Below, piece by piece: positions 1-64,000 of a DNA stretch of 64,000 nt. Positions within the stretch are counted from its first letter, which is position 1. Every line of letters begins with the position of its first letter. Source of the stretch: Desulfomonilia bacterium. Its GTDB lineage: Bacteria; Desulfobacterota; Desulfomonilia; UBA1062. The DNA is taken from contig DATCTV010000004.1 of the NCBI GenBank assembly GCA_036567785.1, positions 62,001-126,000 on the forward strand, written 5' to 3'. Below the pieces are notes generated by a model that saw nothing but the letters and a program-made list of their open reading frames with translations, ran no database searches and was not told the origin of the DNA. The position numbers were made by a program, and so were the translations under genes.

Positions 1-2
1 CG

Positions 3-575
3 GCCTTTGTAAAACCTAACTGTGAATCGCGCTCTATCGGTATCAGCGACGAAAGCGTCGTACACAACAGGGAACAGCTCGAAAAGCGCATAAAATACGT
101 ACACGACGAACTTGAACAGGCGGCCCTCGTCGAGGAATATCTGCCGGGCCAGGAATATACCGTGCTCATGTTCGGAAACGGCAGGCTCCAGGAAATACTG
201 CCGGGAAAGGTAACCGTCGACAAGTCCCACTACGGCAAATATCAGATATTAAGGAGCGACCTCAGGGGTGTTGGACTTACAAAGATAAGCATACCCGAAA
301 CCAAGTTCGAGGAGTCAAAAGAACTCTGCAAACAGGCGACCGATGCACTCAACTGCCTCGATCACGTCAGGGTGGACATGCGCGTGGGGTCCGACGACAG
401 ACTGCGCGTCATAGAGATAAACGGCATTCCCGGCCTGAAACCGTACAAGAGCTGGAGCCCGCAGATATATTCCCTTTATCACCCGTCCGGCAAAGGCCAT
501 ATGGAAGAATACAAGGAGATGCTGCATCTGATCGTCACCTCGGCCCTGGAAAGATACGGCATCAATCAGGCTTAG
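3..575 (+). CDS. ATP-grasp ligase, D-Ala-D-Ala ligase-like (5' end cut by window)
   Basis: The reading frame is open from base 3, so the gene begins outside the window and only about 190 C-terminal residues are seen. The visible part reads FVKPNCESRSIGI near its start (the KP..S.GI nucleotide-binding strand), then VEEYLPGQEYTV, then RVDMRV and RVIEINGIPGL. The last block is the R-x-D ... E-I-N-x-x-P-G metal-ATP site typical of D-alanine-D-alanine ligases and related ATP-grasp enzymes. The family joins a carboxylate to an amine or thiol through an acyl phosphate. It lies 12 bases before an N-formylglutamate-amidohydrolase-like gene on the same strand, so the pair may act on the same amino acid or peptide. 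A true cell-wall Ddl is less likely, since no murein genes are nearby. The substrate cannot be named. Confidence 0.8.
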   Translation, partial: AFVKPNCESRSIGISDESVVHNREQLEKRIKYVHDELEQAALVEEYLPGQEYTVLMFGNGRLQEILPGKVTVDKSHYGKYQILRSDLRGVGLTKISIPETKFEESKELCKQATDALNCLDHVRVDMRVGSDDRLRVIEINGIPGLKPYKSWSPQIYSLYHPSGKGHMEEYKEMLHLIVTSALERYGINQA

Positions 576-587
576 CGAAAACAACGA

Positions 588-1418
588 ATGAATATCCCCT
601 TCGACCCTGAAATTGCCGAAAGGTTTAAAAACCTGGGACATATCAATGGCACAGGCCCTGAAGGCGGATATTCATTCGATATCGATATTTCCGTTCCATA
701 CATAGCAACCGCAATACATGCGGGCCACAGAGTAAGAAAAGAGCTGCTTCCCCTGATGAGCATTTCCGAAGAGGCAAGACTTTTCGAGGAAGACCCTGCA
801 ACCGATACCATGATCAGAGGGTGCAGGAGTACCGTTTGGGCGCTGGATTCAAGGGCCGAATATGACCTCAACCGCCCTTCCGAACTCGCACTTCCCCTGA
901 GCCCTGAAAGGTTCTGGGGAGTCAGTGTCTATAAGGAACAGCCCGATGAAAAAATGAATATGGCCAGCCTTGAAAAATATGAGGCATTCTACCTCTTCAT
1001 GGGAACCTGCATAACCGTTCTTCTCGAAAGGTTCGGACACTGCATTATTTACGACATTCATTCATATAACATTTCAAGACAGGTTGAGAAAGGGATAGCA
1101 AACCCGCCGGTGTTCAATCTGGGGACAGCGCTACTTGACAGGAAACGCTGGGATAAAGCCATTAAAAGATGGCTCGAATGCCTCGGTGATATATCTATTC
1201 CAGGCATTGAAGTGAGCGCTGCCGAGAATCTCGTTTTCTTCGGAAAAGGAGAGCTGTGCAGAAGGCTAAGTGCCTGGAACGAAAACATCCTTGTCCTTCC
1301 CACAGAAGTATCAAAGATTTACATGGATGAACATAAAGGTGTTATCTATCCGGAGATTGTCGAAGCCATAAAAGAAGGTCTGGCAAGTGCAGTTGCCATA
1401 CATTCCTTTCAATCATAA
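588..1418 (+). CDS. N-formylglutamate amidohydrolase-like protein
   Basis: A 276-residue soluble protein with no signal peptide. The layout matches the N-formylglutamate amidohydrolase (HutG/FGase) fold: IATAIHAGH early on, then EEDPATDTMI, SRAEYDLNR and YDIHSY. The acidic, histidine and D-x-N-R residues of these blocks form the metal site in zinc carboxypeptidase-like members of this family. Known members cleave N-formyl- or N-acyl-amino acids, but many in mixed operons have unknown substrates. Only 12 bases separate it from the upstream ATP-grasp gene and 11 from the downstream oxidoreductase, so the three probably form one transcript. No histidine-degradation genes are present, so a role in histidine use is not supported. 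The start has no strong ribosome site. Confidence 0.65.
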   Translation: MNIPFDPEIAERFKNLGHINGTGPEGGYSFDIDISVPYIATAIHAGHRVRKELLPLMSISEEARLFEEDPATDTMIRGCRSTVWALDSRAEYDLNRPSELALPLSPERFWGVSVYKEQPDEKMNMASLEKYEAFYLFMGTCITVLLERFGHCIIYDIHSYNISRQVEKGIANPPVFNLGTALLDRKRWDKAIKRWLECLGDISIPGIEVSAAENLVFFGKGELCRRLSAWNENILVLPTEVSKIYMDEHKGVIYPEIVEAIKEGLASAVAIHSFQS

Positions 1419-1429
1419 CCTGCACAGCC

Positions 1430-2383
1430 ATGACTGATAAATTCAAATGGGGAATTCTGGGTTGCGCTAATATAAGCAGGGCAATCTTTGACGCTATGAA
1501 GCTCACAAAAAACGGCGTCGTTCACGCCATTGCAAGCCGCGACATCAAAAAGGCCCAGGAATGGCAGCGGCTGTATGGAATTGAAAAAGCCTGCGGTTCA
1601 TATATTGAGCTTCTTGATTCAGGCGGTATCGATGCAATCTATATCCCTCTGCCCAACAGCATGCATGCCGAATGGTGTCTGAAGGCAATCGAAAGACGCA
1701 TTCCGGTCCTCTGCGAAAAGCCATTTGCCCTTAATGCAGAACAGGCTCTAACCGTCACCGAAGCATCAGCAGAATCGGGAATACCTGTCGCGGAAGCCTT
1801 TATGTACAGATTTCACCCATTGTATAAAAAAGTGCTCGACGCGGTTTCGCAGGGAAGGATTGGAAAACCATCAACCATCTTCAGCCGCTTTACATTCATG
1901 CTGGACGATCCTGAATCCATTTGCGCAAATCCCGGCCTTGGCGGAGGGGCCCTGATGGATGTCGGTTGCTACTGCGTCAACCTCTCGCGCCTCATTACAG
2001 GATGCGAACCGTTAAGGGCTAAGGCATTTGCAACAGGGGAAAAAGTAGATGAAACCATGACCGGCATGCTCGAATTCCCGGATGGTGTGCTCGCCCATTT
2101 CGAGACAAGCATCAGCAACTTCGAACGTCATTATGCAGAGATTGCAGGAACCGAAGGTGCGATAATCATCGAAAGCCCGTGGTTCCCGGGCGAGAACGAA
2201 GCCCGCTTCATCATCCGCACAAACAGCGGTGATGAGATCATTACGACCCCGGGCGCAAACTGCTACACTCTCGAACTTGAAGATTTCATGGATGCAGTCA
2301 TCAACAAAAGGCCCCCTCATTGGGATGTAAATGATGCAATCAGAAATATGGCAGTTATAGATGCACTCTACAGTTCGTTATGA
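1430..2383 (+). CDS. Gfo/Idh/MocA-family oxidoreductase
   Basis: A 317-residue NAD(P)-dependent dehydrogenase. The N-terminus reads KWGILGCANISRAI, a Rossmann GxGxxxxx nucleotide loop; EKPFALN near residue 95 is the family E-K-P motif, whose lysine helps catalysis; FMYRFHP and GGGALMDVGCY follow in the C-terminal sheet domain. Members oxidise or reduce sugars, inositols, dihydrodiols or related polyols. It ends the short plus-strand operon that starts with the ATP-grasp ligase. It is distinct in sequence from the second Gfo/Idh/MocA gene of the window (5580-6578), which sits in the inositol operon. Substrate unknown. Confidence 0.85.
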   Translation: MTDKFKWGILGCANISRAIFDAMKLTKNGVVHAIASRDIKKAQEWQRLYGIEKACGSYIELLDSGGIDAIYIPLPNSMHAEWCLKAIERRIPVLCEKPFALNAEQALTVTEASAESGIPVAEAFMYRFHPLYKKVLDAVSQGRIGKPSTIFSRFTFMLDDPESICANPGLGGGALMDVGCYCVNLSRLITGCEPLRAKAFATGEKVDETMTGMLEFPDGVLAHFETSISNFERHYAEIAGTEGAIIIESPWFPGENEARFIIRTNSGDEIITTPGANCYTLELEDFMDAVINKRPPHWDVNDAIRNMAVIDALYSSL

Positions 2384-2447
2384 CTTTGCATCACTTTACT
2401 ACTTTATCACTCTTTAGGCTGTTTTCTATGAAATCTATAATATCTCT

Positions 2448-3047
2448 TTAATCACTATATACTGGAATAAAACGATTAACTTCTGGACAGTATATCATTA
2501 GAGATCCCGCAGTAACAGGATTTGGAATTGTTATCATAACTGCTTTACCACTGCGAATTCTGTTTTCAATCTTAAAAAGAATCTCATCAGCTTTTTTTGT
2601 CCCAACACCGCAGCACTCAGCCAAGTATTCTCTTCCTATTGGATACAATGTTCCACTTCGATTTTTGTTCAAGATCCCTTCAAGGTCATAGTCAGAACGT
2701 TTAACTACCACCAAATCAAGAAGCTGTTTAAAGTACCATTTCTTTTTGCAATCTATATAAGTTGTGCATCCCCCAATAAAATCCTTATCTTTAAATAATT
2801 CATCAATATTTGCGTCATCCTCTGAGTATGAAAAGATTGTTTTTCCGTTTGAAATTATTTCCAGAGTCCATTGGAAAGGACTTTTAATATCTCTAGCCCT
2901 AATTGATAAGACTATTTTATCTGACAATGATTCTCCAGTAATGTTAATTACAGTACGCTCTAATTTTTCGTTGATAGGTTTTGCTAACACAGAAATAGGA
3001 AATATTAAGTAAAAAGAAACAAGGATAATTAATATTCTTGTCTTCAT
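2448..3047 (-). CDS. Orphan secreted protein, AT-rich
   Basis: I do not recognise this 199-residue protein. It starts with a clear Sec signal peptide (MKTRILIILVSFYLIFPISVLA, cleavage likely after VLA) and has no later membrane segment, so it should be periplasmic or secreted. It holds several cysteines, in CTTYIDCKKKW, AECCGVG and YCPEV, which suggests disulfides. A GVGTKKADEI segment near residue 150 resembles a helix-hairpin-helix turn of the type in ComEA-like or topological DNA-binding domains (GVGxxxAxxI), but this is weak. The DNA is visibly richer in A and T than all neighbours, and no operon partner is present; both facts fit recent acquisition. Confidence 0.6.
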   Translation of the reverse strand: MKTRILIILVSFYLIFPISVLAKPINEKLERTVINITGESLSDKIVLSIRARDIKSPFQWTLEIISNGKTIFSYSEDDANIDELFKDKDFIGGCTTYIDCKKKWYFKQLLDLVVVKRSDYDLEGILNKNRSGTLYPIGREYLAECCGVGTKKADEILFKIENRIRSGKAVMITIPNPVTAGSLMIYCPEVNRFIPVYSD

Positions 3048-3105
3048 TCTATATTTTCTCCTTTAATATTTATATTACACTAAAAAGAATCCTCTATCTG
3101 ATTAC

Positions 3106-4368
3106 CTACTTTGCATCATGCATCTTATTATAAGCCTTTTCCATTGCTTTTATTAGGGGAAGTTTCTTTCCTGTAAGAAATCGTACCATGGCGCCGCCTG
3201 CCGTGCAAACATAGCTTATCTTTTTAATGTCGATGAGCTTTTCCGCAGCAGCGACCGTATCCCCGCCACCGATGACCGAATATCCTTTTGATTCGGCAAT
3301 CGCCTGCAAAATCATCTTCGTACCCTTTTCAAACAGCGGATTTTCATAAACGCCTGCCGGGCCGTTGGTAAAGAGCGTGCTGGCTGCTTCGATTATGCGT
3401 GAATAGTTCGAGATGGTCTTTTCCCCGATATCCATAAACATCTCATCAGCAGGCAGTTCCTTTATATCTATCTCTTTTCTCAGCCCGCCACTTTCAAATG
3501 CAAGATCAACCGGCATTTCTATCCTTCCGGGATAATCCCTCAGATATTCTTTGGCAGGTTCGATAAACTCCAGCAGGCTTTTGTCCTTCAGGAATTTTTC
3601 TTTTTTCTCTCCGATGGACCTGCCGCCGGCCATAAGGAATATCTCTCCGGTTATCCCGCAGGTGAGAATCTTGTCCGCCGTGCCGTTTGCGAGCACCTGT
3701 TTCATCATGCCGAACGCATCCGATATCTTTGCGCCGCCCAGAATGAAAACCGACGGCTTCACCGGAGATTTCATTACCTTTGTCAGAGCCTCGACCTCTC
3801 TGAACAGAAGATCCCCTGCCGCGGATGGTTTGATTTCCTGAAATGCGGTCATTGAAGGCGCATTCCTGTGTGCCGCTGAGAAGGCGTCATTTATGTATAT
3901 GTCAACCAGAGGTGCAAGGCTCCTTACCAGGAACGTGTCAAGCATCTCGGAAGGTTCCAGCTTTACGGCGTTTTCAAAGGTGGATATCTCTTCGCTCAGA
4001 TACCTCAGATTTCCCAGCAGAGCCATTTCACCGCGCTTAAGCCTTTTCACCAGATATTGGGCAGCCGGGCCGCAGACGTCATCGATATATTTAACCTCTT
4101 TACCGAGCAGTTCACCTAAAATCGCGGCATGCTCGTTCAACGGTATCAGGTTCTGATAGTCGAGTGTGTCGCCCTGATGTGCAATTATTGCAATTTTAGC
4201 CTTGTTCTCAATGAGGAACTTGAGCGTCGGCAGGCTTTCCTTAAGCCTGTTCCTGTTCGTGATTTTTTTTGTCACAGGGTCGATCGGCGAGTTTATGTCC
4301 AGTCTCAGCAGCACAGTCTTTCCCTTGACATCCATTTCCCGCATTGACGTAATTTTCATTTCGCCCAT
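3106..4368 (-). CDS. pgk: Phosphoglycerate kinase, archaeal type
   Basis: A 420-residue phosphoglycerate kinase (1,3-bisphosphoglycerate + ADP to 3-phosphoglycerate + ATP, cytosolic). The sequence follows archaeal rather than usual bacterial forms: LRLDINSPID in place of bacterial RVDFNVP, then IAHQGDT, NEHAAILGELLG, LGNLRYLSEE, YINDAFSAAHRNAPSM, FILGGAKISDA, LFTNGPAGVYE and VIGGGDTVAAAEK. These blocks cover the N-domain phosphoglycerate site and the C-domain nucleotide site. Start supported by GAGGGG six bases upstream. It lies 95 bases downstream of an archaeal-type GAPDH, its partner enzyme, at the end of the inositol operon. The gap between the two holds an inverted repeat that might adjust their ratio. 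Confidence 0.92.
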   Translation of the reverse strand: MGEMKITSMREMDVKGKTVLLRLDINSPIDPVTKKITNRNRLKESLPTLKFLIENKAKIAIIAHQGDTLDYQNLIPLNEHAAILGELLGKEVKYIDDVCGPAAQYLVKRLKRGEMALLGNLRYLSEEISTFENAVKLEPSEMLDTFLVRSLAPLVDIYINDAFSAAHRNAPSMTAFQEIKPSAAGDLLFREVEALTKVMKSPVKPSVFILGGAKISDAFGMMKQVLANGTADKILTCGITGEIFLMAGGRSIGEKKEKFLKDKSLLEFIEPAKEYLRDYPGRIEMPVDLAFESGGLRKEIDIKELPADEMFMDIGEKTISNYSRIIEAASTLFTNGPAGVYENPLFEKGTKMILQAIAESKGYSVIGGGDTVAAAEKLIDIKKISYVCTAGGAMVRFLTGKKLPLIKAMEKAYNKMHDAK

Positions 4369-4400
4369 TTTCTACCCCTCAAATATAAATATTTCTCAAT

Positions 4401-4437
4401 CTCCCACCTCCTCCCTGATAGGAGGGGGATATGGGAG
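4401..4437. repeat. Inverted repeat between gap and pgk
   Basis: Inside the 95-base gap between the two cotranscribed genes, CTCCC (4401-4405) pairs with GGGAG (4433-4437), and the inner CCTCCTCCC can pair with GGAGGGGG around a short TGATA loop. The structure is strong and very pyrimidine/purine skewed. On the minus-strand transcript it is not followed by a T-run, so it looks like an RNA-processing or REP-like element rather than a terminator. No second copy was noticed in the window. Confidence 0.5.
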
Positions 4438-4463
4438 GCTGAATGTTTTTTGGCATTACTTTT

Positions 4464-5486
4464 TTATTTCCAGCTCGGAAGCCCCAGATACTTATTCGTC
4501 ATCCCGACCGCTTCGAGCCTTTCCTTCTGCATTCCGAGTGCGGCCCTTACGGCATCAATCGTCTCGGGTATGGTAACTGATTCCTGAGGTATATGTATTC
4601 CGAACATTACATCATCGCCTGACATCACCACCGTATCTTTCCATATGCATATTTCATAAAGATCGCCTCTCGGCCTTCCAAGATCACGCGCGTATCTGAA
4701 GATGGACGCATTTCCGAGAAAACCTTCCTTGAGGCTGACGACCCTTATCCTGTCATGTTCGCTGAAGGCCTTTATAACGCCATTGACATCGAGTTTCTTT
4801 TTGGGTGTCGCAACAACGGTAATGAAATGGCCGTGCGTCACCGGTGTATGTACAAGTATGCCGGTTGCGTTTATGTGCGGCATTATGGTCATCAGATCGA
4901 CAGCCTGGTGGCTCGGTGCCTTATCCACCTGCAGGGCATTCGTCAGTCCCCTGTGGTAGTCGCCTGGGTCGGCTACCCTTCTGACTATTGTTATAGCAAC
5001 CTTTTCTATTCCCCATATGCGGTCAAGGCAGTCGACCGCCCGGATGAGGCCGGTGGTGTTGCATGAAGTAAGCTTCAGATAATTCTGGCCGAGGCCTTTC
5101 TCATAGTTTGCGTAGCCGTGAAAAAATACATCCGCCACTTCGTCCTTTTCACCGCCCTGGAAAACAGCCTTGACATTGTGTTTCTTGTAAAGTTCCTTGT
5201 TTTTTGCCCCAATCCCTCCGGGCGCCGCATCGAGCATTATATCGACCTTTTTCAGCAGGTCCTCCATGAGCCCCTCGCAGGGGATTCCGTTTGATTTGAA
5301 AAGATCATAGGCGTCCTTATTGACGGCATACAGCTTGTACGGCATGCCCTTTTCCTTAAGCGCCATGACGGAAAGGCTTGTCGTCGCATCGACGACACCG
5401 GCAAGCTCCATGTCTTCCTGGAGGGCCACTCCATCGGCCAGCCTCTGGCCTATCACACCGTAACCTGCAACTCCTACTTTAACCAT
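4464..5486 (-). CDS. gap2: Glyceraldehyde-3-phosphate dehydrogenase, archaeal type (type II)
   Basis: A 340-residue GAPDH of the archaeal class. It opens with VKVGVAGYGVIGQR (Rossmann loop), has DAAPGGIGAKNK and FQGGEKDEVADV, and carries the catalytic cysteine at residue 142 in TSCNTTGLIR. VRRVADPGDYHRG and PSHQAVDLMTIMPHINA follow as in archaeal enzymes. These blocks differ clearly from the usual bacterial GapA (SCTTNCLAP). Archaeal enzymes of this type use NADP or NAD and often serve gluconeogenesis. AGGAGG lies nine bases before the ATG. It sits between the iolG-like gene and pgk, which suggests it handles triose phosphate from inositol. Direction of flux cannot be read from sequence. Confidence 0.92.
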   Translation of the reverse strand: MVKVGVAGYGVIGQRLADGVALQEDMELAGVVDATTSLSVMALKEKGMPYKLYAVNKDAYDLFKSNGIPCEGLMEDLLKKVDIMLDAAPGGIGAKNKELYKKHNVKAVFQGGEKDEVADVFFHGYANYEKGLGQNYLKLTSCNTTGLIRAVDCLDRIWGIEKVAITIVRRVADPGDYHRGLTNALQVDKAPSHQAVDLMTIMPHINATGILVHTPVTHGHFITVVATPKKKLDVNGVIKAFSEHDRIRVVSLKEGFLGNASIFRYARDLGRPRGDLYEICIWKDTVVMSGDDVMFGIHIPQESVTIPETIDAVRAALGMQKERLEAVGMTNKYLGLPSWK

Positions 5487-5524
5487 AGTATAATTCCTCC
5501 TATTAAATTCAGTTGTGAGTGGTA

Positions 5525-5563
5525 AGTGGTTAGAAAAAGAAATTCATGCAATCACTAACCACT
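5525..5563. repeat. Inverted repeat between iolG-like gene and gap
   Basis: AGTGGTTAG at 5525-5533 is exactly complementary to CTAACCACT at 5555-5563, with a 21-base A-rich loop. It fills the 93-base gap between the iolG-like gene and gap on the minus strand. There is no terminal T-run, so transcription could read through; it may mark an RNA-processing site or an attenuated junction. Confidence 0.4.
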
Positions 5564-5579
5564 ATAAACATTCACCTTT

Positions 5580-6578
5580 TTACATCTTCACCGGCAGGCC
5601 TGTTTCGACCGACTTTTTAGCCGCCTTTGCAATCTCGACCGACTTGAGCCCGTCGATCATTCCTGTGGGTGTTTCCCTGTCATTGGCTATGGCATCGATG
5701 AATTGCTTTATCTCATTGGCATATGCCTCGATGTACCTGTCCATGAAGAAATGAAGTGGCTTCTCTGAAACCACGCCAGTCTCGTTGCTGAGAACTACCG
5801 TTGACGGGGTATCGTTCGATATCTCGATACCCGCCTTCGATCCAAGAACCTCCACCCTCTGGTCATATCCGTAGGATGCTTTCCTGCAGTTGTTAATCGT
5901 AGCTATCACCCCGTTTTCGAATGTAAGTATGATGACCGCGCTGTCGATATCGCCGGCATCTCCGATTGCAGGGTCAACGAACACGGCCCCTTTCGCATAC
6001 ACTTCCTTGACTTCCGATCCCGCGAGAAACCGCGCCATATCGAAATCATGTATCGTCATGTCCATGAACATGCCCCCCGAGACCTTTATATAGCTGATGG
6101 GAGGGGCATCCGGATCGCGCGATGTTATGTTTATGAAATATATCCTGCCTGCGGCGCCGGAATCGATATGCCTCTTCACCGCCATGAAATTGTGGTCGAA
6201 CCGCCGGTTGAAGCCTATCATGAACTTCACATTGTTTTCTTCAACCGCCTTTTTCGCTTCAAGAATCCTCTCGATATCGTGGTCAACCGGCTTCTCACAG
6301 AATATATGCTTTTTGGCCCTTGCTGCCTCGATTATATATTTCACATGGGTATCGGTTGAGGTGCATATAAGAACGGCGTTAATATCGTCATCGTTCATGA
6401 TCCGGCCCGAGTCAGTTGTAAAAACAACATTGCCAAGCCTCTCCACCCATTCCCTCGAGCCTTCGAATACATCGGCCACATACTTCACCGTAACATCGGG
6501 AATGTTGTTGATAATGGTCTGCGTGTGGACTTTCCCTATTCTTCCCGCGCCGATTATCCCGACTGAAATCTTTTTCAT
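5580..6578 (-). CDS. iolG: Inositol 2-dehydrogenase-like oxidoreductase (Gfo/Idh/MocA)
   Basis: A 332-residue NAD-dependent dehydrogenase. ISVGIIGAGRIGKVH is the nucleotide loop, HIFCEKPVDHD holds the family E-K-P lysine, FNRRFDHNF and GGMFMDMTIHDFDMARFL match myo-inositol 2-dehydrogenases (the conserved D-x-x-x-H-D-x-D block). The reaction would be myo-inositol to 2-keto-myo-inositol, first step of the iol pathway. GGGGAG precedes the start by seven bases. It follows iolE by 24 bases in the same operon, which supports the assignment over other sugar dehydrogenases of this large family. Scyllo-inositol or another isomer remains possible. Confidence 0.85.
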   Translation of the reverse strand: MKKISVGIIGAGRIGKVHTQTIINNIPDVTVKYVADVFEGSREWVERLGNVVFTTDSGRIMNDDDINAVLICTSTDTHVKYIIEAARAKKHIFCEKPVDHDIERILEAKKAVEENNVKFMIGFNRRFDHNFMAVKRHIDSGAAGRIYFINITSRDPDAPPISYIKVSGGMFMDMTIHDFDMARFLAGSEVKEVYAKGAVFVDPAIGDAGDIDSAVIILTFENGVIATINNCRKASYGYDQRVEVLGSKAGIEISNDTPSTVVLSNETGVVSEKPLHFFMDRYIEAYANEIKQFIDAIANDRETPTGMIDGLKSVEIAKAAKKSVETGLPVKM

Positions 6579-6602
6579 CTCACATCTCCCCAGAATCGAT
6601 AT

Positions 6603-7493
6603 TTAAATGCCGGCCTTTTCTTTTATAAATCTTCTCGCCTTCAGTGCATATTCGAACGGGTTTGCTTTAGACGGGTCCTGCTCGGCCTCTACGACAAACC
6701 ATCCTTTGTATCCGTATTCCTCGAGTATCTTAAAGACCGGCTCGAAATCAATCATCCCGTCGCCCGGGACAGTAAACGCCCCTTCCCTCACTGCATTGAG
6801 GAAGCTCATCTTCTCCGGCCCGACCCGCGCAAGAACATGTTTTCTTGCATCTTTCAGATGAACATGAATGATCCTTGAAATATACTTCTCCAGAAGCCTT
6901 ACATGATCTATCCCGGCAAAAACCGCATGCCCAGTATCATAGAGCAGCCAGACGTTTTTCGTCCTTGCCATAAGCTCGTCTATCTCGTCCATATCCTGAA
7001 TGCCAGTACCCATGTGATGATGATAGCTTAGCTTCATGCCCTTTTCCGCGGCCAGTGATGCAAGCCTCTCAAGTCCAACTGTCACCTGCGCCCATTCCTT
7101 GTCGGTATATACGGGTTTGCTTCCGAGTATGGGCGTGTCAAGCCTTCCCTGAATACTGTTTCCCTGCTCCGAGGCGCCTATAATCTTTGCCCCCAGGGCA
7201 TGCAGAAAATCCCTGTGCCTTATGAAAGCCCTTATCGTTTCTTCCTCGGGCCTGGATGTAAAGTATGTGCTGAACCACGCATTGCAAACCTGAAGACCCC
7301 GCATATCCAGATATTTTTTGAGTATCGCTGCATCTTTGGGATACTTGTTCCCTATTTCGGTGCCGGAAAAACCCGCAAGCGCCATTTCAGAGATGCATTG
7401 CTCGAATGTGTTTTCCGCACCCAGGTCAGGCATGTCATCGTTTGTCCATGCAATGGGAGCAATTCCAAGCTTCACTTTCCTTTTGCTTATCAC
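6603..7493 (-). CDS. iolE: Inosose dehydratase
   Basis: A 296-residue xylose-isomerase-like TIM barrel. The N-terminus [19 protein letters not shown] and the following [24 protein letters not shown] is the signature of myo-inosose-2 dehydratase. Later [22 protein letters not shown] and HVHLKDAR supply the metal-binding His/Asp/Glu residues of the barrel. It dehydrates 2-keto-myo-inositol to the 3D-trihydroxycyclohexane-1,2-dione, second step of the pathway. The start is GTG, five bases after AAGGAGGGATGAA, and directly follows the stop of the upstream dehydrogenase gene, so translation is probably coupled. Confidence 0.92.
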
Positions 7494-7494
7494 T

Positions 7495-8565
7495 TCATCC
7501 CTCCTTGATAATCCGGCAAATCATGTCTCCAACTTCTGAAGTCTTTGCACTGCCTCCCATATCTGCGGTCAGACTCTCCCTGTTCTTTATGAGTTTCCTT
7601 ATCGCATCAAGCACGCATCCGGCGGCATTGTGCTCGCCCAGGTGCTCCAGCATCAGTTCGATGGTCCACACCATGGCTATGGGATTGGCAAGACCCTTGC
7701 CAGCGATGTCCGGCGCCGAACCGTGGACGGGTTCGAACATGGAAGGAAACTCACCTTCAGGATTGATATTTGCTCCTGCTGCGAATCCCAGCCCACCCTG
7801 AAGAGCTGCTCCGAGGTCGGTCAGTATATCACCGAAGAGGTTCGAGGCCACAACCACGTCGAACATTTCCGGCTTCTGTACCATGAACATTGCAGCCGCA
7901 TCCACGTGGAATGAATTCGTCCTTATTTTCGGATAGTCTTTCGCCACTTCGGCAAATACCCTGTCCCAGAACACCATGCTGTAATTGAGCGCATTTGATT
8001 TCGTGATGCTTGTGAGCCTGTTCTGCCTCTTTCTTTTCCTCGCAACCTCGAATGCGTAACGCATGACTTTCTCGGTGTTTCTTCTTGTGAAGACGCCTGT
8101 CTGCAAGGCCATCTCGTCGTCCTTGCCCTGATTGAGGATGGCTCCTGCCCCGGAGTACTCCCCTTCCCTGTTCTCCCTGATAAAAACAATATCGATGTCT
8201 TTCGGGGTTTTGTTCTTTACAGGACAGAATTCTGCATCAAGAAGCTTCACGGGCCTGTAGTTTATATACTGGTTGAACCCCTGTCTTATTTTCAAAAGCA
8301 GGTCTCTCAGGGAAATATGGTCTGGAACTCCAGGAAACCCCACTGCCCCGAGCAGGATGGCATCGTACTTTTTGAGCCTGTCGAGCCCGTCCTCATCCAT
8401 CATACGGCCGTGTTTGAGATAATATTCGCAACCCCATTCGTAGTTTTCCGTTCTGAATTTGAGATCGAAACGTTTCTCGATGGCTTTAAGGACCTTTATC
8501 CCTTCGTTCATTACCTCGATCCCGATTCCATCTCCCGGGATGGTAGCTATCCTGTATCTCTTCAT
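7495..8565 (-). CDS. Tartrate/D-malate-type beta-decarboxylating dehydrogenase
   Basis: A 356-residue member of the isocitrate/isopropylmalate dehydrogenase family. [13 protein letters not shown] opens the fold; [14 protein letters not shown] and GVPDHISL match tartrate/D-malate dehydrogenases more than Leu[38 protein letters not shown] and [15 protein letters not shown] are the catalytic Tyr, Lys and metal-Asp blocks. Known relatives oxidise tartrate, D-malate or 3-isopropylmalate with NAD and metal, often with loss of CO2. It lies inside the inositol operon, between iolD and iolE, with AGGAG before its ATG. Standard iol pathways contain no such enzyme, so it may act on a pathway intermediate or side product. 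Confidence 0.85.
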
Positions 8566-8574
8566 TTCAGGCTC

Positions 8575-10509
8575 CTAGTATTTTCTTATCCTTCTGCGGG
8601 TTTCCTTCAGGTCATTCCCCTTATCAATGATCTCCTTCTTTCTTGCAGTCTGCGCAAGACCCACATTCCACCAGCTTTCATAGCCTTTCGTCATAGTCTT
8701 GGGCATTACTTTAATGTCTATAAGAGTTGATGTCTTTGTCTTTTTTGCAGCCCTTAACGCCTTGACAAGGTCTTCTTCATTACGGACCGTAAACGTTATG
8801 CATCCATAACTTGCGGCGTTCTTTGCATAATCAACCTTAATGAGCTCTCCGCAGGCCTTGCCTGATTTATTATCCCGCTTCCTGAATTCCGTATAAAAGC
8901 TTTCCATGCCATGCCCCATCTGGAGGTTGTTGATGCAGCCGAAGCCTGCATTGTCAAAAAGGAGCACATTGATTTTTCTTCCTTCCTGGATGGATGTCAG
9001 GAGTTCGGAGTGGAGCATCAGGTACGACCCGTCGCCTGCGAAAGCAAAAACCTCCTTTTCATCTCCTTCCGCTATCTTGACGCCGAGCCCTCCGTTTATT
9101 TCGTATCCCATGCATGAATATCCGTATTCCATATGATAGGTATTCTCGCCCTTTACGTCCCACATCCTCTGCAGATCACCGGGAAGGCTCCCTGAAGCGC
9201 CTATTATTACATCGTCCCTGCCAAGCATTTCATTTATTATTCCAATTGCCCTGGTTTGAGTGAGCGTGGAACCCGAGCTTTCTCTGAACTCGCCGAGGAT
9301 TTCATCCATCTGCCCGCAGACTTCAGGCTTGAGCCCTTTTTCGTACCTGATGCCTCTGAGCCTTTCAAGTTCCCGCTGCCATTCATTCTTCGCGCGGGTT
9401 ATTTCATCTTTATATCCGGAAACGTATTTCAGATTTTTGAGTTCTTTATAAATAAGCTCCAGAGAAAGCTTTGCATCGGCCTGGACCTTTACTGCATCCA
9501 GCTTGTACGCATCGAATCCGCAGACATTTATGTTCAGGAAATCGACTTCCTTGTTTTCAAAAAGAGATTTGGAGGCTGTTGTAAAATCAGTATATCTCGT
9601 GCCTACACCTATAATCAGATCAGCCTCTTTCGCGATTCTGTTTGCCGCGAGTGTGCCTGTCACACCGATGCCGCCGAGATTTAGAGGGTGGGATGACATG
9701 AGCATCCCTTTCCCCGCCTGAGTTTCGCCCCAGGGTATTCCGAATTCTTCCGCAATCATCAAAAATGGGACCGATGCATCTGAATATTTTGCACCGCCTC
9801 CGAATATCAGAAGCGGCTTTTTCTTATTTGATATGAGAGCGGCGGCAGCCTTTATTGAATCAGGTGATGGTATCCTTCTTTCAATCTTGTGAACACGTTT
9901 TTTAAAAAAATAGTCGGGATAGTCATAGACCTCAGCCTGAACATCCTGCGGCAGGGCTATTGTGACGGCTCCCGTATTTTCAGGATCGGTAAGCACCCTC
10001 ATTGCGTTTATCATGGCGGTCATGAGCTGCTCCGGCCGGTTTATCCTGTCCCAGTACCGGGAAACCGCCTTGAATGCATCATTCGTGCTTATCGAGACAT
10101 CCATGAAATTTTCCACCTGCTGAAGAACAGGGTCTGGCTGACGTGTGGCGAATGTGTCGCCGGGAAGAATCAGCACAGGTATCCTGTTTGCCGTAGCCGT
10201 AGCGGCTGCGGTAAGCATGTTGGCGGCACCCGGTCCGACAGAGGAAGTGCAGGCGAATATCTGCCTCCTCATCTTCTGTTTGGCGAATGCAACAGCCGCA
10301 TGTGTCATGGCCTGCTCGTTCTTTCCCTGTATTATCAGCAGGTCCCCGGAATCTTCTTCGAGAGCCTGCCCCAGCCCCAGAACGTTTCCATGGCCGAATA
10401 TATTCATTATGCCTCTGACAAATTTTTCTTTTCGGCCATCGAAACTTACATACTGGTTGTTGAGGAATTTAACCAGGGCCTGTGCAACAGTCATTTTATA
10501 TGAACTCAT
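8575..10509 (-). CDS. iolD: 3D-(3,5/4)-trihydroxycyclohexane-1,2-dione hydrolase
   Basis: A 644-residue thiamine-diphosphate enzyme. It opens the ring of the trihydroxycyclohexanedione to 5-deoxyglucuronate. [20 protein letters not shown] is a typical IolD N-terminus; [19 protein letters not shown] follows; VSPG-type middle blocks and [19 protein letters not shown] with a downstream [13 protein letters not shown] form the GDG...N thiamine/Mg site near residue 530. The longer frame starts at 10563, but AAGGAG stands six bases before the ATG at 10509, and this start also avoids overlap with iolB, so 10509 is chosen. Confidence 0.94.
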
Positions 10510-10525
10510 ATCGAACTCCTTGAAA

Positions 10526-11320
10526 CTATGACTTTTTATCCGGCCAGATAACGGCACTCTCATTCATCAGCCATTTATATTCATCGACAAAAACAGGCGA
10601 TACATAACGGTTTTTCTCAAGATGCCTTATCACCCATAAATAATATATCGCATGGCCCGGCGACGCCGCCTGAGAATGCGTAAGACCTTCTGTAATCAGA
10701 AGCGTATCGTTCTGTTTTGTCCTGTAAGCATCTTCGCCGAGTTCGGAAAATCCGAATCCGTTTTCAGGCAGAAACTTGTAAAAATATATTTCGGGCTGCG
10801 GGTGGTGATGAGGCGGATAGCTGGACCATTTACCGGGAAAACCTATAACTTCACCAAGAACAAGGTTTGAATAAGGTGCATTGGAATTGTCGAATATGGT
10901 CTTTACAAGCCTGGTCGATGTCTCCCTCATTGTTCCCTTGCCCCTTTCCTCGACACTGCATCCGGCTGGTTCATAAAGCTTGGGCTCAAATACCGTTTTA
11001 TTTTCCGTGCGGATTATTGCGATCTCGGATTCATCAAGCGCTTCAATATTAACCCGGGTATTTTCGCTTACATGAAGGCACCATGGATTTTCATCAAAAC
11101 AGCTTCCTCTTCTTATTAAACGGCTGTCTTTTCCCCATTGCAGATTTATCTCTCCCGCTAACAGCAGATACGCCTTCTCGGATTTAGAATCATCCCCGAA
11201 AGAGCCGCCTTTCATAAGCTTCAGTATTCCGAAATCCATCAGCATCTGTGGATATATACGTCCTGAAGCGGTTATCTCGTTGTAACCATTTTTGAACCCT
11301 GAGACCTGCCTGATAATCAT
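10526..11320 (-). CDS. iolB: 5-deoxy-glucuronate isomerase
   Basis: A 264-residue cupin-type isomerase converting 5-deoxyglucuronate to 2-deoxy-5-keto-gluconate. Two beta-barrel halves are visible: the first with [16 protein letters not shown], the second with [18 protein letters not shown], the metal-binding histidine cluster of IolB. The frame can be opened at a GTG at 11329, but GAGGTG lies six bases before the ATG at 11320. It is the first gene of the inositol operon; the next gene, iolD, begins 16 bases after its stop. iolC, iolJ and iolA, which would complete the usual pathway, are not in this window. Confidence 0.93.
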
Positions 11321-11418
11321 AAACACCACCTCATTCGAAAGTAATTACAGGATAATAATAATTTTACCAGCAGTATCAACGGAAAAAGTCTTAAAGTATA
11401 AACTGTTTTTGTTTATAT

Positions 11419-11454
11419 AAAAAAATGACCCGCTGTAATTTGGTAGGCAGCGGG
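11419..11454 (-). terminator. Rho-independent terminator after the DUF2059-like gene
   Basis: Read on the minus strand, CCCGCTG and CAGCGGG form a seven-pair stem around a 12-base loop, followed after TCA by seven T residues (plus-strand A-run at 11419-11425). It lies downstream of the gene at 11548-12411 and ahead of iolB, so it separates these two minus-strand transcripts. Confidence 0.75.
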
Positions 11455-11470
11455 CACTAAAAAAGGAGGT

Positions 11471-11525
11471 CTATAGCACATTGACTGTGCCATAGCTTGG
11501 TAAATTTCTATAATGCGAATCGCAT
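11471..11525. repeat. Two short dyads ahead of the iolB terminator
   Basis: CTATAGCACA (11471-11480) pairs with TGTGCCATAG (11486-11495) with one mismatch, and ATGCGAATCGCAT (11513-11525) is a near-perfect palindrome. Both lie in the untranslated region after the DUF2059-like gene. They could be RNA hairpins in its 3' end or repressor sites; the sequence does not decide. Confidence 0.35.
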
Positions 11526-11547
11526 AATGTCAATAAGGTAGCCGACA

Positions 11548-12411
11548 TTACGTATCAGTCTGTTTTTCAGCATTGTTCAATATTTCCGCAATAGACCTGC
11601 CCCATTTCATACTGCCGTCTTCAAGGGCTTTCTTAAGCCCTTTAATGGATGAGGTGGTATATTTCCGTCCTGCTTCGGACGAAAGGAAATCTATGTATTC
11701 ACCAAGTTCTGGATCCGTAAGCGTTCTATAGGTGTATATAAAGCCTGTAATTACCTCAGGCTCCAGTATTGCCCTGATCTTCGGCTTGAGCTGCTCAATT
11801 TCGTTCTTCATCGCCTGATAAGGCATCCTCATTTCTTCAGGCATCGAAAGATTTACCGCAGTCAAAAGGGCAATCTGCATGCCCTCTGCAATGGAAACCG
11901 CCGCTTCAGTCCCGCTGGTCGCCTGATTAAATTTTCTGATAAGTTTCATCCTGTTTTCCGGTATGGGATTGTTTTTAATATTTTTTTCGAACTCCATCCT
12001 CTTTTCAAGAATTCCAGGTGCTGAACCCGCCTCTTCAAGTTCAGTGCATCTTTTTCCGGTTGGAGAATCCAGCCATTTTAAAATTTCTTGAATATCTCTT
12101 TCGCTGAGGTTTGACTTGAAGCATGCCAGAATATCAGCTTTAACAAGCTCGGAGGAGAAAGATGTATCAATACTGTTCCTTATAGCAATAGACACCGACG
12201 GAGACATTTTATTTTTACCGGTGTCAATTTTGAGCCCCTGATCAAATCCCTCTTTCAATGCAGCCGGTATATCGGCATACTGTTTCTCCATTCCTGATTT
12301 GAAATAGAGTTCTTCCAGCATTGATGTTTTCGTTTCAGAGGCTGCCAGCATGCAGGGAAGAAAAAAGATCATTATAATTAACTCGAATTGTTTTCTTATA
12401 TTCGTTGGCAT
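11548..12411 (-). CDS. Exported DUF2059-like protein
   Basis: A 287-residue protein, starting at 12411 where GGAGGG stands five bases before the ATG. The N-terminus FELIIMIFFLPCMLAASE is a Sec signal peptide, so the protein is periplasmic. Two helical segments resemble DUF2059: LSERDIQEILKWLDSPTGK (about residues 95-113) and LTDPELGEYIDFLSSEAGRKY (about 235-255); each reads as E-L-x-x-x-x-x-F/W-L/Y-x-S-x-x-G-K. Thus it may be a tandem duplication of that domain. Function of DUF2059 is unknown. It stands alone between two divergent or terminated units. Confidence 0.65.
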   Translation of the reverse strand: MPTNIRKQFELIIMIFFLPCMLAASETKTSMLEELYFKSGMEKQYADIPAALKEGFDQGLKIDTGKNKMSPSVSIAIRNSIDTSFSSELVKADILACFKSNLSERDIQEILKWLDSPTGKRCTELEEAGSAPGILEKRMEFEKNIKNNPIPENRMKLIRKFNQATSGTEAAVSIAEGMQIALLTAVNLSMPEEMRMPYQAMKNEIEQLKPKIRAILEPEVITGFIYTYRTLTDPELGEYIDFLSSEAGRKYTTSSIKGLKKALEDGSMKWGRSIAEILNNAEKQTDT

Positions 12412-12578
12412 ACACCCTCCGGTTTTAAACATTGGCATCTTACCTCATTTGGCAGATTGTAAAAAGGACTTCATTTTGAGATATCTTATTGTCAATTATC
12501 TTATAATATGATGTAATATATTATCTAATAAATAATCAAATTTGCTTGCATTTTTAGAATAATGAGGAGAAGAACCCC

Positions 12579-14528
12579 ATGCATAAAAATTTATTGAACC
12601 TATCAATACTTGTTCTCTTTGTCTTATTCATGACCTCCTGCATTCGAGAGGCTTATAATCTGGGAACCCCTGTCAAGTCCATGTCCATAAGGGGTTCTCT
12701 TCTCGTGACTGACCCTGTTACAGGCAGGCCCACCTACTATTCGGGCATGTACACTTCTTCAGGAACCGCCAGACTTATAAGGTTCGATTACGCACTTAAC
12801 AAAGTGGAGTATTTCCCTCTTCCGGGAACAAAGGGGGTCTATGGCCTGGCTGAAGGACCGGACGGCAAGATATATTGCGGAACGATAATCCCTGCCCGGA
12901 TATTCAGCTTCGACCCGGTAACACGTATCGTGACAGATCTCGGGAGCGCGGCAGGCGAGTCATATATTTTCGAGCTCAGAAAAGGACCTGACGGCCTGAT
13001 ATACGGATGCACGTACCCTAAAGCGAAGGTCGTGGCCTATGATCCTGTTTTAGGAGGAATAACCGATCTGGGGAGCATGCATTCGACAAGCCAGTACTGC
13101 GAGGATGTGGCCATTGCCGACAACGGTAAAATATTCTGCGGAATAGGAGCCAATATCGACCTCGTAGTCTATGATCCTGCAACTAAGGAAAAGAAGAGCA
13201 TCCTCCCCGCAGGCTTTGAGGATGCGGATGCAATCGCTCTGCATACCGAAAATAACATCCTCTATGCATCGATAGACGGGACGCTTTTTATAATTGATGC
13301 GAACGACTACTCGGTTCTTTTGAAATTCATCCCGCCTGAAGGCGGATGGATAGGCACTCACATACCCAAATCCGGAGGGCCTGTCGTAATTCATGGCCTG
13401 CCCGAAGGTTTCATGAAATATAATGCTGTTGCGGGAAAACTTGAGCACTGTGATACTCCCAATTTCAAGACATATGAATACGACAGTGCAGCAGGTCTTG
13501 GATTTGTAAGGACAGGAGGGAGACAGCTCTTCGAGGCTCATAACCTTGATACGGGAGAGCTCATAAGCAGAGTGGATGTAAGCGGCGATGGTGACGGCAT
13601 GGATGTATTCAGCCTTGAAACCGGTCCTGACGGGTGCATATACGGCGGTTCCGTGAGCCTTCTTCATATATTCAAATATGACCCTTCAACCGGTATTCTG
13701 AAAGACCTCGGATTCCCCTATACCTCAGGAAACGGGGAATTCTACAGCATGCACACGACCGGCGATAAAATATATATGGCGGCCTATTCCTACTCGGAGC
13801 TAAGTGTTTATACACCATCAGAGCCGTGGAACCCAGGGGTAAATCCGAAATGGATAGGTCCGGCGGGTGACGATCAGAACCGGCCGCATGCAATGACATC
13901 GTCTGCGGACGGCAGAATTTTTATCGGGAGCGAGCCTGACTATGGCGAATACGGTGGCGCGCTGTCCATATATGATCCCGTGAGCGGGTCTTTCGAAGGC
14001 CACAGAAATATCATCCCGAACCAGACTATTCTCTCTCTTACTGCAGGAACCGACGGATTAATCATCTACGGCGGATCAAGCACAAGGGGAGGCACCGGCA
14101 CCGAACCCATCACAGAAAACGCCCACTTCTTCGCATGGGATGTTTTGCTTGGCAAACTGGTGCTTGACATAGTGCCCGTATCAGGAGCCGATGATATTGA
14201 AGCCCTCACGAACGCCTCTGACGGCAGGATTTACGGTTGTGCAGACTCTACTCTTTTCGTATTCGATCCGGTGCCAGGTAAAATCATTTATAAACAGCGT
14301 GTCTTTCAGGGAAGCATTACAAAAATGATTACGGGAACCGATGGTTACATCTACTGCCGGACAGGAAAATCGATAATGAGATTCAAGCCGCTCTCGGGGA
14401 AACTGAAATGGCTAAGCATCGAAACGCTTTACAGATCGAACAAGAATGGCAGAGGCCTGGCCCTCGGCCCGGACGGCAAAGTGTATTTTGGAGCGGGAAC
14501 TGAACTCTATGTCATAGATAGCTTATAG
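12579..14528 (+). CDS. Beta-propeller repeat lipoprotein
   Basis: A 649-residue protein with a lipoprotein signal (LVLFVLFMTSC, cysteine at about residue 21). The rest is repeats of about 45-60 residues built on the pattern GPDGKIYCGT ... IFSFDPVTRIVTDLG, seen at least eight times (for example GPDGLIYGCT, ADNGKIFCGI, GPDGCIYGGS, SADGRIFIGS, ASDGRIYGCA, GTDGYIYCRT, GPDGKVYFGA). This is the blade pattern of SMP-30/Vgb-like or PQQ-like propellers. GAGGAG precedes the start. No catalytic residue set could be assigned. A hairpin follows the stop, then a Tat-exported DUF362 gene on the same strand; both proteins should act outside the cytoplasm. Confidence 0.75.
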   Translation: MHKNLLNLSILVLFVLFMTSCIREAYNLGTPVKSMSIRGSLLVTDPVTGRPTYYSGMYTSSGTARLIRFDYALNKVEYFPLPGTKGVYGLAEGPDGKIYCGTIIPARIFSFDPVTRIVTDLGSAAGESYIFELRKGPDGLIYGCTYPKAKVVAYDPVLGGITDLGSMHSTSQYCEDVAIADNGKIFCGIGANIDLVVYDPATKEKKSILPAGFEDADAIALHTENNILYASIDGTLFIIDANDYSVLLKFIPPEGGWIGTHIPKSGGPVVIHGLPEGFMKYNAVAGKLEHCDTPNFKTYEYDSAAGLGFVRTGGRQLFEAHNLDTGELISRVDVSGDGDGMDVFSLETGPDGCIYGGSVSLLHIFKYDPSTGILKDLGFPYTSGNGEFYSMHTTGDKIYMAAYSYSELSVYTPSEPWNPGVNPKWIGPAGDDQNRPHAMTSSADGRIFIGSEPDYGEYGGALSIYDPVSGSFEGHRNIIPNQTILSLTAGTDGLIIYGGSSTRGGTGTEPITENAHFFAWDVLLGKLVLDIVPVSGADDIEALTNASDGRIYGCADSTLFVFDPVPGKIIYKQRVFQGSITKMITGTDGYIYCRTGKSIMRFKPLSGKLKWLSIETLYRSNKNGRGLALGPDGKVYFGAGTELYVIDSL

Positions 14529-14547
14529 AATATTGAGAATTTCCCGA

Positions 14548-14572
14548 TCTGCCCGCATATATTGCGGGCAGA
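14548..14572 (+). terminator. Hairpin after the propeller lipoprotein gene
   Basis: TCTGCCCGCA and TGCGGGCAGA form a perfect ten-pair stem with a TATAT loop, 20 bases after the stop codon. No strong T-run follows, so it is a weak or partial terminator, or an RNA 3'-end stabiliser, between the propeller gene and the DUF362 gene. Confidence 0.55.
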
Positions 14573-14681
14573 AACTATAATGTCTTGCCAGTATTGACGA
14601 TACCGTATACATATATGAAACCGGTCAGCGAACCTTTACAGTAATTTATTGACAGAAAAATCGCACAGGGGAGGAATCAAT

Positions 14682-15914
14682 ATGAGTATGACCCGGCGTG
14701 ATTTTATAAAAAGCTCGGCCGCTGCTTCGGGGCTTGCAGCAGGCTTTTATCCGATATTGTCATGTTATGCAAAGACGCAGCCGAATCAGAACCAGTTCCT
14801 GAAGGCACCACCTTTTCCAAAGAGCAATACAACTTCAAAGGTCTTCATCGAAGGCGTGATAAGAAATCCTGCAATCCCGTTAATCGAAACGGCACTGAGA
14901 AACGCCGCCGAATCCGCTACGGATTTTTCATGGCTAAGTAAAGACGATTCGGTTCTTATAAAACCTGTCAACAACTCGGGTGGGAAATATCCGGCCACCA
15001 CTCATCCCGAAAGCATCGCGTTCATGATAAAACTCCTCAGGGAAAAAGGTGCAGGAAGGGTGATTGTAAGCGACATGGCTGGCGTCCAGCATGTAAAGCT
15101 CACAAAAAATTCCCTTAAAGGTTCAACAAGAAATCTGATGAAGAAAAACGGCATCTTCCAGTCGGCTGTCTCGGCGGGGGCCGAGGTGTATTTTCCTGAA
15201 GAAACAGGCTGGGACGCTTTTTTCGAGGACGGGCCTCAAAAAGGCACATGCTGGAAGAACGGCATCATGGTGCCGAAAATTTTAAATGAAGTCGATCATA
15301 TCATCCTTATGCCTAGGGCATCACGCCATGTCCTGGCCGGATGCACCCTGGGATTGAAGGCTGCGGTAGGTTACATCAGGCATGATTCCCGGCTCGAATA
15401 CCATCACGACGCTTCAACATTCTTTGAAAAGCATGTCGGAATCAACACAGTGCCGGCAATCAGAAACAGGTTAAGGCTTGTAATCACGACGGCAACGAAA
15501 ATGTTCATCACATTCGGGCCTGATACCGGCAAGGTCTATGAACCTGAAACAGGGCTCGTCATCGCTTCGACCGATATAACCGCCCACGATATGGTGAGCC
15601 ATGCATGGCTTGACATGGGCAGGGATAAAGACCCGGCAGGCTGCCCTCTTATTATTACAGACCCGCATGAAAACGCGGACTGGACCGTTGATATGATGAA
15701 CAGGGCGGTCGTCTATATGCTGGGAGGCATCAGTGAGGCAAGAACCGCGCAGGTCCTGAAACGGCATGGATCAGGTTCCATATGGAATGACCCCACACTG
15801 AATGCCGCATTCAGGATATTCGGTACAATCCCTGACATCTCTCTGCTGAATCCTACAGGTTTGATCCCGGAAGAAATCATGAAGCAGCTTGAAGCCAGGG
15901 TATCGGTCGTGTAG
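14682..15914 (+). CDS. Tat-exported DUF362 protein
   Basis: A 410-residue protein. The start at 14682 follows GGGGAGG and gives MSMTRRDFIKSSAAASG, a twin-arginine signal (T-R-R-D-F-I-K) with a hydrophobic stretch after it, so the protein is exported folded. The body matches DUF362: VLIKPVNNSGGKYPATTHPESI, GAGRVIVSDMAG, IILMPRASRHVLAG and LGLKAAVGYI. Many DUF362 proteins carry a ferredoxin domain, but this one shows no CxxCxxC cluster. Tat export of a protein without visible Fe-S motifs suggests another cofactor or a partner. Its function is unknown. Confidence 0.75.
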   Translation: MSMTRRDFIKSSAAASGLAAGFYPILSCYAKTQPNQNQFLKAPPFPKSNTTSKVFIEGVIRNPAIPLIETALRNAAESATDFSWLSKDDSVLIKPVNNSGGKYPATTHPESIAFMIKLLREKGAGRVIVSDMAGVQHVKLTKNSLKGSTRNLMKKNGIFQSAVSAGAEVYFPEETGWDAFFEDGPQKGTCWKNGIMVPKILNEVDHIILMPRASRHVLAGCTLGLKAAVGYIRHDSRLEYHHDASTFFEKHVGINTVPAIRNRLRLVITTATKMFITFGPDTGKVYEPETGLVIASTDITAHDMVSHAWLDMGRDKDPAGCPLIITDPHENADWTVDMMNRAVVYMLGGISEARTAQVLKRHGSGSIWNDPTLNAAFRIFGTIPDISLLNPTGLIPEEIMKQLEARVSVV

Positions 15915-15934
15915 TCTAATGCAGTCCACTTACC

Positions 15935-17734
15935 TCAGTACTGCCTTGATATATCCTCTTTGAACTTTTCCGTTATTATCTTTCGCTTGAGTTTCATTGT
16001 ATGCGTCATCATGCCGTTTTCTACCGTGAAATCCTCCTTCATCAGAATGACCTTCTTGGGGATCTCGTATCCGCCGTATCTGCCTTTAAGACTTTTAGCG
16101 ATCTCATCTTCCACATATTTAATAATCTCTGCGCTTGCGGCCATTTCATCAATCCTTGTCGGCAGGCCCTTGCTTTCCGCATATTTCTTGAGCAGTTTGT
16201 AGTCGGGATACACAAGGCAGATGTTGTACGGCTTTCCCTCACCGAATATCATCGCATTAAGCGCGACAGGATTGAGCTTGATATCCTCCTCGAGCGATGC
16301 AGGGAAGACATACTTGCCGTTTTCGAGCTTGAACTGTTCCTTGATTCGGCCCGTGATGTAGAGAAAACCGTCCTCGTCGAACTTTCCCCTGTCGCCTGTC
16401 CTGAACCCGCCGTCCTCTGTCATTACGGCCCTGGTTTCTTCAGGCTTTTTATGATAGCCGAGCATGACGCTCGGTCCGTAGACGATTATCTCGCCGTCGG
16501 TGGCACCAGGTTCGACGACGGACTTATCGATTTTCACAGTTATCCTGTCGAGCAGCTGTCCTACACTTCCAAGCCTGTACGATCTGAAGCAGTTCATTGT
16601 AACGCCTGGCGAAGTTTCGGTCAGTCCGTAGCAGTCAAATACAGGAATCCCTATGTCGAAAAAGAACTGCGCAACTTCGACGTTCATCGTCGCACTCGCC
16701 GTCAATGCGCCTTCCAGCCTTCCGCCGAACCTTTCCCTTATCTTCTTGAATACGACCTTGTCTGCAAACCTGAATTTGATTTCGTTTAAGAGGCTCCTGC
16801 GGCCTTCCGCCATAAGCTCCCTTCTCTCCTTGGCAGCATTCACGCCCATCATGAACAGCTTTTCCGCCATGCCGCCCTCTTCCTTTATCTTCGAGAAAAG
16901 CGCCATGTATATCTTATTGAATATCCTGGGAACGGCGATTATATATTTCGGCCTGATAAGTGCGATGTCGTTCAGCAGTGTTTCCGTCTTTTCCATGAAT
17001 CCAATGGAACCGCCGAACCGGAACCATCCGTAAAGTTCAGCACACTGACCGAAGACATGCGCCCACGGCAATATGGATATGCTTACTGATGTCTCGTCGA
17101 GCTCAGGGAATTTCAAGCAGCCGCATCTGGCCATATGCGTATAGTTGCCGTGGGAGAGCAGAACACCCTTCGGATCTCCGGTCGTGCCTGATGTGTAGAT
17201 TATCGTCGCCACGTCATACGGGTCCGGTTTGATTGAAGGAACGGGTTTTTTTGCGCCTTCCGCCTCCAGTGCCTTCATGGTTCCGGGCCCGTCGCCTTCG
17301 ATAAGTATTATTTTTTCAAGCGAAGTTATTTCAGCGGGAAAATCCTTCACCTTCTCATAAATGGATTTTTTCGATACGAAGAGGACCTTCACACCGCTGT
17401 CCCTGATTATATATTTGCAGATTTTTATGAGTTCGGCCTCGTACATCGGAACGTATATCGCGCCCCTGCCGTATGAAGCGAAGGCAGCAATAGCCCATTC
17501 AGGACAGTTGTTGGATATGATGCCCACGGAGTCGCCTTTTTCGACACCGAGCAAGGCAAGTCCGGCGCGAAGATTGTCCACCCTCTTCCCTATTTCTGAA
17601 TAGGTTGACCAGTTGAGAGACTTGCCGTCCGCTGTTTTGACTCCGAAAAGCCTGTTGTTTGCAAAACGTCTTACCCCTTCTTCGCACAGGTCCACAAGAT
17701 TATCAGGTTTGTTGTACTCCCACCGCTGCTGCAT
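15935..17734 (-). CDS. fadD: AMP-forming long-chain acyl-CoA synthetase
   Basis: A 599-residue adenylating enzyme that activates a fatty acid to its CoA thioester with ATP. Motifs are in order: IIYTSGTTGDPKGVLLSHGN (P-loop, about residue 180), YGLTETSPGV (about 390), GEIIVYGPSVMLGYHKKPE, FRTGDRGKFDEDGFLYITGR (about 460) and a C-terminal lysine region. The long form with a QCAELYGWF region fits the FadD15/long-chain group. AAGGAG stands seven bases before the ATG. It is not in an obvious operon, and its substrate chain length cannot be told from sequence. Confidence 0.88.
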   Translation of the reverse strand: MQQRWEYNKPDNLVDLCEEGVRRFANNRLFGVKTADGKSLNWSTYSEIGKRVDNLRAGLALLGVEKGDSVGIISNNCPEWAIAAFASYGRGAIYVPMYEAELIKICKYIIRDSGVKVLFVSKKSIYEKVKDFPAEITSLEKIILIEGDGPGTMKALEAEGAKKPVPSIKPDPYDVATIIYTSGTTGDPKGVLLSHGNYTHMARCGCLKFPELDETSVSISILPWAHVFGQCAELYGWFRFGGSIGFMEKTETLLNDIALIRPKYIIAVPRIFNKIYMALFSKIKEEGGMAEKLFMMGVNAAKERRELMAEGRRSLLNEIKFRFADKVVFKKIRERFGGRLEGALTASATMNVEVAQFFFDIGIPVFDCYGLTETSPGVTMNCFRSYRLGSVGQLLDRITVKIDKSVVEPGATDGEIIVYGPSVMLGYHKKPEETRAVMTEDGGFRTGDRGKFDEDGFLYITGRIKEQFKLENGKYVFPASLEEDIKLNPVALNAMIFGEGKPYNICLVYPDYKLLKKYAESKGLPTRIDEMAASAEIIKYVEDEIAKSLKGRYGGYEIPKKVILMKEDFTVENGMMTHTMKLKRKIITEKFKEDISRQY

Positions 17735-17870
17735 GTCTTTTCTCCTTGGATTTAATTGTTTACGGATTATGAACGACTTGAACGTTCAACTCGTGATTTG
17801 CTGGATGTTCCTTGCTGACTCTTTAAACAGAATACGGCTCGAACACCTTTGGCTGACACACATCCGTCAT

Positions 17871-18359
17871 TTACTGTGCAATAATGTCAACTCCTATATT
17901 TACACCCGAATCCTTTGTTATTCCAGCACCTATTGTTATGCTACCTTTTTTCATACCCAGCGTTTTCTTGATTGCCTGCATGTCACTGGAAGGGGCCCAG
18001 TGAATGTTGTCGAGGCTTGTATAAACCATTATGTCCTTTGCGGCGTCCTTTTTCTGTGCATCGTTCATATCGTTAAAACCTGCCGGAATGAATATCCTGA
18101 AATAAAGCCTTTTATCGAGAGTGAGGTATATCTTCTCGTTATCTGCACTCGCTATGCCGCTTTTGATATTCACAATTACGGGTATCTTGTCACCTGATTC
18201 AAAATATATTGAGTAATTGCCGATTTCGCTGTCATTGATTTCGCTTATATGGCTGTAATGGATCGTCTGGTTTGCGTCGAATTCTCTTACTATTGAATGA
18301 TTGATCGCGGTACATCCGGCAAACAGGATCATTACGACAATGAATAAACCTTTCTTCAT
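17871..18359 (-). CDS. Small putative lipoprotein
   Basis: A 162-residue protein of unknown function. MKKGLFIVVMILFAGCTAI is a lipoprotein signal with the lipobox LFAGC, cysteine at residue 16. GGAGG precedes the start. The mature part has mixed beta-type sequence without cysteines or recognisable motif. It stands alone; the 136 bases after it, before the fadD start, hold no gene. Confidence 0.6.
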   Translation of the reverse strand: MKKGLFIVVMILFAGCTAINHSIVREFDANQTIHYSHISEINDSEIGNYSIYFESGDKIPVIVNIKSGIASADNEKIYLTLDKRLYFRIFIPAGFNDMNDAQKKDAAKDIMVYTSLDNIHWAPSSDMQAIKKTLGMKKGSITIGAGITKDSGVNIGVDIIAQ

Positions 18360-18480
18360 TTCCTACCTCCCGATATTATTCTTGCAGTATAGCCACAGGC
18401 TTCGCATCTTGTCCATAGCTATGCTGCATTGCCGCAATTCTTTGACAGTTGAATACAAGGAATGACTCCTGCGGTAAGTT

Positions 18481-20031
18481 TTATTCGACCAGTTTGATTA
18501 ACAGCTTCTTTCCGAATATCTTGGAAAATGCATCCCTGTGGTTCTGAGCACCCCATGTCTCCAGGTCACAACCTCTGTCGCATTCAAGTTCCAGAATGAC
18601 CGTGTTCTTATCACCCATCCTGAATTTTGCATGGGCAATAAGTCCAGCATGGCTTCTGTCCAGGCTCTCGGCAATCCGCAGCAGAATCGAATGCACCCTG
18701 ATCGTTTCGATAGAGCGTGTATCAAGACCGGCCGTTTCGCCGCCTTTTCTTCCAGGAGAACCTCGTCTGTGAAAAAAGACAGAGGCCGCCATTATGGCTA
18801 TCTCCTTCTGGTTGAACCCCAGAAGGTCTGCATTCCTTATGAAATAGCTGCTGTTGGCGTGGTGGTTGCTGTATGAAAGGAACGCCCCTATATCATGGAG
18901 CAGGGCAGAGTATTGAAGCAGTTCCCTCCTGCCGCTGCCCTGCCTGTGAAGCCATATATTCCTTCCCGTATCAAACATTTCAAGGCAAAGGCGCGCCACA
19001 GTCTCTGCATGATTTTCATCAAAACCGCATTTTCTGCCAAGGCTTAATACGCTCCTCATCCTTATCGATACCTCTTGAGACTCCTCTCCGTATTCCCTGT
19101 CAAGATAGTCGATAAGGAGCCCGTCCCTTAATTCACGCGAGCTGATTCTGAGCTCGTTTATCCCTGCCTGGGACATGATTGTTTCAAGGATTGCCGCACC
19201 GGCTACTATTATATCCGCCCTTTTCGGATTCATTCCCGGAACGTTCCGCCTTTCCTTGAGAGGCAGAGAACACAGAAGCTTCGATATCTGCTTCAGGTCT
19301 TTGAGCTTGAGCAGCGATTTCCTGCTTTCATCACCCTTATGGATCACCTGCCTTGCTATCTCGGCAAGACTTTGTGCAGTGCCCGAACTACCGTATGCAT
19401 CCTTTATCCTGAATGACCTTATTGTCTGGACAGGCCTGATACTGGCGTTTTTTACATGTTCACAAATCATTTCATATCTTTTGGGGGTGACGGGGGCATG
19501 GACATCTTCGATAAATTTCATCGAAAGCCTTATGACACCGAGCCTCATGCTGTCGAGATAACTGTACTCCCTTCCGTCACCGATAATAATTTCCGTGCTC
19601 CCGCCGCCAATGTCTATGAAGAGCGTGGGGCCGTCTATCCTGTCGGCACGAGAAACGCCCAGGTATATGAGCCTGGCCTCTTCCTTGCCCGAGACCACGT
19701 TCATCTCGATTCCGGCCTCGTTCTTCAGCAGTTCCAGAAACTCCTTCTGATTCGATGCGTCCCTTGTCGCAGAGGTTGCAACAGCTACTATCTCGTCCGC
19801 ACCAAAGGTTTTTGCCATGCCAACGAAATTTCTGCATACTGCAACCGCCCTTTCCATCGCCTCCGGTTTAATCCGGTTGTCGTCGAACTCTCCTTCTCCG
19901 AGCCTTATCATCTCTTTCTGACGGGAAAGCTCGGTATGAGACCTGCCGCCGTCAAAGCGCGCCAGCATTATGCGCACGGAATTCGTACCCATGTCTATGA
20001 ACGCGACTGTTTTTGGTTTTTTTTTCTTCAC
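18481..20031 (-). CDS. ppx: Exopolyphosphatase (Ppx/GppA family) with HD domain
   Basis: A 516-residue enzyme that releases phosphate from the ends of polyphosphate, or hydrolyses pppGpp. AFIDMGTNSVRIMLA is the first ASKHA phosphate loop, AVATSATRDASNQ and FIDIGGGSTEIIIG the second; YGSSGTAQSLAEI follows. The C-terminal third carries an HD domain (LLHDIGAFLSYSNHH, ILLRIAESLDRSH). The start is GTG and overlaps the stop of the upstream metallophosphoesterase-HD gene (GTGA), so translation is coupled. It closes the operon ppk1 - CHAD - phosphoesterase/HD - ppx, which favours polyphosphate as the substrate over pppGpp. Confidence 0.92.
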   Translation of the reverse strand: MKKKKPKTVAFIDMGTNSVRIMLARFDGGRSHTELSRQKEMIRLGEGEFDDNRIKPEAMERAVAVCRNFVGMAKTFGADEIVAVATSATRDASNQKEFLELLKNEAGIEMNVVSGKEEARLIYLGVSRADRIDGPTLFIDIGGGSTEIIIGDGREYSYLDSMRLGVIRLSMKFIEDVHAPVTPKRYEMICEHVKNASIRPVQTIRSFRIKDAYGSSGTAQSLAEIARQVIHKGDESRKSLLKLKDLKQISKLLCSLPLKERRNVPGMNPKRADIIVAGAAILETIMSQAGINELRISSRELRDGLLIDYLDREYGEESQEVSIRMRSVLSLGRKCGFDENHAETVARLCLEMFDTGRNIWLHRQGSGRRELLQYSALLHDIGAFLSYSNHHANSSYFIRNADLLGFNQKEIAIMAASVFFHRRGSPGRKGGETAGLDTRSIETIRVHSILLRIAESLDRSHAGLIAHAKFRMGDKNTVILELECDRGCDLETWGAQNHRDAFSKIFGKKLLIKLVE

Positions 20032-21347
20032 CTGATCTCAATTTCTCTATCGAAAACCTTTTTCATAAGGTCCGACTTGATAAGTCCATATTTCATTTCG
20101 GTTTCCGACGGACGGAAAGTCCTCAATATAAAAGTAATCTTATCCACGGATATTTCGCATGAAAGTTTTGTTACGGCATTTGAATGCGTCCTGTCGAGTC
20201 CGTCCGCCACCCTCAGTATGGCGGAAAGCATGCTTACCTTTCTCCTGTCGTTTTCATTCAGTAATGAAAAAAATTCATGCCCTGAGTCGGGCAGAGCCTT
20301 TCTGTGATATCTTGCTATAAGCGCTGTAATAAGCTTTTCGTTCTCAGTGAAACCGGGCAGGCTGCCTTTGAGTATCATGTCCATCGAAAGTTTGTGGTGC
20401 GCGTTTCCTCCTTCCGAGATGCCTATGTCATGCAGAATAGATGCGCACTTCAATATCGTTCTGTCCTGTGACGATAGACCGTGCAGTTCTTCAAGCCCGT
20501 CAAATATCATGAGCGCCAGGTTTGCAACCTTTTTTGAATGCGCCTCTTCATAACAATGGGAAGCCGCAAGCCTTTCAGCCTGGTTCTCCATTTCATTTTC
20601 CCTTGATTCCTCTTCTTTCCTTACGGCTGTGTAATTCTTCGCTTCCAGGATCATTCTGGAGAATACATCTGGAAGGTCTTTTTTTATAACAGCGGCGGCA
20701 GCCGCCTGAACATCGTAATCCACCCTGTAATGATGCACCCTGACATCTTTCTTGGAGTTTATTTCAAGAATGGCGAACGAGGCCCTGGTGTCTCCGTCAT
20801 CTGGCAGGCCAACAGTACCGGGGTTTATGAAAACCGCCTTGCCTGCCTTTCTTACGAAAGACCTGTGTGAATGCCCGCAGATTATGATGTCGAAACCGGT
20901 CTTGAGCGATATCTCGTTAAGCCTTTCAACCGGTGTTTCGGGCCCCAGGTGCTCCCTGTCCGACTCAGGGCTTGCATGAACCAGCAGAATTTTCCTTCCT
21001 CCGACTGTTATTTTTCTTCTAAGGGGCAGGTTTTTAACATATTTTCTGTTTGCCGGACAAAGACTTTCATATGAATATTTAAGCATGAGAAACTTGTCAG
21101 GATCCTTCTCATGCTTCCATAGCGCCGCCTTTTTAGGAAATTTCATGATCCTTTCATCGAAGTTTCCGGCAACGCCCAGCACTTTCTTCTTTCTGAGCAT
21201 ATTCACGACCTCATCCGGAAAAGCACCGAAACCCAGCATGTCGCCGAGATCCCACAACGATTCAGCGCCGTGTCTTTTTGCATGCAGCAGAACCTCTTTC
21301 AGCGCATGCAGGTTTGAATGAATGTCGCTGATAAGCGCTATTTTCAC
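20028..21347 (-). CDS. Metallophosphoesterase fused to a Ppx-like HD domain
   Basis: A 439-residue two-domain protein. Residues 1-220 form a YfcE/MJ0936-type calcineurin-like phosphoesterase: LISDIHSN, LGDMLGFG, GNFDE, VHASPESD and GHSHRSF hold the two-metal ligands. Residues 240-439 form an HD domain (ILHDIGISEGGNAHHKLS, SMLSAILRVADGLDRTH) that closely mirrors the C-terminal domain of the ppx product encoded next to it. GTG start directly abuts the CHAD stop (TAAGTG). I infer a phosphatase or phosphodiesterase acting on polyphosphate, a nucleotide signal or both. The usual family lacks the HD part, so this is a fusion worth checking. Confidence 0.85.
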   Translation of the reverse strand: MKIALISDIHSNLHALKEVLLHAKRHGAESLWDLGDMLGFGAFPDEVVNMLRKKKVLGVAGNFDERIMKFPKKAALWKHEKDPDKFLMLKYSYESLCPANRKYVKNLPLRRKITVGGRKILLVHASPESDREHLGPETPVERLNEISLKTGFDIIICGHSHRSFVRKAGKAVFINPGTVGLPDDGDTRASFAILEINSKKDVRVHHYRVDYDVQAAAAAVIKKDLPDVFSRMILEAKNYTAVRKEEESRENEMENQAERLAASHCYEEAHSKKVANLALMIFDGLEELHGLSSQDRTILKCASILHDIGISEGGNAHHKLSMDMILKGSLPGFTENEKLITALIARYHRKALPDSGHEFFSLLNENDRRKVSMLSAILRVADGLDRTHSNAVTKLSCEISVDKITFILRTFRPSETEMKYGLIKSDLMKKVFDREIEIR

Positions 21348-22349
21348 TTAAGCCTGCTCTTCGTTCGGAATTTTTTCAGCATCATAATCCGAATTCAGAA
21401 AGTCGGAGAGCGTCTGCCATACACCAAGCGATTCCTCCCATACCCTCAGAAATTCATCATAACGTTTCGCCCTGAATTCGGACCTGTCTTTTTCGAGAAG
21501 CATGATGCCGGTTCTGAGCCTCGGGATTATGCGGACATTTCCGCTGTAAACAACAGCCTTTTCAGCCTCGTCCTCAAGAAAAACCGGCAGGAAGTGCGCC
21601 CATACATCACAGTCATGTATATCGCCCAGTATTTCCTGGATCGCTTTCGCCGCCTTGATCGGTTTTCTCAGTCTTGTCCTGAAAAGCGGCTCGAAACTTT
21701 CCATCGCATATCTCAGGTGCTTGGCCGCTATCCTCATCTGATGCAGTTCCGCACTTCTCGCCGGATCCCTGATATACATCTCAAAACCGAAAAGCTCGCC
21801 CAGCAGGTTCTTTATTTCACGCGAAGCAAGCATGAACGCATAACTACCCGGTTTTTCCGGCTTGTCGAAGGCCATCGAGCCAAGCACCGTGCGGAAAAGT
21901 TCCTGCATTTCAGTCAGTATCCGGCCATCTTCCAGGCGGGTGACAGCCTTGACAACGGCTGTCTGAATCCCTGCCCTCTTCTGTGTAAGTCTAAGCAGCA
22001 GCCTTCTGATGCCCTCTTTCTGTCTCCTCGTTTCAAGGGATTCCATGAATTCAGTAAGATATATTATCTGCACATCGCAGTCGCGCGCCTCACCAAGGGC
22101 CCTTGTAAGCGACCGCACCCTTTTTCTGAACAGCATGGCCTTTGACTCGGGAAGGCATTCAGCAAAAAGTTTCAGGCGGGTCCTTAGCCTGCGTGATGCA
22201 ACCCTCATCCTGTGGAGAAATTCAGGGTCTTGTGCAATCTTGACGCCTTCCGCCTCCCGCATTACAGCCTGAAGCTGCGCCGCCAGCGATTCCACGCTGA
22301 ATTTTACAAACGCCCTGTCAGGAGTGACCCCATCAGCTATTTGTTCCAT
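21348..22349 (-). CDS. CHAD domain protein
   Basis: A 333-residue, highly basic helical protein. The CHAD domain is a bundle with conserved histidines and is known to bind polyphosphate. Two signature helices are visible: FLHRMRVASRRLRTRLK (near residue 45) and ELHQMRIAAKHLRYAMES (near residue 205), the two halves of the internal repeat. The start at 22349 follows GGGGAT and overlaps the ppk1 end by 13 bases; a longer frame from 22373 is possible. Placement between ppk1 and the phosphoesterase/HD-ppx genes supports polyphosphate binding, perhaps to target enzymes to granules. Confidence 0.85.
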   Translation of the reverse strand: MEQIADGVTPDRAFVKFSVESLAAQLQAVMREAEGVKIAQDPEFLHRMRVASRRLRTRLKLFAECLPESKAMLFRKRVRSLTRALGEARDCDVQIIYLTEFMESLETRRQKEGIRRLLLRLTQKRAGIQTAVVKAVTRLEDGRILTEMQELFRTVLGSMAFDKPEKPGSYAFMLASREIKNLLGELFGFEMYIRDPARSAELHQMRIAAKHLRYAMESFEPLFRTRLRKPIKAAKAIQEILGDIHDCDVWAHFLPVFLEDEAEKAVVYSGNVRIIPRLRTGIMLLEKDRSEFRAKRYDEFLRVWEESLGVWQTLSDFLNSDYDAEKIPNEEQA

Positions 22350-24514
22350 GATCCCCTGTTCTCCAGCAGCCATTGCTGTGAATTCATTTCATCCTGGCCT
22401 TCAGTATGAACCACCCTGGAATATGAGCCGTCGGACATGAGCAGCCATGATTTTACATTGTCATTAAGATGTACCTTGAGAATTTTATTCAAGATCGTGT
22501 TTTTGATCTTTTCATCGAGTATCGGGAACAGGACTTCGATTCGTCTGTCAAGGTTTCTCGGCATCATGTCAGCGCTTCCAAGAAACATCTCGTCTTTGCC
22601 CCCGTTTCTGAAATAAAAAATTCTGGCATGTTCAAGAAAACGCCCTACCACGGATGTGACCCTTATGTTTTCGCTTATGCCGGGGATGCCAGGCCTGAGG
22701 CAGCATATGCCTCTTACCTGCAGGTCTACCCTGACCCCTGCCTCTGATGCCCTGTAAAGCGCCTGTATGATCTTTTTATCGACAAGAGAGTTCATCTTGA
22801 ACGCCAGATAGCCGTCGGATTTTTTCATGTGCCTTTCTATCTCACGCTCGATCCTGAGCAGCACCTCTTTCCTCATGCGCCCGGGCGCCACGAGCAGGCT
22901 CTTGAAATCACTCTTGGCAGAATATCCCGTAAGAGAATTGAACAGGTCGGTTACATCCTCGCCAATGACCGGATTGCATGTGAAAAGCCCGATGTCGGTA
23001 TAAATGCGGCTTGTTATCGTGTTGTAGTTGCCGGTGCTCATATGGACATATCTCACAATCCCGTTTTTCTCGCGACGCACCACGAGGCAGAGCTTTGCGT
23101 GCACCTTCATTCCGATGAGGCCGTAGACCACGTGCACGCCCTCTTTTTCAAGTGCACGCGCCCAGTGTATGTTCGTTTCCTCGTCGAACCTCGCTTTCAA
23201 CTCGACCAGTGCTGCAACCTGCTTGCCTTCCATCCTGGCATCCATCAGGGCGTCATAGATCGGCGAATTGACGCCTGTCCTGTAAAGCGTAAGCTTGATC
23301 GCCAGCACGTTGGGATCCTTTGACGCCTGTCTTATGAAATCGACGACGGGATTGAAGCTTTCATACGGATGGTAGAGTATGATGTCCCTGCTCTTTATCC
23401 TGCTGAAGATGTCGCCGTTTCCTGAAAATATCTTCGGAACAGACGGAATGTAGCCTGCATCCTTCAGATCCGGCCTGTTTATTTTCGTCAGCTGCATAAG
23501 GTCGGCCGTACCCATCAGCGATTTCGTGACATAGACCAGATAGGGCTCGACCTTCAGGTTCTTCATGAGGATGTCCCTGATGCGCGCGGGCATGGTCTCG
23601 TTAACTTCAAGTTTGACCGCAATCCCGAAATGCCTCATGTCAAGCCCTTCCTCGACCGTCGTCAGGAGATCGGATGCCTCGTCGTCCTCTATTTCTATAT
23701 CGGCGTCCCTTGTAATTCTGAAAGGATATGAGGCATCCACCCTCAATCCGGGAAAAAGCATGTCCAGATTTGCCGCTACAACCTCTTCCAGAGGGACAAG
23801 GCAATATCTACCCTGCTTTGCCAGAGGCTCGAACTCCTGCGAGCCTTCCTTTTTATCGGGAATTGTTATGAACCTCGGAAATATGTCCGGCATCTTGAGC
23901 CATGCGAATCTGTCGCCTTTTTTCGAATCGTTTACTATTACCGCGAGATTGAGGCTCAGGCTTGAAATGTGCGGGAACGGATGTGAAGGGTCAAAGGCCA
24001 GCGGCGTCAGAACTGGGTAAATCTCCTTCTTGAAATATTCCCTCAGATAGTCTTTTTCTTCCTTTTTCAGAGACTGGTAGGAAAGCACGCTGATGCCGGC
24101 ATCTTTCAGTCTGGGTTTGAGGTCTTCCTCCCAGCATATGTCCCTTTTTTCGAGCAAAGGCTGCAGCATCTTCCTGATTTCCTGAAGCTGTTCGCCAGGG
24201 AGCATGCCGTCTATCGAGCGTTCCTGCGAGTTTGACGAAAGCTGATCCCTCAGGCCTGAAACCCGAATCATGAAAAACTCGTCCAGGTTGCTTCCGAAAA
24301 TGGAGAGGAACTTGACTCGTTCGAGAAGCGGCTGAGTCTGGTCAAGGGCCTCTTCAAGCACCCTGGAATTGAACATGAGCCAGCTCAGTTCACGGTTGAT
24401 GTAAAGTCCGGGATCATTGAAAGTATCGGCGCCTGCCTTGATGGGAACCTTTTTCAAGGCTTTGACAGGCGCAGCACGCTTTTTAACCGCCTTGGTTTTT
24501 TTTTCTTTCTTCAT
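22337..24514 (-). CDS. ppk1: Polyphosphate kinase 1
   Basis: A 725-residue enzyme that polymerises the ATP gamma-phosphate into polyphosphate. LYINRELSWLMFNSRVLEEA is the classic N-domain; KLTLYRTGVNSPI precedes the catalytic core; VHAKLCLVVRR holds the autophosphorylated histidine, and LEHARIFYFRNGGKDEMFLGSADMMPRNLDRRIE the second histidine and the phosphate-binding arginine. About 35 lysine/alanine-rich residues precede the normal start, a basic tail that could bind nucleic acid or polyphosphate. It is the first gene of the polyphosphate operon; the ribosome site is weak. Confidence 0.95.
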   Translation of the reverse strand: MKKEKKTKAVKKRAAPVKALKKVPIKAGADTFNDPGLYINRELSWLMFNSRVLEEALDQTQPLLERVKFLSIFGSNLDEFFMIRVSGLRDQLSSNSQERSIDGMLPGEQLQEIRKMLQPLLEKRDICWEEDLKPRLKDAGISVLSYQSLKKEEKDYLREYFKKEIYPVLTPLAFDPSHPFPHISSLSLNLAVIVNDSKKGDRFAWLKMPDIFPRFITIPDKKEGSQEFEPLAKQGRYCLVPLEEVVAANLDMLFPGLRVDASYPFRITRDADIEIEDDEASDLLTTVEEGLDMRHFGIAVKLEVNETMPARIRDILMKNLKVEPYLVYVTKSLMGTADLMQLTKINRPDLKDAGYIPSVPKIFSGNGDIFSRIKSRDIILYHPYESFNPVVDFIRQASKDPNVLAIKLTLYRTGVNSPIYDALMDARMEGKQVAALVELKARFDEETNIHWARALEKEGVHVVYGLIGMKVHAKLCLVVRREKNGIVRYVHMSTGNYNTITSRIYTDIGLFTCNPVIGEDVTDLFNSLTGYSAKSDFKSLLVAPGRMRKEVLLRIEREIERHMKKSDGYLAFKMNSLVDKKIIQALYRASEAGVRVDLQVRGICCLRPGIPGISENIRVTSVVGRFLEHARIFYFRNGGKDEMFLGSADMMPRNLDRRIEVLFPILDEKIKNTILNKILKVHLNDNVKSWLLMSDGSYSRVVHTEGQDEMNSQQWLLENRGSWNK

Positions 24515-24587
24515 TTAATATTCTTCGGCTTACAAGTCTCCTTTTCTTTACGATATTTTTTTCAGACGGAAACTGAATATTTTTTTC

Positions 24588-25904
24588 TCAGGATTCAGGC
24601 CTTTTACCTGTGATTAAAAAGACCGTGAATTCCCTTTCTCCTTTTCCGGCGACTTCTCTTTTTACCGTACAGGCCGTTTCGGAATTGATCTCTGTCAGCA
24701 TGTTTTCAGCAAACAGATTCTGCATATGCTTGCGGTCAAAACCGTTGTGCATTACACCTGTCTTATCCCGATGAAATTCCCCGTCATCAGGGTCAAGGTC
24801 AGCTATCGCAATATGGCCGCCGGGACGGAGCATCATACACATTTTTGAAAAAAGTCCTGATATGTCTGCAATATGGTGAAAGACCATTGATGATATGATG
24901 AGGTCAAACCTGAGATCGGGTACAGGAACATTCTCAAGGTCAAGCAGCATTGTCTTTACATTTTCAATGCCGCCAGCCACGATTTTTTCAGCTAATTTCT
25001 CAAGCATTGCGGGGGCGCTGTCGGCAGCCGTAATGCTTCCGACATGAGGCTGAATGGCAAGGCTTACAAGACCGGTGCCTGCCCCGTAATCCAGAACGTC
25101 CGTCTCCTTTGAAAGAAGTATCCGGGTTATAATGGCATCGGCTATGGATCTGGTCATTGCAATCCTCTGGGGGCTGTCATCCCAGGTTGCGGCTTCCGTA
25201 TTGAAATCTCTAGCTTTATTCATTTCCATCGCATCTTGTGTTATTTCAGCCAGCCACAAAGGATGTCTGTGACGTGCATAATCGAGTCTGACCCTGCCAG
25301 TAAATATGCCGCGGACCATGGGACGGTTAGGTTTGATTATTATAGCGGCCATATGGGCAAGAAAGGCAAGGAAGAACAGCACGAAGAACACGTTGTGAAG
25401 AGTTGTCGCCCACCAGACTGTCTTGAGCGGCATGTCAGGAATATACACGTTTTTAAGCACCTTTATCAGGCCTGTTACAATAAGGCCTGCGATTATGAGC
25501 GCCATGCCGACATAGGCAAGCCTCTGCTCGGGAAGATACTTGTGAAACGGGGGCTCCTCTCCCTTGCCGAAAAAGGTTTTTATAACATCTACTGACTGTT
25601 TGAAATCTCCTTTCCTGGGCAGCATTCCGTTTTCCTTAAGCATACCATGATAGACGATATGGAAAAGTGCAGCAGCGACAAAGACCACGGATGCTATGTA
25701 ATGAATCTTGAGAGTGAACATGAAATCCGCCGAGAATTCCATTCCCGGAATTTTCGAAATGCCGTATCTTTTGGAAAGCGGCATCTGGAAGAGCCCGGAA
25801 AGAAACAGTACAAAACCGGAAACCGCAATGGCCCAATGCTCGAAAAGCTCTATAACGCTATGCCTTACAACAAGGTTCTTATCCTGAATTATATGAGAGT
25901 TCAT
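24588..25904 (-). CDS. Cytochrome b (FdnI-like) fused to a class I methyltransferase
   Basis: A 438-residue fusion in one uninterrupted frame. Residues about 1-220 form a four-helix membrane cytochrome b of the formate-dehydrogenase gamma type: FEHWAIAVSGFVLFLSGLF, LKIHYIASVVFVAAALFHIVYH, YVGMALIIAGLIVTGLI and LHNVFFVLFFLAFLAHMAAII, each with histidines for heme. From about residue 225 (MNKARDFNTEAATWDD) a SAM-dependent methyltransferase follows: VLDYGAGTGLVSLAI is the SAM loop, FDLIISSMVFHHI and LRPGGHIAIADLDPDDG complete it. The ATG at 25904 comes one base after the stop of the Fe-S gene, so the two are coupled. No catalytic molybdoenzyme subunit is nearby. The methyltransferase would face the cytoplasm; its target, perhaps a quinone or a protein, is unknown. 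Confidence 0.85.
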   Translation of the reverse strand: MNSHIIQDKNLVVRHSVIELFEHWAIAVSGFVLFLSGLFQMPLSKRYGISKIPGMEFSADFMFTLKIHYIASVVFVAAALFHIVYHGMLKENGMLPRKGDFKQSVDVIKTFFGKGEEPPFHKYLPEQRLAYVGMALIIAGLIVTGLIKVLKNVYIPDMPLKTVWWATTLHNVFFVLFFLAFLAHMAAIIIKPNRPMVRGIFTGRVRLDYARHRHPLWLAEITQDAMEMNKARDFNTEAATWDDSPQRIAMTRSIADAIITRILLSKETDVLDYGAGTGLVSLAIQPHVGSITAADSAPAMLEKLAEKIVAGGIENVKTMLLDLENVPVPDLRFDLIISSMVFHHIADISGLFSKMCMMLRPGGHIAIADLDPDDGEFHRDKTGVMHNGFDRKHMQNLFAENMLTEINSETACTVKREVAGKGEREFTVFLITGKRPES

Positions 25905-25905
25905 T

Positions 25906-26886
25906 CTATTTATCCTCATCTTTGTTTCTGTTTTTAAGCGCAACCGCTCCTAATACGACACCTGCCGCAATCCCTACTGCAGGTGATGCAATGACCGCTT
26001 TTGCCGTTCCTTCGGATTTTTTCATGTTTGATTTCACTTCACCCATATGAGGCCTGCCGTCTGATTTCTTTATCGCACTGTTTATCTTCTCGAAGGGCAC
26101 AGGACTTACATAAACGGTCGATGTCCCGCCGTTTTCCTTCATGCCGTAGATATAGCCTTTCATTCCGGCCGCCCTTTTCTCAGCCTCGGCATAGATTTCT
26201 TCCTTCTTCCCGAATATGACCGCATTTTTCGGACAGGCCTCGACACAGGCGGGTTTTTCGCCTGCAGAGATCCTTTCTTCACACATGTCGCACTTGAACA
26301 TGACGCCGTTTCCCATGAGCTCGGGTGCCACATCGAGATAAAGCCCCACGCCCGACTGCCTTTGCGGTATGCCCCAGGGGCAGACCGTCTTGCACTTGGC
26401 GCCTCCGAAGCAGAGGCTGCTGTCGATGACGACCGCTCCGGTTTTGCTCTTGTGATTTGCGGAAAACGGACATATGAGAGCGCAGGCAGGCTTGTCGCAG
26501 TGCATGCAGCGTCTGGGGATGTTCATTGTCTTTTCCCCGCCGTCAACATTGAGCCTGACCTTCTGAATGAAAATCGGATTATAGGGTGTCAGCCTGTCGG
26601 TAACATCTTTCTTCTTCGACCAGTCCTCGACGATTTTTGTTGGATAAGGAACCGGAATCGGGTCAACAGGTTCCGGAACTTTGGCAACATTTATTGCCCT
26701 GCATGCACTTACGCATGCCGGAGTGTCCTTTCCCGGACACCCGTCGCAAAGGCTGAGGTCTATGAGTGTTGCGTGACCCTGTTCCTGAGAGGCCTCTGTT
26801 TTTGACGGAACTGCTAATCCCGACGCAGCTGCAAGACCTGTAAGCGTTTTCAGGAAAGACCTTCTTGATATACCCATTTTCTGCAT
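25906..26886 (-). CDS. Tat-exported HybA/FdnH-like [4Fe-4S] electron-transfer protein
   Basis: A 326-residue electron carrier. Start chosen at 26886, where AAAGGAG stands five bases upstream; this gives MQKMGISRRSFLKTLTG, a twin-arginine signal. Four cysteine groups follow: CDGCPGKDTPACVSAC, CMHCDKPACALIC, CFGGAKCKTVC and CDMCEERISAGEKPACVEAC, as in four-cluster HybA/FdnH-type subunits. A hydrophobic tail (ASPAVGIAAGVVLGAVAL) near the C-terminus anchors it to the membrane. It would pass electrons between a periplasmic partner and the heme b subunit encoded just downstream. The catalytic subunit must lie elsewhere or be absent. Confidence 0.88.
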   Translation of the reverse strand: MQKMGISRRSFLKTLTGLAAASGLAVPSKTEASQEQGHATLIDLSLCDGCPGKDTPACVSACRAINVAKVPEPVDPIPVPYPTKIVEDWSKKKDVTDRLTPYNPIFIQKVRLNVDGGEKTMNIPRRCMHCDKPACALICPFSANHKSKTGAVVIDSSLCFGGAKCKTVCPWGIPQRQSGVGLYLDVAPELMGNGVMFKCDMCEERISAGEKPACVEACPKNAVIFGKKEEIYAEAEKRAAGMKGYIYGMKENGGTSTVYVSPVPFEKINSAIKKSDGRPHMGEVKSNMKKSEGTAKAVIASPAVGIAAGVVLGAVALKNRNKDEDK

Positions 26887-27012
26887 ATCGTCTCCTTTGA
26901 TATTCAATGCCGTAATCAATAAATCTCTCATATCATCAGGATTCGATAAGCTCATTGATATACATCAAGAATATATAAGTTCTTCTTTCAACAGAATCCT
27001 GACATGATATTT

Positions 27013-27366
27013 TCAGTTATATCCAGCTGCTTCGGACGGAAGCCTGCAGCTACCATCATTGGCCAGATCTGTTCCCGCAGCTACCATGTCTGAATGCTGA
27101 GGATTTCTTCTGAAAAAAGTTACGGCGTATGAACAGCTCGGCCTGATTTTTAAATTTCTATCCTTTGCATATTCAAGAACTCTTCTCATGAGCTTCTCTG
27201 CGATTCCCCTGCCCCTGAGAGAAGGGTCGACAAAGGTGCGAAAAATGTCAATTACGTCATCACCCGCCATTTCGTATTCAGCCCTGCATTCAAGGCCGTT
27301 TATTTGACAGGAGAAACTGCCGCCTTCTTCGTCATGGACTATACCGGTTTCTTCTTTAGTATCCAT
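27013..27366 (-). CDS. Small GNAT-family acetyltransferase
   Basis: A 117-residue protein of the short NATD1/YjdJ type. The acetyl-CoA loop reads SLRGRGIAEKLMRRVLEYA, and IRPSCSYAVTFFRRNPQ is the conserved C-terminal strand of this subfamily. About 25 extra residues after it are not family-typical. The substrate is unknown. It stands between the cytochrome/Fe-S pair and the CoA-disulfide-reductase-like gene and has its own AGGGGA ribosome site. Confidence 0.78.
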   Translation of the reverse strand: MDTKEETGIVHDEEGGSFSCQINGLECRAEYEMAGDDVIDIFRTFVDPSLRGRGIAEKLMRRVLEYAKDRNLKIRPSCSYAVTFFRRNPQHSDMVAAGTDLANDGSCRLPSEAAGYN

Positions 27367-27453
27367 ATAAATCCCCTGTGATATGATTAGTCACTTCAAT
27401 CCTCGCCGGGTGGAAATAATCCCGGATGTACTCATATTCCCGCCATCGGAGTA

Positions 27454-29148
27454 TCATTTCTCCCTTGAGTACGGCCATGCCATTATACCGCCTTCCATGA
27501 CCTTTACATTCTTATAGCCGTTTGCCTCGAGCACCAGCGCCGCCTCGTAGCCTCTCAGCGATATTTTACAATAAGTTATTATTTCCCGGTCTTTGTCTTC
27601 AGGAAGCTCACCAAGCCTCTTTCTCAATGCCCCGAGAGGAATAAGCGTCTCCCCTATGCCGAGCCTCATCTCTTCGTACTCGTCAGGTCCCCTCACATCG
27701 AGAATGAAGGGTTTCTCTCCGCTATCCAGTTTTGCCTTTACTTCGCGCGGGGTGAGTCCCTTGAGTCTGCCTTTGATTTTGTTCTGCATCAGATGAGCCG
27801 ATGCAATACCATGATCGATTGCAAGCGAGAACGGCGGGGCATAGGGCAGATCGGCATTGACCATGTCATCGACCGTGAGTCCGCCCATTATGGCCATGGC
27901 CCATTGTGCAATCTGCCTGCTAACATTGCCAGGACCAACACATTGAGCGCCGAGGATCTTCCCTGTCTTTGAATCGGCCACCAGTTTTGTGATAAGGAGA
28001 GCTCCTTTCATGAAACCCGGCTTGTCAGGACTCGCGTTTATTACCGTGATTATATTTTCATAGCCTGCTTTTGATGCACCGGCTTCGCTCAAACCGGTCG
28101 ATCCGGCAGCAAAATCGAACACCTTGCAGATGCCTGTCTGTATAGTACCCGGGAATTTTACCGTGTTGCCGAGAACGGCGTTCTCACCTGCAATCCTTCC
28201 CTCAAGATTTGCAAGATCACCATAAGGGGCAAGCACCTTTTTGCCTGTTATACGGTTTGTTGTCTCTATGCAGTCACCTGCCGCATATACATTCGGGTCT
28301 GATGTCTGCATGAACTCATTCACGGCAATACCCCCTGTTGTGCCGATTTCGATTCCTGCATCTTTTGCAAGTTTCGTATTAGGCGCAACCCCTATTGCCA
28401 CAACTGCGAGTTCGCATGGAAGCTCTATGCCGTTTGCCAGTTTCACGCCTGTCAGAACGCCGTTCTCTCCCAGAAACTCCGCTATGCCGTTTCCTGTTAT
28501 GACATTGGCCGATTTCGATCTGACATGGTTTTCAACGAGCTTTGCAAGGTCCCAGTCAAGAAAGGTGAGCAGCTGAGGCAGCATCTCTATTACAGTTATT
28601 TCGATGCCGGCGAGCTGAAGGGCCTCGCATGTCTCTATCCCTATCAGACCGCCGCCTATTACAACGGCCTTCTTAATAGACTTTTCATCTCTGATTTTCC
28701 TCAGAAAATCAGCGTCTTTCATGGACTGAAGAGTAGTTATCCCCTTCAGATTTGCACCGGGAACCGGCGGCATCTTAGGGATTGAACCCGTGGCGATTAT
28801 CAGCTTGTCGTAATCGAGGCCGGATGTCTCTCCTGTGAGCAGGCTCCTGAGTTCCAGCTTCTTATTCCGCCTGTCGATTTTTGTTACCTCGGTATTTGTC
28901 CTGGCCTCTATCGCCTTTGCATTGAGATAAAACTTGGGGTCTCTTGTAATACCAGTCGGCGTGCACAACAGCATATTCCGGTCATCGAAATAACCGCCAA
29001 CATAGTAAGGATACCCGCATGACGCCATGGAAAGGTCCGCATCTTTCTGGATGATTATCACTTCCGCATTTTCATCAATGCGCCTTGCCTTTGCGGCAGC
29101 CTTGGGGCCTGCTGCTGAACCTCCGATTACGACAATTCTCTTTTTCAT
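27454..29148 (-). CDS. CoA-disulfide/persulfide reductase with C-terminal rhodanese
   Basis: A 564-residue flavoprotein. RIVVIGGSAAGPKAAAKARR is the FAD loop, SMASCGYPYYVGG carries the single active cysteine (residue 44), and AVVIGGGLIGIETCEAL the NADH loop. ADLPYAPPFS closes the dimer domain. Residues about 465-564 form a rhodanese with active cysteine in ITYCKISLRGYEAA. This layout matches the CoADR-rhodanese group, which includes NADH-dependent persulfide reductases that turn over sulfane sulfur or polysulfide. AAGGGGAG precedes the ATG. The peroxiredoxin gene lies only 13 bases upstream, so both probably serve thiol and peroxide homeostasis. Confidence 0.88.
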   Translation of the reverse strand: MKKRIVVIGGSAAGPKAAAKARRIDENAEVIIIQKDADLSMASCGYPYYVGGYFDDRNMLLCTPTGITRDPKFYLNAKAIEARTNTEVTKIDRRNKKLELRSLLTGETSGLDYDKLIIATGSIPKMPPVPGANLKGITTLQSMKDADFLRKIRDEKSIKKAVVIGGGLIGIETCEALQLAGIEITVIEMLPQLLTFLDWDLAKLVENHVRSKSANVITGNGIAEFLGENGVLTGVKLANGIELPCELAVVAIGVAPNTKLAKDAGIEIGTTGGIAVNEFMQTSDPNVYAAGDCIETTNRITGKKVLAPYGDLANLEGRIAGENAVLGNTVKFPGTIQTGICKVFDFAAGSTGLSEAGASKAGYENIITVINASPDKPGFMKGALLITKLVADSKTGKILGAQCVGPGNVSRQIAQWAMAIMGGLTVDDMVNADLPYAPPFSLAIDHGIASAHLMQNKIKGRLKGLTPREVKAKLDSGEKPFILDVRGPDEYEEMRLGIGETLIPLGALRKRLGELPEDKDREIITYCKISLRGYEAALVLEANGYKNVKVMEGGIMAWPYSREK

Positions 29149-29161
29149 AAAAATTCTCCCC

Positions 29162-29866
29162 TTACTTTTTAAATATGGTTTTCAACACCTTATCCTTATC
29201 CAGTTTCTTGGTGCAGAAGAACCAGTCATAGCAGGTCATATCCTTCTTGTTTTCCATTCTTTCCTTTGCAACCCCGCATGATCCGGCCGTAGGTACGATG
29301 ACGTCGTCTCCTGGACGCCAGTCAGCAGGGGTGGCCACGGAAAAAGCGTCTGCGGTCTGAAGCGCCAGTACCACCCTGTAGAGCTCATCGAAATTACGTC
29401 CCAGACTCAGAGGGTAATATATGATCGTGCGGATTATACCCTTCGGATCGATTACAAAAACAGCCCTGACCGCCTTGGTGCTGCTTTCACCGGGTTGTAT
29501 CATGCCGTATTTCTTTGCAACTTCCATGGTGATGTCTTCTATGAGAGGAAACTTTACCTCGACGTTCTTCATTCCCTTGTATTCAATCTTTTCCTTGATT
29601 GTCCTGAGCCATGCGATATGGCTGTAAAGTCCGTCAACGGACAGTCCGACCAGCTTGCAGTTTGCCTTGGCGAATTGCTCTTCCATCGAGGCGAATGTCA
29701 TAAACTCAGATGTGCATACGGGTGTGAAATCGGCAGGATGACTGAAGAGAATTACCCAGCTTCCTGAATAATCAGCCGGAAAATTGATTTCTCCCTGAGT
29801 CGTTACTGCCTTGAACTCGGGCGCCTTTTCACCGATACGGGGAATAGATACCGCTGAATTTTCCAT
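29162..29866 (-). CDS. Peroxiredoxin, Prx6/archaeal type
   Basis: A 234-residue AhpC/TSA protein reducing peroxides. The peroxidatic cysteine is at residue 51 in HPADFTPVCTSEF, the form with -S-H-P-A-D-F-T-P-V-C- found in the Prx6 class. The long C-terminal arm PADWRPGDDVIVPT with CGVAKERMEN and TCYDWFFCTKK contains further cysteines, as in the archaeal thioredoxin peroxidases where a third cysteine resolves. GAGGGT-type ribosome site before the ATG. It precedes the persulfide reductase gene by 13 bases in the same operon. Confidence 0.92.
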   Translation of the reverse strand: MENSAVSIPRIGEKAPEFKAVTTQGEINFPADYSGSWVILFSHPADFTPVCTSEFMTFASMEEQFAKANCKLVGLSVDGLYSHIAWLRTIKEKIEYKGMKNVEVKFPLIEDITMEVAKKYGMIQPGESSTKAVRAVFVIDPKGIIRTIIYYPLSLGRNFDELYRVVLALQTADAFSVATPADWRPGDDVIVPTAGSCGVAKERMENKKDMTCYDWFFCTKKLDKDKVLKTIFKK

Positions 29867-29958
29867 AATTACCCTCCTTTATAGGTTTATGCAGGGCACC
29901 ATTACCCTGCACATTTGATAAACTTATTTCAAGGATGGCAAACAGTCATTGATGCCTG

Positions 29959-30897
29959 TCAAGAAAATGTGAATCTCGTCCCCGACATGCTGAGGACAAA
30001 TCCAGGCAGTTCGCGCTCCATTGCCATCATGGCGGTTCTGCCTGTACAGTGGCACGGGATGATATATTCGGGTGCAATCTCTTTCAGTTCATTTATCGTG
30101 GGAGAGACAACTGCATCCATGTTCGCTCCCCCCAGATGGAAGCCGCCTATTACCGCATGAATCTTTTCGATCCCGGTTACTTTCTGCGCGTGTCTTATCG
30201 TGTTTATGATTCCTGCATGGGCACAGCCCGTGAGAATTACCAGGCCTTTGCCTTTCAGGGAAAAGACCAGTGAAGAATCATCGATGATCTCATCCTTGTG
30301 CTCGCCCGAATTGTCGGCATAAGTTGCAAGCGGCATGCCCTGCTCGAATGCGGCATGCCTGGGAATCTCGCCCAGGAACAGGGAGTATCCGCCGATCATC
30401 TCCACAGGTTTTTCCGATGTGATCACCTCAAGCCCGGCTCCGGAAAGGTTCTCCTTCTTCAATTCAGGAAATTTCAGTTTGAAGTCTTCCGTAAATTTCA
30501 GATAGCGGTTGTTGTCAAGGGCAAAGGGATGCAGAAAGATTTTAAGAGGTTTACCGATTTTTCTGATAACGTTTTCAATGCCGCCGGTATGGTCCATATG
30601 GCCGTGCGAGAGTGCGGTCTCCTCTATTTTAGAGGCATCTACCCCTAGGGCATCCATGTTATGAGTAACCCCGCTCGGAGAATAGCCGAAGTCCAAAAGG
30701 AGCGTGTGCTCATTTCCGTTATCAGTCGTTTTGACAAGAGCCGAAAATCCGTGTTCGGCGATTACGGAATTCTTTATGTAACCGTCCTTCACAGGGTTGG
30801 CCCTGGCGGCGATCGGGTTTGCCGGGGCCTCAACCAGATCTATATAGTTGTCCTGAAGAACAAGTATTTCTATCTTTTCCGATTCTTTTATCTGCAT
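29959..30897 (-). CDS. Metallo-beta-lactamase-fold hydrolase, ribofuranosyl-aminobenzene-phosphate synthase-like
   Basis: A 312-residue MBL-fold protein. ALSHGHMDHTGG is the metal site, TGCAHAGIINTIRHA and AVIGGFHLGGA supply further ligands. This C-A-H-x-G-I form belongs to the subgroup annotated as beta-ribofuranosylaminobenzene 5'-phosphate synthase (methanopterin branch), though in bacteria without methanopterin the function is open. GGGAG stands seven bases before the ATG at 30897; a longer frame from 30915 lacks a ribosome site. The thioesterase gene precedes it by 19 bases. Confidence 0.78.
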   Translation of the reverse strand: MQIKESEKIEILVLQDNYIDLVEAPANPIAARANPVKDGYIKNSVIAEHGFSALVKTTDNGNEHTLLLDFGYSPSGVTHNMDALGVDASKIEETALSHGHMDHTGGIENVIRKIGKPLKIFLHPFALDNNRYLKFTEDFKLKFPELKKENLSGAGLEVITSEKPVEMIGGYSLFLGEIPRHAAFEQGMPLATYADNSGEHKDEIIDDSSLVFSLKGKGLVILTGCAHAGIINTIRHAQKVTGIEKIHAVIGGFHLGGANMDAVVSPTINELKEIAPEYIIPCHCTGRTAMMAMERELPGFVLSMSGTRFTFS

Positions 30898-30916
30898 CTG
30901 CAATCTCCCTTTCATT

Positions 30917-31396
30917 TCATTTATTAAACGCCTCTACAACGGCATCAGGCACGCGAACCGCAACAACTTCACCCCGTGCGCACTCGACACCACCCGAAGT
31001 GAGAACAGTCGTTATTATCACCTTTTTTGGCTTTATCTCTTTCGCGCTGGACCTGAGTTCAAGGGGCATCCCCATAGGTGTCGGGCTCTTGAAATCGACA
31101 TGAAGCGCGGCAGTCAGAAATCTGATTTCCGGTTTGCTGCCTATCTCCCTGCCCTCGGCGCGTGCGGCATAGGCTGCAGCGGAACCAGTACTGTGGCAGT
31201 CAATCAGCGATGCTATGAGCCCGCCGTACACCATTCCCGGTATCGCCATGTATTTTTCATCCGGGGTATAGGTGCAGACCGTTTCGTCTCCATCCCAGAA
31301 GCTTTTAATCTGCAAGCCCTCCCTGTTCAACCTTCCGCAGCCGTAACAATGGCTGAAACTGTCCGGATAACAATCCTGAAAAGCCAATCCATTCAT
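30917..31396 (-). CDS. Hotdog-fold thioesterase (PaaI/4HBT type)
   Basis: A 159-residue protein with the hotdog pattern PGMVYGGLIASLIDCHSTGSA followed by LHVDFKSPTPMGMPLELRS and a final strand ARGEVVAVRVP. Such proteins hydrolyse acyl-CoA thioesters. An N-terminal CYGCGRLNREGLQI block with two cysteines is typical of one PaaI-like branch. GGAGG precedes the start. The substrate cannot be inferred; it shares an operon with the MBL gene. Confidence 0.85.
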   Translation of the reverse strand: MNGLAFQDCYPDSFSHCYGCGRLNREGLQIKSFWDGDETVCTYTPDEKYMAIPGMVYGGLIASLIDCHSTGSAAAYAARAEGREIGSKPEIRFLTAALHVDFKSPTPMGMPLELRSSAKEIKPKKVIITTVLTSGGVECARGEVVAVRVPDAVVEAFNK

Positions 31397-31460
31397 ACTT
31401 TTCCTCCAAAATTTTTATTATTCCTGATCTGGATTTGTTTTTGTCAATGATTAATCCTGT

Positions 31461-32732
31461 TCAGGTTGTTTCTCTTCTCAATTTAAGTATTGGCTCAATT
31501 GCTTTTTTGAATTCTCTGGCGGCAGCCGTACCTGAAAACTGGTAGACATAAGGCATACCGTCATCGCCTGACTCACCGATTCCAGCATCAATAGGTATTT
31601 TCCCCAGAAATGGAACACCCATCTGTTCAGCCATCCTCTTTCCGCCTCCGCTTTTAAAGATATCAGTGGTCTTGCCGCAGTGAGGACAGACAAAACCGCT
31701 CATATTTTCAATAACCCCCAGGACCGGGAGTTTAAGCTGACGGCAGAAGCTGATGGATCGCCTCACATCCGCCGTAGATACATCCTGCGGTGTTGTTACA
31801 ACCACAGCTCCTGCGGCGTCACCTATGAGCTGTATCAGGGAAAGCGGCTCATCGCCGGTTCCCGGTGGAAGATCTACTATGAGAAAGTCCAGTTCGCCCC
31901 ATTCAACCTCGCCCAGAAACTGCTTGATGGCGCTGTATTTCATGGGGCCCCTCCATATGACTGCATCTTCGGCGTTATCCAGGAAAAATCCTATGGACAT
32001 GACCTTGAGTCCGCCAAGTTCAACCGGGGCTATTGCGTCTCCAGTGCTTTTCACCTGAGCACCTTCGAGTTTCAGCATTTTTGGAATACTCGGCCCGTGG
32101 ATGTCGCAGTCAAGAAGGCCTACCTTCATGCCTTCAAGCATAAGGGCCGTGGCAAGATTTACAGCAACAGTGCTCTTGCCGACGCCGCCTTTTCCGGAAA
32201 GCACCAGTATCTTGTTTCTTATGCTGCACATCCTTTTGTTCAGCATCTGGCGCTGGGCAAAATCCTGGGGTGTCTCATCCGGCCTTTTGGTCTTTGCATC
32301 ACATGTTGATTTCGAACAGGTTTCACAATCGCTTTTTTTTGATTCTCCCATTTTTTCCTCTTTTATTTTTTTTATTTTGTAATCATCTATTGCCGCATGC
32401 AGTGTTGTAGCGGCAAGCTTCGCGCAATGGACATGATCTTCAGGAAGCCCTCCAAGGGCCTCAAGGATGTCCTGTTGTTCAATTTTTGAAGCAGCTTCAA
32501 TGGACTTTCCTTCTGCAAGGCTTGCCGCCATGGCACCGCTGGCAATCGAAGGCATGCATCCATCCGTTATGAAGGTGGCGCAACTTACGGCCCCATTATC
32601 GATTCTCAGCCAGAACTCCATCGTGTCCCCGCACGGGCCTGTAATACGGGAATGTGCATTTTCATCTTCCAGAGGGCCAAAATAGTTTTGAATCACAAGA
32701 CCCTCCGGTATTACAAACCCATCATCCGGCAT
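31461..32732 (-). CDS. NifU-like scaffold fused to Mrp/NBP35 P-loop ATPase
   Basis: A 423-residue fusion. Residues about 1-115 are an IscU/NifU-type scaffold with cysteines in GPCGDT, DGCMPSIASG and HVHCAKLA, the three Fe-S ligands. A short linker with CETCSKSTCDAK adds three cysteines. From residue 170 a Mrp ATPase follows: VLSGKGGVGKSTVAVNLA (deviant Walker A), LLDCDIHGPSIPK, DLPPGTGDEPLSL and the Mrp cysteine pair FVCPHCGKT. Mrp proteins carry and transfer [4Fe-4S] clusters. The fusion would build and hand on a cluster in one chain. It overlaps the upstream ferredoxin-MinD gene by 22 bases and resembles the MRP member of the Desulfovibrio ORP complex. Confidence 0.9.
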   Translation of the reverse strand: MPDDGFVIPEGLVIQNYFGPLEDENAHSRITGPCGDTMEFWLRIDNGAVSCATFITDGCMPSIASGAMAASLAEGKSIEAASKIEQQDILEALGGLPEDHVHCAKLAATTLHAAIDDYKIKKIKEEKMGESKKSDCETCSKSTCDAKTKRPDETPQDFAQRQMLNKRMCSIRNKILVLSGKGGVGKSTVAVNLATALMLEGMKVGLLDCDIHGPSIPKMLKLEGAQVKSTGDAIAPVELGGLKVMSIGFFLDNAEDAVIWRGPMKYSAIKQFLGEVEWGELDFLIVDLPPGTGDEPLSLIQLIGDAAGAVVVTTPQDVSTADVRRSISFCRQLKLPVLGVIENMSGFVCPHCGKTTDIFKSGGGKRMAEQMGVPFLGKIPIDAGIGESGDDGMPYVYQFSGTAAAREFKKAIEPILKLRRETT

Positions 32733-33589
32733 ACTTCCTCCCAGATCCTCCTTATCTGTTGAGACGCATAGCCGTCTGAAAATTGAACGACCGGCATGGC
32801 TTTAAGCTGCGCCCTTGTAACATCCATATCATACGGAATATTTCCGATAAACCTAACATCTGAATCTTTGAAGGTATCTATCATCATATCCGTGTTCCTG
32901 GAATTTATATCCCATTTGTTGATGCAGAATGCGGCTGGAATCTTGAAATGCGCCGTGAGTTCGAGAACCCTTCTGAGATCTTGCAGGCCTGAAAAGGTCG
33001 GCTCTGTTACAGCCAGCACAAGGGAAGCGCATGATATTGACGCAATCACGGGGCATCCTGTGCCGGGAGGACCGTCAACAAGCATCAGATCAAGACCTTT
33101 TTCTTCTCCGATTTTTTTCGCTTCATTTTTTACCAGAGTTACCAGTCTGCCGGAATTCCCCGCACCGGGGTACAGCCTTGCATGTACCATCGGGCCGTAT
33201 TTCGTCTCCGATACAAACCATTGCCCGCACCCGGCCTCTTCAAGAATTATCGCATCAGCAGGACATGCCAGTCTGCACAGACCGCAACCCTCGCATGAAA
33301 GAGCATCAATTAAATATCCTCTGCCGTCTCTCTTTTCCTTTACCGCATCGAATCTGCACAATCTGTAGCATTCTCCGCAGGCAGTGCATTTTTCTCCGTC
33401 AATTGTGGCTTTCCTGCCGTTTATAAAATCTTCAGACCTTATTTTCTGAGGCTTTAAAACCAGATGCAGGTCTGCTGCATCCACATCGCAATCGGCTGTC
33501 ACGGCATTCCCCGCAAGAGAGGCGAACGACGCCAGAACACTAGTTTTGCCTGTCCCCCCCTTACCGCTTATGACAACAAGTTCTTTCAT
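32711..33589 (-). CDS. MinD-superfamily ATPase with inserted ferredoxin domain
   Basis: A 292-residue protein. VVISGKGGTGKTSVLASFA is the deviant Walker A, TADCDVDAADLHLVL the switch strand; inserted at about residues 65-120 are two [4Fe-4S] motifs, CTACGECYRLC and CEGCGLCRLAC; DGPPGTGCPVIAS is Walker B-like. Such ATPases (two copies in the window) occur in the ORP complex of sulfate reducers. ATGA overlap with the upstream radical SAM gene indicates coupling. Confidence 0.9.
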   Translation of the reverse strand: MKELVVISGKGGTGKTSVLASFASLAGNAVTADCDVDAADLHLVLKPQKIRSEDFINGRKATIDGEKCTACGECYRLCRFDAVKEKRDGRGYLIDALSCEGCGLCRLACPADAIILEEAGCGQWFVSETKYGPMVHARLYPGAGNSGRLVTLVKNEAKKIGEEKGLDLMLVDGPPGTGCPVIASISCASLVLAVTEPTFSGLQDLRRVLELTAHFKIPAAFCINKWDINSRNTDMMIDTFKDSDVRFIGNIPYDMDVTRAQLKAMPVVQFSDGYASQQIRRIWEEVCRMMGL

Positions 33590-34536
33590 GCCCGATCAAC
33601 TCCGGCATATTTGTAGAAAAATCCGTTTCCGGAAATTTCTGTCGATATCAAGCCCTCTTTTATTATCGCATCGGTTATTTTAACAATTTCATTCGGATCC
33701 AGTCCTGTTGAAAGACATAAATCAGCCAGTCTCATGGGCCTTCTCCTTATAAGGTTCAGGATTTCAGCTTCGAAGTGCAGGCTGTTATCCCTACGCTTAA
33801 CAGGTTCAAGAAATGACCGACTGATTATCTCCGCATTGTCTCCGAACATGCCCAGGATATTTTCAAGACGTCTGCTGCATACCGGATGGATATTCATGCT
33901 TGCCGAAGGCCTGTCGCAGGTATTCAACTGTATCCTTCCGGGTTTTATCTTCTCGGTCTGAAGAATGATCTTCCTTATATTTTCATCGTCCGAATTGAAT
34001 TCGTTAACCAGAAAGACTTCAAGCCAGGTGTATCCTCTGAACTCTCTGCAGAAATCCTTGAGCCCTTCTGTCATTTGACTGAATTCTATTCCCCTGTGAG
34101 GACGGTTCACTCTTATGAAAGCCGCTTCATCTCCGGCATCAAGCGACGGCAGAACATAATCCGCAGCCATCAAGGACTTTCTGACTTCCTTAAGGAACAG
34201 GAGTGAACCGTTGGTAAGCACGGCAACAGGAATGCCGGTAATCTTCCTTGTTCCTTTTATCAGTTCCCCGATTCCGGAATTGAGTGTGGGCTCGCCGGAT
34301 CCTGTTATTGTAATAAAGTCAGGTTTCAGACCCGATGAAAGTTTTCTTTCAAGCTCTTTTACCATCCCGGCTATTGGAATATATTCTTTTCTTTCAACAG
34401 TCTTTATTGTTGTCGGTCCCAGCTGGCAGTAGATGCAGTCATATGTGCATGTCTTGAACGGCATTATATCAACACCAAGCGAGTAGCCGAGTCTTCTTGA
34501 AGGTACCGGACCGAATATGTGTTCATTATTTTGCAT
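33586..34536 (-). CDS. Radical SAM protein with winged-helix tail
   Basis: A 316-residue enzyme. GPVPSRRLGYSLGVDIMP followed by CTYDCIYCQLG gives the CxxxCxxC cluster motif; ITGSGEPTLN is the SAM-contacting GGEP-like strand. This is the COG0731-like group, distantly related to the wyosine-forming TYW1 enzymes but shorter. The last 70 residues (ILNLIRRRPMRLADLCLSTGL) form a winged-helix-like tail. It sits between the two ferredoxin-MinD genes with short overlaps on both sides, so it probably works with them in cofactor assembly or modification. Confidence 0.85.
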   Translation of the reverse strand: MQNNEHIFGPVPSRRLGYSLGVDIMPFKTCTYDCIYCQLGPTTIKTVERKEYIPIAGMVKELERKLSSGLKPDFITITGSGEPTLNSGIGELIKGTRKITGIPVAVLTNGSLLFLKEVRKSLMAADYVLPSLDAGDEAAFIRVNRPHRGIEFSQMTEGLKDFCREFRGYTWLEVFLVNEFNSDDENIRKIILQTEKIKPGRIQLNTCDRPSASMNIHPVCSRRLENILGMFGDNAEIISRSFLEPVKRRDNSLHFEAEILNLIRRRPMRLADLCLSTGLDPNEIVKITDAIIKEGLISTEISGNGFFYKYAGVDRA

Positions 34537-35368
34537 TTAATTTCTTTTCCATGACCCTATGAAGGATTTCCTCGAAACAGCCTCTGAACTCAGGCACAAT
34601 TTCAGACGTCGGTAGTCCTCTGGAATAAGCCACAGCTGCCCTTCTGTTGTCGGGTATTTCCGAAAGAACATTTATATTGGCATTTGAACAGAATTCCTTC
34701 ACGCTCAAGTCTCCTGTTCCCGCCTTGTTTATTACGACCCCGTACGGGATGTACATTTCATCAAGCATTTCAACGGCAAGCTTCAGGTCATTGAGACCGA
34801 AAGGAGTGGGTTCGGTTACAAGGATCACATAATCCGAGCCTGCCACGGCAGTCACGACAGGACATGATGTTCCTGGCGGGCAATCGACAATTGTCAACCC
34901 TTTACCCTCCTCTTTCCTGACGGCCTTTATCAGTGGGGGCGATATGGGTTCACCGATATTCAAAATGCCGTGTACAAAACCGATACCGAGGGAATTTCCT
35001 TTTTCAATGATTCCGATATTGCGCGGGCTTTCCTTCAACGCATACCGGGGACATATATAGGTGCAGGCGCCACAGCCATGGCAGAGCTCGCTGAATATCA
35101 TGGGTTTCCCCGATATAATCGCTATTGCCCTGTATTCGCAAACATCACCGCATTCTCCGCAGCCGTCGCACAATGATTCTTCAAGTACAGGAACAGGAAT
35201 ATTCACTTCTTTGCTGCATATAATTTGGGGCTTCAAAAAAATATGACAGTTTGGCGCCTCGACATCGCAGTCAAGCACCGTGACTTCATCTGAAGCGGCA
35301 AGTGCGAGCCCGACGGCAATCGTTGTCTTTCCTGTCCCGCCCTTACCTGAAGCTACAGCGATCTTCAT
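34526..35368 (-). CDS. MinD-superfamily ATPase with inserted ferredoxin domain (second copy)
   Basis: A 280-residue protein. The frame can be opened further upstream, but MKIAVASGKGGTGKTTIAVGLA is the natural family start, eight bases after the FmdB stop codon, so 35368 is chosen. VLDCDVEAPNCHIFL, then two cluster motifs CDGCGECGDVC and CHGCGACTYIC, then DCPPGTSCPVVTAV. It is a paralogue of the gene at 32711-33589 and the two may form a heterodimer, as suggested for the paired MinD proteins of the ORP operon. Confidence 0.9.
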   Translation of the reverse strand: MKIAVASGKGGTGKTTIAVGLALAASDEVTVLDCDVEAPNCHIFLKPQIICSKEVNIPVPVLEESLCDGCGECGDVCEYRAIAIISGKPMIFSELCHGCGACTYICPRYALKESPRNIGIIEKGNSLGIGFVHGILNIGEPISPPLIKAVRKEEGKGLTIVDCPPGTSCPVVTAVAGSDYVILVTEPTPFGLNDLKLAVEMLDEMYIPYGVVINKAGTGDLSVKEFCSNANINVLSEIPDNRRAAVAYSRGLPTSEIVPEFRGCFEEILHRVMEKKLNAK

Positions 35369-35376
35369 AATCCGTC

Positions 35377-35610
35377 CTATCTCCCGCAGGAATCCTTTCC
35401 GCATCGCTGTTTCGCGCCGCAACATGTCGTGCCCGTTGATTCGTATGAGCAGCTTGAGCCTTTGTTCATTATTATGCCTCCGGTCGTTGCCGGTGCCTTT
35501 ACGGCCTCGCCTCTGCACATGCCGCATTCAACCGGCGATTTATCGCTCATAGGACGAAAGACTTCAAATTTGTTACCGCATGACTTGCAGATATAATCGT
35601 ATGTCGGCAT
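35377..35610 (-). CDS. FmdB-type zinc-ribbon protein
   Basis: A 77-residue protein. MPTYDYICKSCGNKFEVF and ECGMCRGEAVKAP form the CxxC...CxxC zinc ribbon of the FmdB family; the tail is rich in cysteine and glycine (CCGAKQRCGKDSCG). Proposed roles for FmdB are regulatory or chaperone-like. GAGGAG precedes the start by seven bases. It precedes the second MinD gene by eight bases. Confidence 0.85.
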   Translation of the reverse strand: MPTYDYICKSCGNKFEVFRPMSDKSPVECGMCRGEAVKAPATTGGIIMNKGSSCSYESTGTTCCGAKQRCGKDSCGR

Positions 35611-35627
35611 CTATCGACTCCTCTTAT

Positions 35628-35855
35628 TTATTTCATTTTCCAAGCGCGCCTGCCGTACTTCTGCGCCGTTTCTTCGAAAAACGAATCCTGCAATCCGTTT
35701 GCACAGTGCTCTGCGAAATCAAACCTTGTGACATACGGTTTTATATCAGGCACCGGGATTCCATCCAGGAAATCGACACCCGAAAGATGTGGTTTATATG
35801 AGAACTCCTGAAATCTTCTACAGGCTTGAAGATAATTCCTTCTGTCTGCATATCG
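35628..35855 (-). pseudogene. Remnant of a TrmO/TsaA-type tRNA methyltransferase
   Basis: No intact gene covers this stretch, but one minus-strand frame ending at TAA 35628-35630 reads LSGVDFLDGIPVPDIKPYV followed by TRFDF. This matches the C-terminal G-x-D-x-x-D-G-T-P-V-x-D-I-K-P-Y motif of TrmO (tRNA t6A37 N6-methyltransferase), then adds about 30 residues. The frame has no start codon between the preceding DUF89 stop and this motif, and the N-terminal SAM-binding barrel is missing. The different frame that begins with ATG at the DUF89 stop (MNDMQTEGIIFKP) ends after 38 residues. It is most likely a decayed fragment. Confidence 0.55.
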
Positions 35856-35856
35856 T

Positions 35857-36744
35857 TCATCCTCGGGCCTTTCTCAATGAAACTTGCAGATCCTTATTTT
35901 TAGCTGCAATCCATGTTCCTGCCGGGAGCCCGGTATCTCTTGCGATGACCTGGCATTTCACCTGCATCAGATGAAACACCTCACGGCTGCAGCCCTCGAG
36001 TGTCTCATAATTCGCCTGCCCTTTGGCAATTACGATGTCTGATTCGTCGAATATCCTTAAAAAATCAGGGCTGCAATCTTCAAGTACGGTTCCAGGCATG
36101 TCGGAACCTGTTTCTATTATCCCGGCTGATTTGTCGATACCTGCCGCGAGCGCATCTTCCATTGTTGCATCGTTTATTACAGGACCGCTCTTTACAGCAT
36201 ACCTGACAGCCTTTGCAGGCAGCCGTTTTATAAGCAGAGAATCAAAAACAGTCTCTCCTGCATTGTCTCCTATGAAAAGAATGGACTTTGCCGATAATGC
36301 CTTTGCCTTGAACTCCCGTAAGCATTTTGTATCCATGTCTTGCGACAGGGCGTTTTTTACCGTCCTTTCGATTTTTTCATCATCGATTCGAGTGAAAGCC
36401 CCGAAATCGAGAATGTTTCCTGCTATCGAGAACCTTACAGCCGCTTCAAATGGATCCACCGATTCAAGTATCACTTCTGAAACAGATTCAACCATGCCGA
36501 GCGCAGAGCCGGTGGCCTTCTTCTTTACCAATGCATAGGGATCTTTTATTCCTGTCAGCTCCCTTATCAGGCGATGGACTCTTCCCGACAGGTAAGGAGG
36601 CGGGACATCGAACTGCATTTCCGCAATCTCTTTCAACACATTTCTCATGACATTTTGCCTTATCGAATCATTGATGTCTGACATGCCAAGCGCATCACTT
36701 GTCTGCCTCAACAGACACGGGATGCATTCAATATATGTTTTCAA
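35857..36744 (-). CDS. DUF89 metal-dependent phosphatase-like protein (damage-control type)
   Basis: A 295-residue protein. I choose a TTG start at 36744, giving MKTYIECIPCLLRQTSDAL, the classic DUF89 opening with cysteine pair; the frame extends to 36771 but would overlap the upstream gene. Later FIGDNAGETVFD and KSGPVINDAT carry the conserved D-N and K of the active site, and IVIAKGQANYETLEG follows. DUF89 members remove phosphate from damaged or toxic sugar phosphates and cofactor derivatives. It lies within the ORP-like region, seven bases after the NifX-like gene. Confidence 0.85.
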   Translation of the reverse strand: MKTYIECIPCLLRQTSDALGMSDINDSIRQNVMRNVLKEIAEMQFDVPPPYLSGRVHRLIRELTGIKDPYALVKKKATGSALGMVESVSEVILESVDPFEAAVRFSIAGNILDFGAFTRIDDEKIERTVKNALSQDMDTKCLREFKAKALSAKSILFIGDNAGETVFDSLLIKRLPAKAVRYAVKSGPVINDATMEDALAAGIDKSAGIIETGSDMPGTVLEDCSPDFLRIFDESDIVIAKGQANYETLEGCSREVFHLMQVKCQVIARDTGLPAGTWIAAKNKDLQVSLRKARG

Positions 36745-36751
36745 AATCCAA

Positions 36752-37111
36752 TCACCAGTGGCCGTCAACATCTGCGCCGGAAGCTTCAGCTAGGAGCCCT
36801 TTTTTATAGAGTTCTATCGCTTCGCCTACATTTATTTCAGGCGCAGTAAAAATCTTTATTCCGGCGGCCGTTAATGCACTGAATGCCTTGGGTCCGCAAT
36901 GCCCGGTTATCAGGATCTTCGCCCCGGACCTGGATACCGTCTGTGCAGCCTGTACACCTGCACCCTGGGCCGCATTCAGATTCCGGGCATTATCGATCGA
37001 AGATGATTCACCGGTATCGTCATCATAAATGACAAACATCCGTGCCCTTCCGAACCTCGGATCAAGTTTAGCAGTCAATCCATCACCCTGCGATGATATT
37101 GCTATTTTCAT
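36752..37111 (-). CDS. NifX/NifB-C-terminal-like Fe-Mo cofactor-binding protein
   Basis: A 119-residue protein of the dinitrogenase iron-molybdenum cofactor family (COG1433). MKIAISSQGDGLTAKLDPRFGRARMFVIYD is the family opening, and ILITGHCGPKAFSALTAAGI carries the cysteine typical of the cluster site. The ORP protein of Desulfovibrio, which binds a Mo-Cu cluster, is of this fold. GGAG stands before the ATG. One of three such genes in the region. Confidence 0.88.
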   Translation of the reverse strand: MKIAISSQGDGLTAKLDPRFGRARMFVIYDDDTGESSSIDNARNLNAAQGAGVQAAQTVSRSGAKILITGHCGPKAFSALTAAGIKIFTAPEINVGEAIELYKKGLLAEASGADVDGHW

Positions 37112-37129
37112 ATCCGCTCCGAATATTTT

Positions 37130-37444
37130 TTAAGATTTTTCAAGTTCGTTGATGCGTTTCCTGAGTCTTTCGAGCTGCTTTTCAATAAATGTCTCCATGT
37201 TTTTCAGCATACTTATATCCGTTTCGTCTTCAATATAAGAAAAACCTGAATTTCTGCGCATCCATCCGGGAATCCCAGTAGCATGGAAACAGTTTCTCCT
37301 TCCTCGGCCGCCCCTTCCTGCCCCAAAACCTTTTTTAAAAGGCAATTCACTGTTGATAAACGGCTGATTCGTTGAGCAGTTACCCCATCCTCCGCCTGTC
37401 ATAGGCCCCATTCCGTTTGGTCCGGTTCCGTCGCCTCTTGGCAT
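37130..37444 (-). CDS. DUF5320-type small protein
   Basis: A 104-residue protein with the N-terminal glycine-rich motif MPRGDGTGPNGMGPMTGGGWG and a C-terminal helix (MLKNMETFIEKQLERLRKRINELEKS) that is likely a coiled coil. This matches small DUF5320 proteins found next to NifX-like genes in anaerobes. AGGAGG precedes the start. The glycine motif recurs in a secreted protein at 49909-50220. Function unknown. Confidence 0.8.
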   Translation of the reverse strand: MPRGDGTGPNGMGPMTGGGWGNCSTNQPFINSELPFKKGFGAGRGGRGRRNCFHATGIPGWMRRNSGFSYIEDETDISMLKNMETFIEKQLERLRKRINELEKS

Positions 37445-37482
37445 TTTCCTGTCCTCCTTTGTGTAGTTATTGTCTGATGCAT

Positions 37483-37749
37483 TTAATTCTCGTCTTCGTT
37501 ATTTGTCTTTGTAAGCAGTCTTGTCTGCCGCTCCCTGAGCCATGAAACATCGCTTTTCGATATGAGCTTTCTTGCCGTTCTCCTTAACAACCCATCCGGA
37601 TTCGAAAGGTCATTAAGCGTGAGACCTGCCGCGATGCTCAAAGCAGTGCCCAGTATTCCTCTCCCCAATGGCATTCCGGCCCTCGGGCAGCCCGGCATGC
37701 CGCCGCCTCTTAATCTTGTCCGCATCATCCTTCCTAATCCATACGGCAT
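37483..37749 (-). CDS. Small basic protein of unknown function
   Basis: An 88-residue protein starting at 37749 (GGAGG eight bases upstream; a longer frame from 37803 lacks such a site). MPYGLGRMMRTRLRGGGMPGCPRAGMPLGRGILG is a glycine-, methionine- and arginine-rich opening that recalls the glycine motif of the DUF5320 neighbour. The rest is helical and basic. The two genes flank each other by 38 bases and probably belong together. Function unknown. Confidence 0.6.
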   Translation of the reverse strand: MPYGLGRMMRTRLRGGGMPGCPRAGMPLGRGILGTALSIAAGLTLNDLSNPDGLLRRTARKLISKSDVSWLRERQTRLLTKTNNEDEN

Positions 37750-38141
37750 CTTCTCATCCTCCCGCCTGAACCTCTTGTTCTTTGCCTGTTCCGGTATCTG
37801 CACATGCAGCCCGGCATTACGAATTGTTCGTGAAGGTTTTCATTACCGAGCCAGGCTTCAATCACCTCCGAGCTGTCGCCTGAAACAAAACCGATAACTT
37901 TTATTCCAAGAGATTCAATCGCCTTTTCAAGGGATCTCGATATAGCCCCGCATATGAGAGCTGACAGAGACAGGTCCTTAAGCCACTGTGCCCTTTCATT
38001 CACCTGAACAAGCCTGATGTCTTCAGTTTTCTGATCTATGATGCGCCCGTTTTCCGCGCTGATGATCAAAACCGTCTGCGCCACATCGAATACCGGCGCT
38101 ATCCTTCCGTTCCATACCGTGAATGCTGCTTTGATAATCAT
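37734..38141 (-). CDS. NifX-like cofactor-binding protein with Cys/Arg tail
   Basis: A 135-residue protein of the NifX/NifB-C family: MIIKAAFTVWNGRIAPVFDVAQTVLIIS and LSALICGAISRSLEKAI. The C-terminal 30 residues, MPGCMCRYRNRQRTRGSGGRMRRCRMD, are unusual: three cysteines among many arginines, possibly for a metal or nucleic acid. It overlaps the next gene by 16 bases. The start has no ribosome site; the 170 bases before it hold a palindrome and the end of the regulator gene. Confidence 0.78.
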   Translation of the reverse strand: MIIKAAFTVWNGRIAPVFDVAQTVLIISAENGRIIDQKTEDIRLVQVNERAQWLKDLSLSALICGAISRSLEKAIESLGIKVIGFVSGDSSEVIEAWLGNENLHEQFVMPGCMCRYRNRQRTRGSGGRMRRCRMD

Positions 38142-38251
38142 GATTTTAATATTTCATATTTCATGCCAGATGGTATTTCCTGATAAATTATCTATAAAGT
38201 ATTATTAAATCAAATGGTTGGAGTAATATGAATAATCACTTAAATTAATCC

Positions 38252-38270
38252 ATGGTCGCAATATTGCACC
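38252..38270. promoter_or_regulatory. Palindrome between sigma-54 regulator and NifX-like gene
   Basis: TGGTCGCAATATTGCACCA contains the perfect ten-base palindrome GCAATATTGC with TGGT/ACCA flanks offset by one base. It lies about 110 bases before the NifX-like start, the usual distance for an enhancer-binding activator site. A second half-match (ATGGTTGCAA) follows at about 38286. It may bind the regulator encoded upstream. No good sigma-54 promoter was found in the right direction, so this is tentative. Confidence 0.4.
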
Positions 38271-38311
38271 ATGATATGAGATTGATGGTTGCAATTATGC
38301 GTCTGCAGCTT

Positions 38312-39682
38312 CTATCTTTCAGGAATTATGATATTCAGTTTTTTTATTTTTCTGAAAAGCGTACTCTTATGTATCCCGAGTTCTCTGGCGGTTTTCAGCC
38401 TGTTGTAAGAGGTCTTCTCAAGGACTTTCCTTATTGTTTCCGCCTCAAGAATGTTCCTTGTTGTCCTCATATCGGTAATGCATGAGGCTTTTTCCTGCTC
38501 CGGCATGAATTCCGACTGGATATGTTCTATGTCTATCTGACCTTTTGTGCAGGTAATGAAAGCCCTCTCTATGATATTTTCCAGTTCCCTGACGTTTCCC
38601 GGCCAGTCATGAGCCATGAGCAGGGATATGGCTTCGGAAGATATTCCTTCGATTCTTTTGTTCTGGATCAGATTGAACCTTTTAATGAATTCTTCTGCAA
38701 GCAGAGGTATGTCTTCCTTTCTGCGTCTGAGAGGCGGCAGTTCCAGCCTGACCACATTCACCCTGTAATACAGATCCTCCCGGAAGGCACCCTGTTTTGT
38801 CATCGCTGAGAGATCTTTATTTGTTGCGACAATGACCCTTGCATCTGTCTTTTCCGGCCTGGTTGAACCAAGTGGCTCAAATGTCCTGTCCTGAAGCACT
38901 CTCAAGAGCCTCACCTGAAGAGCAGGAGAAATGTCGCCGATTTCATCCAGGAAAATGGTTCCTGATTTTGCTATTGCGAATCTGCCCGGCTTGTCCTTTC
39001 TTGCTCCTGTAAACGCCCCGGCCTTGTATCCGAACAGCTCTGATTCAAGGAGACTGTCAGGAAGCGCCGCACAATTGACTGCAATGAAAGGATGATTCTT
39101 CCTGAAGCTCAGGGAATGTATCGTTCTTGCCACGAGCTCTTTTCCTGTACCTGTTTCTCCGAGAAGAAGTACCGTGCTGGGGCTCGATGCAATCGCCGGA
39201 AGAACATCGAATATTCTGTGCATCAGGGGCGAGTGGCTGATTATGTCACCTATCTTGAATCTGCCTTCGACCTCGCGCCTCAGATTTTCTATCTCGCTCA
39301 GGTCCCTGAATGTTTCAGCTCCTCCGATTACCTCGCCTTTTTCATTCTTGAACATCGCAGTTGAGACGCTTATCGGAACCTTGTCGCCTTTTGAATTTAT
39401 TATGTATCCTGACTTTCCTATAACAGGTTTGCCCGATTTAAGGGTCTTTTTCAATGCGCATTCGGATTCACACATGCTTGACCGGAAGACGTCCGAGCAG
39501 CTTTTACCGATAGCGTCAGTTCGCGACACTCCGGTTATATTTTCAGCCGCCCGGTTGAACGAGGTTATTATCCAGTTCTCATTTACGGTAAAAACACCGT
39601 CTGATATGCTTTCCAGTATTGACTGGGTTGCTTCCTTCCTTCCTCCGGTCAATTCTGACGATGTTTTACCTTTAGCCTTCAT
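38312..39682 (-). CDS. Sigma-54-dependent activator with PAS domain
   Basis: A 456-residue regulator. A PAS domain occupies residues 20-135, with a cysteine group FRSSMCESECALKKT that could hold a metal or sense redox. The AAA+ domain follows: LLGETGTGKELVARTIH (Walker A), ESELFGYKAGAFTGARK (with GAFTGA, the sigma-54 contact), FLDEIGDISPALQVRLL (Walker B). The tail from about 415 is a Fis-type helix-turn-helix (RLKTARELGIHKSTLFRKIKK). The ORP operons of Desulfovibrio are controlled by a regulator of this type, and this gene lies inside the similar region. Confidence 0.9.
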   Translation of the reverse strand: MKAKGKTSSELTGGRKEATQSILESISDGVFTVNENWIITSFNRAAENITGVSRTDAIGKSCSDVFRSSMCESECALKKTLKSGKPVIGKSGYIINSKGDKVPISVSTAMFKNEKGEVIGGAETFRDLSEIENLRREVEGRFKIGDIISHSPLMHRIFDVLPAIASSPSTVLLLGETGTGKELVARTIHSLSFRKNHPFIAVNCAALPDSLLESELFGYKAGAFTGARKDKPGRFAIAKSGTIFLDEIGDISPALQVRLLRVLQDRTFEPLGSTRPEKTDARVIVATNKDLSAMTKQGAFREDLYYRVNVVRLELPPLRRRKEDIPLLAEEFIKRFNLIQNKRIEGISSEAISLLMAHDWPGNVRELENIIERAFITCTKGQIDIEHIQSEFMPEQEKASCITDMRTTRNILEAETIRKVLEKTSYNRLKTARELGIHKSTLFRKIKKLNIIIPER

Positions 39683-39713
39683 GTAGATCCCTTGCTGCTT
39701 GAACCCTTAATCT

Positions 39714-40076
39714 TTAATGTTCGTGGCAGCCGTGTTCATGGAGTTCACAGGCAACTCCGGAATCCGTGAGGTTTCCTGTAAGCCAGGCCAGCATCACCTC
39801 CTTCACATCACCGGAACAGCCCCTCACCACATCAATGCCTACGCTGTTCAGCACGTTCACCGCACCCTGCCCCATATTGCCTGCAAGCATGAGCGTCACT
39901 CCCATCTGCTTAAGAGTACCGGCGATATTGGACCTGCAGCCGCAGCCTGCCGGGGAACTGACAATTTCCTGCGAAACGATCGCATTCTTCTCATCCACTG
40001 TAAAAACAGTGAAATACTCGCAATGGCCGAAGTGTTCATCTATACTGTTCTGTCTTGACGGTAATGCTACTTTCAT
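39714..40076 (-). CDS. NifX-like cofactor-binding protein
   Basis: A 120-residue protein. Start at 40076 has AAGGAG nearby and gives MKVALPSRQNSIDEHFGHCEYFTVF, the ORP-like opening; SSPAGCGCRSNIAGTLKQMGV and LMLAGNMGQGAVNVLNSVGI follow, then a histidine/cysteine tail (CELHEHGCHEH). The cysteine- and histidine-rich ends suggest metal binding. Of the three NifX-like genes this one is most like the H-F-G-H-C form of ORP-type proteins. It lies just behind DUF134. Confidence 0.85.
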   Translation of the reverse strand: MKVALPSRQNSIDEHFGHCEYFTVFTVDEKNAIVSQEIVSSPAGCGCRSNIAGTLKQMGVTLMLAGNMGQGAVNVLNSVGIDVVRGCSGDVKEVMLAWLTGNLTDSGVACELHEHGCHEH

Positions 40077-40086
40077 TTCTCTCTCC

Positions 40087-40488
40087 TTAAGATTTTTTGA
40101 TATTCCTTCTGCAATACGGACATCTTCCGCCACCGTTCATACCTTCACAGTGAACTGACGCCCTTTTGCAGTTTCCGCACGGACTCATGCCTTCCTTGAT
40201 TATGAAAATATCACCCCCGGTTATTCTCAGGGCCTTGCTGTTCACAAGAAAATCGGCGATCTTCTGCTGAGCCGATTCGATTATCCTTCCGAAGGTCGGG
40301 CGGGATATGTTCATCATGGCCGCTGCCTGTTCATGATACATTCCTTCATAGTGTGCAAGTCTGACAGCCTCGAATTCATCCAGCGTAAGCTGAACCTCTT
40401 CCCGGGAAGAAGCCTTCACCCCTTCCGGCCTGAAACACGTAATCTCAGGCATCAAACCTATGTTTCTCGAGCACTTTGGTCTGGGCAA
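40087..40488 (-). CDS. DUF134 DNA-binding protein
   Basis: A 133-residue protein with the family opening MPRPKCSRNIGLMPEITCFRPEG, a sigma-factor-like helix-turn-helix (LDEFEAVRLAHYEGMYHEQAAAMMNISRPTFGRII) and a cysteine-rich tail (CGNCKRASVHCEGMNGGGRCPYCRR) for zinc or Fe-S. DUF134 genes are often next to NifX-like genes and are likely regulators. The start is TTG, six bases after GAGGAG. A 20-base palindrome lies 22 bases upstream and may be its own operator. Confidence 0.88.
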   Translation of the reverse strand: MPRPKCSRNIGLMPEITCFRPEGVKASSREEVQLTLDEFEAVRLAHYEGMYHEQAAAMMNISRPTFGRIIESAQQKIADFLVNSKALRITGGDIFIIKEGMSPCGNCKRASVHCEGMNGGGRCPYCRRNIKKS

Positions 40489-40510
40489 ATTAATCTCCTC
40501 GCAAAATTTA

Positions 40511-40530
40511 TTATAAGCATATGCTCATAA
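40511..40530. promoter_or_regulatory. Palindromic operator candidate upstream of DUF134 gene
   Basis: TTATAAGCATATGCTCATAA is a 20-base palindrome with one mismatched pair (the A at position 5 against C at 16). It lies 22 bases upstream of the DUF134 start in the only untranslated gap here. Its size and place fit a repressor or activator dimer site, most simply for DUF134 itself. Confidence 0.45.
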
Positions 40531-40615
40531 CATTTCAAGAATTTATTGATGATAAAAACAAAAAAGAAGTCATTCAGGTGATCAGATGCAGTGTTTTATG
40601 ATGAGTCGAATCTTG

Positions 40616-42127
40616 TTATTCTTCCTTCGTCTTTCTTGATGGACGCCTGAAATCCGGCAGCAAGGATTCATCAACAAAAATCCTGTAAGGCCGCTTTATA
40701 TTCCATCTTTGTTCCCTTTGATCATATCTGCCTATTGTCCTGCCTGAAAAAATAATTTTCTGATATTTTGTATTGCCTCTTTCAAATACCGCCACATCGA
40801 TTTGTTTCTTTTCAGGCAGAAGCCTTCTCATAATGCCCGAATGCGACAGGGCGTGATAAATATCATGGAGAATCCCTGATATAAAAAGTATTGCCGGCTT
40901 GCGCATCATCAAACAATACATTGCAGCAATACCAGCGGCTCCACCGTAAACTTTGCGAAACCGGCCATCTCTTATTGATGCGCAAACCCGGCCGATAATA
41001 TCATCAGCTTCGATTGTATATGGATCGGGAGCTGCATTGTTATCACCTTTTGTCTGAATCCTGGAGCCGTTTATTCCAGTAATCCTGTGGACAATCACAT
41101 TTTCATCTGCGCCTGTTTTGTAGCATACAACATCGCCTGTCCTTATAGTTGAGCCTTCGTAAGGAACAACGGTAATCATTTCAGGCTCGATAAATGTCGG
41201 ATTCATGCTTACACCGCGATACACAAAATGGATATGGTTCTTATTTTTTCTTTTTTTGATAAAATCTCTTTCAGAAGGTCTTTCATTTTCCTTATGCGCA
41301 TTTTTTCCATGCGCTCCCACAGACTGGAGTGCCTTTTCCATCTCCTTCCAGAATTCACCGGTAAGACTCAAGTGAAGTTTGAACGCGGGTACAGACTCCG
41401 CAAGGGAATTTGCCCTTTTGATGAAGTTCCTGGCGAGTTCCTGATTTTCCTTGACCGAGAAGATATTGGACCGGGTAACATGTTCGAGCGTGTCTATTAT
41501 CATTGCCTTTGCATGTACTTTATCGATGGGTTCAACAAAGTCATCCCGAGACTGTTCCAGAAAAAATATCGCATCAAGAGGAATTGTTTCCTCCACCTTC
41601 CAGCTTCCGCCCGGTCCCTGCATATAAAACCTGCTCCAGGTAGGCCATGGATGGGCGCAGAAACCGCCATATCCGTCAGGCAGTATAATTGTCGCATCGT
41701 CAGAATATGAAATCCAGGGATTGGGCAGCCTCATGCTTGCAGTCGATTTACCGACAGTCCCGGGACCCGCCATGATTACTCCCGATCCGTTAAAAGAGCA
41801 TAATGCCCCGTGAATCAGCATGCCGCCCTTTTCTGTTGCATCGATAACGACAGCCTTGGCTATTCTCTCGACCTGGATATTGAACATTTCCATATTGTCG
41901 GCCGTATTTAGTATGCAGAGGACAGGCTCATCGTCCTTTTCAGGTATAACCAGTTTTTTTTCGCCTTTTTTATGCTCCCTTGTGCATACGACGATCTTTC
42001 TGCCTGTTTCTTCACCCTGCTCAAGCTGCATGATTTCCGCAAACTTTTCCACAAATACTTCCGATTCATAATCCGCCGCGGCAATTGTGTATCTAATCGA
42101 ATCTGTAAGCCTGAGTATGGGATTCAT
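40616..42127 (-). CDS. HPr-kinase-like protein (ScmC-like) fused to S26 signal peptidase
   Basis: A 503-residue two-domain protein. Residues 1-270: HPr kinase-like ATPase with GPGTVGKST at 121-129 and ISYSDDATII, WPTWSRF and FFLEQSRDD as seen in the ScmC/HprK-like group of peptide-modification cassettes. Residues 298-390: S26 signal peptidase of the SipW/ER kind, with Ser307 in GVSMNPT, His347 in VIVHRIT (lysine replaced by histidine) and Asp362 in KGDNN. A hydrophobic stretch follows (AAGIAAMYCLMM, PAILFISGI). I infer peptide phosphorylation or ATP-driven handling plus leader cleavage. It closes the RiPP cassette. The fusion may be a specific trait of this branch. Confidence 0.8.
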   Translation of the reverse strand: MNPILRLTDSIRYTIAAADYESEVFVEKFAEIMQLEQGEETGRKIVVCTREHKKGEKKLVIPEKDDEPVLCILNTADNMEMFNIQVERIAKAVVIDATEKGGMLIHGALCSFNGSGVIMAGPGTVGKSTASMRLPNPWISYSDDATIILPDGYGGFCAHPWPTWSRFYMQGPGGSWKVEETIPLDAIFFLEQSRDDFVEPIDKVHAKAMIIDTLEHVTRSNIFSVKENQELARNFIKRANSLAESVPAFKLHLSLTGEFWKEMEKALQSVGAHGKNAHKENERPSERDFIKKRKNKNHIHFVYRGVSMNPTFIEPEMITVVPYEGSTIRTGDVVCYKTGADENVIVHRITGINGSRIQTKGDNNAAPDPYTIEADDIIGRVCASIRDGRFRKVYGGAAGIAAMYCLMMRKPAILFISGILHDIYHALSHSGIMRRLLPEKKQIDVAVFERGNTKYQKIIFSGRTIGRYDQREQRWNIKRPYRIFVDESLLPDFRRPSRKTKEE

Positions 42128-42157
42128 ATCTTTCGAATTAATTGCATACTGAATTTC

Positions 42158-43324
42158 TTAACTTAGCGCCTTCTTTTTCCTCGACTGAGGGAACCGTCCT
42201 TCTTCATGGGCATCAAGGCACATCGCATGCGGCCAGATGAGTTTTCCGAAGTTTGAATAGTTCTGAACAAGGCAGCCTGTGCGGCATTTGCGCATGAATA
42301 TGCAGTTACGGCACAGTTCCGGATAATTCGAGAAATCCATGAGATCCTTTCTGAGCCTTACAATCGCTGGATGATTGAGCCATATGTCCCTTATCGAATC
42401 TTCTCCGAGCCTGCCATAAACGAGTTCGGGCATTGTCCTGCCGATTCCGCACAGTGCAATCGCTCCCGAACCAAGGATTCCGAGTATATGATCCACCCCG
42501 CAATCACCTGCATTGGCGTTTGAAACAAGCTCTTTGACAGGCCTTAAAGAAAGCGGGATATTAATTATCACGGGTATGCGGCATATCTCTTTCAGAGGCC
42601 CCCTCACAAAATCCGACAGTTCCAGTATTTCCTTCAGCGTAAGCGTCTCGTTTCTCTTGTGCATGAGAGCTCCGCGGCCGTTATTGGTAACAGGATTGAG
42701 CTTGACCGAACCCGCGCCGAGAGACGCAGCCATCTGCACGAGATCTTTCACCTCTTTCACATTATCCCTGTGTGGTGACATGATTATCTGAACGTTCTTA
42801 TAGCCCGCATCGACGAGATGCTTGAGGCCTTTGAGTGCTGCCTTGTACGCCCCTTTTACACCTCTGAATTTGTCATGAGAGCCCTCATGGATGCTATCAA
42901 GACTTATCGAGACAAAACCTATATTTGTCTCCTCCTTCAGGAACCAGGCCATATCCTCATCTATCAGGGTACCGTTGGTTTCCATGTTAAGACTTAAACC
43001 CTCTTCGGAAAGCATCAATGCAATTTCCTTGAACCCGGGATGTATCATCGGCTCACCGCCTGTGAGCTTGGCCTTGTTCAGGCCGAGAGGCCTGGCTTCT
43101 CTTACGGCCTGCTTTAAAAGATCAATATCCACCACTTCGTCAGGAGATGGCTTGCCTCCTGCAAATGTTGGAGTTATCCAGCAATGCCTGCACCTCAAGT
43201 TACAGGTGTCGGATATGTAAAGATAAAACGAACGCAAAGCGGGTATTCCTTCGGGCAGGTCCAGACCGGCCCGGTTGTTTGGAATATCCACTTCGCTGCA
43301 GTCACACAGATCACTCATTCTCAA
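42158..43324 (-). CDS. Radical SAM/SPASM peptide maturase, ScmF-like
   Basis: A 388-residue enzyme. CNLRCRHCWI carries the CxxxCxxC [4Fe-4S] site; KLTGGEPMIHPG is the SAM strand; ETNGTLID and SISLDSIHEGSHDKFRG follow. The SPASM tail has a cysteine set including CGVDHILGILGSGAIALCGIG and CRNCIFMRKCRTGCLV for auxiliary clusters. Such enzymes install thioether or carbon-carbon links in ribosomal peptides. It overlaps the second radical SAM gene by four bases. From memory of the family names, it fits the SynChlorMet ScmF type. Confidence 0.85.
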   Translation of the reverse strand: MRMSDLCDCSEVDIPNNRAGLDLPEGIPALRSFYLYISDTCNLRCRHCWITPTFAGGKPSPDEVVDIDLLKQAVREARPLGLNKAKLTGGEPMIHPGFKEIALMLSEEGLSLNMETNGTLIDEDMAWFLKEETNIGFVSISLDSIHEGSHDKFRGVKGAYKAALKGLKHLVDAGYKNVQIIMSPHRDNVKEVKDLVQMAASLGAGSVKLNPVTNNGRGALMHKRNETLTLKEILELSDFVRGPLKEICRIPVIINIPLSLRPVKELVSNANAGDCGVDHILGILGSGAIALCGIGRTMPELVYGRLGEDSIRDIWLNHPAIVRLRKDLMDFSNYPELCRNCIFMRKCRTGCLVQNYSNFGKLIWPHAMCLDAHEEGRFPQSRKKKALS

Positions 43325-44427
43325 ACCTCTTGAAGATATTTCTTATAGCATACAAGCGGATCTATGGCGTTTAACACGCCGGTCTTGGACATCACGGTTC
43401 CGGGGCAGCCGCCCGTGCAGAAGCCCGCATATTCACAGCCACGGCATTCTTCGACTTCGGTTATGGGAATGCGCCGGCGCTCTCTTACAATATTTATATT
43501 CGGATGAGCCAGCCAGACGTCCCTGAGCGAAACTTCACCCATCCTTCCCATGACCAGTTCAGGCAGCATATTGCACGGAACATATGTGCCGTTGTGAAGG
43601 ACTGCCATTTTATTGAACACGCCGCCGCAGGAGCAGAGCGTTCCCCTGCCCTTCATCGAAGTCTCGCCTCTTTTCAATCTTTCAGTTATTTCCGCCATCA
43701 TTCTGGCTCTTGTCAGAGGACCGGCCTGTGAGGCTATCTTTCCTCCATATTTCTCGCTTATACCGATAAGTGCGGCCATTGCTCTTTTTCTCTCATCCAC
43801 TGTCAGTATGATGTCCTGACCGTTACAGCGCGCGCTTCCCATATAGTCGGCCTCGTTCGTGCTGAATCCGGACAGACCGATGTCATCTATGAGCAGGGCA
43901 GCGATATTTTCGAGATCATCAACATTATGACGGTTTATTGTAACCCTTACAGTGACCGGAAAGCCGTTGCTCTTAAGAAGCCTGAGTGCAGTTATCGCCC
44001 TTTCGAAGCTTTCTGGAGGCCTGCTCTTATCATGGATCTCAGCTTTTGAGCCGTCAATCGATATCTGTATGGAATCAAGCCTCGGCCTTCGTTTGCCTTT
44101 TGAAAATTCGCTTATGGTCTTTTCATCAATGAGCGTGCCGTTGGAAAGAATCTTGTACCGCATCCTGTTCTCTATGACGCTGTCGATGATTTCGAACAGG
44201 TCTTTCCTGACAAACACCTCACCGCCGCTCAGGCAGACCTTCTGCACCCCTATACTGCCGGCCTCCCTGAAAAGAGCCAGCCAGTCAGCAGCAGGAAGGT
44301 CCTGAGCCTTTTCCATGCTCTCGGCATAAAAGCAATATCGGCATTTAAGGTTGCATTTTCCGGTAAGACATATGTCGAGTTCCCGGGGGGCGGATGATAT
44401 CCCGGGATAGCCCTCATGGGATTTCAT
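43321..44427 (-). CDS. Radical SAM/SPASM peptide maturase, ScmE-like
   Basis: A 368-residue enzyme. ELDICLTGKCNLKCRYCFYAE carries the cluster motif; VCLSGGEVFVRKDL, SNGTLID and SIQISIDGSKAEIHD follow. The SPASM tail reads GTLCSCGGVFNKMAVLHNG, PCNMLP and CRGCEYAGFCTGGCPG, enough for two auxiliary clusters. It overlaps the PqqD-like gene by 14 bases and the next radical SAM gene by four. A pair of such enzymes in one cassette suggests two different crosslinks or a two-step reaction on the neighbouring precursor. Confidence 0.85.
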   Translation of the reverse strand: MKSHEGYPGISSAPRELDICLTGKCNLKCRYCFYAESMEKAQDLPAADWLALFREAGSIGVQKVCLSGGEVFVRKDLFEIIDSVIENRMRYKILSNGTLIDEKTISEFSKGKRRPRLDSIQISIDGSKAEIHDKSRPPESFERAITALRLLKSNGFPVTVRVTINRHNVDDLENIAALLIDDIGLSGFSTNEADYMGSARCNGQDIILTVDERKRAMAALIGISEKYGGKIASQAGPLTRARMMAEITERLKRGETSMKGRGTLCSCGGVFNKMAVLHNGTYVPCNMLPELVMGRMGEVSLRDVWLAHPNINIVRERRRIPITEVEECRGCEYAGFCTGGCPGTVMSKTGVLNAIDPLVCYKKYLQEV

Positions 44428-44680
44428 TAATGAAGTTTTCTCCCAGCATATTCATGAAATTTTCAGCATCGGCTTTAGCTTTTTCAAGTTCGACGCCGCT
44501 GAAGCTTTTTACAAGGAAGGCTGCTATTTCATCGAGCGTCCGGGGCTGTTCAATAAAGCCCCAGACAAGCACACCCGTCGCGTTTATTATAATACCTGAA
44601 TCAACATCCGGATTGTAGAGTACCGCACCATCCTCTCCCTCGTCACGGAATGAGACGCCAGGGTTAGACTTAAACATCAA
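44414..44680 (-). CDS. PqqD-like RiPP recognition protein (ScmD-like, first)
   Basis: An 88-residue protein. FRDEGEDGAVLYNPDVDSGIIINATGVLVWGFIEQPRTLDEIAAFL is the PqqD/RRE fold: strands with D/N-x-x-G, then N-x-T-G-x-x-x-W and the winged-helix part (VELEKAKADAENFMNMLGE). It binds precursor leaders and brings them to radical SAM enzymes. Its ATG overlaps the precursor stop (ATGA), so precursor and chaperone are made together. A second PqqD-like gene lies upstream of the precursor. Confidence 0.85.
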   Translation of the reverse strand: MMFKSNPGVSFRDEGEDGAVLYNPDVDSGIIINATGVLVWGFIEQPRTLDEIAAFLVKSFSGVELEKAKADAENFMNMLGENFINEIP

Positions 44681-44892
44681 TGTGCGGTTCCAGCCTCACA
44701 ATTATTTGTTGCAGCTGGTCCATCATAACATCCGTCACCGGCACCTGTACCATTAGCGCTGCAATCCTGAAAATCACCCGAACCTGTCCCCTCACAATCC
44801 CCAATGGAATTACGAGTACCATCCAGCTTCATCACCCTAGGTGCTTCGTAAACCGGCTTTGAATTATCTGCGTTCTTTTTGTCTTTTGACAT
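44677..44892 (-). CDS. RiPP precursor peptide, four-cysteine Gly/Asp-rich core
   Basis: A 71-residue peptide. AGGAG stands six bases before the ATG at 44892, which is chosen over a TTG at 44916. The leader is lysine-rich and has Y15-x-x-P18 (KPVYEAPRVMKL), the motif that PqqD-like domains recognise in several RiPP leaders. The core from about residue 28 is rich in Gly, Asp, Asn and Thr with no lysine or arginine, and has cysteines at 33, 44, 55 and 65, spaced 11, 11 and 10 residues (GDCEG, QDCSA, DGCYD, NNCEAG). Regular single cysteines beside Gly and Asp suit radical-SAM thioether crosslinks. It is flanked by both PqqD-like genes and followed by both radical SAM genes. Mature structure and target are unknown. 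Confidence 0.82.
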   Translation of the reverse strand: MSKDKKNADNSKPVYEAPRVMKLDGTRNSIGDCEGTGSGDFQDCSANGTGAGDGCYDGPAATNNCEAGTAH

Positions 44893-45040
44893 CATAATCT
44901 CCTTACTTTCATTCAATTGTTATGAATATTTTATATTTCGATACTCAAAAGTGAAAAAAGTCAACCTTCTTGGTCGAACATTCATATTATTCAATGGATT
45001 ATTCTCCTAAGAGTTATCCCATGAGTATTTTTTACAGGCA

Positions 45041-45328
45041 TCAGCATTTCACCCTGTATCCGAAAAAGCCGTTTTTCCTGAGGTTTTCGACAAGTTCGGC
45101 AACATCCTTATCGATATTCTCAGGCACGCCGGAAAAGGTCTCTTTTATCTGGCTGATTATCTGTCCCACGTTTTTCCTGCCATCCGCCGCTTTCCATATG
45201 AATTTCCCGGTATTGTTGACGGCAAGCGAATTGCCGGTGTCCATATTGACCAGCACGGCCCAGCCGTCATTTTCATCCTGATAGATAACATCAGGGTTCG
45301 GATAAGGGATATATTCATAGTCAGGCAT
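45041..45328 (-). CDS. PqqD-like RiPP recognition protein (second)
   Basis: A 95-residue protein. YPNPDVIYQDENDGWAVLVNMDTGNSLAVNNTGKFIWKAADG is again the PqqD fold, followed by VGQIISQIKETFSGVPENIDKDVAELVENLRKNGFF. It is the first gene of the cassette, 148 bases before the precursor; that gap has a possible TTGACT -35 box at 44959-44964 on the minus strand but no clear -10. Two PqqD proteins for two radical SAM enzymes suggests one recognition protein per enzyme. Confidence 0.82.
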   Translation of the reverse strand: MPDYEYIPYPNPDVIYQDENDGWAVLVNMDTGNSLAVNNTGKFIWKAADGRKNVGQIISQIKETFSGVPENIDKDVAELVENLRKNGFFGYRVKC

Positions 45329-45360
45329 TTTATTAATCTATAAGATTATGTGCTGTCTGT

Positions 45361-45387
45361 AAAACAAAAAAGTCCGTTCGTCACGGA
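45361..45387 (-). terminator. Rho-independent terminator after znuB-like gene
   Basis: On the minus strand TCCGT and ACGGA pair around a five-base loop and are followed by CTTTTTTGTTTT. It ends the znuA-C-B transcript and separates it from the RiPP cassette, so the cassette must have its own promoter in the 30 bases before 45328. Confidence 0.7.
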
Positions 45388-45397
45388 TTCGTTTTAT

Positions 45398-46258
45398 TCA
45401 TGATTCGCCGCGCATATAAGTGATAAAGGAGCTTATGACAAACCATATGAAGGCTGCCAGAATTATGGTGGCCCCGGTTGCGGTATATGCCCATTCCTGC
45501 GCGGAAATTACAAGTCCTGCAGCCGCAGATGTCACACTTATAAGTATCGACCACCAGAACATGGCCCCGGCGGTACGAGACAGATTTCTTGCCGCCGCAG
45601 CAGGCACAATGAGAAGGGCCGTTACGAGCAGCACCCCCACTGCCCTTACCGAAAAGATGACAACAACCGAAAGCAGCGCCGCATACATGTACTGATAAAG
45701 GGCAACTTTTATCCGGTGCGCCCTGGCAAGTGAATGATTGAGACCGATATAAAACATGCGGTTATATCCCAGACCGATAAATACAAGAATTACAAGTGCA
45801 AGTACAGCAAGCATGACTATGTCGGCCGTGCTTATTGTAAGTATATCGCCGTACAGAAACAGCTGCATGTCGCGTGCAATGCTTCGATCCCGGCTGACTA
45901 TTGCGATTCCGAAGGCGACAACAGCCGAGAAAATAACGCCGACAACGGTATCCATGGAAAGGGAACTCTTCCGCTGAAGCGCCGTTATTGCAATGCCAAC
46001 AAGAACGGCGAAACCAACCATTGTAAGATAAGGATTGAGCGAGGCTATAAGTCCGATTGCAACACCTGCAAACGCCGAATGGCTGATTGCATCGGTAAAG
46101 AACGCCATCCTGAAATTTACGACCTGTATGCCCATGACTGCAGCCACGGGAGCCAGAAGCAAAAGCCCTATGAATGCCTGCTGCATGAATCTCGCCTCCA
46201 TGCATTCGAAGGGCAGAATGACGGGGACAATGCCGTATATGGCAGACAGGTCAGGCAT
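45398..46258 (-). CDS. znuB: Zinc/manganese ABC transporter permease
   Basis: A 286-residue membrane protein of the ABC-3 family. Eight or so hydrophobic segments are visible (for example FIGLLLLAPVAAVMGIQVV, SFSTVVGVIF-type and LLVTALLIVPAAAARNL), with the family block FFTDAISHSAFAGVAIGLI. It moves the metal through the inner membrane, powered by the ZnuC-like ATPase. Start 46258 follows AGAGG and overlaps the ATPase stop by eight bases; an earlier ATG at 46285 lacks a site. Zinc is favoured because the operators are Zur-like. Confidence 0.85.
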   Translation of the reverse strand: MPDLSAIYGIVPVILPFECMEARFMQQAFIGLLLLAPVAAVMGIQVVNFRMAFFTDAISHSAFAGVAIGLIASLNPYLTMVGFAVLVGIAITALQRKSSLSMDTVVGVIFSAVVAFGIAIVSRDRSIARDMQLFLYGDILTISTADIVMLAVLALVILVFIGLGYNRMFYIGLNHSLARAHRIKVALYQYMYAALLSVVVIFSVRAVGVLLVTALLIVPAAAARNLSRTAGAMFWWSILISVTSAAAGLVISAQEWAYTATGATIILAAFIWFVISSFITYMRGES

Positions 46259-47057
46259 CAGGAACCTCTCTGCCATTTTTTTCATCGCATTCGATACAGC
46301 CTTCCTTGACGGGTTTGAAGGTCAACGCACCCGTATGCGGGCCGAATATTTCAAGAAGAATGTCCTTATTGAAAATGTCTCTTGGCGGACCTTCCGCAAC
46401 AACCTTTCTATTGAGGCATATTACATGGCTTGCATGATAGGCTACCATTCCGAGGTCATGGCTTACCATGAGCTGGGTAAAACCCTTTTTCATCCTGAGG
46501 TGCTCGAGAAGATGACAGAAAACCTGACCTCCCTGCACATCTACGCCTGCATCCGGTTCATCAAGAATAAGTATCTCGGGTTCCCTCTGGATAGCCAGGG
46601 CAAGAAGAACCCTCTGCATCTCACCGCCCGAAAGCGCCCCCAGCCTTCTTTTCAAAAGATGCTCCGCCTTGACGTAATAAAGCAGTTCGGCAGCGGATTC
46701 TCTCATCCTGCGATTTATTCCAAGCCAGAAAGGTTTTTTCTGGACGCCCATCGACAGGAATTCGACGACAGTCAAAGGGATACCCCTGTCAAAGCTGAAC
46801 CTCTGCGGGACATATCCTATCCTGATCTCTTCAGGATGGTTGTCTGAGTTGAAGCGGATATTTCCTGAATATTTTATCTCACCAAGGAGCGCCAGAAGGA
46901 GCGTCGTCTTACCTGCCCCGTTCGGACCGATAATGGCCGTACACTCTCCTTTCGGGACATGGGCATTGATGTCGTCGAGAATGGAAACCTCTCCCATTCT
47001 TACGCTCAAGGCGCTTAATTCAATGGCTGACCTGCCCTGTGGATATCCCTTTTCCAT
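46251..47057 (-). CDS. znuC: Zinc/manganese ABC transporter ATPase
   Basis: A 268-residue ABC ATPase. AIIGPNGAGKTTLLLALLG is Walker A, IGYVPQRFSFD the Q-loop, LGALSGGEMQRVLLALAI the signature and PEILILDEPDAGVDVQ Walker B, with VSHDLG the switch histidine. A His/Cys/Glu-rich end (KEGCIECDEKNGREVPDA) follows. It begins two bases after the ZnuA-like stop and overlaps the permease start. Confidence 0.88.
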   Translation of the reverse strand: MEKGYPQGRSAIELSALSVRMGEVSILDDINAHVPKGECTAIIGPNGAGKTTLLLALLGEIKYSGNIRFNSDNHPEEIRIGYVPQRFSFDRGIPLTVVEFLSMGVQKKPFWLGINRRMRESAAELLYYVKAEHLLKRRLGALSGGEMQRVLLALAIQREPEILILDEPDAGVDVQGGQVFCHLLEHLRMKKGFTQLMVSHDLGMVAYHASHVICLNRKVVAEGPPRDIFNKDILLEIFGPHTGALTFKPVKEGCIECDEKNGREVPDA

Positions 47058-47058
47058 C

Positions 47059-48012
47059 CTATATGCTTCCCAGTGTCCTTTGTATCGTTACGATATTTCT
47101 TCTCATAACCCTTTCATAATAATCAAGACCTGCGTTATCAGGACCCGTGGCACACGGATCGAGTATTGCTGCCGGAATGCCGGTCTCTTTCGATATAGCC
47201 TCTGGTGTCCTTGAAGAGAACTGAGGCTCATAGTAGATTGCCCCTGCCCTGTATTTTCTGATCTTTCCGATTATCGAAATCATCTCCGATGCCGATGGCT
47301 CCATGCCGGGATGCGACTGAAGAACGGCGACTATTCTGAGCCCCGTATCACGGGCAAGGTAATCAAACGCCCCGTGCTGTGTGACGATATTCCTGTTTTT
47401 GAGCTTTTTAACCAGAGAAGTAAATTCGTCTGCCAGGCGGTCCATCTTCAGTTTATACTCTGTTGCATTTCTGCCGTAGATTCCGGCTCCTTTCGGATCG
47501 GCCTTTGAAAGCCCCCGGGCGATGTTGACTGCAAGCAGTCCATACATATGAGGACTGGCAAACAGGTGCGGATTAAGACCTTCGTGAAGATGGACTTTTT
47601 CTTCGTGATGCCCTTTCATATCGTGGTCCTCTTCAGTGTATTCAAGCAGGTTCCTGATACCTGCCGAACTGTCAATGATTAGAAGGCGGCTGCTCGCCCT
47701 TTTTACCGGAGCACCAAGGAATTCTTCCATACCCAGACCGTTTATAACGAGTACATCCGCTTTTGCTATCTTCTGCATGTCCCCCGGCGTCAGCGAATAG
47801 TCATGAGGACAGCCCAGATTTGACGGCAGCATCAGTTCTACGTTCATGCCACTGCTTCCCTTAACCACATTCCTGGTTATCTGATATATGGGAAATGTCG
47901 TGCAGAGGACATTAACCTTTTCCCCGGAGGCAAATGCTCCTCCGGCAATAACAAGAATGAAAAAGGATACCAGGACAGAAAAGATACATTTCCTTCCGAT
48001 ACTCACAAGCAT
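47059..48012 (-). CDS. znuA: Zinc-binding periplasmic protein (ZnuA/TroA-like)
   Basis: A 317-residue solute-binding protein. GGAGG stands seven bases before the ATG at 48012; a longer frame reaches back over the operator and is rejected. FSVLVSFFILVIAGGAFA is the Sec signal. The TroA fold is shown by PSNLGCPHDYSLTPGD (metal histidine), INGLGMEEFLG, a histidine-rich loop (HDMKGHHEEKVHLHEGLNPHLFASP) typical of zinc carriers, and VTQHGAFDYLARDTG. The histidine loop points to zinc over manganese. Confidence 0.9.
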   Translation of the reverse strand: MLVSIGRKCIFSVLVSFFILVIAGGAFASGEKVNVLCTTFPIYQITRNVVKGSSGMNVELMLPSNLGCPHDYSLTPGDMQKIAKADVLVINGLGMEEFLGAPVKRASSRLLIIDSSAGIRNLLEYTEEDHDMKGHHEEKVHLHEGLNPHLFASPHMYGLLAVNIARGLSKADPKGAGIYGRNATEYKLKMDRLADEFTSLVKKLKNRNIVTQHGAFDYLARDTGLRIVAVLQSHPGMEPSASEMISIIGKIRKYRAGAIYYEPQFSSRTPEAISKETGIPAAILDPCATGPDNAGLDYYERVMRRNIVTIQRTLGSI

Positions 48013-48036
48013 GCTCGGCCTCCGAAAATCGCTTAT

Positions 48037-48103
48037 TGCAAATTCATTTGCATTATGATTAATAACAATCAGCATGTCAATCGTTAATGCAATTCATTTC
48101 GCA
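48037..48103. promoter_or_regulatory. Two Zur-like operators in the znuA/zur divergent region
   Basis: TGCAAATTCATTTGCA (48037-48052) is a perfect 7-2-7 palindrome. A related copy, TGCAATTCATTTCGCA (48088-48103), differs by shift and one base. They lie between the divergent znuA and Fur-family genes, 24 bases from each start, so binding would block both. The pattern fits a Fur-family repressor; since the operon is a zinc carrier, Zur is the likely protein. Confidence 0.7.
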
Positions 48104-48126
48104 ATAAGATTCTGAAAGGCTTAAGG

Positions 48127-48504
48127 ATGTATAAAAGAAACACAACCCAGAGAAAACTGCTTGAAGAGATCATATCCTCAAGCCCGACCCCCTTGAGTGT
48201 TCAGGAAATCCTGTCCGAAGGAAAAAAGAGCATAAAAACGCTCAATCTGGCAACCGTTTACAGAAACCTTAAGATTCTCATAGATTCGGAATGGCTCAAG
48301 GTCGTCTCTCACCCGGCGCTTGGCAACCTCTATGAAATGAAGGAAAAAAGCCATCACCACCATTTTCACTGCCACAAATGCGACAGGGTTTACCAGCTTG
48401 ATGGGTGTCCTTTAAAAAAGACGGGCATCTCGCCACCCGGATTTGTGCTTCAGGACCATGAGGTTTACCTCTCGGGCATCTGCGCAGACTGCAACAGGCG
48501 CTGA
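48127..48504 (+). CDS. zur: Fur-family metal regulator, Zur-like
   Basis: A 125-residue repressor. TTQRKLLEEIISSSPTPLSVQEI and LNLATVYRNLKILIDSEWL form the winged helix; SHHHHFHCHKCDRVYQLDGC carries the histidine/cysteine metal site, and SGICADCNRR the second zinc pair. The divergent znuA gene and the operators between them indicate zinc sensing. Iron sensing (Fur) cannot be excluded from sequence alone. Confidence 0.85.
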   Translation: MYKRNTTQRKLLEEIISSSPTPLSVQEILSEGKKSIKTLNLATVYRNLKILIDSEWLKVVSHPALGNLYEMKEKSHHHHFHCHKCDRVYQLDGCPLKKTGISPPGFVLQDHEVYLSGICADCNRR

Positions 48505-48522
48505 CCAGATCGACTCGTCCGC

Positions 48523-49341
48523 TCAGAATCTGTACCCGATGCCCACTGAAATATCATTGGAGCGGCTGATGCCTATATCCCCGTCAGTGTAAGTAAATGT
48601 ATATCCTGCGATCGAAAAGACCTTGTCTGTAAGATCAAGTCCGGCATTAAGACTTAATTTATGTTCATTGACGTTTTCCTGATAGACATCATATTTCATA
48701 ACCGTTGAATATTTACCTTTGCCCTTGCCTTTGCCAGCAGGAATGGAAGAAGTCTGATAGGAGGTACCATAAGAATATTCATAGCCTAATTCGGTAAAAA
48801 GTTTTTCAGTGATGTTGACTCCGAAGTATGCACCAAATGAAATTTCGTCTTGTGAATAGATATCATCCTTCGCCCTGCTGTCCACATAGCTTGCATATTC
48901 GCCTGCATAGAACATGGATGTCATCTGCTGAGAAAAATAAAGCGCTGCGCCCAATGAAATCTCCGACTGTTCCGTATCCTTTACTGCAGATGCTTCGATC
49001 ATAGGCGAGATGTTTATCTGAAAACGCTCATCATAAGTATATGTGAGACCGGGAGATATCATGGCTGAGATATAGTCCTGTTCGGCAGTTTTAAAATAGG
49101 CGGTTGTATCGAGAACACCTCTCAAGGTCCAGTCGAATGTTTTTTCGATATCGGACTGTCTGTTCCATGAGATATTGCCGTTCAAGTAACCGTCCCCTGT
49201 CGGGTCATCTACAGACCTCGTCACATTTGAATCATACCCGGGACGAATGTAAATCTCGAAGTTTTCTGCATGAAGACTGGCAAAACAAACCGGATGCAGG
49301 ATCAATATTATTAAATATATTTTCTTTATTTTTATGTGCAT
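48523..49341 (-). CDS. Outer-membrane beta-barrel protein
   Basis: A 272-residue protein with a Sec signal (IYLIILILHPVCFASLHA). The mature part alternates short beta strands with aromatic ends (FEIYIRPGYDSNV, LTYTYDERFQINISP, LFTELGYEYSYGTSY, FSIAGYTFTYTDGD) and ends in GIGYRF, a C-terminal phenylalanine typical of barrel proteins. A KGKGKGKY loop is unusual. It is the last gene of the unit led by the sigma-54 promoter. Function unknown. Confidence 0.75.
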   Translation of the reverse strand: MHIKIKKIYLIILILHPVCFASLHAENFEIYIRPGYDSNVTRSVDDPTGDGYLNGNISWNRQSDIEKTFDWTLRGVLDTTAYFKTAEQDYISAMISPGLTYTYDERFQINISPMIEASAVKDTEQSEISLGAALYFSQQMTSMFYAGEYASYVDSRAKDDIYSQDEISFGAYFGVNITEKLFTELGYEYSYGTSYQTSSIPAGKGKGKGKYSTVMKYDVYQENVNEHKLSLNAGLDLTDKVFSIAGYTFTYTDGDIGISRSNDISVGIGYRF

Positions 49342-49364
49342 TTAACTTTCCTTTCATATCGCTC

Positions 49365-49931
49365 TCACTTCCCGTGTTTCCTCTGGCCGCCTGAAACACT
49401 TGCCTTTCCGGCACCATGCTGCATTGTGCTTCCCCTGCTGCCTGAACCGGACATTCGAGATGCATTCGACCATACCGGTTTGCCTTCATTATTGCGAAGC
49501 GTGATTATCTGTCCTGTGGCTTCAATTTTTATATCCTGGGCAATAATATAAAGATTGCTGTCCCTGCCAAGTGATTTGGACCCTCTAACCGTCACGTTAT
49601 CGCCTTCAGACATGCTCAGTCCTGTCTGCCGCCAGTACCATGCCGGTGATGCGATAACCATGTAAGTATCCTTTTCCGCTTTCAGACCGAAGGTGACCGG
49701 CCCTGTCTGCGGTACAATCAACCCCGCCACTCTACCTTTAATTTCTCCAAGGGTGTTCATATCAAAACCGCCCGGATACACTATCCCGCTTTTTTCTAAA
49801 ACCTTGTTCTCATCATTCGCATAGACAGCTGATGATGCAAGCATGAGCATAAAAAGGACAATGACGGACAGGACATGAAATGCCCTGCCGCCAAGCGTAT
49901 CCTGATAGTTATTTAATGTTTTTCGTACCAT
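49365..49931 (-). CDS. Exported OB-fold-like protein
   Basis: A 188-residue protein if started at the ATG 49931. FHVLSVIVLFMLMLASSAVYA is a signal peptide. The mature domain, GEIKGRVAGLIVPQTGPVTFGLKAEKDTYMVIASPAWYW and MSEGDNVTVRGSKSLGRDSNLYIIAQDI, reads like a small OB-fold of the kind seen in periplasmic DUF4876/YdeI-like stress proteins, but I cannot assign a family firmly. The tail is Gly/Ser-rich. Its start lies within the end of the small gene upstream (23-base overlap). Confidence 0.6.
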   Translation of the reverse strand: MVRKTLNNYQDTLGGRAFHVLSVIVLFMLMLASSAVYANDENKVLEKSGIVYPGGFDMNTLGEIKGRVAGLIVPQTGPVTFGLKAEKDTYMVIASPAWYWRQTGLSMSEGDNVTVRGSKSLGRDSNLYIIAQDIKIEATGQIITLRNNEGKPVWSNASRMSGSGSRGSTMQHGAGKASVSGGQRKHGK

Positions 49932-50220
49932 ACCCGGTGCCGTCTTTAGGTCCCGTCTGGTTATTGCCTGTACCGTCACCCGGTCCATAGGTATTACCTC
50001 TCTTAGCCTGATTTGACTTTGCTGCATCAGTACTTTTCAAACAGGACCCATCCCTGAGTCTCAGCTTCACACCCGTCTTCTGGGTGGATGTTGTCTGTTT
50101 GCAGATGCCTGATCCTTTGCCGTACCCGCCTTTACCTTGTCCAGCCAATGCATCGTCCGCCACAAGTGCCGTTCCGCCGATAAATGCCGCTACCAGTGTT
50201 GCAATTAACATCTTTTTCAT
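49909..50220 (-). CDS. Small secreted Gly-rich protein
   Basis: A 103-residue protein; start at 50220, just after AGGAGG. Signal peptide MKKMLIATLVAAFIGGTALVADDALA. The mature part GQGKGGYGKGSGICKQTT, LRLRDGSCLKST and GPGDGTGNNQTGPKDGTGYG has two cysteines and Gly repeats. The last motif echoes the GDGTGPNGMGP start of the DUF5320 protein at 37130-37444. First gene behind the sigma-54 promoter. Function unknown. Confidence 0.7.
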   Translation of the reverse strand: MKKMLIATLVAAFIGGTALVADDALAGQGKGGYGKGSGICKQTTSTQKTGVKLRLRDGSCLKSTDAAKSNQAKRGNTYGPGDGTGNNQTGPKDGTGYGTKNIK

Positions 50221-50262
50221 TAAGCTTCCTCCTGAAGATTTTTTTGTTTTCAATCATACAGG

Positions 50263-50278
50263 AGCAAGCCCTGTGCCA
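50263..50278 (-). promoter_or_regulatory. Sigma-54 promoter, perfect -24/-12
   Basis: On the minus strand TGGCAC, five bases, then TTGCT: the exact -24 and -12 boxes with GG-N10-GC spacing. The start of transcription would fall near 50252, about 30 bases before the ATG at 50220, leaving room for the ribosome site. It drives the three exported-protein genes below it. Confidence 0.88.
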
Positions 50279-50348
50279 GGTATGAATCAGCACGTATCAT
50301 ATTGTTATTATTTTATTTTTTTATTTCTGAACAAATCCGGACCAGGTT

Positions 50349-50388
50349 TTTGCATGCAAAGTCTGTATGGCAAGTGCAAATCCTGCAC
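50349..50388. promoter_or_regulatory. Enhancer sites for an NtrC-type activator
   Basis: TTTGCATGCAAA (50349-50360) is a perfect palindrome and GTGCA-N5-TGCAC (50374-50388) a perfect inverted repeat. They lie about 95-135 bases upstream of the sigma-54 start, the normal place for activator binding, and end ten bases from the stop of the response-regulator gene. NtrC-type sites use similar TGCA half-sites. Confidence 0.6.
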
Positions 50389-50397
50389 ATCTTCCTT

Positions 50398-51723
50398 TCA
50401 TAATCCATATTCCTTTATCCTGTACTGAAGCGTTCTCAATGATATTCCAAGTCTGTCAGCCGCTTTTTTACGGTTGCCTCCGGTTTCCGAAAGGATTTTT
50501 ACAATCGTATCCTTTTCAACTGACTTGAGATATTTTTCCTGATGGCCGGAAGATACTTCGGCATCCAGTTTAAGATGCATTGCATCAATCTCATTTTCAG
50601 CAAGAATAACAGCACGTTCAATAACATTCTGGAGCTCCCTTATGTTCCCGGGCCAGTGATACGAAACCAGAAGATTCCTTGCCTCGTCAGTAAAGCGGGT
50701 CGTCTTCTTTCCGAATTCAGTGGAATATCTAGCAAGGAAATATTCGGCAAGAGGCAGTATCGCTTCTCCCCTTTCCGAAAGGGAAGGAAGCTTTATCGGA
50801 AAAACATTCAGCCTGTAAAACAGGTCTTGCCTGAAACGGCCTGCATCCGTTTCTTTTTTGAGGTCCCTGTTTGTAGAAGCGATAATCCTTACATCCACCG
50901 ATATGAGCCTGTGCCCGCCGACACGTTCAAAAGACCTTTCCTGAATCACCCTTAAGAGTTTCACCTGGACGGACGGCGATATTTCGCCGATTTCATCGAG
51001 GAACAGTGTCCCTGTATCCGCAAGTTCAAAGCGCCCTTTTCTTATATTCAATGCTCCTGTAAAGGCGCCTTTCTCATGGCCGAACAGTTCGCTTTCAAGC
51101 AGATTTTCGGACAATGCCGCGCAGTGAACGGCAATAAAAGGTTTTGATTTCCTTGGGCTCATCTGGTGGATGGCCTTGGCGATCATCTCCTTGCCTGTAC
51201 CCGATTGCCCTGTAATGAGGACTGTAGCTGTCGTAGAAGCCACCTCTGTTACAAGTTTTTTAATTTCAGACATATTGCTACCAAGAAAAATCTTGTCGAA
51301 CGGGGGGATGTTTCTGCCGATTTCCTCTGCAAGAATGCTTATCCTCTGTTCCGATTCCGCATCCTTTAATACCCTGCCTACGACATGTCTCAGTTCATCA
51401 GGGCTGGAAAAGGGCTTGGACAGATAATCAGATGCACCCAGTTTCATAGCCTCTACTGCATTGTTGATAGAGCCGTAGGCAGTGATGATTATCCACCTCA
51501 TGTCACTCCTCAGATTTCTGCCAGCCTTCATCAGGTCGATTCCGTTCATATCAGGCATTTTAAGGTCGGTTATTACAAGCTCATACGAATCGGATTTTAT
51601 CATTTCAAGTGCTTTGCTTCCGTTTTCGGCTTGATTGACGTCATAACCCTGTTCTTTAAGAACAAGACTGATAAATGACCTCATTGTCATGTCATCATCG
51701 ACTACGAGTATTGACTTAGCCAA
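50398..51723 (-). CDS. NtrC-type response regulator
   Basis: A 441-residue regulator. Receiver domain: ILVVDDDMTMRS, with phospho-acceptor Asp53 in ITDLKMPDMNG. AAA+ domain: ITGQSGTGKEMIAKAIH, LFGHEKGAFTGALN (GAFTGA), LFLDEIGEISPSVQVKLL. Fis-type helix-turn-helix at the end (NRKKAADRLGISLRTLQYRIKEYGL). It needs sigma-54, and a perfect sigma-54 promoter with candidate enhancers lies 10-135 bases downstream of its stop, ahead of the exported-protein operon, which is its most likely target. The kinase gene precedes it by one base. Confidence 0.92.
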   Translation of the reverse strand: MAKSILVVDDDMTMRSFISLVLKEQGYDVNQAENGSKALEMIKSDSYELVITDLKMPDMNGIDLMKAGRNLRSDMRWIIITAYGSINNAVEAMKLGASDYLSKPFSSPDELRHVVGRVLKDAESEQRISILAEEIGRNIPPFDKIFLGSNMSEIKKLVTEVASTTATVLITGQSGTGKEMIAKAIHQMSPRKSKPFIAVHCAALSENLLESELFGHEKGAFTGALNIRKGRFELADTGTLFLDEIGEISPSVQVKLLRVIQERSFERVGGHRLISVDVRIIASTNRDLKKETDAGRFRQDLFYRLNVFPIKLPSLSERGEAILPLAEYFLARYSTEFGKKTTRFTDEARNLLVSYHWPGNIRELQNVIERAVILAENEIDAMHLKLDAEVSSGHQEKYLKSVEKDTIVKILSETGGNRKKAADRLGISLRTLQYRIKEYGL

Positions 51724-51724
51724 A

Positions 51725-52975
51725 TCACTTCCCCTTTCCGCCGGGCATTTCCATAGCTAGAACTGCGCCTTTTGCACCGGACCTGTTTTTAAGAGATATC
51801 TTCCCTCCCATCCCACTGATCACCTTTTGAGCATAGGCAAGCCCCAAACCTGTTCCGTTCGTCTTTGTTGTAAAAAACGGAGTGAAAACCTTTGCAAGCC
51901 CTTCTTCCCCAAGGCCTTTACCATTGTCTTCAATCCTTATTTCAACTGTCTCGCCTTTCAGGCTTGCCGAGACCGATATTTCACCTTTATCCGGAATCGA
52001 TTCCATCGCATTTATCAGGCCGTTCAGTAATACCCTTCTTAGCTTTTCACCGTCGGCAGTTACATAAATATCGTTATCTATTATAACATTCTTGATCCCG
52101 GCGAATGATGAAAGCACCTCGTTGACACTGTCGGTTGCCAGCTCATAAAGATTTATTTTCTCTAACCTGTAGGTTTCATCTCTGGAAAAAAGCAGCATCT
52201 CATTTACCAGTGCGCCGATCCGGTCCGAACCTTCTATTATGAAACCCAGCGCCTGTTTCCTCTCATCCGAATCACTTGTCTTTTCATCGATCCACTGTGC
52301 ATATCCCTTAAGACCTCCGAGCGCATTTCTTATTTCATGAGCAAGAACAGAGCTCATCTGCCCTATCATGCCCAGTTCCCTCTGCCTCTGCATCTCTGAT
52401 TCCAGCCTGATATAGCGGGATGCCATCCTCTCGAACAATATGCCCGAAATCCACAAAAGCAGAATTACAACACCAGCCGTCCACCATATCCTTCCCGCAT
52501 TGGATATTATATTCTCGGTCTCGGCCGTGTTCATGACAAGGACAAGATAGCTGCTTTCATTTCCTGATGTCTTAAGTGGAAATACATATTCATAAGCCCC
52601 GATTCCGGTACCCAGAACGATCCTCCTGCCTGACGGTTTTTCATGATTTTGAGGAAGAACACCTTTCATGACTGAACCTTTCAAGCTCGGATTGGTATGA
52701 AAAAGAATTTTACCGCCGGAATCCGCAATAAATGCATATGCGACAACACGATCGGAAAGGATGTTACGGAACTCTTCACCGGGGGTCATATCCTTCATGA
52801 TAAGCGTGCTTTCCGCAGCAGTGGATATGGCAAGGGCGGAGTTTTCAAGGGATCGCCATGCCAGAACCCTGACTGTTCTCATATTGCCCGATGTTGTAAT
52901 GATTATGGCAGCCGTAAATACGCAGAGAAATGCAAAAAGCGCCGCTCTCATTATAATTGGTGTGTGCTTTTTCAT
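51725..52975 (-). CDS. Membrane sensor histidine kinase
   Basis: A 416-residue kinase with two membrane segments (AALFAFLCVFTAAIIITT and WWTAGVVILLLWISGIL) around a periplasmic domain of about 120 residues (SDRVVAYAFIADSGGKILFHTNP) of PAS-like kind. VLAHEIRNALGGLKGYAQWI carries the phosphorylated histidine; GEKLRRVLLNGLINAMESIP, IRIEDNGKGLGEEGL and GTGLGLAYAQKV are the N, G1 and G2 boxes. The layout resembles ZraS/HydH-type kinases that pair with NtrC-type regulators. It stands between its regulator and the symporter gene. Confidence 0.9.
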   Translation of the reverse strand: MKKHTPIIMRAALFAFLCVFTAAIIITTSGNMRTVRVLAWRSLENSALAISTAAESTLIMKDMTPGEEFRNILSDRVVAYAFIADSGGKILFHTNPSLKGSVMKGVLPQNHEKPSGRRIVLGTGIGAYEYVFPLKTSGNESSYLVLVMNTAETENIISNAGRIWWTAGVVILLLWISGILFERMASRYIRLESEMQRQRELGMIGQMSSVLAHEIRNALGGLKGYAQWIDEKTSDSDERKQALGFIIEGSDRIGALVNEMLLFSRDETYRLEKINLYELATDSVNEVLSSFAGIKNVIIDNDIYVTADGEKLRRVLLNGLINAMESIPDKGEISVSASLKGETVEIRIEDNGKGLGEEGLAKVFTPFFTTKTNGTGLGLAYAQKVISGMGGKISLKNRSGAKGAVLAMEMPGGKGK

Positions 52976-52986
52976 TCTCTAACGGT

Positions 52987-54372
52987 TTAATTGCTCTTTA
53001 TTTCCGCGGATTTATTTTTTTTCTTCTCCTGCAATAATCTCCTCACCTCTTCATGGCTTTCCTTTGTGATAGGCAGGAGCTTTACGAAAACACCGGATAT
53101 TATGAAAAATATCCCGGGACCGATGCCGATCATAATCCTTATGCAGTCAAGCGCGGCCTGAGGCTGGGGAAGCGTGCTGTTTTCCACATAGCCGAATATT
53201 CCCATCAGCATGGATGCAACCCATATCACAATACCGGTAAGGATAGTCAGCAGCGAGAATGTGACACCGTAAAAGGCCCCTTCCCTCCTGACGCCGTTTG
53301 AGAGTTCGTCAAATTCGATGACGTCGGGCATCATGGAAAACGGTATCACCTGGGTGGCCGAAATGCCTATGCCGGCAAGTCCGCACAGAATGCCTGCGGC
53401 AGCGATGTTCGACGGCGGCAGAAAAATGGCGCTCAACATCACAATGACCATGTAGGCCATTGCCATGAAAAATGCTGTTTTTTTACCCTTTTTCTCTCCG
53501 ATATATACCCAGAGAGGAGCGGCGAGAACCGCAGTGATCAGGGGCAGGCCCAGAAGAATGTAGGTCATGCTTTCGGGCATTTTCAGAACGTCCTTAAGAT
53601 AGAAGAGGAAAAGGCACTGTATGAGATTGAATCCAAGGAGGTTCATTATGAACATGGTAATGGCGATCCTCGATTCCCTGAGCTTCATGATGGAACCTAT
53701 AATACTGAACATGCCGCCGGTGATTTCCGCTTCAGATTTCACCCTTTCCTTTGTGAAGAAAAATGTTATCAGCAGAGATACAAGAAAAACCGCTCCACCG
53801 ATCACGCCCATGACTGGATAACTCTGTTTATAGAACTCGTGCCCCCTGTATATTTCGTCAACAATAAGGGCGACCCCTGCGGCGCCAACAAGATTACCCA
53901 CAAATGTGAGCCCCATCCTTATCCCCGATATGGTGGTTCGCTCGTCATAGTTCTGCGAAAGCTCCGGCATCAGCGAATTGTACGGCAGGGCAACGAAAGT
54001 ATAAATGGTGACATAAAGAACATATACGACGGAAAAATATATGATGTTGGACACATGGCCGCTGAACGGGACAACCCATAAAAGTACAAACAGGATCGAG
54101 GCCGGAATGCAGCCGAAGAGTATGAAAGGCCTTCTCCTGCCGAATCTTGTCTCAGTCTTGTCGGAGATCATCCCGACAATAAAGTTCAGTACGGCGTTAT
54201 AGATGTTGACTGCCAGAAAGATGCTGCCTGCAAGCCCGGCCGGCACTCCTGTTACGTTGATGACGAAATATAATAGATAAAAGCTTACAGCGGTGAATAC
54301 GACATTGATCCCGAAATCACCCATGCCGTATGCAAACTTTTCCCATAACGGAACAACAAATCCGGGTTTCAT
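52987..54372 (-). CDS. GPH-family sugar/cation symporter
   Basis: A 461-residue, twelve-helix carrier of the MelB/GPH family. WEKFAYGMGDFGINVVFTAVSFYLLYF, the Asp-containing NFIVGMISDKTETRFGRRRPFILFG loop and GIRMGLTFVGNLVGAAGVALI are family marks. It imports sugars or sugar derivatives with cations. It ends 11 bases before the kinase gene, so carrier, sensor and regulator may share a transcript. Substrate unknown; an inositol role is possible but not shown. Confidence 0.85.
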   Translation of the reverse strand: MKPGFVVPLWEKFAYGMGDFGINVVFTAVSFYLLYFVINVTGVPAGLAGSIFLAVNIYNAVLNFIVGMISDKTETRFGRRRPFILFGCIPASILFVLLWVVPFSGHVSNIIYFSVVYVLYVTIYTFVALPYNSLMPELSQNYDERTTISGIRMGLTFVGNLVGAAGVALIVDEIYRGHEFYKQSYPVMGVIGGAVFLVSLLITFFFTKERVKSEAEITGGMFSIIGSIMKLRESRIAITMFIMNLLGFNLIQCLFLFYLKDVLKMPESMTYILLGLPLITAVLAAPLWVYIGEKKGKKTAFFMAMAYMVIVMLSAIFLPPSNIAAAGILCGLAGIGISATQVIPFSMMPDVIEFDELSNGVRREGAFYGVTFSLLTILTGIVIWVASMLMGIFGYVENSTLPQPQAALDCIRIMIGIGPGIFFIISGVFVKLLPITKESHEEVRRLLQEKKKNKSAEIKSN

Positions 54373-54486
54373 GCATGCCCCCTTCTAAAAATCAAACAGA
54401 TCATATGTTAAGTATAGTATGCCAGAAATGTCATGAATTCAATTGCTCTGTTCCTCGTGAAAATCATGATTACCCTTTCATAAGTG

Positions 54487-54515
54487 TTGACCAGAGGCTA
54501 ATGCAAATGTATGAA
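54487..54515 (+). promoter_or_regulatory. Sigma-70-type promoter for the liv-like operon
   Basis: TTGACC, 17 bases, TATGAA: near-consensus boxes with optimal spacing, about 65 bases before the substrate-binding-protein ATG at 54579, which has GGGGAGG as ribosome site. No operator was seen. Confidence 0.55.
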
Positions 54516-54578
54516 TAACTGGCCTGATCAAAGGCATGAACAGATAAAATAATTTCAAAAAACTGGGGAGGTAGTATT

Positions 54579-55745
54579 ATGAAAGGTTTAAGATTTCTGA
54601 CAGCTTTTCTTTTATGCTCACTGATTGCGGTACCGGTAACTGCGGCAAATAACGAACCCATCAAGATAGGCGCGATCCTGGGAGTCACCGGACCTGCGGC
54701 CAACCTCGGAAAACCGGAGGCCAACACACTTGAAATGCTTACCGCCGACATCAACAAGAAAGGTGGCATAAACGGCCGCAAGATACAGCTCATAATCAAG
54801 GATTCGGCGGCAAGCCCAGAAAAGGCGATTTCTTTCGCAAAGCAGCTCATAGATGAAGACAAGGTCATTGCAATAATCGGTCCCTCAACCAGCGGTGAGT
54901 CAATGAAAATAAAAGGCATTGCAGATGACGGCAAAACCATACTGTTGTCCTGTGCAGCGGCTGAAGCGATTGTTGTTCCGGTAAAGAAATACATATTCAA
55001 GACGCCGCAGAACGACAGATTCGCAGCCATGAAGATTTTCTACCAGATGAACAAAATGGGAATAAAAGAGATAGCAGTCCTGTCAAGCAATACCGGATTC
55101 GGCAATGCCGGCAAGCAGCAGCTTGAAACCATAGCCCCTCAGTATGGAATCAATATTGTCGCAAACGAGGTCTATGACAAGGAAGCGACCGACCTGTCTG
55201 CAGTCATTACAAAAGTCAAGACAGCCGGGGCCCAGGCCATTGTCAACTGGTCGATTGAGCCTGCGCAGTCAATAGTGATAAAGAATGCAAGACAGGCGCT
55301 CGGGCCTGACTTCCCGATCTTTCAGAGCCACGGTTTCGGCAACATAAATTATGTCAAGGCTGCCGGGCCCGCTGCAGACGGAGTGATCTTTCCGGCAGGC
55401 AGGCTCCTGATTGCCGATATCCTCCCGAATACCAACAAGCAGAAACCCGTACTTTTAAAGTACAAGAAGAGCTATGAGGCCCTTTACAAGGAAGAAGCCA
55501 GCACATTCGGAGGCCATGCATACGATGCCTTTGCAATACTTGTCGAGGGGATCAAAAAGGCCGGAACAGACAATGAGAAGCTCCGCAACGAAATAGAAAA
55601 CATGAAAGGTCTTGTAGGAACGGCTGGCATTTTCAACTTCTCGCCTGCTGATCACAACGGCCTTAACATGGATTCCTTCGTAATGCTTACGGTAAAGAAC
55701 GGCAAATTCGTCCCTCTGCCGGATACCCCGGTAAAAAAGAAATAG
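54579..55745 (+). CDS. livJ: Branched-chain-amino-acid-type ABC substrate-binding protein
   Basis: A 388-residue periplasmic protein with a Sec signal (LRFLTAFLLCSLIAVPVTAA). IKIGAILGVTGPAANLGKPEANTLEML and GGINGRKIQLIIKDSAASPEKA are the LivJ-type type I fold; AIIGPSTSGESM and FGGHAYDAFAILVEGIKKA follow. Such proteins bind branched-chain amino acids, amides or aromatic acids. With a PaaK-like ligase at the other end of the operon, an aromatic acid is possible. First gene of a six-gene plus-strand operon. Confidence 0.88.
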   Translation: MKGLRFLTAFLLCSLIAVPVTAANNEPIKIGAILGVTGPAANLGKPEANTLEMLTADINKKGGINGRKIQLIIKDSAASPEKAISFAKQLIDEDKVIAIIGPSTSGESMKIKGIADDGKTILLSCAAAEAIVVPVKKYIFKTPQNDRFAAMKIFYQMNKMGIKEIAVLSSNTGFGNAGKQQLETIAPQYGINIVANEVYDKEATDLSAVITKVKTAGAQAIVNWSIEPAQSIVIKNARQALGPDFPIFQSHGFGNINYVKAAGPAADGVIFPAGRLLIADILPNTNKQKPVLLKYKKSYEALYKEEASTFGGHAYDAFAILVEGIKKAGTDNEKLRNEIENMKGLVGTAGIFNFSPADHNGLNMDSFVMLTVKNGKFVPLPDTPVKKK

Positions 55746-55801
55746 CATGAAATCCCGGGATGAGGCCTGTTGATGCCTCATCCCTTTACCTAATCAACGG
55801 C

Positions 55802-56692
55802 ATGGGTATAGAAACCTTTTTCCAGTATATAATAGCAGGGATTACCTACGGAACGATTTACGCAATCGTCGCCATCGGCTTTAACATCATCTACAACGCA
55901 ACGGGAATAATTAATTTCGCGCAGGGCGAATTTGTAATGCTGGGAGCAATGACGGCCGTTACGCTTAATGAATACATGCCCCTGCCTGCCGCAATAATCT
56001 GCGCAGTCATCATTACGATGGCTGTCGGCGCACTCATCGAAACCCTTTTCATACGCTGGCTCAAGAATCCCGCTGTTCTGAGACTTACGATAATAACGAT
56101 CGGCCTCTCTATTCTGATAAGGGAGACAGCCCTTCACATATGGGGGGCCGGCGTCAGGTCTCTGCCCTATTTTACAGGCACTGCCGTCACCACAATATCA
56201 ATCGGGGACGTGCTTGTCTCACCACAGATCCTGTGGGTAATTGGGGTCTCAGGGATAATGGTTCTGATTCTGAGCTTCTTTTTCAACTACACGCTTGCAG
56301 GCAAACAGATGAGGGCCTGCGCATCAAACAGCAATGCAGCAAGGCTTTGCGGAATCAATGCAAAAAACATGGTGAGCCTTTCCTTCATATTGAGCGCGGG
56401 CATCGGAGCACTTGCAGGATGCGTCGTGTGCCCGATTACCTATGTCCAGTATGACAGCGGCACCAGCCTGGCCATCAAGGGTTTCACGGTAGCGATTCTC
56501 GGAGGACTTGGAAACAGCACGTCTGCAATAGCCGCCGGCATGATTCTGGGCATTATGGAATCGTTTTCAATATGGATTATGCCCACGGCGTACAAGGACG
56601 TCATAGCCATCACCCTGCTCCTTCTGATTCTTTTCGTGAGGCCTTCAGGCCTGTTCGGAAACGCCGAGACCTCACGCCTGAAGGAGTTCTGA
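55802..56692 (+). CDS. livH: ABC transporter permease, LivH type
   Basis: A 296-residue membrane protein. MGIETFFQYIIAGITYGTIYAIVAIGFNIIYNATGIINFAQGEFVMLGAM is the LivH opening, with later GGLGNSTSAIAAGMILGIMESF. The ATG at 55802 matches the family start; the frame opens at 55760 but without a better site. Its stop overlaps the next start by one base. Confidence 0.88.
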   Translation: MGIETFFQYIIAGITYGTIYAIVAIGFNIIYNATGIINFAQGEFVMLGAMTAVTLNEYMPLPAAIICAVIITMAVGALIETLFIRWLKNPAVLRLTIITIGLSILIRETALHIWGAGVRSLPYFTGTAVTTISIGDVLVSPQILWVIGVSGIMVLILSFFFNYTLAGKQMRACASNSNAARLCGINAKNMVSLSFILSAGIGALAGCVVCPITYVQYDSGTSLAIKGFTVAILGGLGNSTSAIAAGMILGIMESFSIWIMPTAYKDVIAITLLLLILFVRPSGLFGNAETSRLKEF

Positions 56693-57774
56693 TGCTGAGA
56701 AACAAGAATTTTCAGATCGGCCTTCTGGCCTTCATAGTCATAGCCGTGCAGCTGATGATTACTTTCACTGGCAAAACGCCTTATCTGACCCAGCTTACCA
56801 TGACGGGCTATTATTCCATGGTTATTATAGGACTTACCCTTCTGATGGGATATACCGGCCAGATATCGCTTGGGCATGCGGGTTTCTTTGCAATAGGAGG
56901 CTACACTTCCGCCTTACTCACGACATTCAACATGCTGCCCTACAGATCGAAACCTTTGATCTCGCTGCTTGAAAATGTCGGGGTGCTCACGCTTCGTAAA
57001 GACCTCTATGAGATGGACATACTCACAGTGACTCCGTGGGCGGCCTGCATTGCCGCGGTCATTCTGAGCGTCCTTATCGCCTGGATAATAGGCCGGCCGG
57101 TGCTCAAACTCAAAGGACACTACCTTGCAATGGCAACGCTCGGCTTCGGAACGATAATATACAAGATCGTACTTGCAACCACCTTTCTGGGAGCAGCGGA
57201 CGGGCTTTCCGACATCCCGGGATTCAGCCTTTTCCCGGGTCTTGAGGTAAGCGGGAAGTCGTCCATACGCATAGAGAATTATTATATAGCATGGGGTCTT
57301 GTAATAGTTAGCATGATCCTGCTTACAAACCTTATCCATTCAAGGGTCGGCCGGGCGTTACGTTCAATACACGCGGCCGAGGATGCATCCAACGCCATGG
57401 GCGTAAACACCGCACAGTACAAGCTGAAAATATTCATACTCAGTGCTGCGCTCGCATCTCTCGGCGGCGTATTCCTCACTCATTTCAATGGGGGCATCGG
57501 ACCGTCTGAGGCTTCCATCATGAAGTCGGTCAGATATGTCGCGATTGTAGCCATCGGCGGCATGGCAAACCTGTGGGGTGCATTGTTCATGGGAGTGCTG
57601 CTTAATTTCCTGTCGCTGAGAGGTTATCTCGGCTCGTTTGACGACGCGGTTTTCGGGGCGATCCTTATCATTATAATGCTCTTCGCTCCAGATGGCCTTT
57701 TGAACAAAGACCTTTTCACCGGCATCTGGTTTAAGCTGAAACGTCTCGCATGGAAAAAGGTGAATACAGAATGA
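56692..57774 (+). CDS. livM: ABC transporter permease, LivM type
   Basis: A 360-residue membrane protein. AAGGAG stands six bases before the ATG at 56692, so the longer frame from 56572 is rejected. YYSMVIIGLTLLMGYTGQISLGHAGFFAIGGYTSA and GHYLAMATLGFGTIIYKIVLATTFLGAADGLSDIPG are LivM blocks, and NAMGVNTAQYKLKIFILSAALASLGG follows. It ends overlapping the ATPase start (ATGA). Confidence 0.88.
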   Translation: MLRNKNFQIGLLAFIVIAVQLMITFTGKTPYLTQLTMTGYYSMVIIGLTLLMGYTGQISLGHAGFFAIGGYTSALLTTFNMLPYRSKPLISLLENVGVLTLRKDLYEMDILTVTPWAACIAAVILSVLIAWIIGRPVLKLKGHYLAMATLGFGTIIYKIVLATTFLGAADGLSDIPGFSLFPGLEVSGKSSIRIENYYIAWGLVIVSMILLTNLIHSRVGRALRSIHAAEDASNAMGVNTAQYKLKIFILSAALASLGGVFLTHFNGGIGPSEASIMKSVRYVAIVAIGGMANLWGALFMGVLLNFLSLRGYLGSFDDAVFGAILIIIMLFAPDGLLNKDLFTGIWFKLKRLAWKKVNTE

Positions 57775-58541
57775 GCCTTCTCGAAGTAACCAACCTCAAT
57801 AAACGCTTCGGCGGCCTGCAGGCCGTGGATGATGTCAGTTTTTCCATCAGTAATGGTATGATCAAAGCCCTTATCGGCCCGAACGGTGCAGGCAAGACAA
57901 CGCTTTTCAACCTTCTTACCGGCATGATCCCGCCCGATTCCGGCAGAATTACGTTCAAAGGTCAAGAAATCCATCACGCTCAACCCTACATCGTGGCAGG
58001 TCTTGGAATAGCGCGCACATTCCAGCATATCAGGCTCTTTTCCGGAATGACTGCCATAGAAAACATCATGGTCGGCAGGCATACTCACAGCAGGTCGGGT
58101 TTTGTATCATCTATGCTGGGCCTTCCCTCTACGGGAAGAGAGGAAAAATCAATAAGAAAAAAATCCCTTGAGATAATGAATTTCCTCGGTATCGAGGAAC
58201 ATGCCGATACCAATGCAGCAAGTCTTGCATACGGCCAGCAGCGCATAGTCGAACTGGGCCGGGCGCTGGCATGCGAGCCTGAACTGCTTCTTCTGGATGA
58301 GCCCGCCGCAGGGCTCAACATGAGGGAAACCTCCGAAATGGCAAAGCTTATCATGAAGATCAGGGATACGGGCGTTACAGTTCTTATCGTAGAGCATGAC
58401 ATGAGTCTTGTAATGAACATCTCGGATGAGATACTGGTGCTCAGCTACGGCCGGAAAATCGCGGACGACATACCTCTGGCGATACAGAAGAATCCCGAAG
58501 TCATCAGGATATACCTGGGGGAGGACGATGCTCAGGCTTAG
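57771..58541 (+). CDS. livG: ABC transporter ATPase, LivG type
   Basis: A 256-residue ABC ATPase. ALIGPNGAGKTTLFNLLTGMIPPDSG is Walker A; GIARTFQHIRLF, NAASLAYGQQRIVELGRAL (signature) and PELLLLDEPAAGLN follow with EHDMSLVM. AAGGTG precedes the ATG at 57771, which overlaps the permease stop. Confidence 0.9.
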   Translation: MSLLEVTNLNKRFGGLQAVDDVSFSISNGMIKALIGPNGAGKTTLFNLLTGMIPPDSGRITFKGQEIHHAQPYIVAGLGIARTFQHIRLFSGMTAIENIMVGRHTHSRSGFVSSMLGLPSTGREEKSIRKKSLEIMNFLGIEEHADTNAASLAYGQQRIVELGRALACEPELLLLDEPAAGLNMRETSEMAKLIMKIRDTGVTVLIVEHDMSLVMNISDEILVLSYGRKIADDIPLAIQKNPEVIRIYLGEDDAQA

Positions 58542-59265
58542 GAACATGGAATCAGGCTATTCCGGGCTCAAAGTGCTGAGGCGCTTGTCCATTCACGTCT
58601 CAGAGGGGGAAATCGTAACCATAATAGGCGCCAACGGGGCCGGAAAAACGACCCTTTTGAAGACAATCGCAGGGCTTATAAAAGCCTCATCAGGCGAAAT
58701 CCTTTTTGAGAACTGCGATATCTCGAAGCTCCCGCCTGAAAAGGTCGTCATGATGGGATGCTCGCTCGTACCTGAAGGAAGGCAGGTATTCGCGCCCATG
58801 ACAGTCAGGGAAAACCTTCTGCTCGGGGCATACCCTCAGTACAGGAGAAAAAAAGGCAAAGAAGTCGATGATGATCTGAAGCGCATATACACACTCTTCC
58901 CAAGGCTTCTCGAACGCGAAAAGCAGCTTGCGGGTACTCTTTCTGGTGGAGAGCAGCAGATGCTGGCCATAGGAAGGGCCCTTATGGCAAGACCCAAGCT
59001 TATCATGATGGACGAGCCTTCCATGGGACTTGCCCCCCTGATAGTAAAGGATATTTTTTCGATAATACGACTGCTCAAAGACGAAGGCAACACGGTGCTT
59101 CTTGTCGAACAGAATGCAAAGATGGCCCTGTCCATAGCCGACAGGGGCTATGTGCTCGAAACCGGCAGGATAATGCTGGAAGAAAAGGCGCAGGAACTCC
59201 TGTCCAACAAAGATGTCCAGAGGGCGTACCTCGGCAGGGACCTGGATTCGGAAGTAAGGATATAA
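58528..59265 (+). CDS. livF: ABC transporter ATPase, LivF type
   Basis: A 245-residue ABC ATPase. TIIGANGAGKTTLLKTIAGLI, CSLVPEGRQVFAPMTVRENLLLGAY, LAGTLSGGEQQMLAIGRALM and KLIMMDEPSMGLAP are all LivF-type. GGGGGAGG stands just before the ATG at 58528, so the longer frame from 58426 is rejected; it overlaps livG by 14 bases. Confidence 0.9.
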   Translation: MLRLRNMESGYSGLKVLRRLSIHVSEGEIVTIIGANGAGKTTLLKTIAGLIKASSGEILFENCDISKLPPEKVVMMGCSLVPEGRQVFAPMTVRENLLLGAYPQYRRKKGKEVDDDLKRIYTLFPRLLEREKQLAGTLSGGEQQMLAIGRALMARPKLIMMDEPSMGLAPLIVKDIFSIIRLLKDEGNTVLLVEQNAKMALSIADRGYVLETGRIMLEEKAQELLSNKDVQRAYLGRDLDSEVRI

Positions 59266-59302
59266 GGTATGAACCCGCAAATATCATTACCGGGAGGCCG
59301 AT

Positions 59303-60607
59303 ATGTATTTTGAACCTCAACAGGAACAGATGGACCGGGAAGAATTAAAGCAGTTACAGCTCGAACAGCTTCAGGCTATATTGTCCAGGGTTTACATGCA
59401 TGTCCCGTTCTACAGGAAAAAGTTCGACGAGTTGAAGATAGACCCGGATGACTTTAAAAACCTTGATGATCTGAAGAACCTTCCCTTCACGACGAAAGAG
59501 GATATATCGGACAATTACCCTTACGGCATGTTTGCAGTGCCGCTGCGCGAGGTCGTCAGGATTCACGCGTCTTCCGACATGTCGGCTGTTGTAGGCTATA
59601 CGAAGAACGACATAAAGACATGGTCTAACCTCGTTGCCAGGCTGCTCACTGCTGGCGGCGTGACAAAGGATGACGTCGTACAGATCGCCTATGGCTACAG
59701 CCTGCTCACCGGCGGCTTCGGAATGCACTACGGTGCCGAGAAGATAGGCGCTTCAGTCATTCCGATATCAACCGGCAATACTGCGCGCCAGATAAAGATC
59801 ATGAAGGACTTCAGAACCACGGCACTTGTCTGCACACCGGGCTATGCCATGCATATCGCCGATACTATTCACAAGTCCGGGACAGGTCTCGGCAACCTGT
59901 CGCTCAAATACGGTCTTTTCGGAGGAGAACCCTGGTCAGAGACCATAAGAAAGGAAATCGAGGAAAAGCTCCATATCACTGCAACGGACAACTACGGGCT
60001 GAGCGAAGTGATCGGACCGGGTGTAGCCTGCGAATGTCTGGAAAAGGATGGTCTTCACATACAGGAGGACCATTTCCTTGTCGAAATCGTCGATCCCGTT
60101 ACACTTGCCCCGGTAAAACCGGGTGAAGCAGGAGAAGTGGTGATTACGACGCTCACCAAGGAGGCATTCCCTGTAATAAGGTACAGAACCCGCGACATTT
60201 CAATGCTGATTCCGGGCCAATGCAAATGCGGCCGGACTATGCAAAGGATGGCGCGCATCATGGGACGGACCGACGACATGCTCATAATAAAGGGCGTCAA
60301 TGTTTTCCCGTCGCAGGTAGGCGCAGTGCTTTCCGAAGTTGAAGGAACCGAACCCAATTATCAGATAATCATTGAAAGGAAGGGCTCGCTTGATGAAATG
60401 AAGATCAATGTCGAGGTCTCTGAAAGCAGCTTCTTTGATGAAATCAAAAAGCATCAGGCGCTTATCGAAGAAATAAAGGATAAGATCGCATCTTCAATCG
60501 GCATATCGACAAAGGTCAGACTTGTCGAAAAGAAATCATTGGGCGAGATTCCCGGCGTAAAGGTGATCGACAGGAGGGATAAAACCCAGACGGAGAAGCC
60601 ACTTTAA
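59303..60607 (+). CDS. paaK: Phenylacetate-CoA ligase-like enzyme
   Basis: A 434-residue adenylating enzyme. YMHVPFYRKKFDELKI, LPFTTKEDISDNYPYGMF, HASSDMSAVVGYTKNDI and YGLSEVIGPGVACEC match PaaK; RYRTRDISML and RIMGRTDDMLIIKGVNVFPSQV complete the AMP and CoA sites. The adenylation loop reads ASSDMSAVV, not the usual ASSGTTGKP, so the P-loop is altered; activity may differ. It ends the transporter operon, 37 bases after livF. Relatives act on phenylacetate or other aryl and indole acids, and the transporter may import the substrate. Confidence 0.85.
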   Translation: MYFEPQQEQMDREELKQLQLEQLQAILSRVYMHVPFYRKKFDELKIDPDDFKNLDDLKNLPFTTKEDISDNYPYGMFAVPLREVVRIHASSDMSAVVGYTKNDIKTWSNLVARLLTAGGVTKDDVVQIAYGYSLLTGGFGMHYGAEKIGASVIPISTGNTARQIKIMKDFRTTALVCTPGYAMHIADTIHKSGTGLGNLSLKYGLFGGEPWSETIRKEIEEKLHITATDNYGLSEVIGPGVACECLEKDGLHIQEDHFLVEIVDPVTLAPVKPGEAGEVVITTLTKEAFPVIRYRTRDISMLIPGQCKCGRTMQRMARIMGRTDDMLIIKGVNVFPSQVGAVLSEVEGTEPNYQIIIERKGSLDEMKINVEVSESSFFDEIKKHQALIEEIKDKIASSIGISTKVRLVEKKSLGEIPGVKVIDRRDKTQTEKPL

Positions 60608-60636
60608 TTGTCCTTTAATGTCTGAAAATGTATTCA

Positions 60637-60651
60637 CGTATTAAAAATACG
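60637..60651 (+). terminator. Weak hairpin after the paaK-like gene
   Basis: CGTATT-AAA-AATACG forms a perfect six-pair stem with a three-base loop, 30 bases after the stop. A second small stem (ACTGA...TCAGT) follows. There is no T-run. The remaining bases up to 60779 hold no gene or clear signal. Confidence 0.35.
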
Positions 60652-60779
60652 CGAGACTGACACTATCAGTGGTTCAACTAGAGGTTCAGATAGTCCTGCG
60701 GCGAATCCCCCCTTATTTAATTCTATCCCGTCAGGTGCTTTCCTTATGCCCTCCAATTCATATCAGCCTTTATCACCTC

Positions 60780-63146
60780 TCAGAAATCCATGATTTTGAC
60801 CGTAATATCCGGAGTTCCCACGTCTTCGATTCTGAATCTGTATTTCTTTTTGATCGGAAATACTTCATTCAATATGGTTCTGGCCTCGGATTCATATGTA
60901 AATTCATATGTTCCGGTTTCAGGCTGGTCTGTCATGTCAAACCATAGCGTGATTATGGACTGGTTGAAGCCAGCCTTCTCCCACTGGAAACGTGTTTCAG
61001 GGTCGTCGTCAGTATAGAGGAAATCTTTGGGGGCCAGTCTGTAAACATCATTGGCCGGCGTTCTGACTGTCATGTAAGTCCCGTCTGTCATAAGATTGCG
61101 GTTGGGGAAAGCACCCCATATCCTGAGCTTGAGATAGCGGACCCCGTCTGGTTCCTTCTCGAAATATGGACCCTTGACAATGCCTCCGAACGGATTCTGC
61201 GTGCTCTGCCAGTCAAAAAGAGGCCAATTGAGTGTTGATGTCGAAGACTCCGCCATGGCTGTTTTATCCGGGAATGGGGGAACGGGTTCGCCGGTCTTGT
61301 CCATCCGGGAGTTATTCTTCATTGATAAGGCCAGTTTTGCAACCGTCTGCTGGAAGGCCTTCAGTTCATTCGGACCGAATTGAGTGGAAGCGCCTTCATA
61401 ATACTGCTTCTGGTACTCCTCTAATGTCGTGACATAACCTGCATAGTCATTGGTGCATTGTGCAACGACTACATATCTGACCGGCCCCTCCTCGTCAGCC
61501 CAGCCGTCACCATTTCGATCACCGTTGAAAATCAGCTTTATCGTGTTCTCGATACGCCGTCCGGCCATTGTAGTCACCTCAACAGGCATGGCACATATTA
61601 TCAGCTCCCCTATCCTGAAAAGCTGGACAGGAAGAATATTGGAACAAAACGGAATTTTTATGTCTTTTCCAGTATCACCGTCCTTTGATGATACCTGGAT
61701 GAATCCAGTGGCCAGAAGAATCACCTTCGGATATTGGCTGGCTTTATATTCGTCAGTAAGAGAACCTAAAGTACCGGGGGAGATCAAACCAAACAGGTTT
61801 GGGGCCAGAAGGGCAAAGAAGCGTTCGGTGAGGCTGGCTATACCGTCGGGACTCAGATCGTCAACAGTAATACCTTCTCTGAAAAGAGGAGCAGGCGACC
61901 CGGAATCTTCGGTGCTGCCTGCCGTAATAGGACCGCCCATGGCCGCCTTGGAGGTTTGCCAGGGATTTTTAGGGTCTTCGCTTGCAACGCAGGACATGTC
62001 AACAAAGACATGACGGTAATCTATGACAGGACTAAGTTTATGTTCGCCTCCGTTAGCATTCAAGTAGAGCTCAAGCGCCTTGTCAAACTGTCTTTTGCCA
62101 AGCTCCTTGGTATGCTGCCAGTCGTATATTCCAGTCTTGCTGGGGGGGCCGTACATGATGTTTCCGGAGACGTCTCCGCAATTCGCCTGGGCGAAGGCAC
62201 CGGTCATGTAAGGAAAGCGCCGCTCCCACAGGGATTCGGCATATCCCTTGCTGTCGCCGGAAACAAACCGGAAATTGGTACCGAGAGATGTCGGGTGCAG
62301 CGCAAACCAGTTTACCATGGCGTTTTCGCCGATTTTCAGTAGGGTCATGCGTTTGTTGGTGTTGTTCCAGTCAACACCGTTAACGTAACCTGTGGAAAGA
62401 CCGTTTTCAAGGTGTTCCCTGTCTTCAGGATCAAGATTTTCCAGGTTGCTGAAGCCGGCCTCATTATCTATGGAAGTGATGTCGGAAACACGACCGTAAT
62501 GCTTGAGTTCGGTCAGCGGATTATTAATGTAGGCCCGAGGCGAACGATTCCATCCGCACTGGAACAGATTGTCCTCATTGATTCTCAAATCCGCCGGCTG
62601 CAGGGATGCTTCCGCTAACCGTATGGCCTTGACGATGCCGCTGACCTGCACATCGAAATTAATTTTATTAAATCCTCCGCCGCCCAGATTATACATGGGA
62701 GACAGTGAAGCACCGCCTGGCGCCGCATGGGTGTGCGTTCCCTGGAGCATGATGTTATCATCAGACCATCCTTCGTCCTTCAATGACCTGACTACTTCCT
62801 GCTTGACACCCTGAAAAATCATGCAGACATCGGATGTAACATAGGCCATCTTCTTATCGCCCTGCCTGAAGACAAATGCCCTGGCGTAAGTACGGGAAAG
62901 CAGTCCTTCGCCCTTCTGCGAAGGTTCGGCCATTCCCATGAACTGCGCCATGGCCGGCGGCCCTGTTACATCTGCCTTGCCCACACCTGCGTACAGGATA
63001 TCCGGAACATCCTGTCCGGACGAATCTTCAGCCTGGCCTGCCGGACTAACAGGATTATCACTGCCGCCTGAAGAACAGCCTGATAAAAGTAAAAACAGGA
63101 TAAGCGAGATTACAGGTCCGGATTTAAGGATAGTCCTCATTGCCAC
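60780..63146 (-). CDS. Neutral/alkaline ceramidase-family lipoprotein
   Basis: A 788-residue protein. Lipobox LLLSGCSSG near residue 24. DILYAGVGKADVTGPPAMAQFMGMAEP and MLQGTHTHAAPGG are neutral ceramidase blocks (metal histidines); FAQANCGDVSGN carries the family serine nucleophile, and VRYVVVAQCTNDYAGYVTTLEEY the conserved tyrosine. A C-terminal immunoglobulin-like domain follows (about residue 650 on). It would cleave the amide of ceramide or similar lipids outside the cell. Start is GTG with GGAGG six bases upstream; an ATG six bases later is possible. Confidence 0.88.
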   Translation of the reverse strand: MAMRTILKSGPVISLILFLLLSGCSSGGSDNPVSPAGQAEDSSGQDVPDILYAGVGKADVTGPPAMAQFMGMAEPSQKGEGLLSRTYARAFVFRQGDKKMAYVTSDVCMIFQGVKQEVVRSLKDEGWSDDNIMLQGTHTHAAPGGASLSPMYNLGGGGFNKINFDVQVSGIVKAIRLAEASLQPADLRINEDNLFQCGWNRSPRAYINNPLTELKHYGRVSDITSIDNEAGFSNLENLDPEDREHLENGLSTGYVNGVDWNNTNKRMTLLKIGENAMVNWFALHPTSLGTNFRFVSGDSKGYAESLWERRFPYMTGAFAQANCGDVSGNIMYGPPSKTGIYDWQHTKELGKRQFDKALELYLNANGGEHKLSPVIDYRHVFVDMSCVASEDPKNPWQTSKAAMGGPITAGSTEDSGSPAPLFREGITVDDLSPDGIASLTERFFALLAPNLFGLISPGTLGSLTDEYKASQYPKVILLATGFIQVSSKDGDTGKDIKIPFCSNILPVQLFRIGELIICAMPVEVTTMAGRRIENTIKLIFNGDRNGDGWADEEGPVRYVVVAQCTNDYAGYVTTLEEYQKQYYEGASTQFGPNELKAFQQTVAKLALSMKNNSRMDKTGEPVPPFPDKTAMAESSTSTLNWPLFDWQSTQNPFGGIVKGPYFEKEPDGVRYLKLRIWGAFPNRNLMTDGTYMTVRTPANDVYRLAPKDFLYTDDDPETRFQWEKAGFNQSIITLWFDMTDQPETGTYEFTYESEARTILNEVFPIKKKYRFRIEDVGTPDITVKIMDF

Positions 63147-63355
63147 TTCTTACCTCCTCACGAACGGATGAGCGTGATCAGCCATCAACGCTATTAAAAT
63201 CAACTATAAAATAAAGGAAAAGAAGAGAAAAAACAAGAGGTCACAACTCCCCGAATTTGGCTTGACATAACGTTGTGCATGACAAGGTATTATTCTCCCG
63301 TGAGTATCTGTCAAATCGGATTAATATTTTTGTATAAACAGCAGACCGGGCTTTT

Positions 63356-64000
63356 TTACGGCTTGACGCCATTCCGGCCCTCCATATTTTCTCCCAGCCT
63401 GTTATCAATTATTATCACATTGATCTTTCTGTAATCAAAAAAGGCATCTTCCGAATTCCTCTGGAGTATCCTCTCACGCAAACGTTTGAGTTCGGGTTCG
63501 TTCTTAACTGTGCTTGAAGCGGCCAGAACCTCGTAGTCACCTTCTTTCCCGGCTGACTTATAGATATTATCGTATTCTTTTCTGAAGGCCTCTGCAGAGA
63601 CCTTCTTCTTTTTCATAAACGATTCGACGTCCGCTTTCATATTTTTCATGTTATCCAGGGTATTCCGGGCCAGATTCAGAAGATCATTGTTCTTCTCCCT
63701 GGCCGTGACCTCTTTAAAATATTTCGTCATAACGGAAAAATCCGGAACAGTTGAAGTAAGTGAGCCAAGTATCATCCCGCTTATTCCCGTATCCGTTTCT
63801 TTCCAGTAATGCTCGAACATCGGCTGTGCAGCTTCGGTAGATATAAGCAATTGTCCCAGAACATTTATTGCATTGGCCCGGATGTTTCGGTCAGGATCAT
63901 TTATCTTCTCTATGAGGAACGAAACCGATTTATCGCCCATCTTTCCGAATACCAGCATGTTAAGCCAGTAATAGTTCTTTATATCCAGCTTCAATATCTC
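63356..64000 (-). CDS. HEAT-repeat-like protein (cut by window)
   Basis: The frame stays open to base 64000, so the start lies outside; 214 residues are seen. KMGDKSVSFLIEKINDPDRNIRANAINVLGQLL is a HEAT-like repeat, followed by helical repeats (VPDFSVMTKYFKEVTAREKNNDLLNLARN) and a Lys-rich helix. Such proteins bind other proteins or act as scaffolds. Function cannot be told. Confidence 0.6.
   Translation of the reverse strand, partial: EILKLDIKNYYWLNMLVFGKMGDKSVSFLIEKINDPDRNIRANAINVLGQLLISTEAAQPMFEHYWKETDTGISGMILGSLTSTVPDFSVMTKYFKEVTAREKNNDLLNLARNTLDNMKNMKADVESFMKKKKVSAEAFRKEYDNIYKSAGKEGDYEVLAASSTVKNEPELKRLRERILQRNSEDAFFDYRKINVIIIDNRLGENMEGRNGVKP

Follow-up and report, generated by a model that had tools for sequence, protein, structure and literature searches.

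In the window, by which we mean the whole 64,000-nt stretch of DNA that was analysed, we found one open frame of 438 codons at positions 24588-25904 on the minus strand. It encodes a 438-aa protein in which a membrane cytochrome b runs into a complete class I SAM-dependent methyltransferase, as the first-pass annotation had read it, and Pfam matches on both halves bore this out. The frame (25904 down to 24588) begins right after the stop codon of a gene for a Tat-type Fe-S protein and has a GAGG motif 5' of its start. Reading downward from 39682, the same-strand run to which both genes belong encodes a sigma54 regulator, NifX-like, DUF5320, NifX-like and ARMT1-like proteins, a MinD/Mrp ATPase, a radical SAM protein and another MinD/Mrp ATPase, followed by a NifU_N-Mrp fusion, hotdog, metallo-beta-lactamase-fold (MBL), peroxiredoxin, CoA-disulfide reductase-rhodanese, GNAT and Fe-S proteins and, last, the cytochrome-methyltransferase. 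The features are as follows.

24588-25229, minus strand: class I SAM-dependent methyltransferase domain, residues 226-438 and the stop codon (Pfam models, homologues)
25215-25242, minus strand: junction, comprising E220 (last conserved cytochrome residue), I-T-Q-D-A and then M226 (sequence, relatives' tails)
25230-25904, minus strand: FdnI-like di-heme cytochrome b domain, residues 1-225, four helices (PF01292, invariant His, AF2, Foldseek)
25906-26955, minus strand: Tat-exported HybA/HmcB/FdnH-like Fe-S subunit (Tat motif, family scores, conserved Cys)
27013-27366, minus strand: small GNAT (Acetyltransf_CG) gene (PF14542)
27454-29148, minus strand: CoA-disulfide/persulfide reductase with C-terminal rhodanese domain (PDB relatives 6pfz, 3icr, 3nta, 8a56)
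29162-29866, minus strand: peroxiredoxin
29959-30915, minus strand: MBL protein
30917-31396, minus strand: hotdog thioesterase-like protein
31461-32732, minus strand: NifU_N-Mrp/NBP35 ATPase fusion
32711-33589, minus strand: ferredoxin-type MinD/Mrp ATPase
33586-34536, minus strand: radical SAM protein
34526-35527, minus strand: second ferredoxin-type MinD/Mrp ATPase
35857-39682, minus strand: ARMT1-like (DUF89), NifX-like, DUF5320, second NifX-like and sigma54-dependent PAS regulator genes; start of the same-strand run

Next to the fusion gene, positions 18481-24514 hold a polyphosphate kinase (by Pfam), then genes that read as CHAD, phosphoesterase-HD and Ppx/GppA-HD proteins, names given by reading.

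Each half of the protein was placed in its family by score and by conserved residues. Residues 15-202 matched Ni_hydr_CYTB (PF01292) with 64 bits against a cut-off of 30.1, and the heme-type histidines H23, H68, H82, H86, H170 and H184 were invariant in a 44-row cytochrome alignment, which together identify the N-terminal half as a di-heme cytochrome b of this family. It shares the four-helix di-heme b fold of FdnI (1kqf C; phmmer E 7.8e-7), which was also its best Foldseek match (1kqf_C, E 1.4e-5), and the FdnI-like cytochrome is present as a single copy in the source genome (97% complete, 64 contigs). Residues 256-404 matched Methyltransf_23/25/11/12/31 with up to 65 bits, and these scores above the Pfam cut-offs, along with a G-x-G-x-G SAM loop, assign the C-terminal half to the class I SAM methyltransferases. 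The fused methyltransferase keeps 25/25 residues that are invariant in a 17-row family alignment, is 36-45% identical to 16 stand-alone homologues, and begins with a native-like N-terminus (M226-E-M-N-K-A-R-D-F) that aligns with theirs. Stand-alone class I methyltransferases (L075, L021, L022) also share its H-H and D-L-D-x-D-x-G-x-F-H motifs, but they are separate genes, cytochrome fusion being found only in the window. In a tree of the 17 methyltransferases, the fused member formed a long branch without supported placement. Both halves look functional, given the open frame, the Pfam scores, the invariant heme histidines and the full set of invariant methyltransferase residues. Predicted structure supports the cytochrome fold only: in the AF2 model pLDDT was about 90 across much of the cytochrome domain, and the methyltransferase part, modelled without homologue rows, was unusable, with pLDDT mostly under 65.

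Searches of other genomes for the same fusion, which the first-pass annotation had proposed, returned none among 395 phylum genomes or among the best 80 of 197 confirmed cytochrome relatives on named genome contigs. In the phylum genomes, 41 further cytochrome places and 36 further methyltransferase places were counted by scoring the top 4 candidates per genome (fewer where a genome had fewer), and the two lay in one frame only in the window. Two other phylum genomes held both halves, on different contigs. A profile search for the methyltransferase, in which the top 7 candidates per genome were scored (fewer where a genome had fewer), gave 37 places in 36/395 genomes, with the window again the only fusion found. 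A frame of more than 400 aa in G321, considered as a second fusion, proved to be a stand-alone methyltransferase start inside an over-long open frame; a frame of more than 400 aa around the methyltransferase in G327 likewise looked like a fusion, and no ORF in the stretch examined there matched the methyltransferase query. At family and order level, the cytochrome occurred in 13/24 genomes including the source, and the stand-alone methyltransferase in two others. The best 80 of the 197 cytochrome relatives, mostly from Syntrophales-type MAGs (Syntrophaceae, Smithella, 'Deltaproteobacteria'), included none that runs into a methyltransferase, and tblastn of the same best 80 of 197 showed a same-strand methyltransferase within 6 kb in 0/80 contigs. 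No close relative of the whole fusion protein was found on named genome contigs, the methyltransferase profile matched only distant class I methyltransferases (25-32%) on viral contigs, and no paper on a cytochrome b-methyltransferase fusion or on the Fe-S/cytochrome module was found in open-licence PubMed Central; the part of PMC7382037 that was available has nothing on the module.

By comparison alone, a fusion found in one genome is indistinguishable from a one-base assembly error, since both alternative frames hit stops near the junction; a length error of one base in assembly or sequencing could thus have joined tandem cytochrome and methyltransferase genes lying a few bases apart. The uniqueness of the fusion fits this account, and the genus has a single genome among those searched. 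The details of the junction point the other way. The longest homopolymer there is three A, and by eye no Shine-Dalgarno-like run could be made out ahead of M226 or M228, whereas many operon genes have one. The motif H-P-L-W-x-x-E, ending at residue 220, contains the final residues common to all compared cytochrome relatives, and only five residues separate it from the methyltransferase start. The two coding parts meet precisely where the conserved cytochrome sequence ends and a native methyltransferase start follows, with nothing left over. Additions at this same point in other lineages, in one family in nine of nine genomes, also argue against an artefact. We consider a one-base junction error behind the fusion unlikely; the fusion is probably genuine but private to its lineage.

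The tail of the cytochrome is a variable site. After about residue 222, relatives carry short or acidic, proline-rich, low-complexity tails, and in several lineages they carry a domain. Family f9 has an HMA/CopZ-like domain, most copies with G-M-S-C-x-H-C, on the tail in each of its nine genomes; it was scored by profile in three proteins, and in the remaining six, including one clipped by a contig end, it was read from the motif. Single cases were a GNAT domain in one genome (L009:1236-2537), a MoaE domain in one contig (L123:9944-11080) and an alpha/beta hydrolase domain in another (L089:10001-11602). The long tail of L113, considered as a further domain, was low-complexity instead (by eye). 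At each of the HMA-tailed f9 loci (L035, L037, L039, L040, L042-L046), a CsoR-family gene lies upstream. By analogy with the topology of FdnI, we take the cytochrome C-terminus to be cytoplasmic; the site then fits enzymes needing SAM or acetyl-CoA, and the fused methyltransferase should face the SAM-containing side of the membrane.

The first-pass annotation had suggested a redox-linked methylation at the membrane, with for instance a quinone precursor, a thiol or a metal as its substrate; on this reading electrons of the cytochrome would control or drive the reaction. Both domains are intact, the junction is short, with residues 215-239 modelled by AF2 as a continuous helix at low confidence, and the operon is shared with thiol-redox genes, all of which would suit such coupling. 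The halves nevertheless occur apart in all other genomes found, including the two that have both, and elsewhere unrelated domains or an acidic stretch occupy the tail position, which leaves the redox link unsupported. The named substrates fared no better by family score, with no NCBIfam cut-off reached: ArsM gave 53.2 bits (cut-off 263), UbiE/MenG 39.2 (158), UbiG 36 (103) and TehB 35.2 (218). Pfam TehB did exceed its cut-off (27.4 against 20.4 bits) but scored below the general class I profiles. ArsM enzymes have conserved As-binding cysteines, and no cysteine was invariant across the 17 methyltransferase family members. Quinone, arsenite and tellurite methylation were set aside on these scores; quinone and arsenite had no specific support, and we regard a methyltransferase governed by the cytochrome's electrons as highly improbable.

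The surroundings of the two halves bear on the substrate. We examined 20 cytochrome and 20 methyltransferase places, some of them from family and class searches beyond the phylum sample. In Smithella-type contigs (G341, G168), the Fe-S/cytochrome pair, without the methyltransferase, lies amid the same Mrp, MBL and CoA-disulfide-reductase-rhodanese gene set as in the window, and in 2/20 methyltransferase surroundings (G071, G022) the stand-alone methyltransferase adjoins MBL and CoA-disulfide reductase genes. The cytochrome and the methyltransferase thus separately neighbour the same gene set elsewhere. Here and elsewhere, the operon context suggests chemistry of thiols and persulfides or of metal-sulfur compounds, which makes a thiol or metal a reasonable guess at the substrate; that part of the earlier suggestion stands, and the quinone precursor, with the UbiE cut-off unreached, has no specific support.

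Taken together, we favour as the probable explanation a lineage-specific end-to-end fusion, in which the methyltransferase replaced an acidic tail, is tethered cytoplasmically, probably works independently of the cytochrome electrons and acts on a thiol/sulfur or metal-sulfur substrate. The Tat-exported Fe-S protein would dock on the periplasmic side and the FdnI-like cytochrome b, judging from its family, would exchange electrons with quinone, giving a putative path from a periplasmic partner through the Fe-S protein and two hemes to quinone. The fusion would have put the methyltransferase, elsewhere a separate gene, in the place of the acidic low-complexity cytoplasmic tail. Held at the cytoplasmic face, it may methylate a small thiol/sulfur or metal-sulfur compound and would do so without electrons from the cytochrome, the separate distribution of cytochrome and methyltransferase suggesting that the halves are independent. 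Shared membership of the Mrp/NifX/MBL/CoA-disulfide-reductase set probably brought the two genes together; their co-location is observed, and its causal role is our inference.

The Fe-S partner (25906-26955) has its likely true start at about 26886 and ends in a hydrophobic stretch, read by eye as a membrane anchor. Its gene lies directly upstream of the cytochrome gene in 78/80 contigs (tblastn, best 80 of 197 relatives). It had been described as a Tat-exported four-cluster protein; the Tat motif was confirmed, and the cluster count needs amending, in that the family has 15 cluster cysteines, all invariant in 67/67 members (the window protein and 66 relatives), which leaves three for one of the four clusters. 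This three-Cys site reads C-F-G-G-A-K-C-x-x-x-C-P-W, and by likeness to known Fe-S subunits it suggests a [3Fe-4S] cluster. FdnH has 16 cluster cysteines. The window protein resembles FdnH (1kqf_B; phmmer E 3.2e-17) and is likewise of Tat type, but the module differs from FdnH/FdnI in its 15 cluster cysteines, its variable C-terminal additions, scores below the equivalog cut-offs and the lack of a catalytic alpha subunit in the window operon or in the relatives' operons. The best NCBIfam matches of the Fe-S protein were HybA and HmcB (138.2 and 130 bits), both below their cut-offs of 263 and 420 bits. The usual partner of HybA and HmcB is a HybB/NrfD-type subunit, whereas the partner in the module is a b-type cytochrome.

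This likeness raises the alternative that the pair supplies the beta and gamma subunits lacking from a formate dehydrogenase encoded at another locus, with the methyltransferase as a passenger. The pair is closest by sequence to FdnH/FdnI and HybA. Two of the three PF00384 genes of the source genome are Tat-type and formate dehydrogenase-like catalytic genes; both stand at contig ends, and no beta subunit is seen next to either. Apart from the pair, the genome has one Fer4_11 protein, encoded in a DsrMKJOP-like cluster, and one PF01292 cytochrome, encoded in a hydrogenase operon (cluster and operon both named by reading). With these orphan catalytic genes, and the other Fer4_11 and PF01292 proteins placed elsewhere, the pair could serve a formate dehydrogenase in trans. 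Against this, the cut-offs of TIGR01583 and TIGR01582 were not reached: TIGR01583 (formate dehydrogenase gamma) gave the window cytochrome 42.1 bits against 115.85, and matched 19/19 members of set A2 with a best E of 3.4e-19. Reading of the window operon genes agreed with the first-pass annotation that no catalytic subunit is present, so the cytochrome is not encoded with one as a formate dehydrogenase gamma subunit would be, and among 112 stretches, some overlapping, a long catalytic match turned up once, on the opposite strand, and a weak partial one once. Assembly gaps may also simply account for the absent beta genes. We judge a formate dehydrogenase role decidedly unlikely. The two Tat-type catalytic genes (L201, L203; at the ends of contigs C43 and C21) are 74% identical in DNA, and an in-frame TGA in the C43 copy likely encodes selenocysteine.

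With the fusion read as a lineage-specific event, it is by itself a one-genome curiosity, and the part worth following is the widespread, unexplained Fe-S/cytochrome module, which syntrophic and related Deltaproteobacteria-type genomes commonly carry and which falls below the cut-offs of the tested named subunit families. A CsoR-family repressor gene lies upstream of the pair in 23/69 contigs with enough sequence and at nine of nine f9 loci, PF02583 having been shown on one of these upstream genes. Among 39 CsoR-family sequences, a number that includes duplicates from two collections, 38 keep both cysteines and one lacks the first; at the position of the CsoR metal-ligand histidine, taken from the alignment to PDB chains, those with both cysteines have Y in 20, N in 9, H in 8 and R in 1. 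We take two retained cysteines without this histidine to mark the CstR type. The fingerprint resembles that of chain 7mq1, labelled csoR in the PDB table and presumably pneumococcal CstR. In the window genome no CsoR-family gene was detected, in a search run without a positive control.

The portion of PMC9405070 available describes a CstR-controlled operon of E. faecalis with two rhodaneses and a CoA persulfide reductase, and that of PMC10318464 names rhodaneses, sulfite exporters or SQR as frequent targets of repression by CstR homologues. Module relatives share with such cst-like operons, as described in that portion of PMC9405070, a CsoR-family repressor that mostly has the two cysteines and lacks the CsoR histidine, and rhodanese and CoA-disulfide reductase-rhodanese genes also occur near the module, the latter in the window operon; the Fe-S/cytochrome b pair does not appear in that portion, and the window operon has no CsoR-family gene. 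Among the best 80 of 197 cytochrome relatives, a rhodanese gene lies directly downstream of the cytochrome in 6/80 contigs and 5/80 have a CoA-disulfide reductase match in its vicinity, most of the 80 contigs having neither nearby. A reading in terms of sulfur alone is weakened by this scarcity, by the HMA domain, which points to copper, by FecCD-type transporters beside the cytochrome and by the CsoR-family result in the window genome. We infer a module function in thiol/persulfide or copper redox. A broader and speculative proposal, to which we give only a small chance, is that the pair forms a membrane redox module, not described before, that serves under thiol, persulfide or copper stress in anaerobic Deltaproteobacteria-type bacteria, with a CstR-like repressor in many lineages and a tail docking soluble effectors (CopZ-like HMA, methyltransferase, acetyltransferase, MoaE, hydrolase), in which the window protein would be a membrane-anchored S-methyltransferase feeding on the module's products. 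If the partner of the module were known, it could define a membrane route between quinones and cellular thiol/persulfide or copper chemistry in organisms that live close to energy limits.

The window operon also resembles the MrpORP/orange-protein Fe-S biogenesis genes, as far as the available part of PMC6345978 describes them, in having Mrp/NBP35 ATPases, NifX-like and DUF5320 genes, and differs from them in adding the NifU_N-Mrp fusion, thiol-redox genes and the membrane pair. In about ten other contigs (L129, L130, L132, L139, L146, L158 and others), a FecCD-type ABC transporter gene, often with a TonB receptor gene, lies directly 3' of the cytochrome gene.

Follow-up and report, generated by a model that had tools for sequence, protein, structure and literature searches.

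Six co-directed genes occupy positions 45328 to 40616 of the window, the whole 64-kb stretch of DNA that was analysed. The initial annotation described six genes with overlaps on one strand. All of these ORFs are recovered at the same coordinates, and their families are matched by Pfam and NCBIfam. The features of the locus in transcription order, with promoter- and terminator-like sites taken from a consensus scan only, are as follows:

45373-45387, minus strand, terminator-like hairpin preceding the PqqD1 promoter-like site
45335-45363, minus strand, promoter-like site ahead of PqqD1
45328-40616, minus strand, six-gene cassette
45041-45328, minus strand, PqqD1, ScmD-like RiPP recognition element, first gene (TIGR04248 ScmD 66.6 bits; Pfam PqqD 56.7 bits)
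44928-44977, minus strand, directly upstream of the precursor: terminator-like hairpin and its T-run at 44977-44961, followed by promoter-like sites at 44957-44928
44677-44892, minus strand, precursor, 71 aa, second gene (stop codon 44677-44679)
44797-44892, minus strand, precursor leader, residues 1-32, MSKDKKNADNSKPVYEAPRVMKLDGTRNSIGD, with Y-x-x-P...L motif
44680-44796, minus strand, core of the precursor (residues 33-71), with four degenerate C-x-x(x)-G repeats, each 10-11 residues long
44414-44680, minus strand, PqqD2, second RiPP recognition element, third gene (Pfam PqqD 40.4 bits; ScmD 32.2 bits)
43321-44427, minus strand, rSAM-1, ScmE-like radical SAM/SPASM enzyme, fourth gene (TIGR04250 390.4 bits)
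42158-43318, minus strand, rSAM-2, ScmF-like radical SAM/SPASM enzyme, fifth gene (TIGR04251 310.8 bits)
40616-42127, minus strand, kinase-S26 fusion, last gene (ScmC and S26 matches)
41307-42127, minus strand, ScmC/HprK-like kinase domain, about residues 1-273 of the fusion (TIGR04249 168.1 bits)
40616-41266, minus strand, S26 (SEC11/archaeal-type) peptidase domain, about residues 288-503 of the fusion (TIGR02228 66.4 bits)

The precursor stop overlaps the ATG of PqqD2 in TGATG (44677), and a 14-nt overlap joins PqqD2 to rSAM-1. Upstream of PqqD1, at a distance of 69 nt, the same strand carries the zinc ABC genes of a ZnuABC-like operon (45398-48075). The intervening hairpin and promoter-like site suggest that the cassette is a transcription unit distinct from this operon. 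No RNA family was matched in an Rfam scan of 38-49 kb.

The translated precursor is as initially described. It carries Y15-x-x-P18 in a basic leader and cysteines at 33, 44, 55 and 65, and is free of Lys and Arg after Cys33. An AAGGAG ribosome-binding site precedes it. The core is degenerate, with Gly at +3 in the last two repeats only and at +4 in the first two; precursors of related loci such as L054 and L156 are tidier and carry Gly at +3 and Ala at +6 regularly. The peptide has no Pfam or NCBIfam match, including to the ScmA model TIGR04252. An HMM trained without the window precursor and its closest relatives picks it at E = 7.3e-12 among 1,135 window frames, the next frame following at 0.056. 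Singled out by this held-out model, the precursor ORF cannot be put down to chance.

A similar precursor is present in 31 of 32 related cassettes, which span several bacterial phyla and archaea, methanogens among them. The small ORF and its cysteines, whose conservation the initial annotation had made one condition of its reading, are thus kept. The homologues share the Y-x-x-P leader followed by tandem C-x-x-G-x-x-A/P-x-x-x repeats. In a held-out test the precursor was recovered in 18 of 20 new loci, and the precursor HMM matched none of 9,189 control ORFs. Across the family, Gly occupies its position in C-x-x-G in 81% of repeats and Ala or Pro the next x-x-A/P position in 55%, with a commonest spacing of 10. 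The initial annotation had predicted crosslinks at cysteines or at nearby Asp/Gly carbons. Conservation in the core falls on Cys, on the +3 Gly and on the +6 Ala/Pro but not on Asp, and Cys alone appears in each repeat of all homologues. No position for core Ser/Thr was shown to be uniformly conserved among the homologues. The distance from Tyr to the first Cys is 17-22 residues in 36/39 homologues, and a Gly lies at -4 to -2 relative to this Cys in 35/39.

The best NCBIfam matches of the cassette proteins are the SynChlorMet (Scm) models, the search that the initial annotation had proposed. Only ScmC exceeds its NCBI cut-off (168.1 versus 125 bits, TIGR04249). ScmE reaches 390.4 and ScmF 310.8 bits, each against a cut-off of 400, with next-best families at 133 and 106 bits, respectively. 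Both PqqD proteins score under the ScmD cut-off of 100. ScmA has a cut-off of 35 bits; 7 of 16 precursor homologues match this model at E<=0.1, the best among the matches listed at 28.6 bits. Four of the five Scm parts are therefore below cut-off or unmatched. Gene maps and a tree of the E and F enzymes show A, C, D, E and F together in a single cluster, the E and F enzymes grouping with their counterparts from Scm cassettes. The window falls inside a clade of five (support 100/99) on the ScmE side of the tree. Judged by these matches, by gene content and by the small ORF kept in 31/32 cassettes, the locus is a divergent SynChlorMet-type radical-SAM RiPP cassette, as originally proposed. Two PqqD proteins had been named as a hallmark of SynChlorMet. 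Both are found in only 6 of 32 cassettes and are a trait of the window's subclade, together with the kinase-peptidase fusion. The system itself is not new, as NCBIfam already names ScmA/C/D/E/F; what is new is the variant, together with the added parts. Its earlier portrayal as known from protein families only agrees with our finding no relevant paper or product in the open-access literature, except that the families listed lacked the existing precursor model, TIGR04252. A mapping paper on radical SAM enzymes (PMC9062424) does not mention SynChlorMet.

Both rSAM enzymes match Radical_SAM and SPASM. CxxxCxxC and all seven SPASM cysteines are kept in 32/32 ScmE homologues; all 33 ScmF homologues keep CxxxCxxC, and the individual SPASM cysteines are present in 32-33 of them. 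The cassette thus combines SPASM radical SAM enzymes that have all cluster cysteines with a Cys-containing core, as expected for sactipeptides and ranthipeptides. The best solved relative of ScmE is SkfB, followed by PqqE.

The kinase domain contains H106, G126-K127-S128-T129 and D143-D144. In 36 sequences H106, K127 and D143 are 100% and D144 94% conserved, so that ScmC keeps the His-Lys-Asp-Asp motif needed in lasso-peptide kinases (PMC9266682). Its relation to HprK came from a fold search, in which the predicted model resembles HprK/P structures; a sequence search of solved structures with the ScmC-S26 profile gave signal peptidases only. A further conserved motif, HPxPTWS (residues 159-165), is specific to ScmC. 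Precursor-kinase pairs are tandemly duplicated in two related loci (L048 and L066).

The S26 domain scores above its cut-off of 51.85 bits, and its predicted model resembles human SEC11. The catalytic residues S307-M308, H347, D362 and D368 are 100% conserved in 32 sequences. The Ser-Met box, catalytic His and GDN box of the family are all present, with G361 likewise at 100%. No convincing membrane span was found in the S26 proteins (maximum Kyte-Doolittle over 19 residues mostly <1.6; window 1.45). An S26 peptidase occurs in 29/32 cassettes, usually as a separate gene, and is not named by any SCM model matched. An ABC exporter lies near 24 and a PF14907 nucleotidyltransferase near 22 of the 32 cassettes. 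Neither a cassette-type exporter nor a PF14907 gene is present within the 64-kb window, and the only PF14907 gene of the genome sits in another RiPP-like locus on contig 11.

Several known systems resemble parts of this cassette. The window cassette shares with SynChlorMet (TIGR04248-TIGR04252) a ScmC above cut-off, best matches to ScmD/E/F and a precursor that matches ScmA in repeat type and position. It differs in its sub-cut-off or unmatched ScmA/D/E/F, its two PqqDs, the ScmC-S26 fusion and the lack of an adjacent exporter. Phosphorylated or phosphoglycosylated lasso peptides (paeninodin PadeK/ThcoK; pseudomycoidin PsmK/PsmN) likewise have a Y-x-x-P leader, a PqqD-type RRE and an HprK-like kinase with His-Lys-Asp-Asp, and they share nucleotidyltransferase and ABC exporter with most relatives of the window cassette. 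In contrast to them, the window cassette has two radical SAM/SPASM enzymes, a Cys-repeat core and no C-terminal Ser in the peptide. A scan of the six genes and their immediate neighbours turned up neither the Asn-synthetase-like cyclase nor the B2 transglutaminase-like protease of lasso systems. Sactipeptides and ranthipeptides (SkfB, StsB, PapB) are alike in SPASM radical SAM enzymes and a Cys-containing precursor, whereas the window cassette has two such enzymes, separate PqqDs, a kinase, a C-x-x-G decamer repeat and thioethers that are only predicted. PQQ biosynthesis (PqqA/D/E) also pairs PqqD with a SPASM rSAM enzyme on a short peptide, but the window cassette has a multi-Cys core, no Glu-Tyr pair and different accessory genes.

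We consider it probable that this Scm-type cassette, whose subclade has a second PqqD-type protein and a kinase joined to the peptidase, works by the following pathway. PqqD1 and PqqD2 would recognise the basic Y-x-x-P leader and deliver the peptide to both radical SAM/SPASM enzymes; each enzyme may have its own PqqD in the window's subclade, with one PqqD serving both in most cassettes. In each C-x-x-G-x-x-A repeat of about 10 residues, these enzymes would install local radical crosslinks, most likely Cys thioethers of the sactionine or ranthionine kind. The HprK-like domain may phosphorylate a core Ser/Thr, and the cytosolic S26 domain may remove the leader by cutting close to the conserved Gly that lies just ahead of Cys33. 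Since no exporter adjoins the cassette, export would have to rely on an ABC transporter encoded elsewhere in the genome. The locus has the gene content, homology, conserved precursor repeat and intact catalytic motifs for such a route; by sequence, the product is most likely a multiply crosslinked, phosphorylated peptide.

The bond type is where this pathway meets its strongest competitor. The same cassette could make carbon-carbon links or epimerise or desaturate the peptide, leaving the cysteines free, disulfide-paired or metal-binding, since among characterised enzymes ScmE scores higher with the carbon-carbon linkers WgkB (133 bits) and PqqE (117) than with the sactipeptide enzyme StsB (107), and Gly at +3 and Ala/Pro at +6 are conserved beside Cys. 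We regard this as unlikely, though worth serious attention: no residue other than Cys is found in all repeats of all homologues, Cys is the target of several SPASM-type peptide maturases, and HMM rank among rSAM families is no predictor of bond type. A marginally lower probability attaches to ScmC being a regulator or ATP-driven chaperone of HprK fold instead of a peptide kinase. In its favour, HprK proteins also act as phosphatases, and ScmC has the additional conserved motif HPxPTWS. The conserved His-Lys-Asp-Asp and the joint duplication of precursor and ScmC argue for a kinase, as does the nucleotidyltransferase gene near most of the related cassettes; the pseudomycoidin lasso cluster likewise pairs its kinase with an annotated nucleotidyltransferase (PMC9266682).

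The remaining two readings concern the peptide itself. Its Cys-rich core, just downstream of the ZnuABC-like operon on the same strand, would fit a metallophore or metallothionein-like peptide linked to zinc or another metal. This is highly improbable, given the terminator-like hairpin and promoter-like site between operon and cassette, and a zinc link as a family feature is rejected, as ZnuB/ZnuA homologues lie near no other related cassette. A spurious small ORF, with another protein as the target of the cassette, would agree with the missing Pfam and NCBIfam matches. The held-out E-value, the precursors in 31/32 cassettes, the ribosome-binding site and the stop-start overlap with PqqD2 make this practically untenable.

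For the crosslinked and phosphorylated peptide that we favour, the analysis provides a much broader precursor family built on a simple repeat, and it points to a likely leader peptidase and to a likely kinase of the peptide. It also maps which parts occur together in several phyla and in methanogenic archaea, which turns a catalogue entry of five NCBIfam models into a small, directly testable pathway. More tentatively, with the balance somewhat against it, these cassettes may represent a distinct RiPP class common to bacteria and methanogens. In it, two rSAM enzymes would crosslink each of the tandem C-x-x-G decapeptide repeats. Tailoring enzymes of the lasso type would then phosphorylate the peptide and, in most relatives, nucleotidylate or glycosylate it as well, and a soluble SEC11-type peptidase, here fused to the kinase, would release it. 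If true, radical-SAM crosslinking and lasso-type phosphorylation would be joined in one peptide. The fusion of kinase and peptidase occurs in both orders, one in the window and in the related loci L055, L056 and L157, the other in the related locus L052.

The initial annotation described six genes on one strand at 40616-45328, and six ORFs are found there in series on the minus strand, read from 45328 downward:

45041-45328, minus strand, PqqD1, PqqD-like, 95 aa
44677-44892, minus strand, precursor, Cys peptide, 71 aa
44414-44680, minus strand, PqqD2, PqqD-like, 88 aa
43321-44427, minus strand, first radical SAM/SPASM protein (ScmE-like)
42158-43318, minus strand, second radical SAM/SPASM protein (ScmF-like)
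40616-42127, minus strand, kinase-peptidase fusion (ScmC-S26), 503 aa

The precursor has AAGGAG as ribosome-binding site, its stop codon overlaps the ATG of PqqD2 (TGATG), and PqqD2 overlaps the first radical SAM gene by 14 nt. PqqD1 and the precursor are each preceded by terminator-like and promoter-like sites, which are consensus matches only. Directly upstream, at 45398-48504, lie a ZnuBCA-like zinc ABC operon (minus strand) and a divergent Fur-family-like gene (48127-48504, plus strand); this adjacency is not conserved in the related cassettes examined. Just downstream (37734-40488) are a DUF134-like gene, NifX/MrpORP-like dinitrogenase-cofactor-domain genes and a PAS/sigma-54 regulator.

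The proposed assignment to SynChlorMet holds in part. SynChlorMet models are the best NCBIfam matches and ScmC passes its cut-off (168.1 bits, cut-off 125), but ScmD (66.6, cut-off 100), ScmE (390.4, cut-off 400) and ScmF (310.8, cut-off 400) stay below theirs, and the window precursor has no NCBIfam match. With only ScmC above threshold, the cassette is only partly a SynChlorMet member by NCBI thresholds. The second half of the fusion is an archaeal/SEC11-type signal peptidase (TIGR02228, 66.4 bits, cut-off 51.85), and Pfam matches PqqD, Radical_SAM and SPASM twice each, the second SPASM just below cut-off. A tree built from 65 sequences of ScmE and ScmF places the window ScmE with those of the related loci L055, L056, L150 and L157 (support 100/99), and the window ScmF with the same four (100/100); L157 came from a search of Methanospirillum's phylum. 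Best match and tree together make it a sister branch of SynChlorMet. All these cassettes, including the window's, carry two PqqDs, and one reading is that each radical SAM enzyme of this subclade has its own recognition protein.

Of 395 genomes from the window's phylum, 18 have an ScmC (TIGR04249) match above cut-off, and these regions were taken for comparison. Nine cassettes of named records were added via ScmE alignment A1 (Chloroflexota, Acidobacteria, Methanospirillum, Deltaproteobacteria, Nitrospirae, Chlorobiaceae, Lentisphaeria; L065 is the same contig as L048), and more from whole-genome searches around three of the nine. The census comprises 32 clusters having ScmE and ScmF. The window peptide, used as sole BLAST query, retrieved homologues from eight of the first regions, and the HMM built on them gave further precursors. 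It detected the peptide in 18 of 20 loci kept out of training; of the other two, L152 yielded its precursor after retraining and L150 is a 3.4-kb contig. As a control, 72 loci surrounding other radical SAM genes, with 9,189 ORFs in total, gave it no match at E <= 1; the retrained HMM gave three, all weak (E 0.4-0.9). Trained without the window's subclade, the HMM recovered the window peptide at E = 7.3e-12. The small Cys ORF taken as precursor in the initial annotation is thus conserved in related genomes, with a precursor in 31/32 cassettes; the only one without is a 3.4-kb contig. ScmA is already known, but its model TIGR04252 (49 positions) is much narrower than this family, as it matches only 7/16 homologues, and weakly (best 1.3e-6, 28.6 bits, cut-off 35).

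The leader consists of a K-rich stretch followed by Y/W-x-x-P-x-x-x-x-L, with 17-22 residues from Tyr to Cys1 in 36/39 precursors and Gly 2-4 residues ahead of Cys1 in 35/39. Cores are rich in Gly/Ala/Thr/Ser, contain 2 to 14 Cys and are built of tandem C-x-x-G-x-x-A/P-x-x-x repeats, with Gly at +3 in 81% and position +6 occupied by Ala or Pro in 55%. Cys spacing is 10 in 79 of 171 cases, followed by 11 (30 cases). The window core (CEGTGSGDFQD CSANGTGAGDG CYDGPAATNN CEAGTAH) fits this repeat, with Gly at +4 rather than +3 in repeats one and two.

In both ScmE and ScmF, CxxxCxxC and the seven SPASM cysteines are missing from one homologue at most; SkfB and PqqE are the closest solved relatives of ScmE by sequence. 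In ScmC, H106, K127 and D143 are conserved at 100% and D144 at 94%, a His-Lys-Asp-Asp motif shared with lasso-peptide kinases, where it is conserved and required (PMC9266682). Precursor-ScmC pairs are duplicated in L048 (7345-10815, order A-C-A-C, 14 Cys in each precursor) and multiple in L066 (2524-8487), a pattern in favour of the peptide being what ScmC acts on. Modelled with AlphaFold2, the fusion reaches a mean pLDDT of 87.7 and a pTM of 0.58, the latter probably reflecting a loose placement of its two domains. The model matches HprK/P and SEC11 structures; the TM-scores are modest, since a two-domain query was compared. The S26 domain has S307, M308, H347, D362 and D368 as invariant residues. 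As the S26 proteins of the cassettes show no convincing membrane span, a soluble leader peptidase suits them better than a secretory signal peptidase.

We propose that the leader would be held by PqqD, that ScmE and ScmF would radical-crosslink each repeat, and that ScmC would then phosphorylate the peptide, S26 remove the leader near Gly31, and export follow. The likeliest bond would be a thioether, since Cys is the sole residue common to all repeats; C-C links are a possible alternative.

ScmC is found in 29/32 clusters, some matches being weak, and S26 likewise in 29/32, with contig ends truncating two of the other three. One PqqD is usual; both occur in 6/32. The fusion is present in the window, L055, L056 and L157; in L052 (3201-4949) S26 and ScmC are fused in reverse order, which apparently arose independently. 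Some well-assembled genomes also have ScmC where no full ScmE/ScmF is near: L041 (7232-8939), which has precursor and S26 as well, and L049/L050 of genome G386, with a precursor homologue in L049. These are possibly remnants or cassettes served in trans. The cassette type is already catalogued in NCBIfam, and we found no paper on it in the open-access literature; subscription papers may exist. Beyond the existing models, the analysis adds a wider precursor family with its repeat, the near-constant presence of S26, the HKDD motif of the kinase, the links to an exporter and to PF14907, the subclade with two PqqDs and a fusion, and the distribution over several phyla.

An ABC exporter (Pfam ABC_membrane and ABC_tran) lies near 24/32 cassettes and a PF14907 nucleotidyltransferase near 22/32; neither is near the window cassette. 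In lasso-peptide biosynthesis, PsmN, annotated as nucleotidyltransferase, adds hexoses to the phosphorylated peptide (PMC9266682). The genome's sole PF14907 gene is on contig 11, together with an MsbA-like ABC exporter (664 bits, cassette-exporter HMM), and both could serve the window cassette in trans. Both belong to a second RiPP-like locus on that contig (L059:7953-18932 and L162:997-4120). Its peptides (L059:7953-8135, 18512-18718 and 18750-18932) have leaders of the type W-x-x-P-E-L-x-V-L...GCK, and the two scanned gave no NCBIfam match. Of the three radical SAM proteins in this locus, one (669 aa) weakly matches ScmC/HprK; a PqqD and a fusion of S26 peptidase with GNAT acetyltransferase complete the set.
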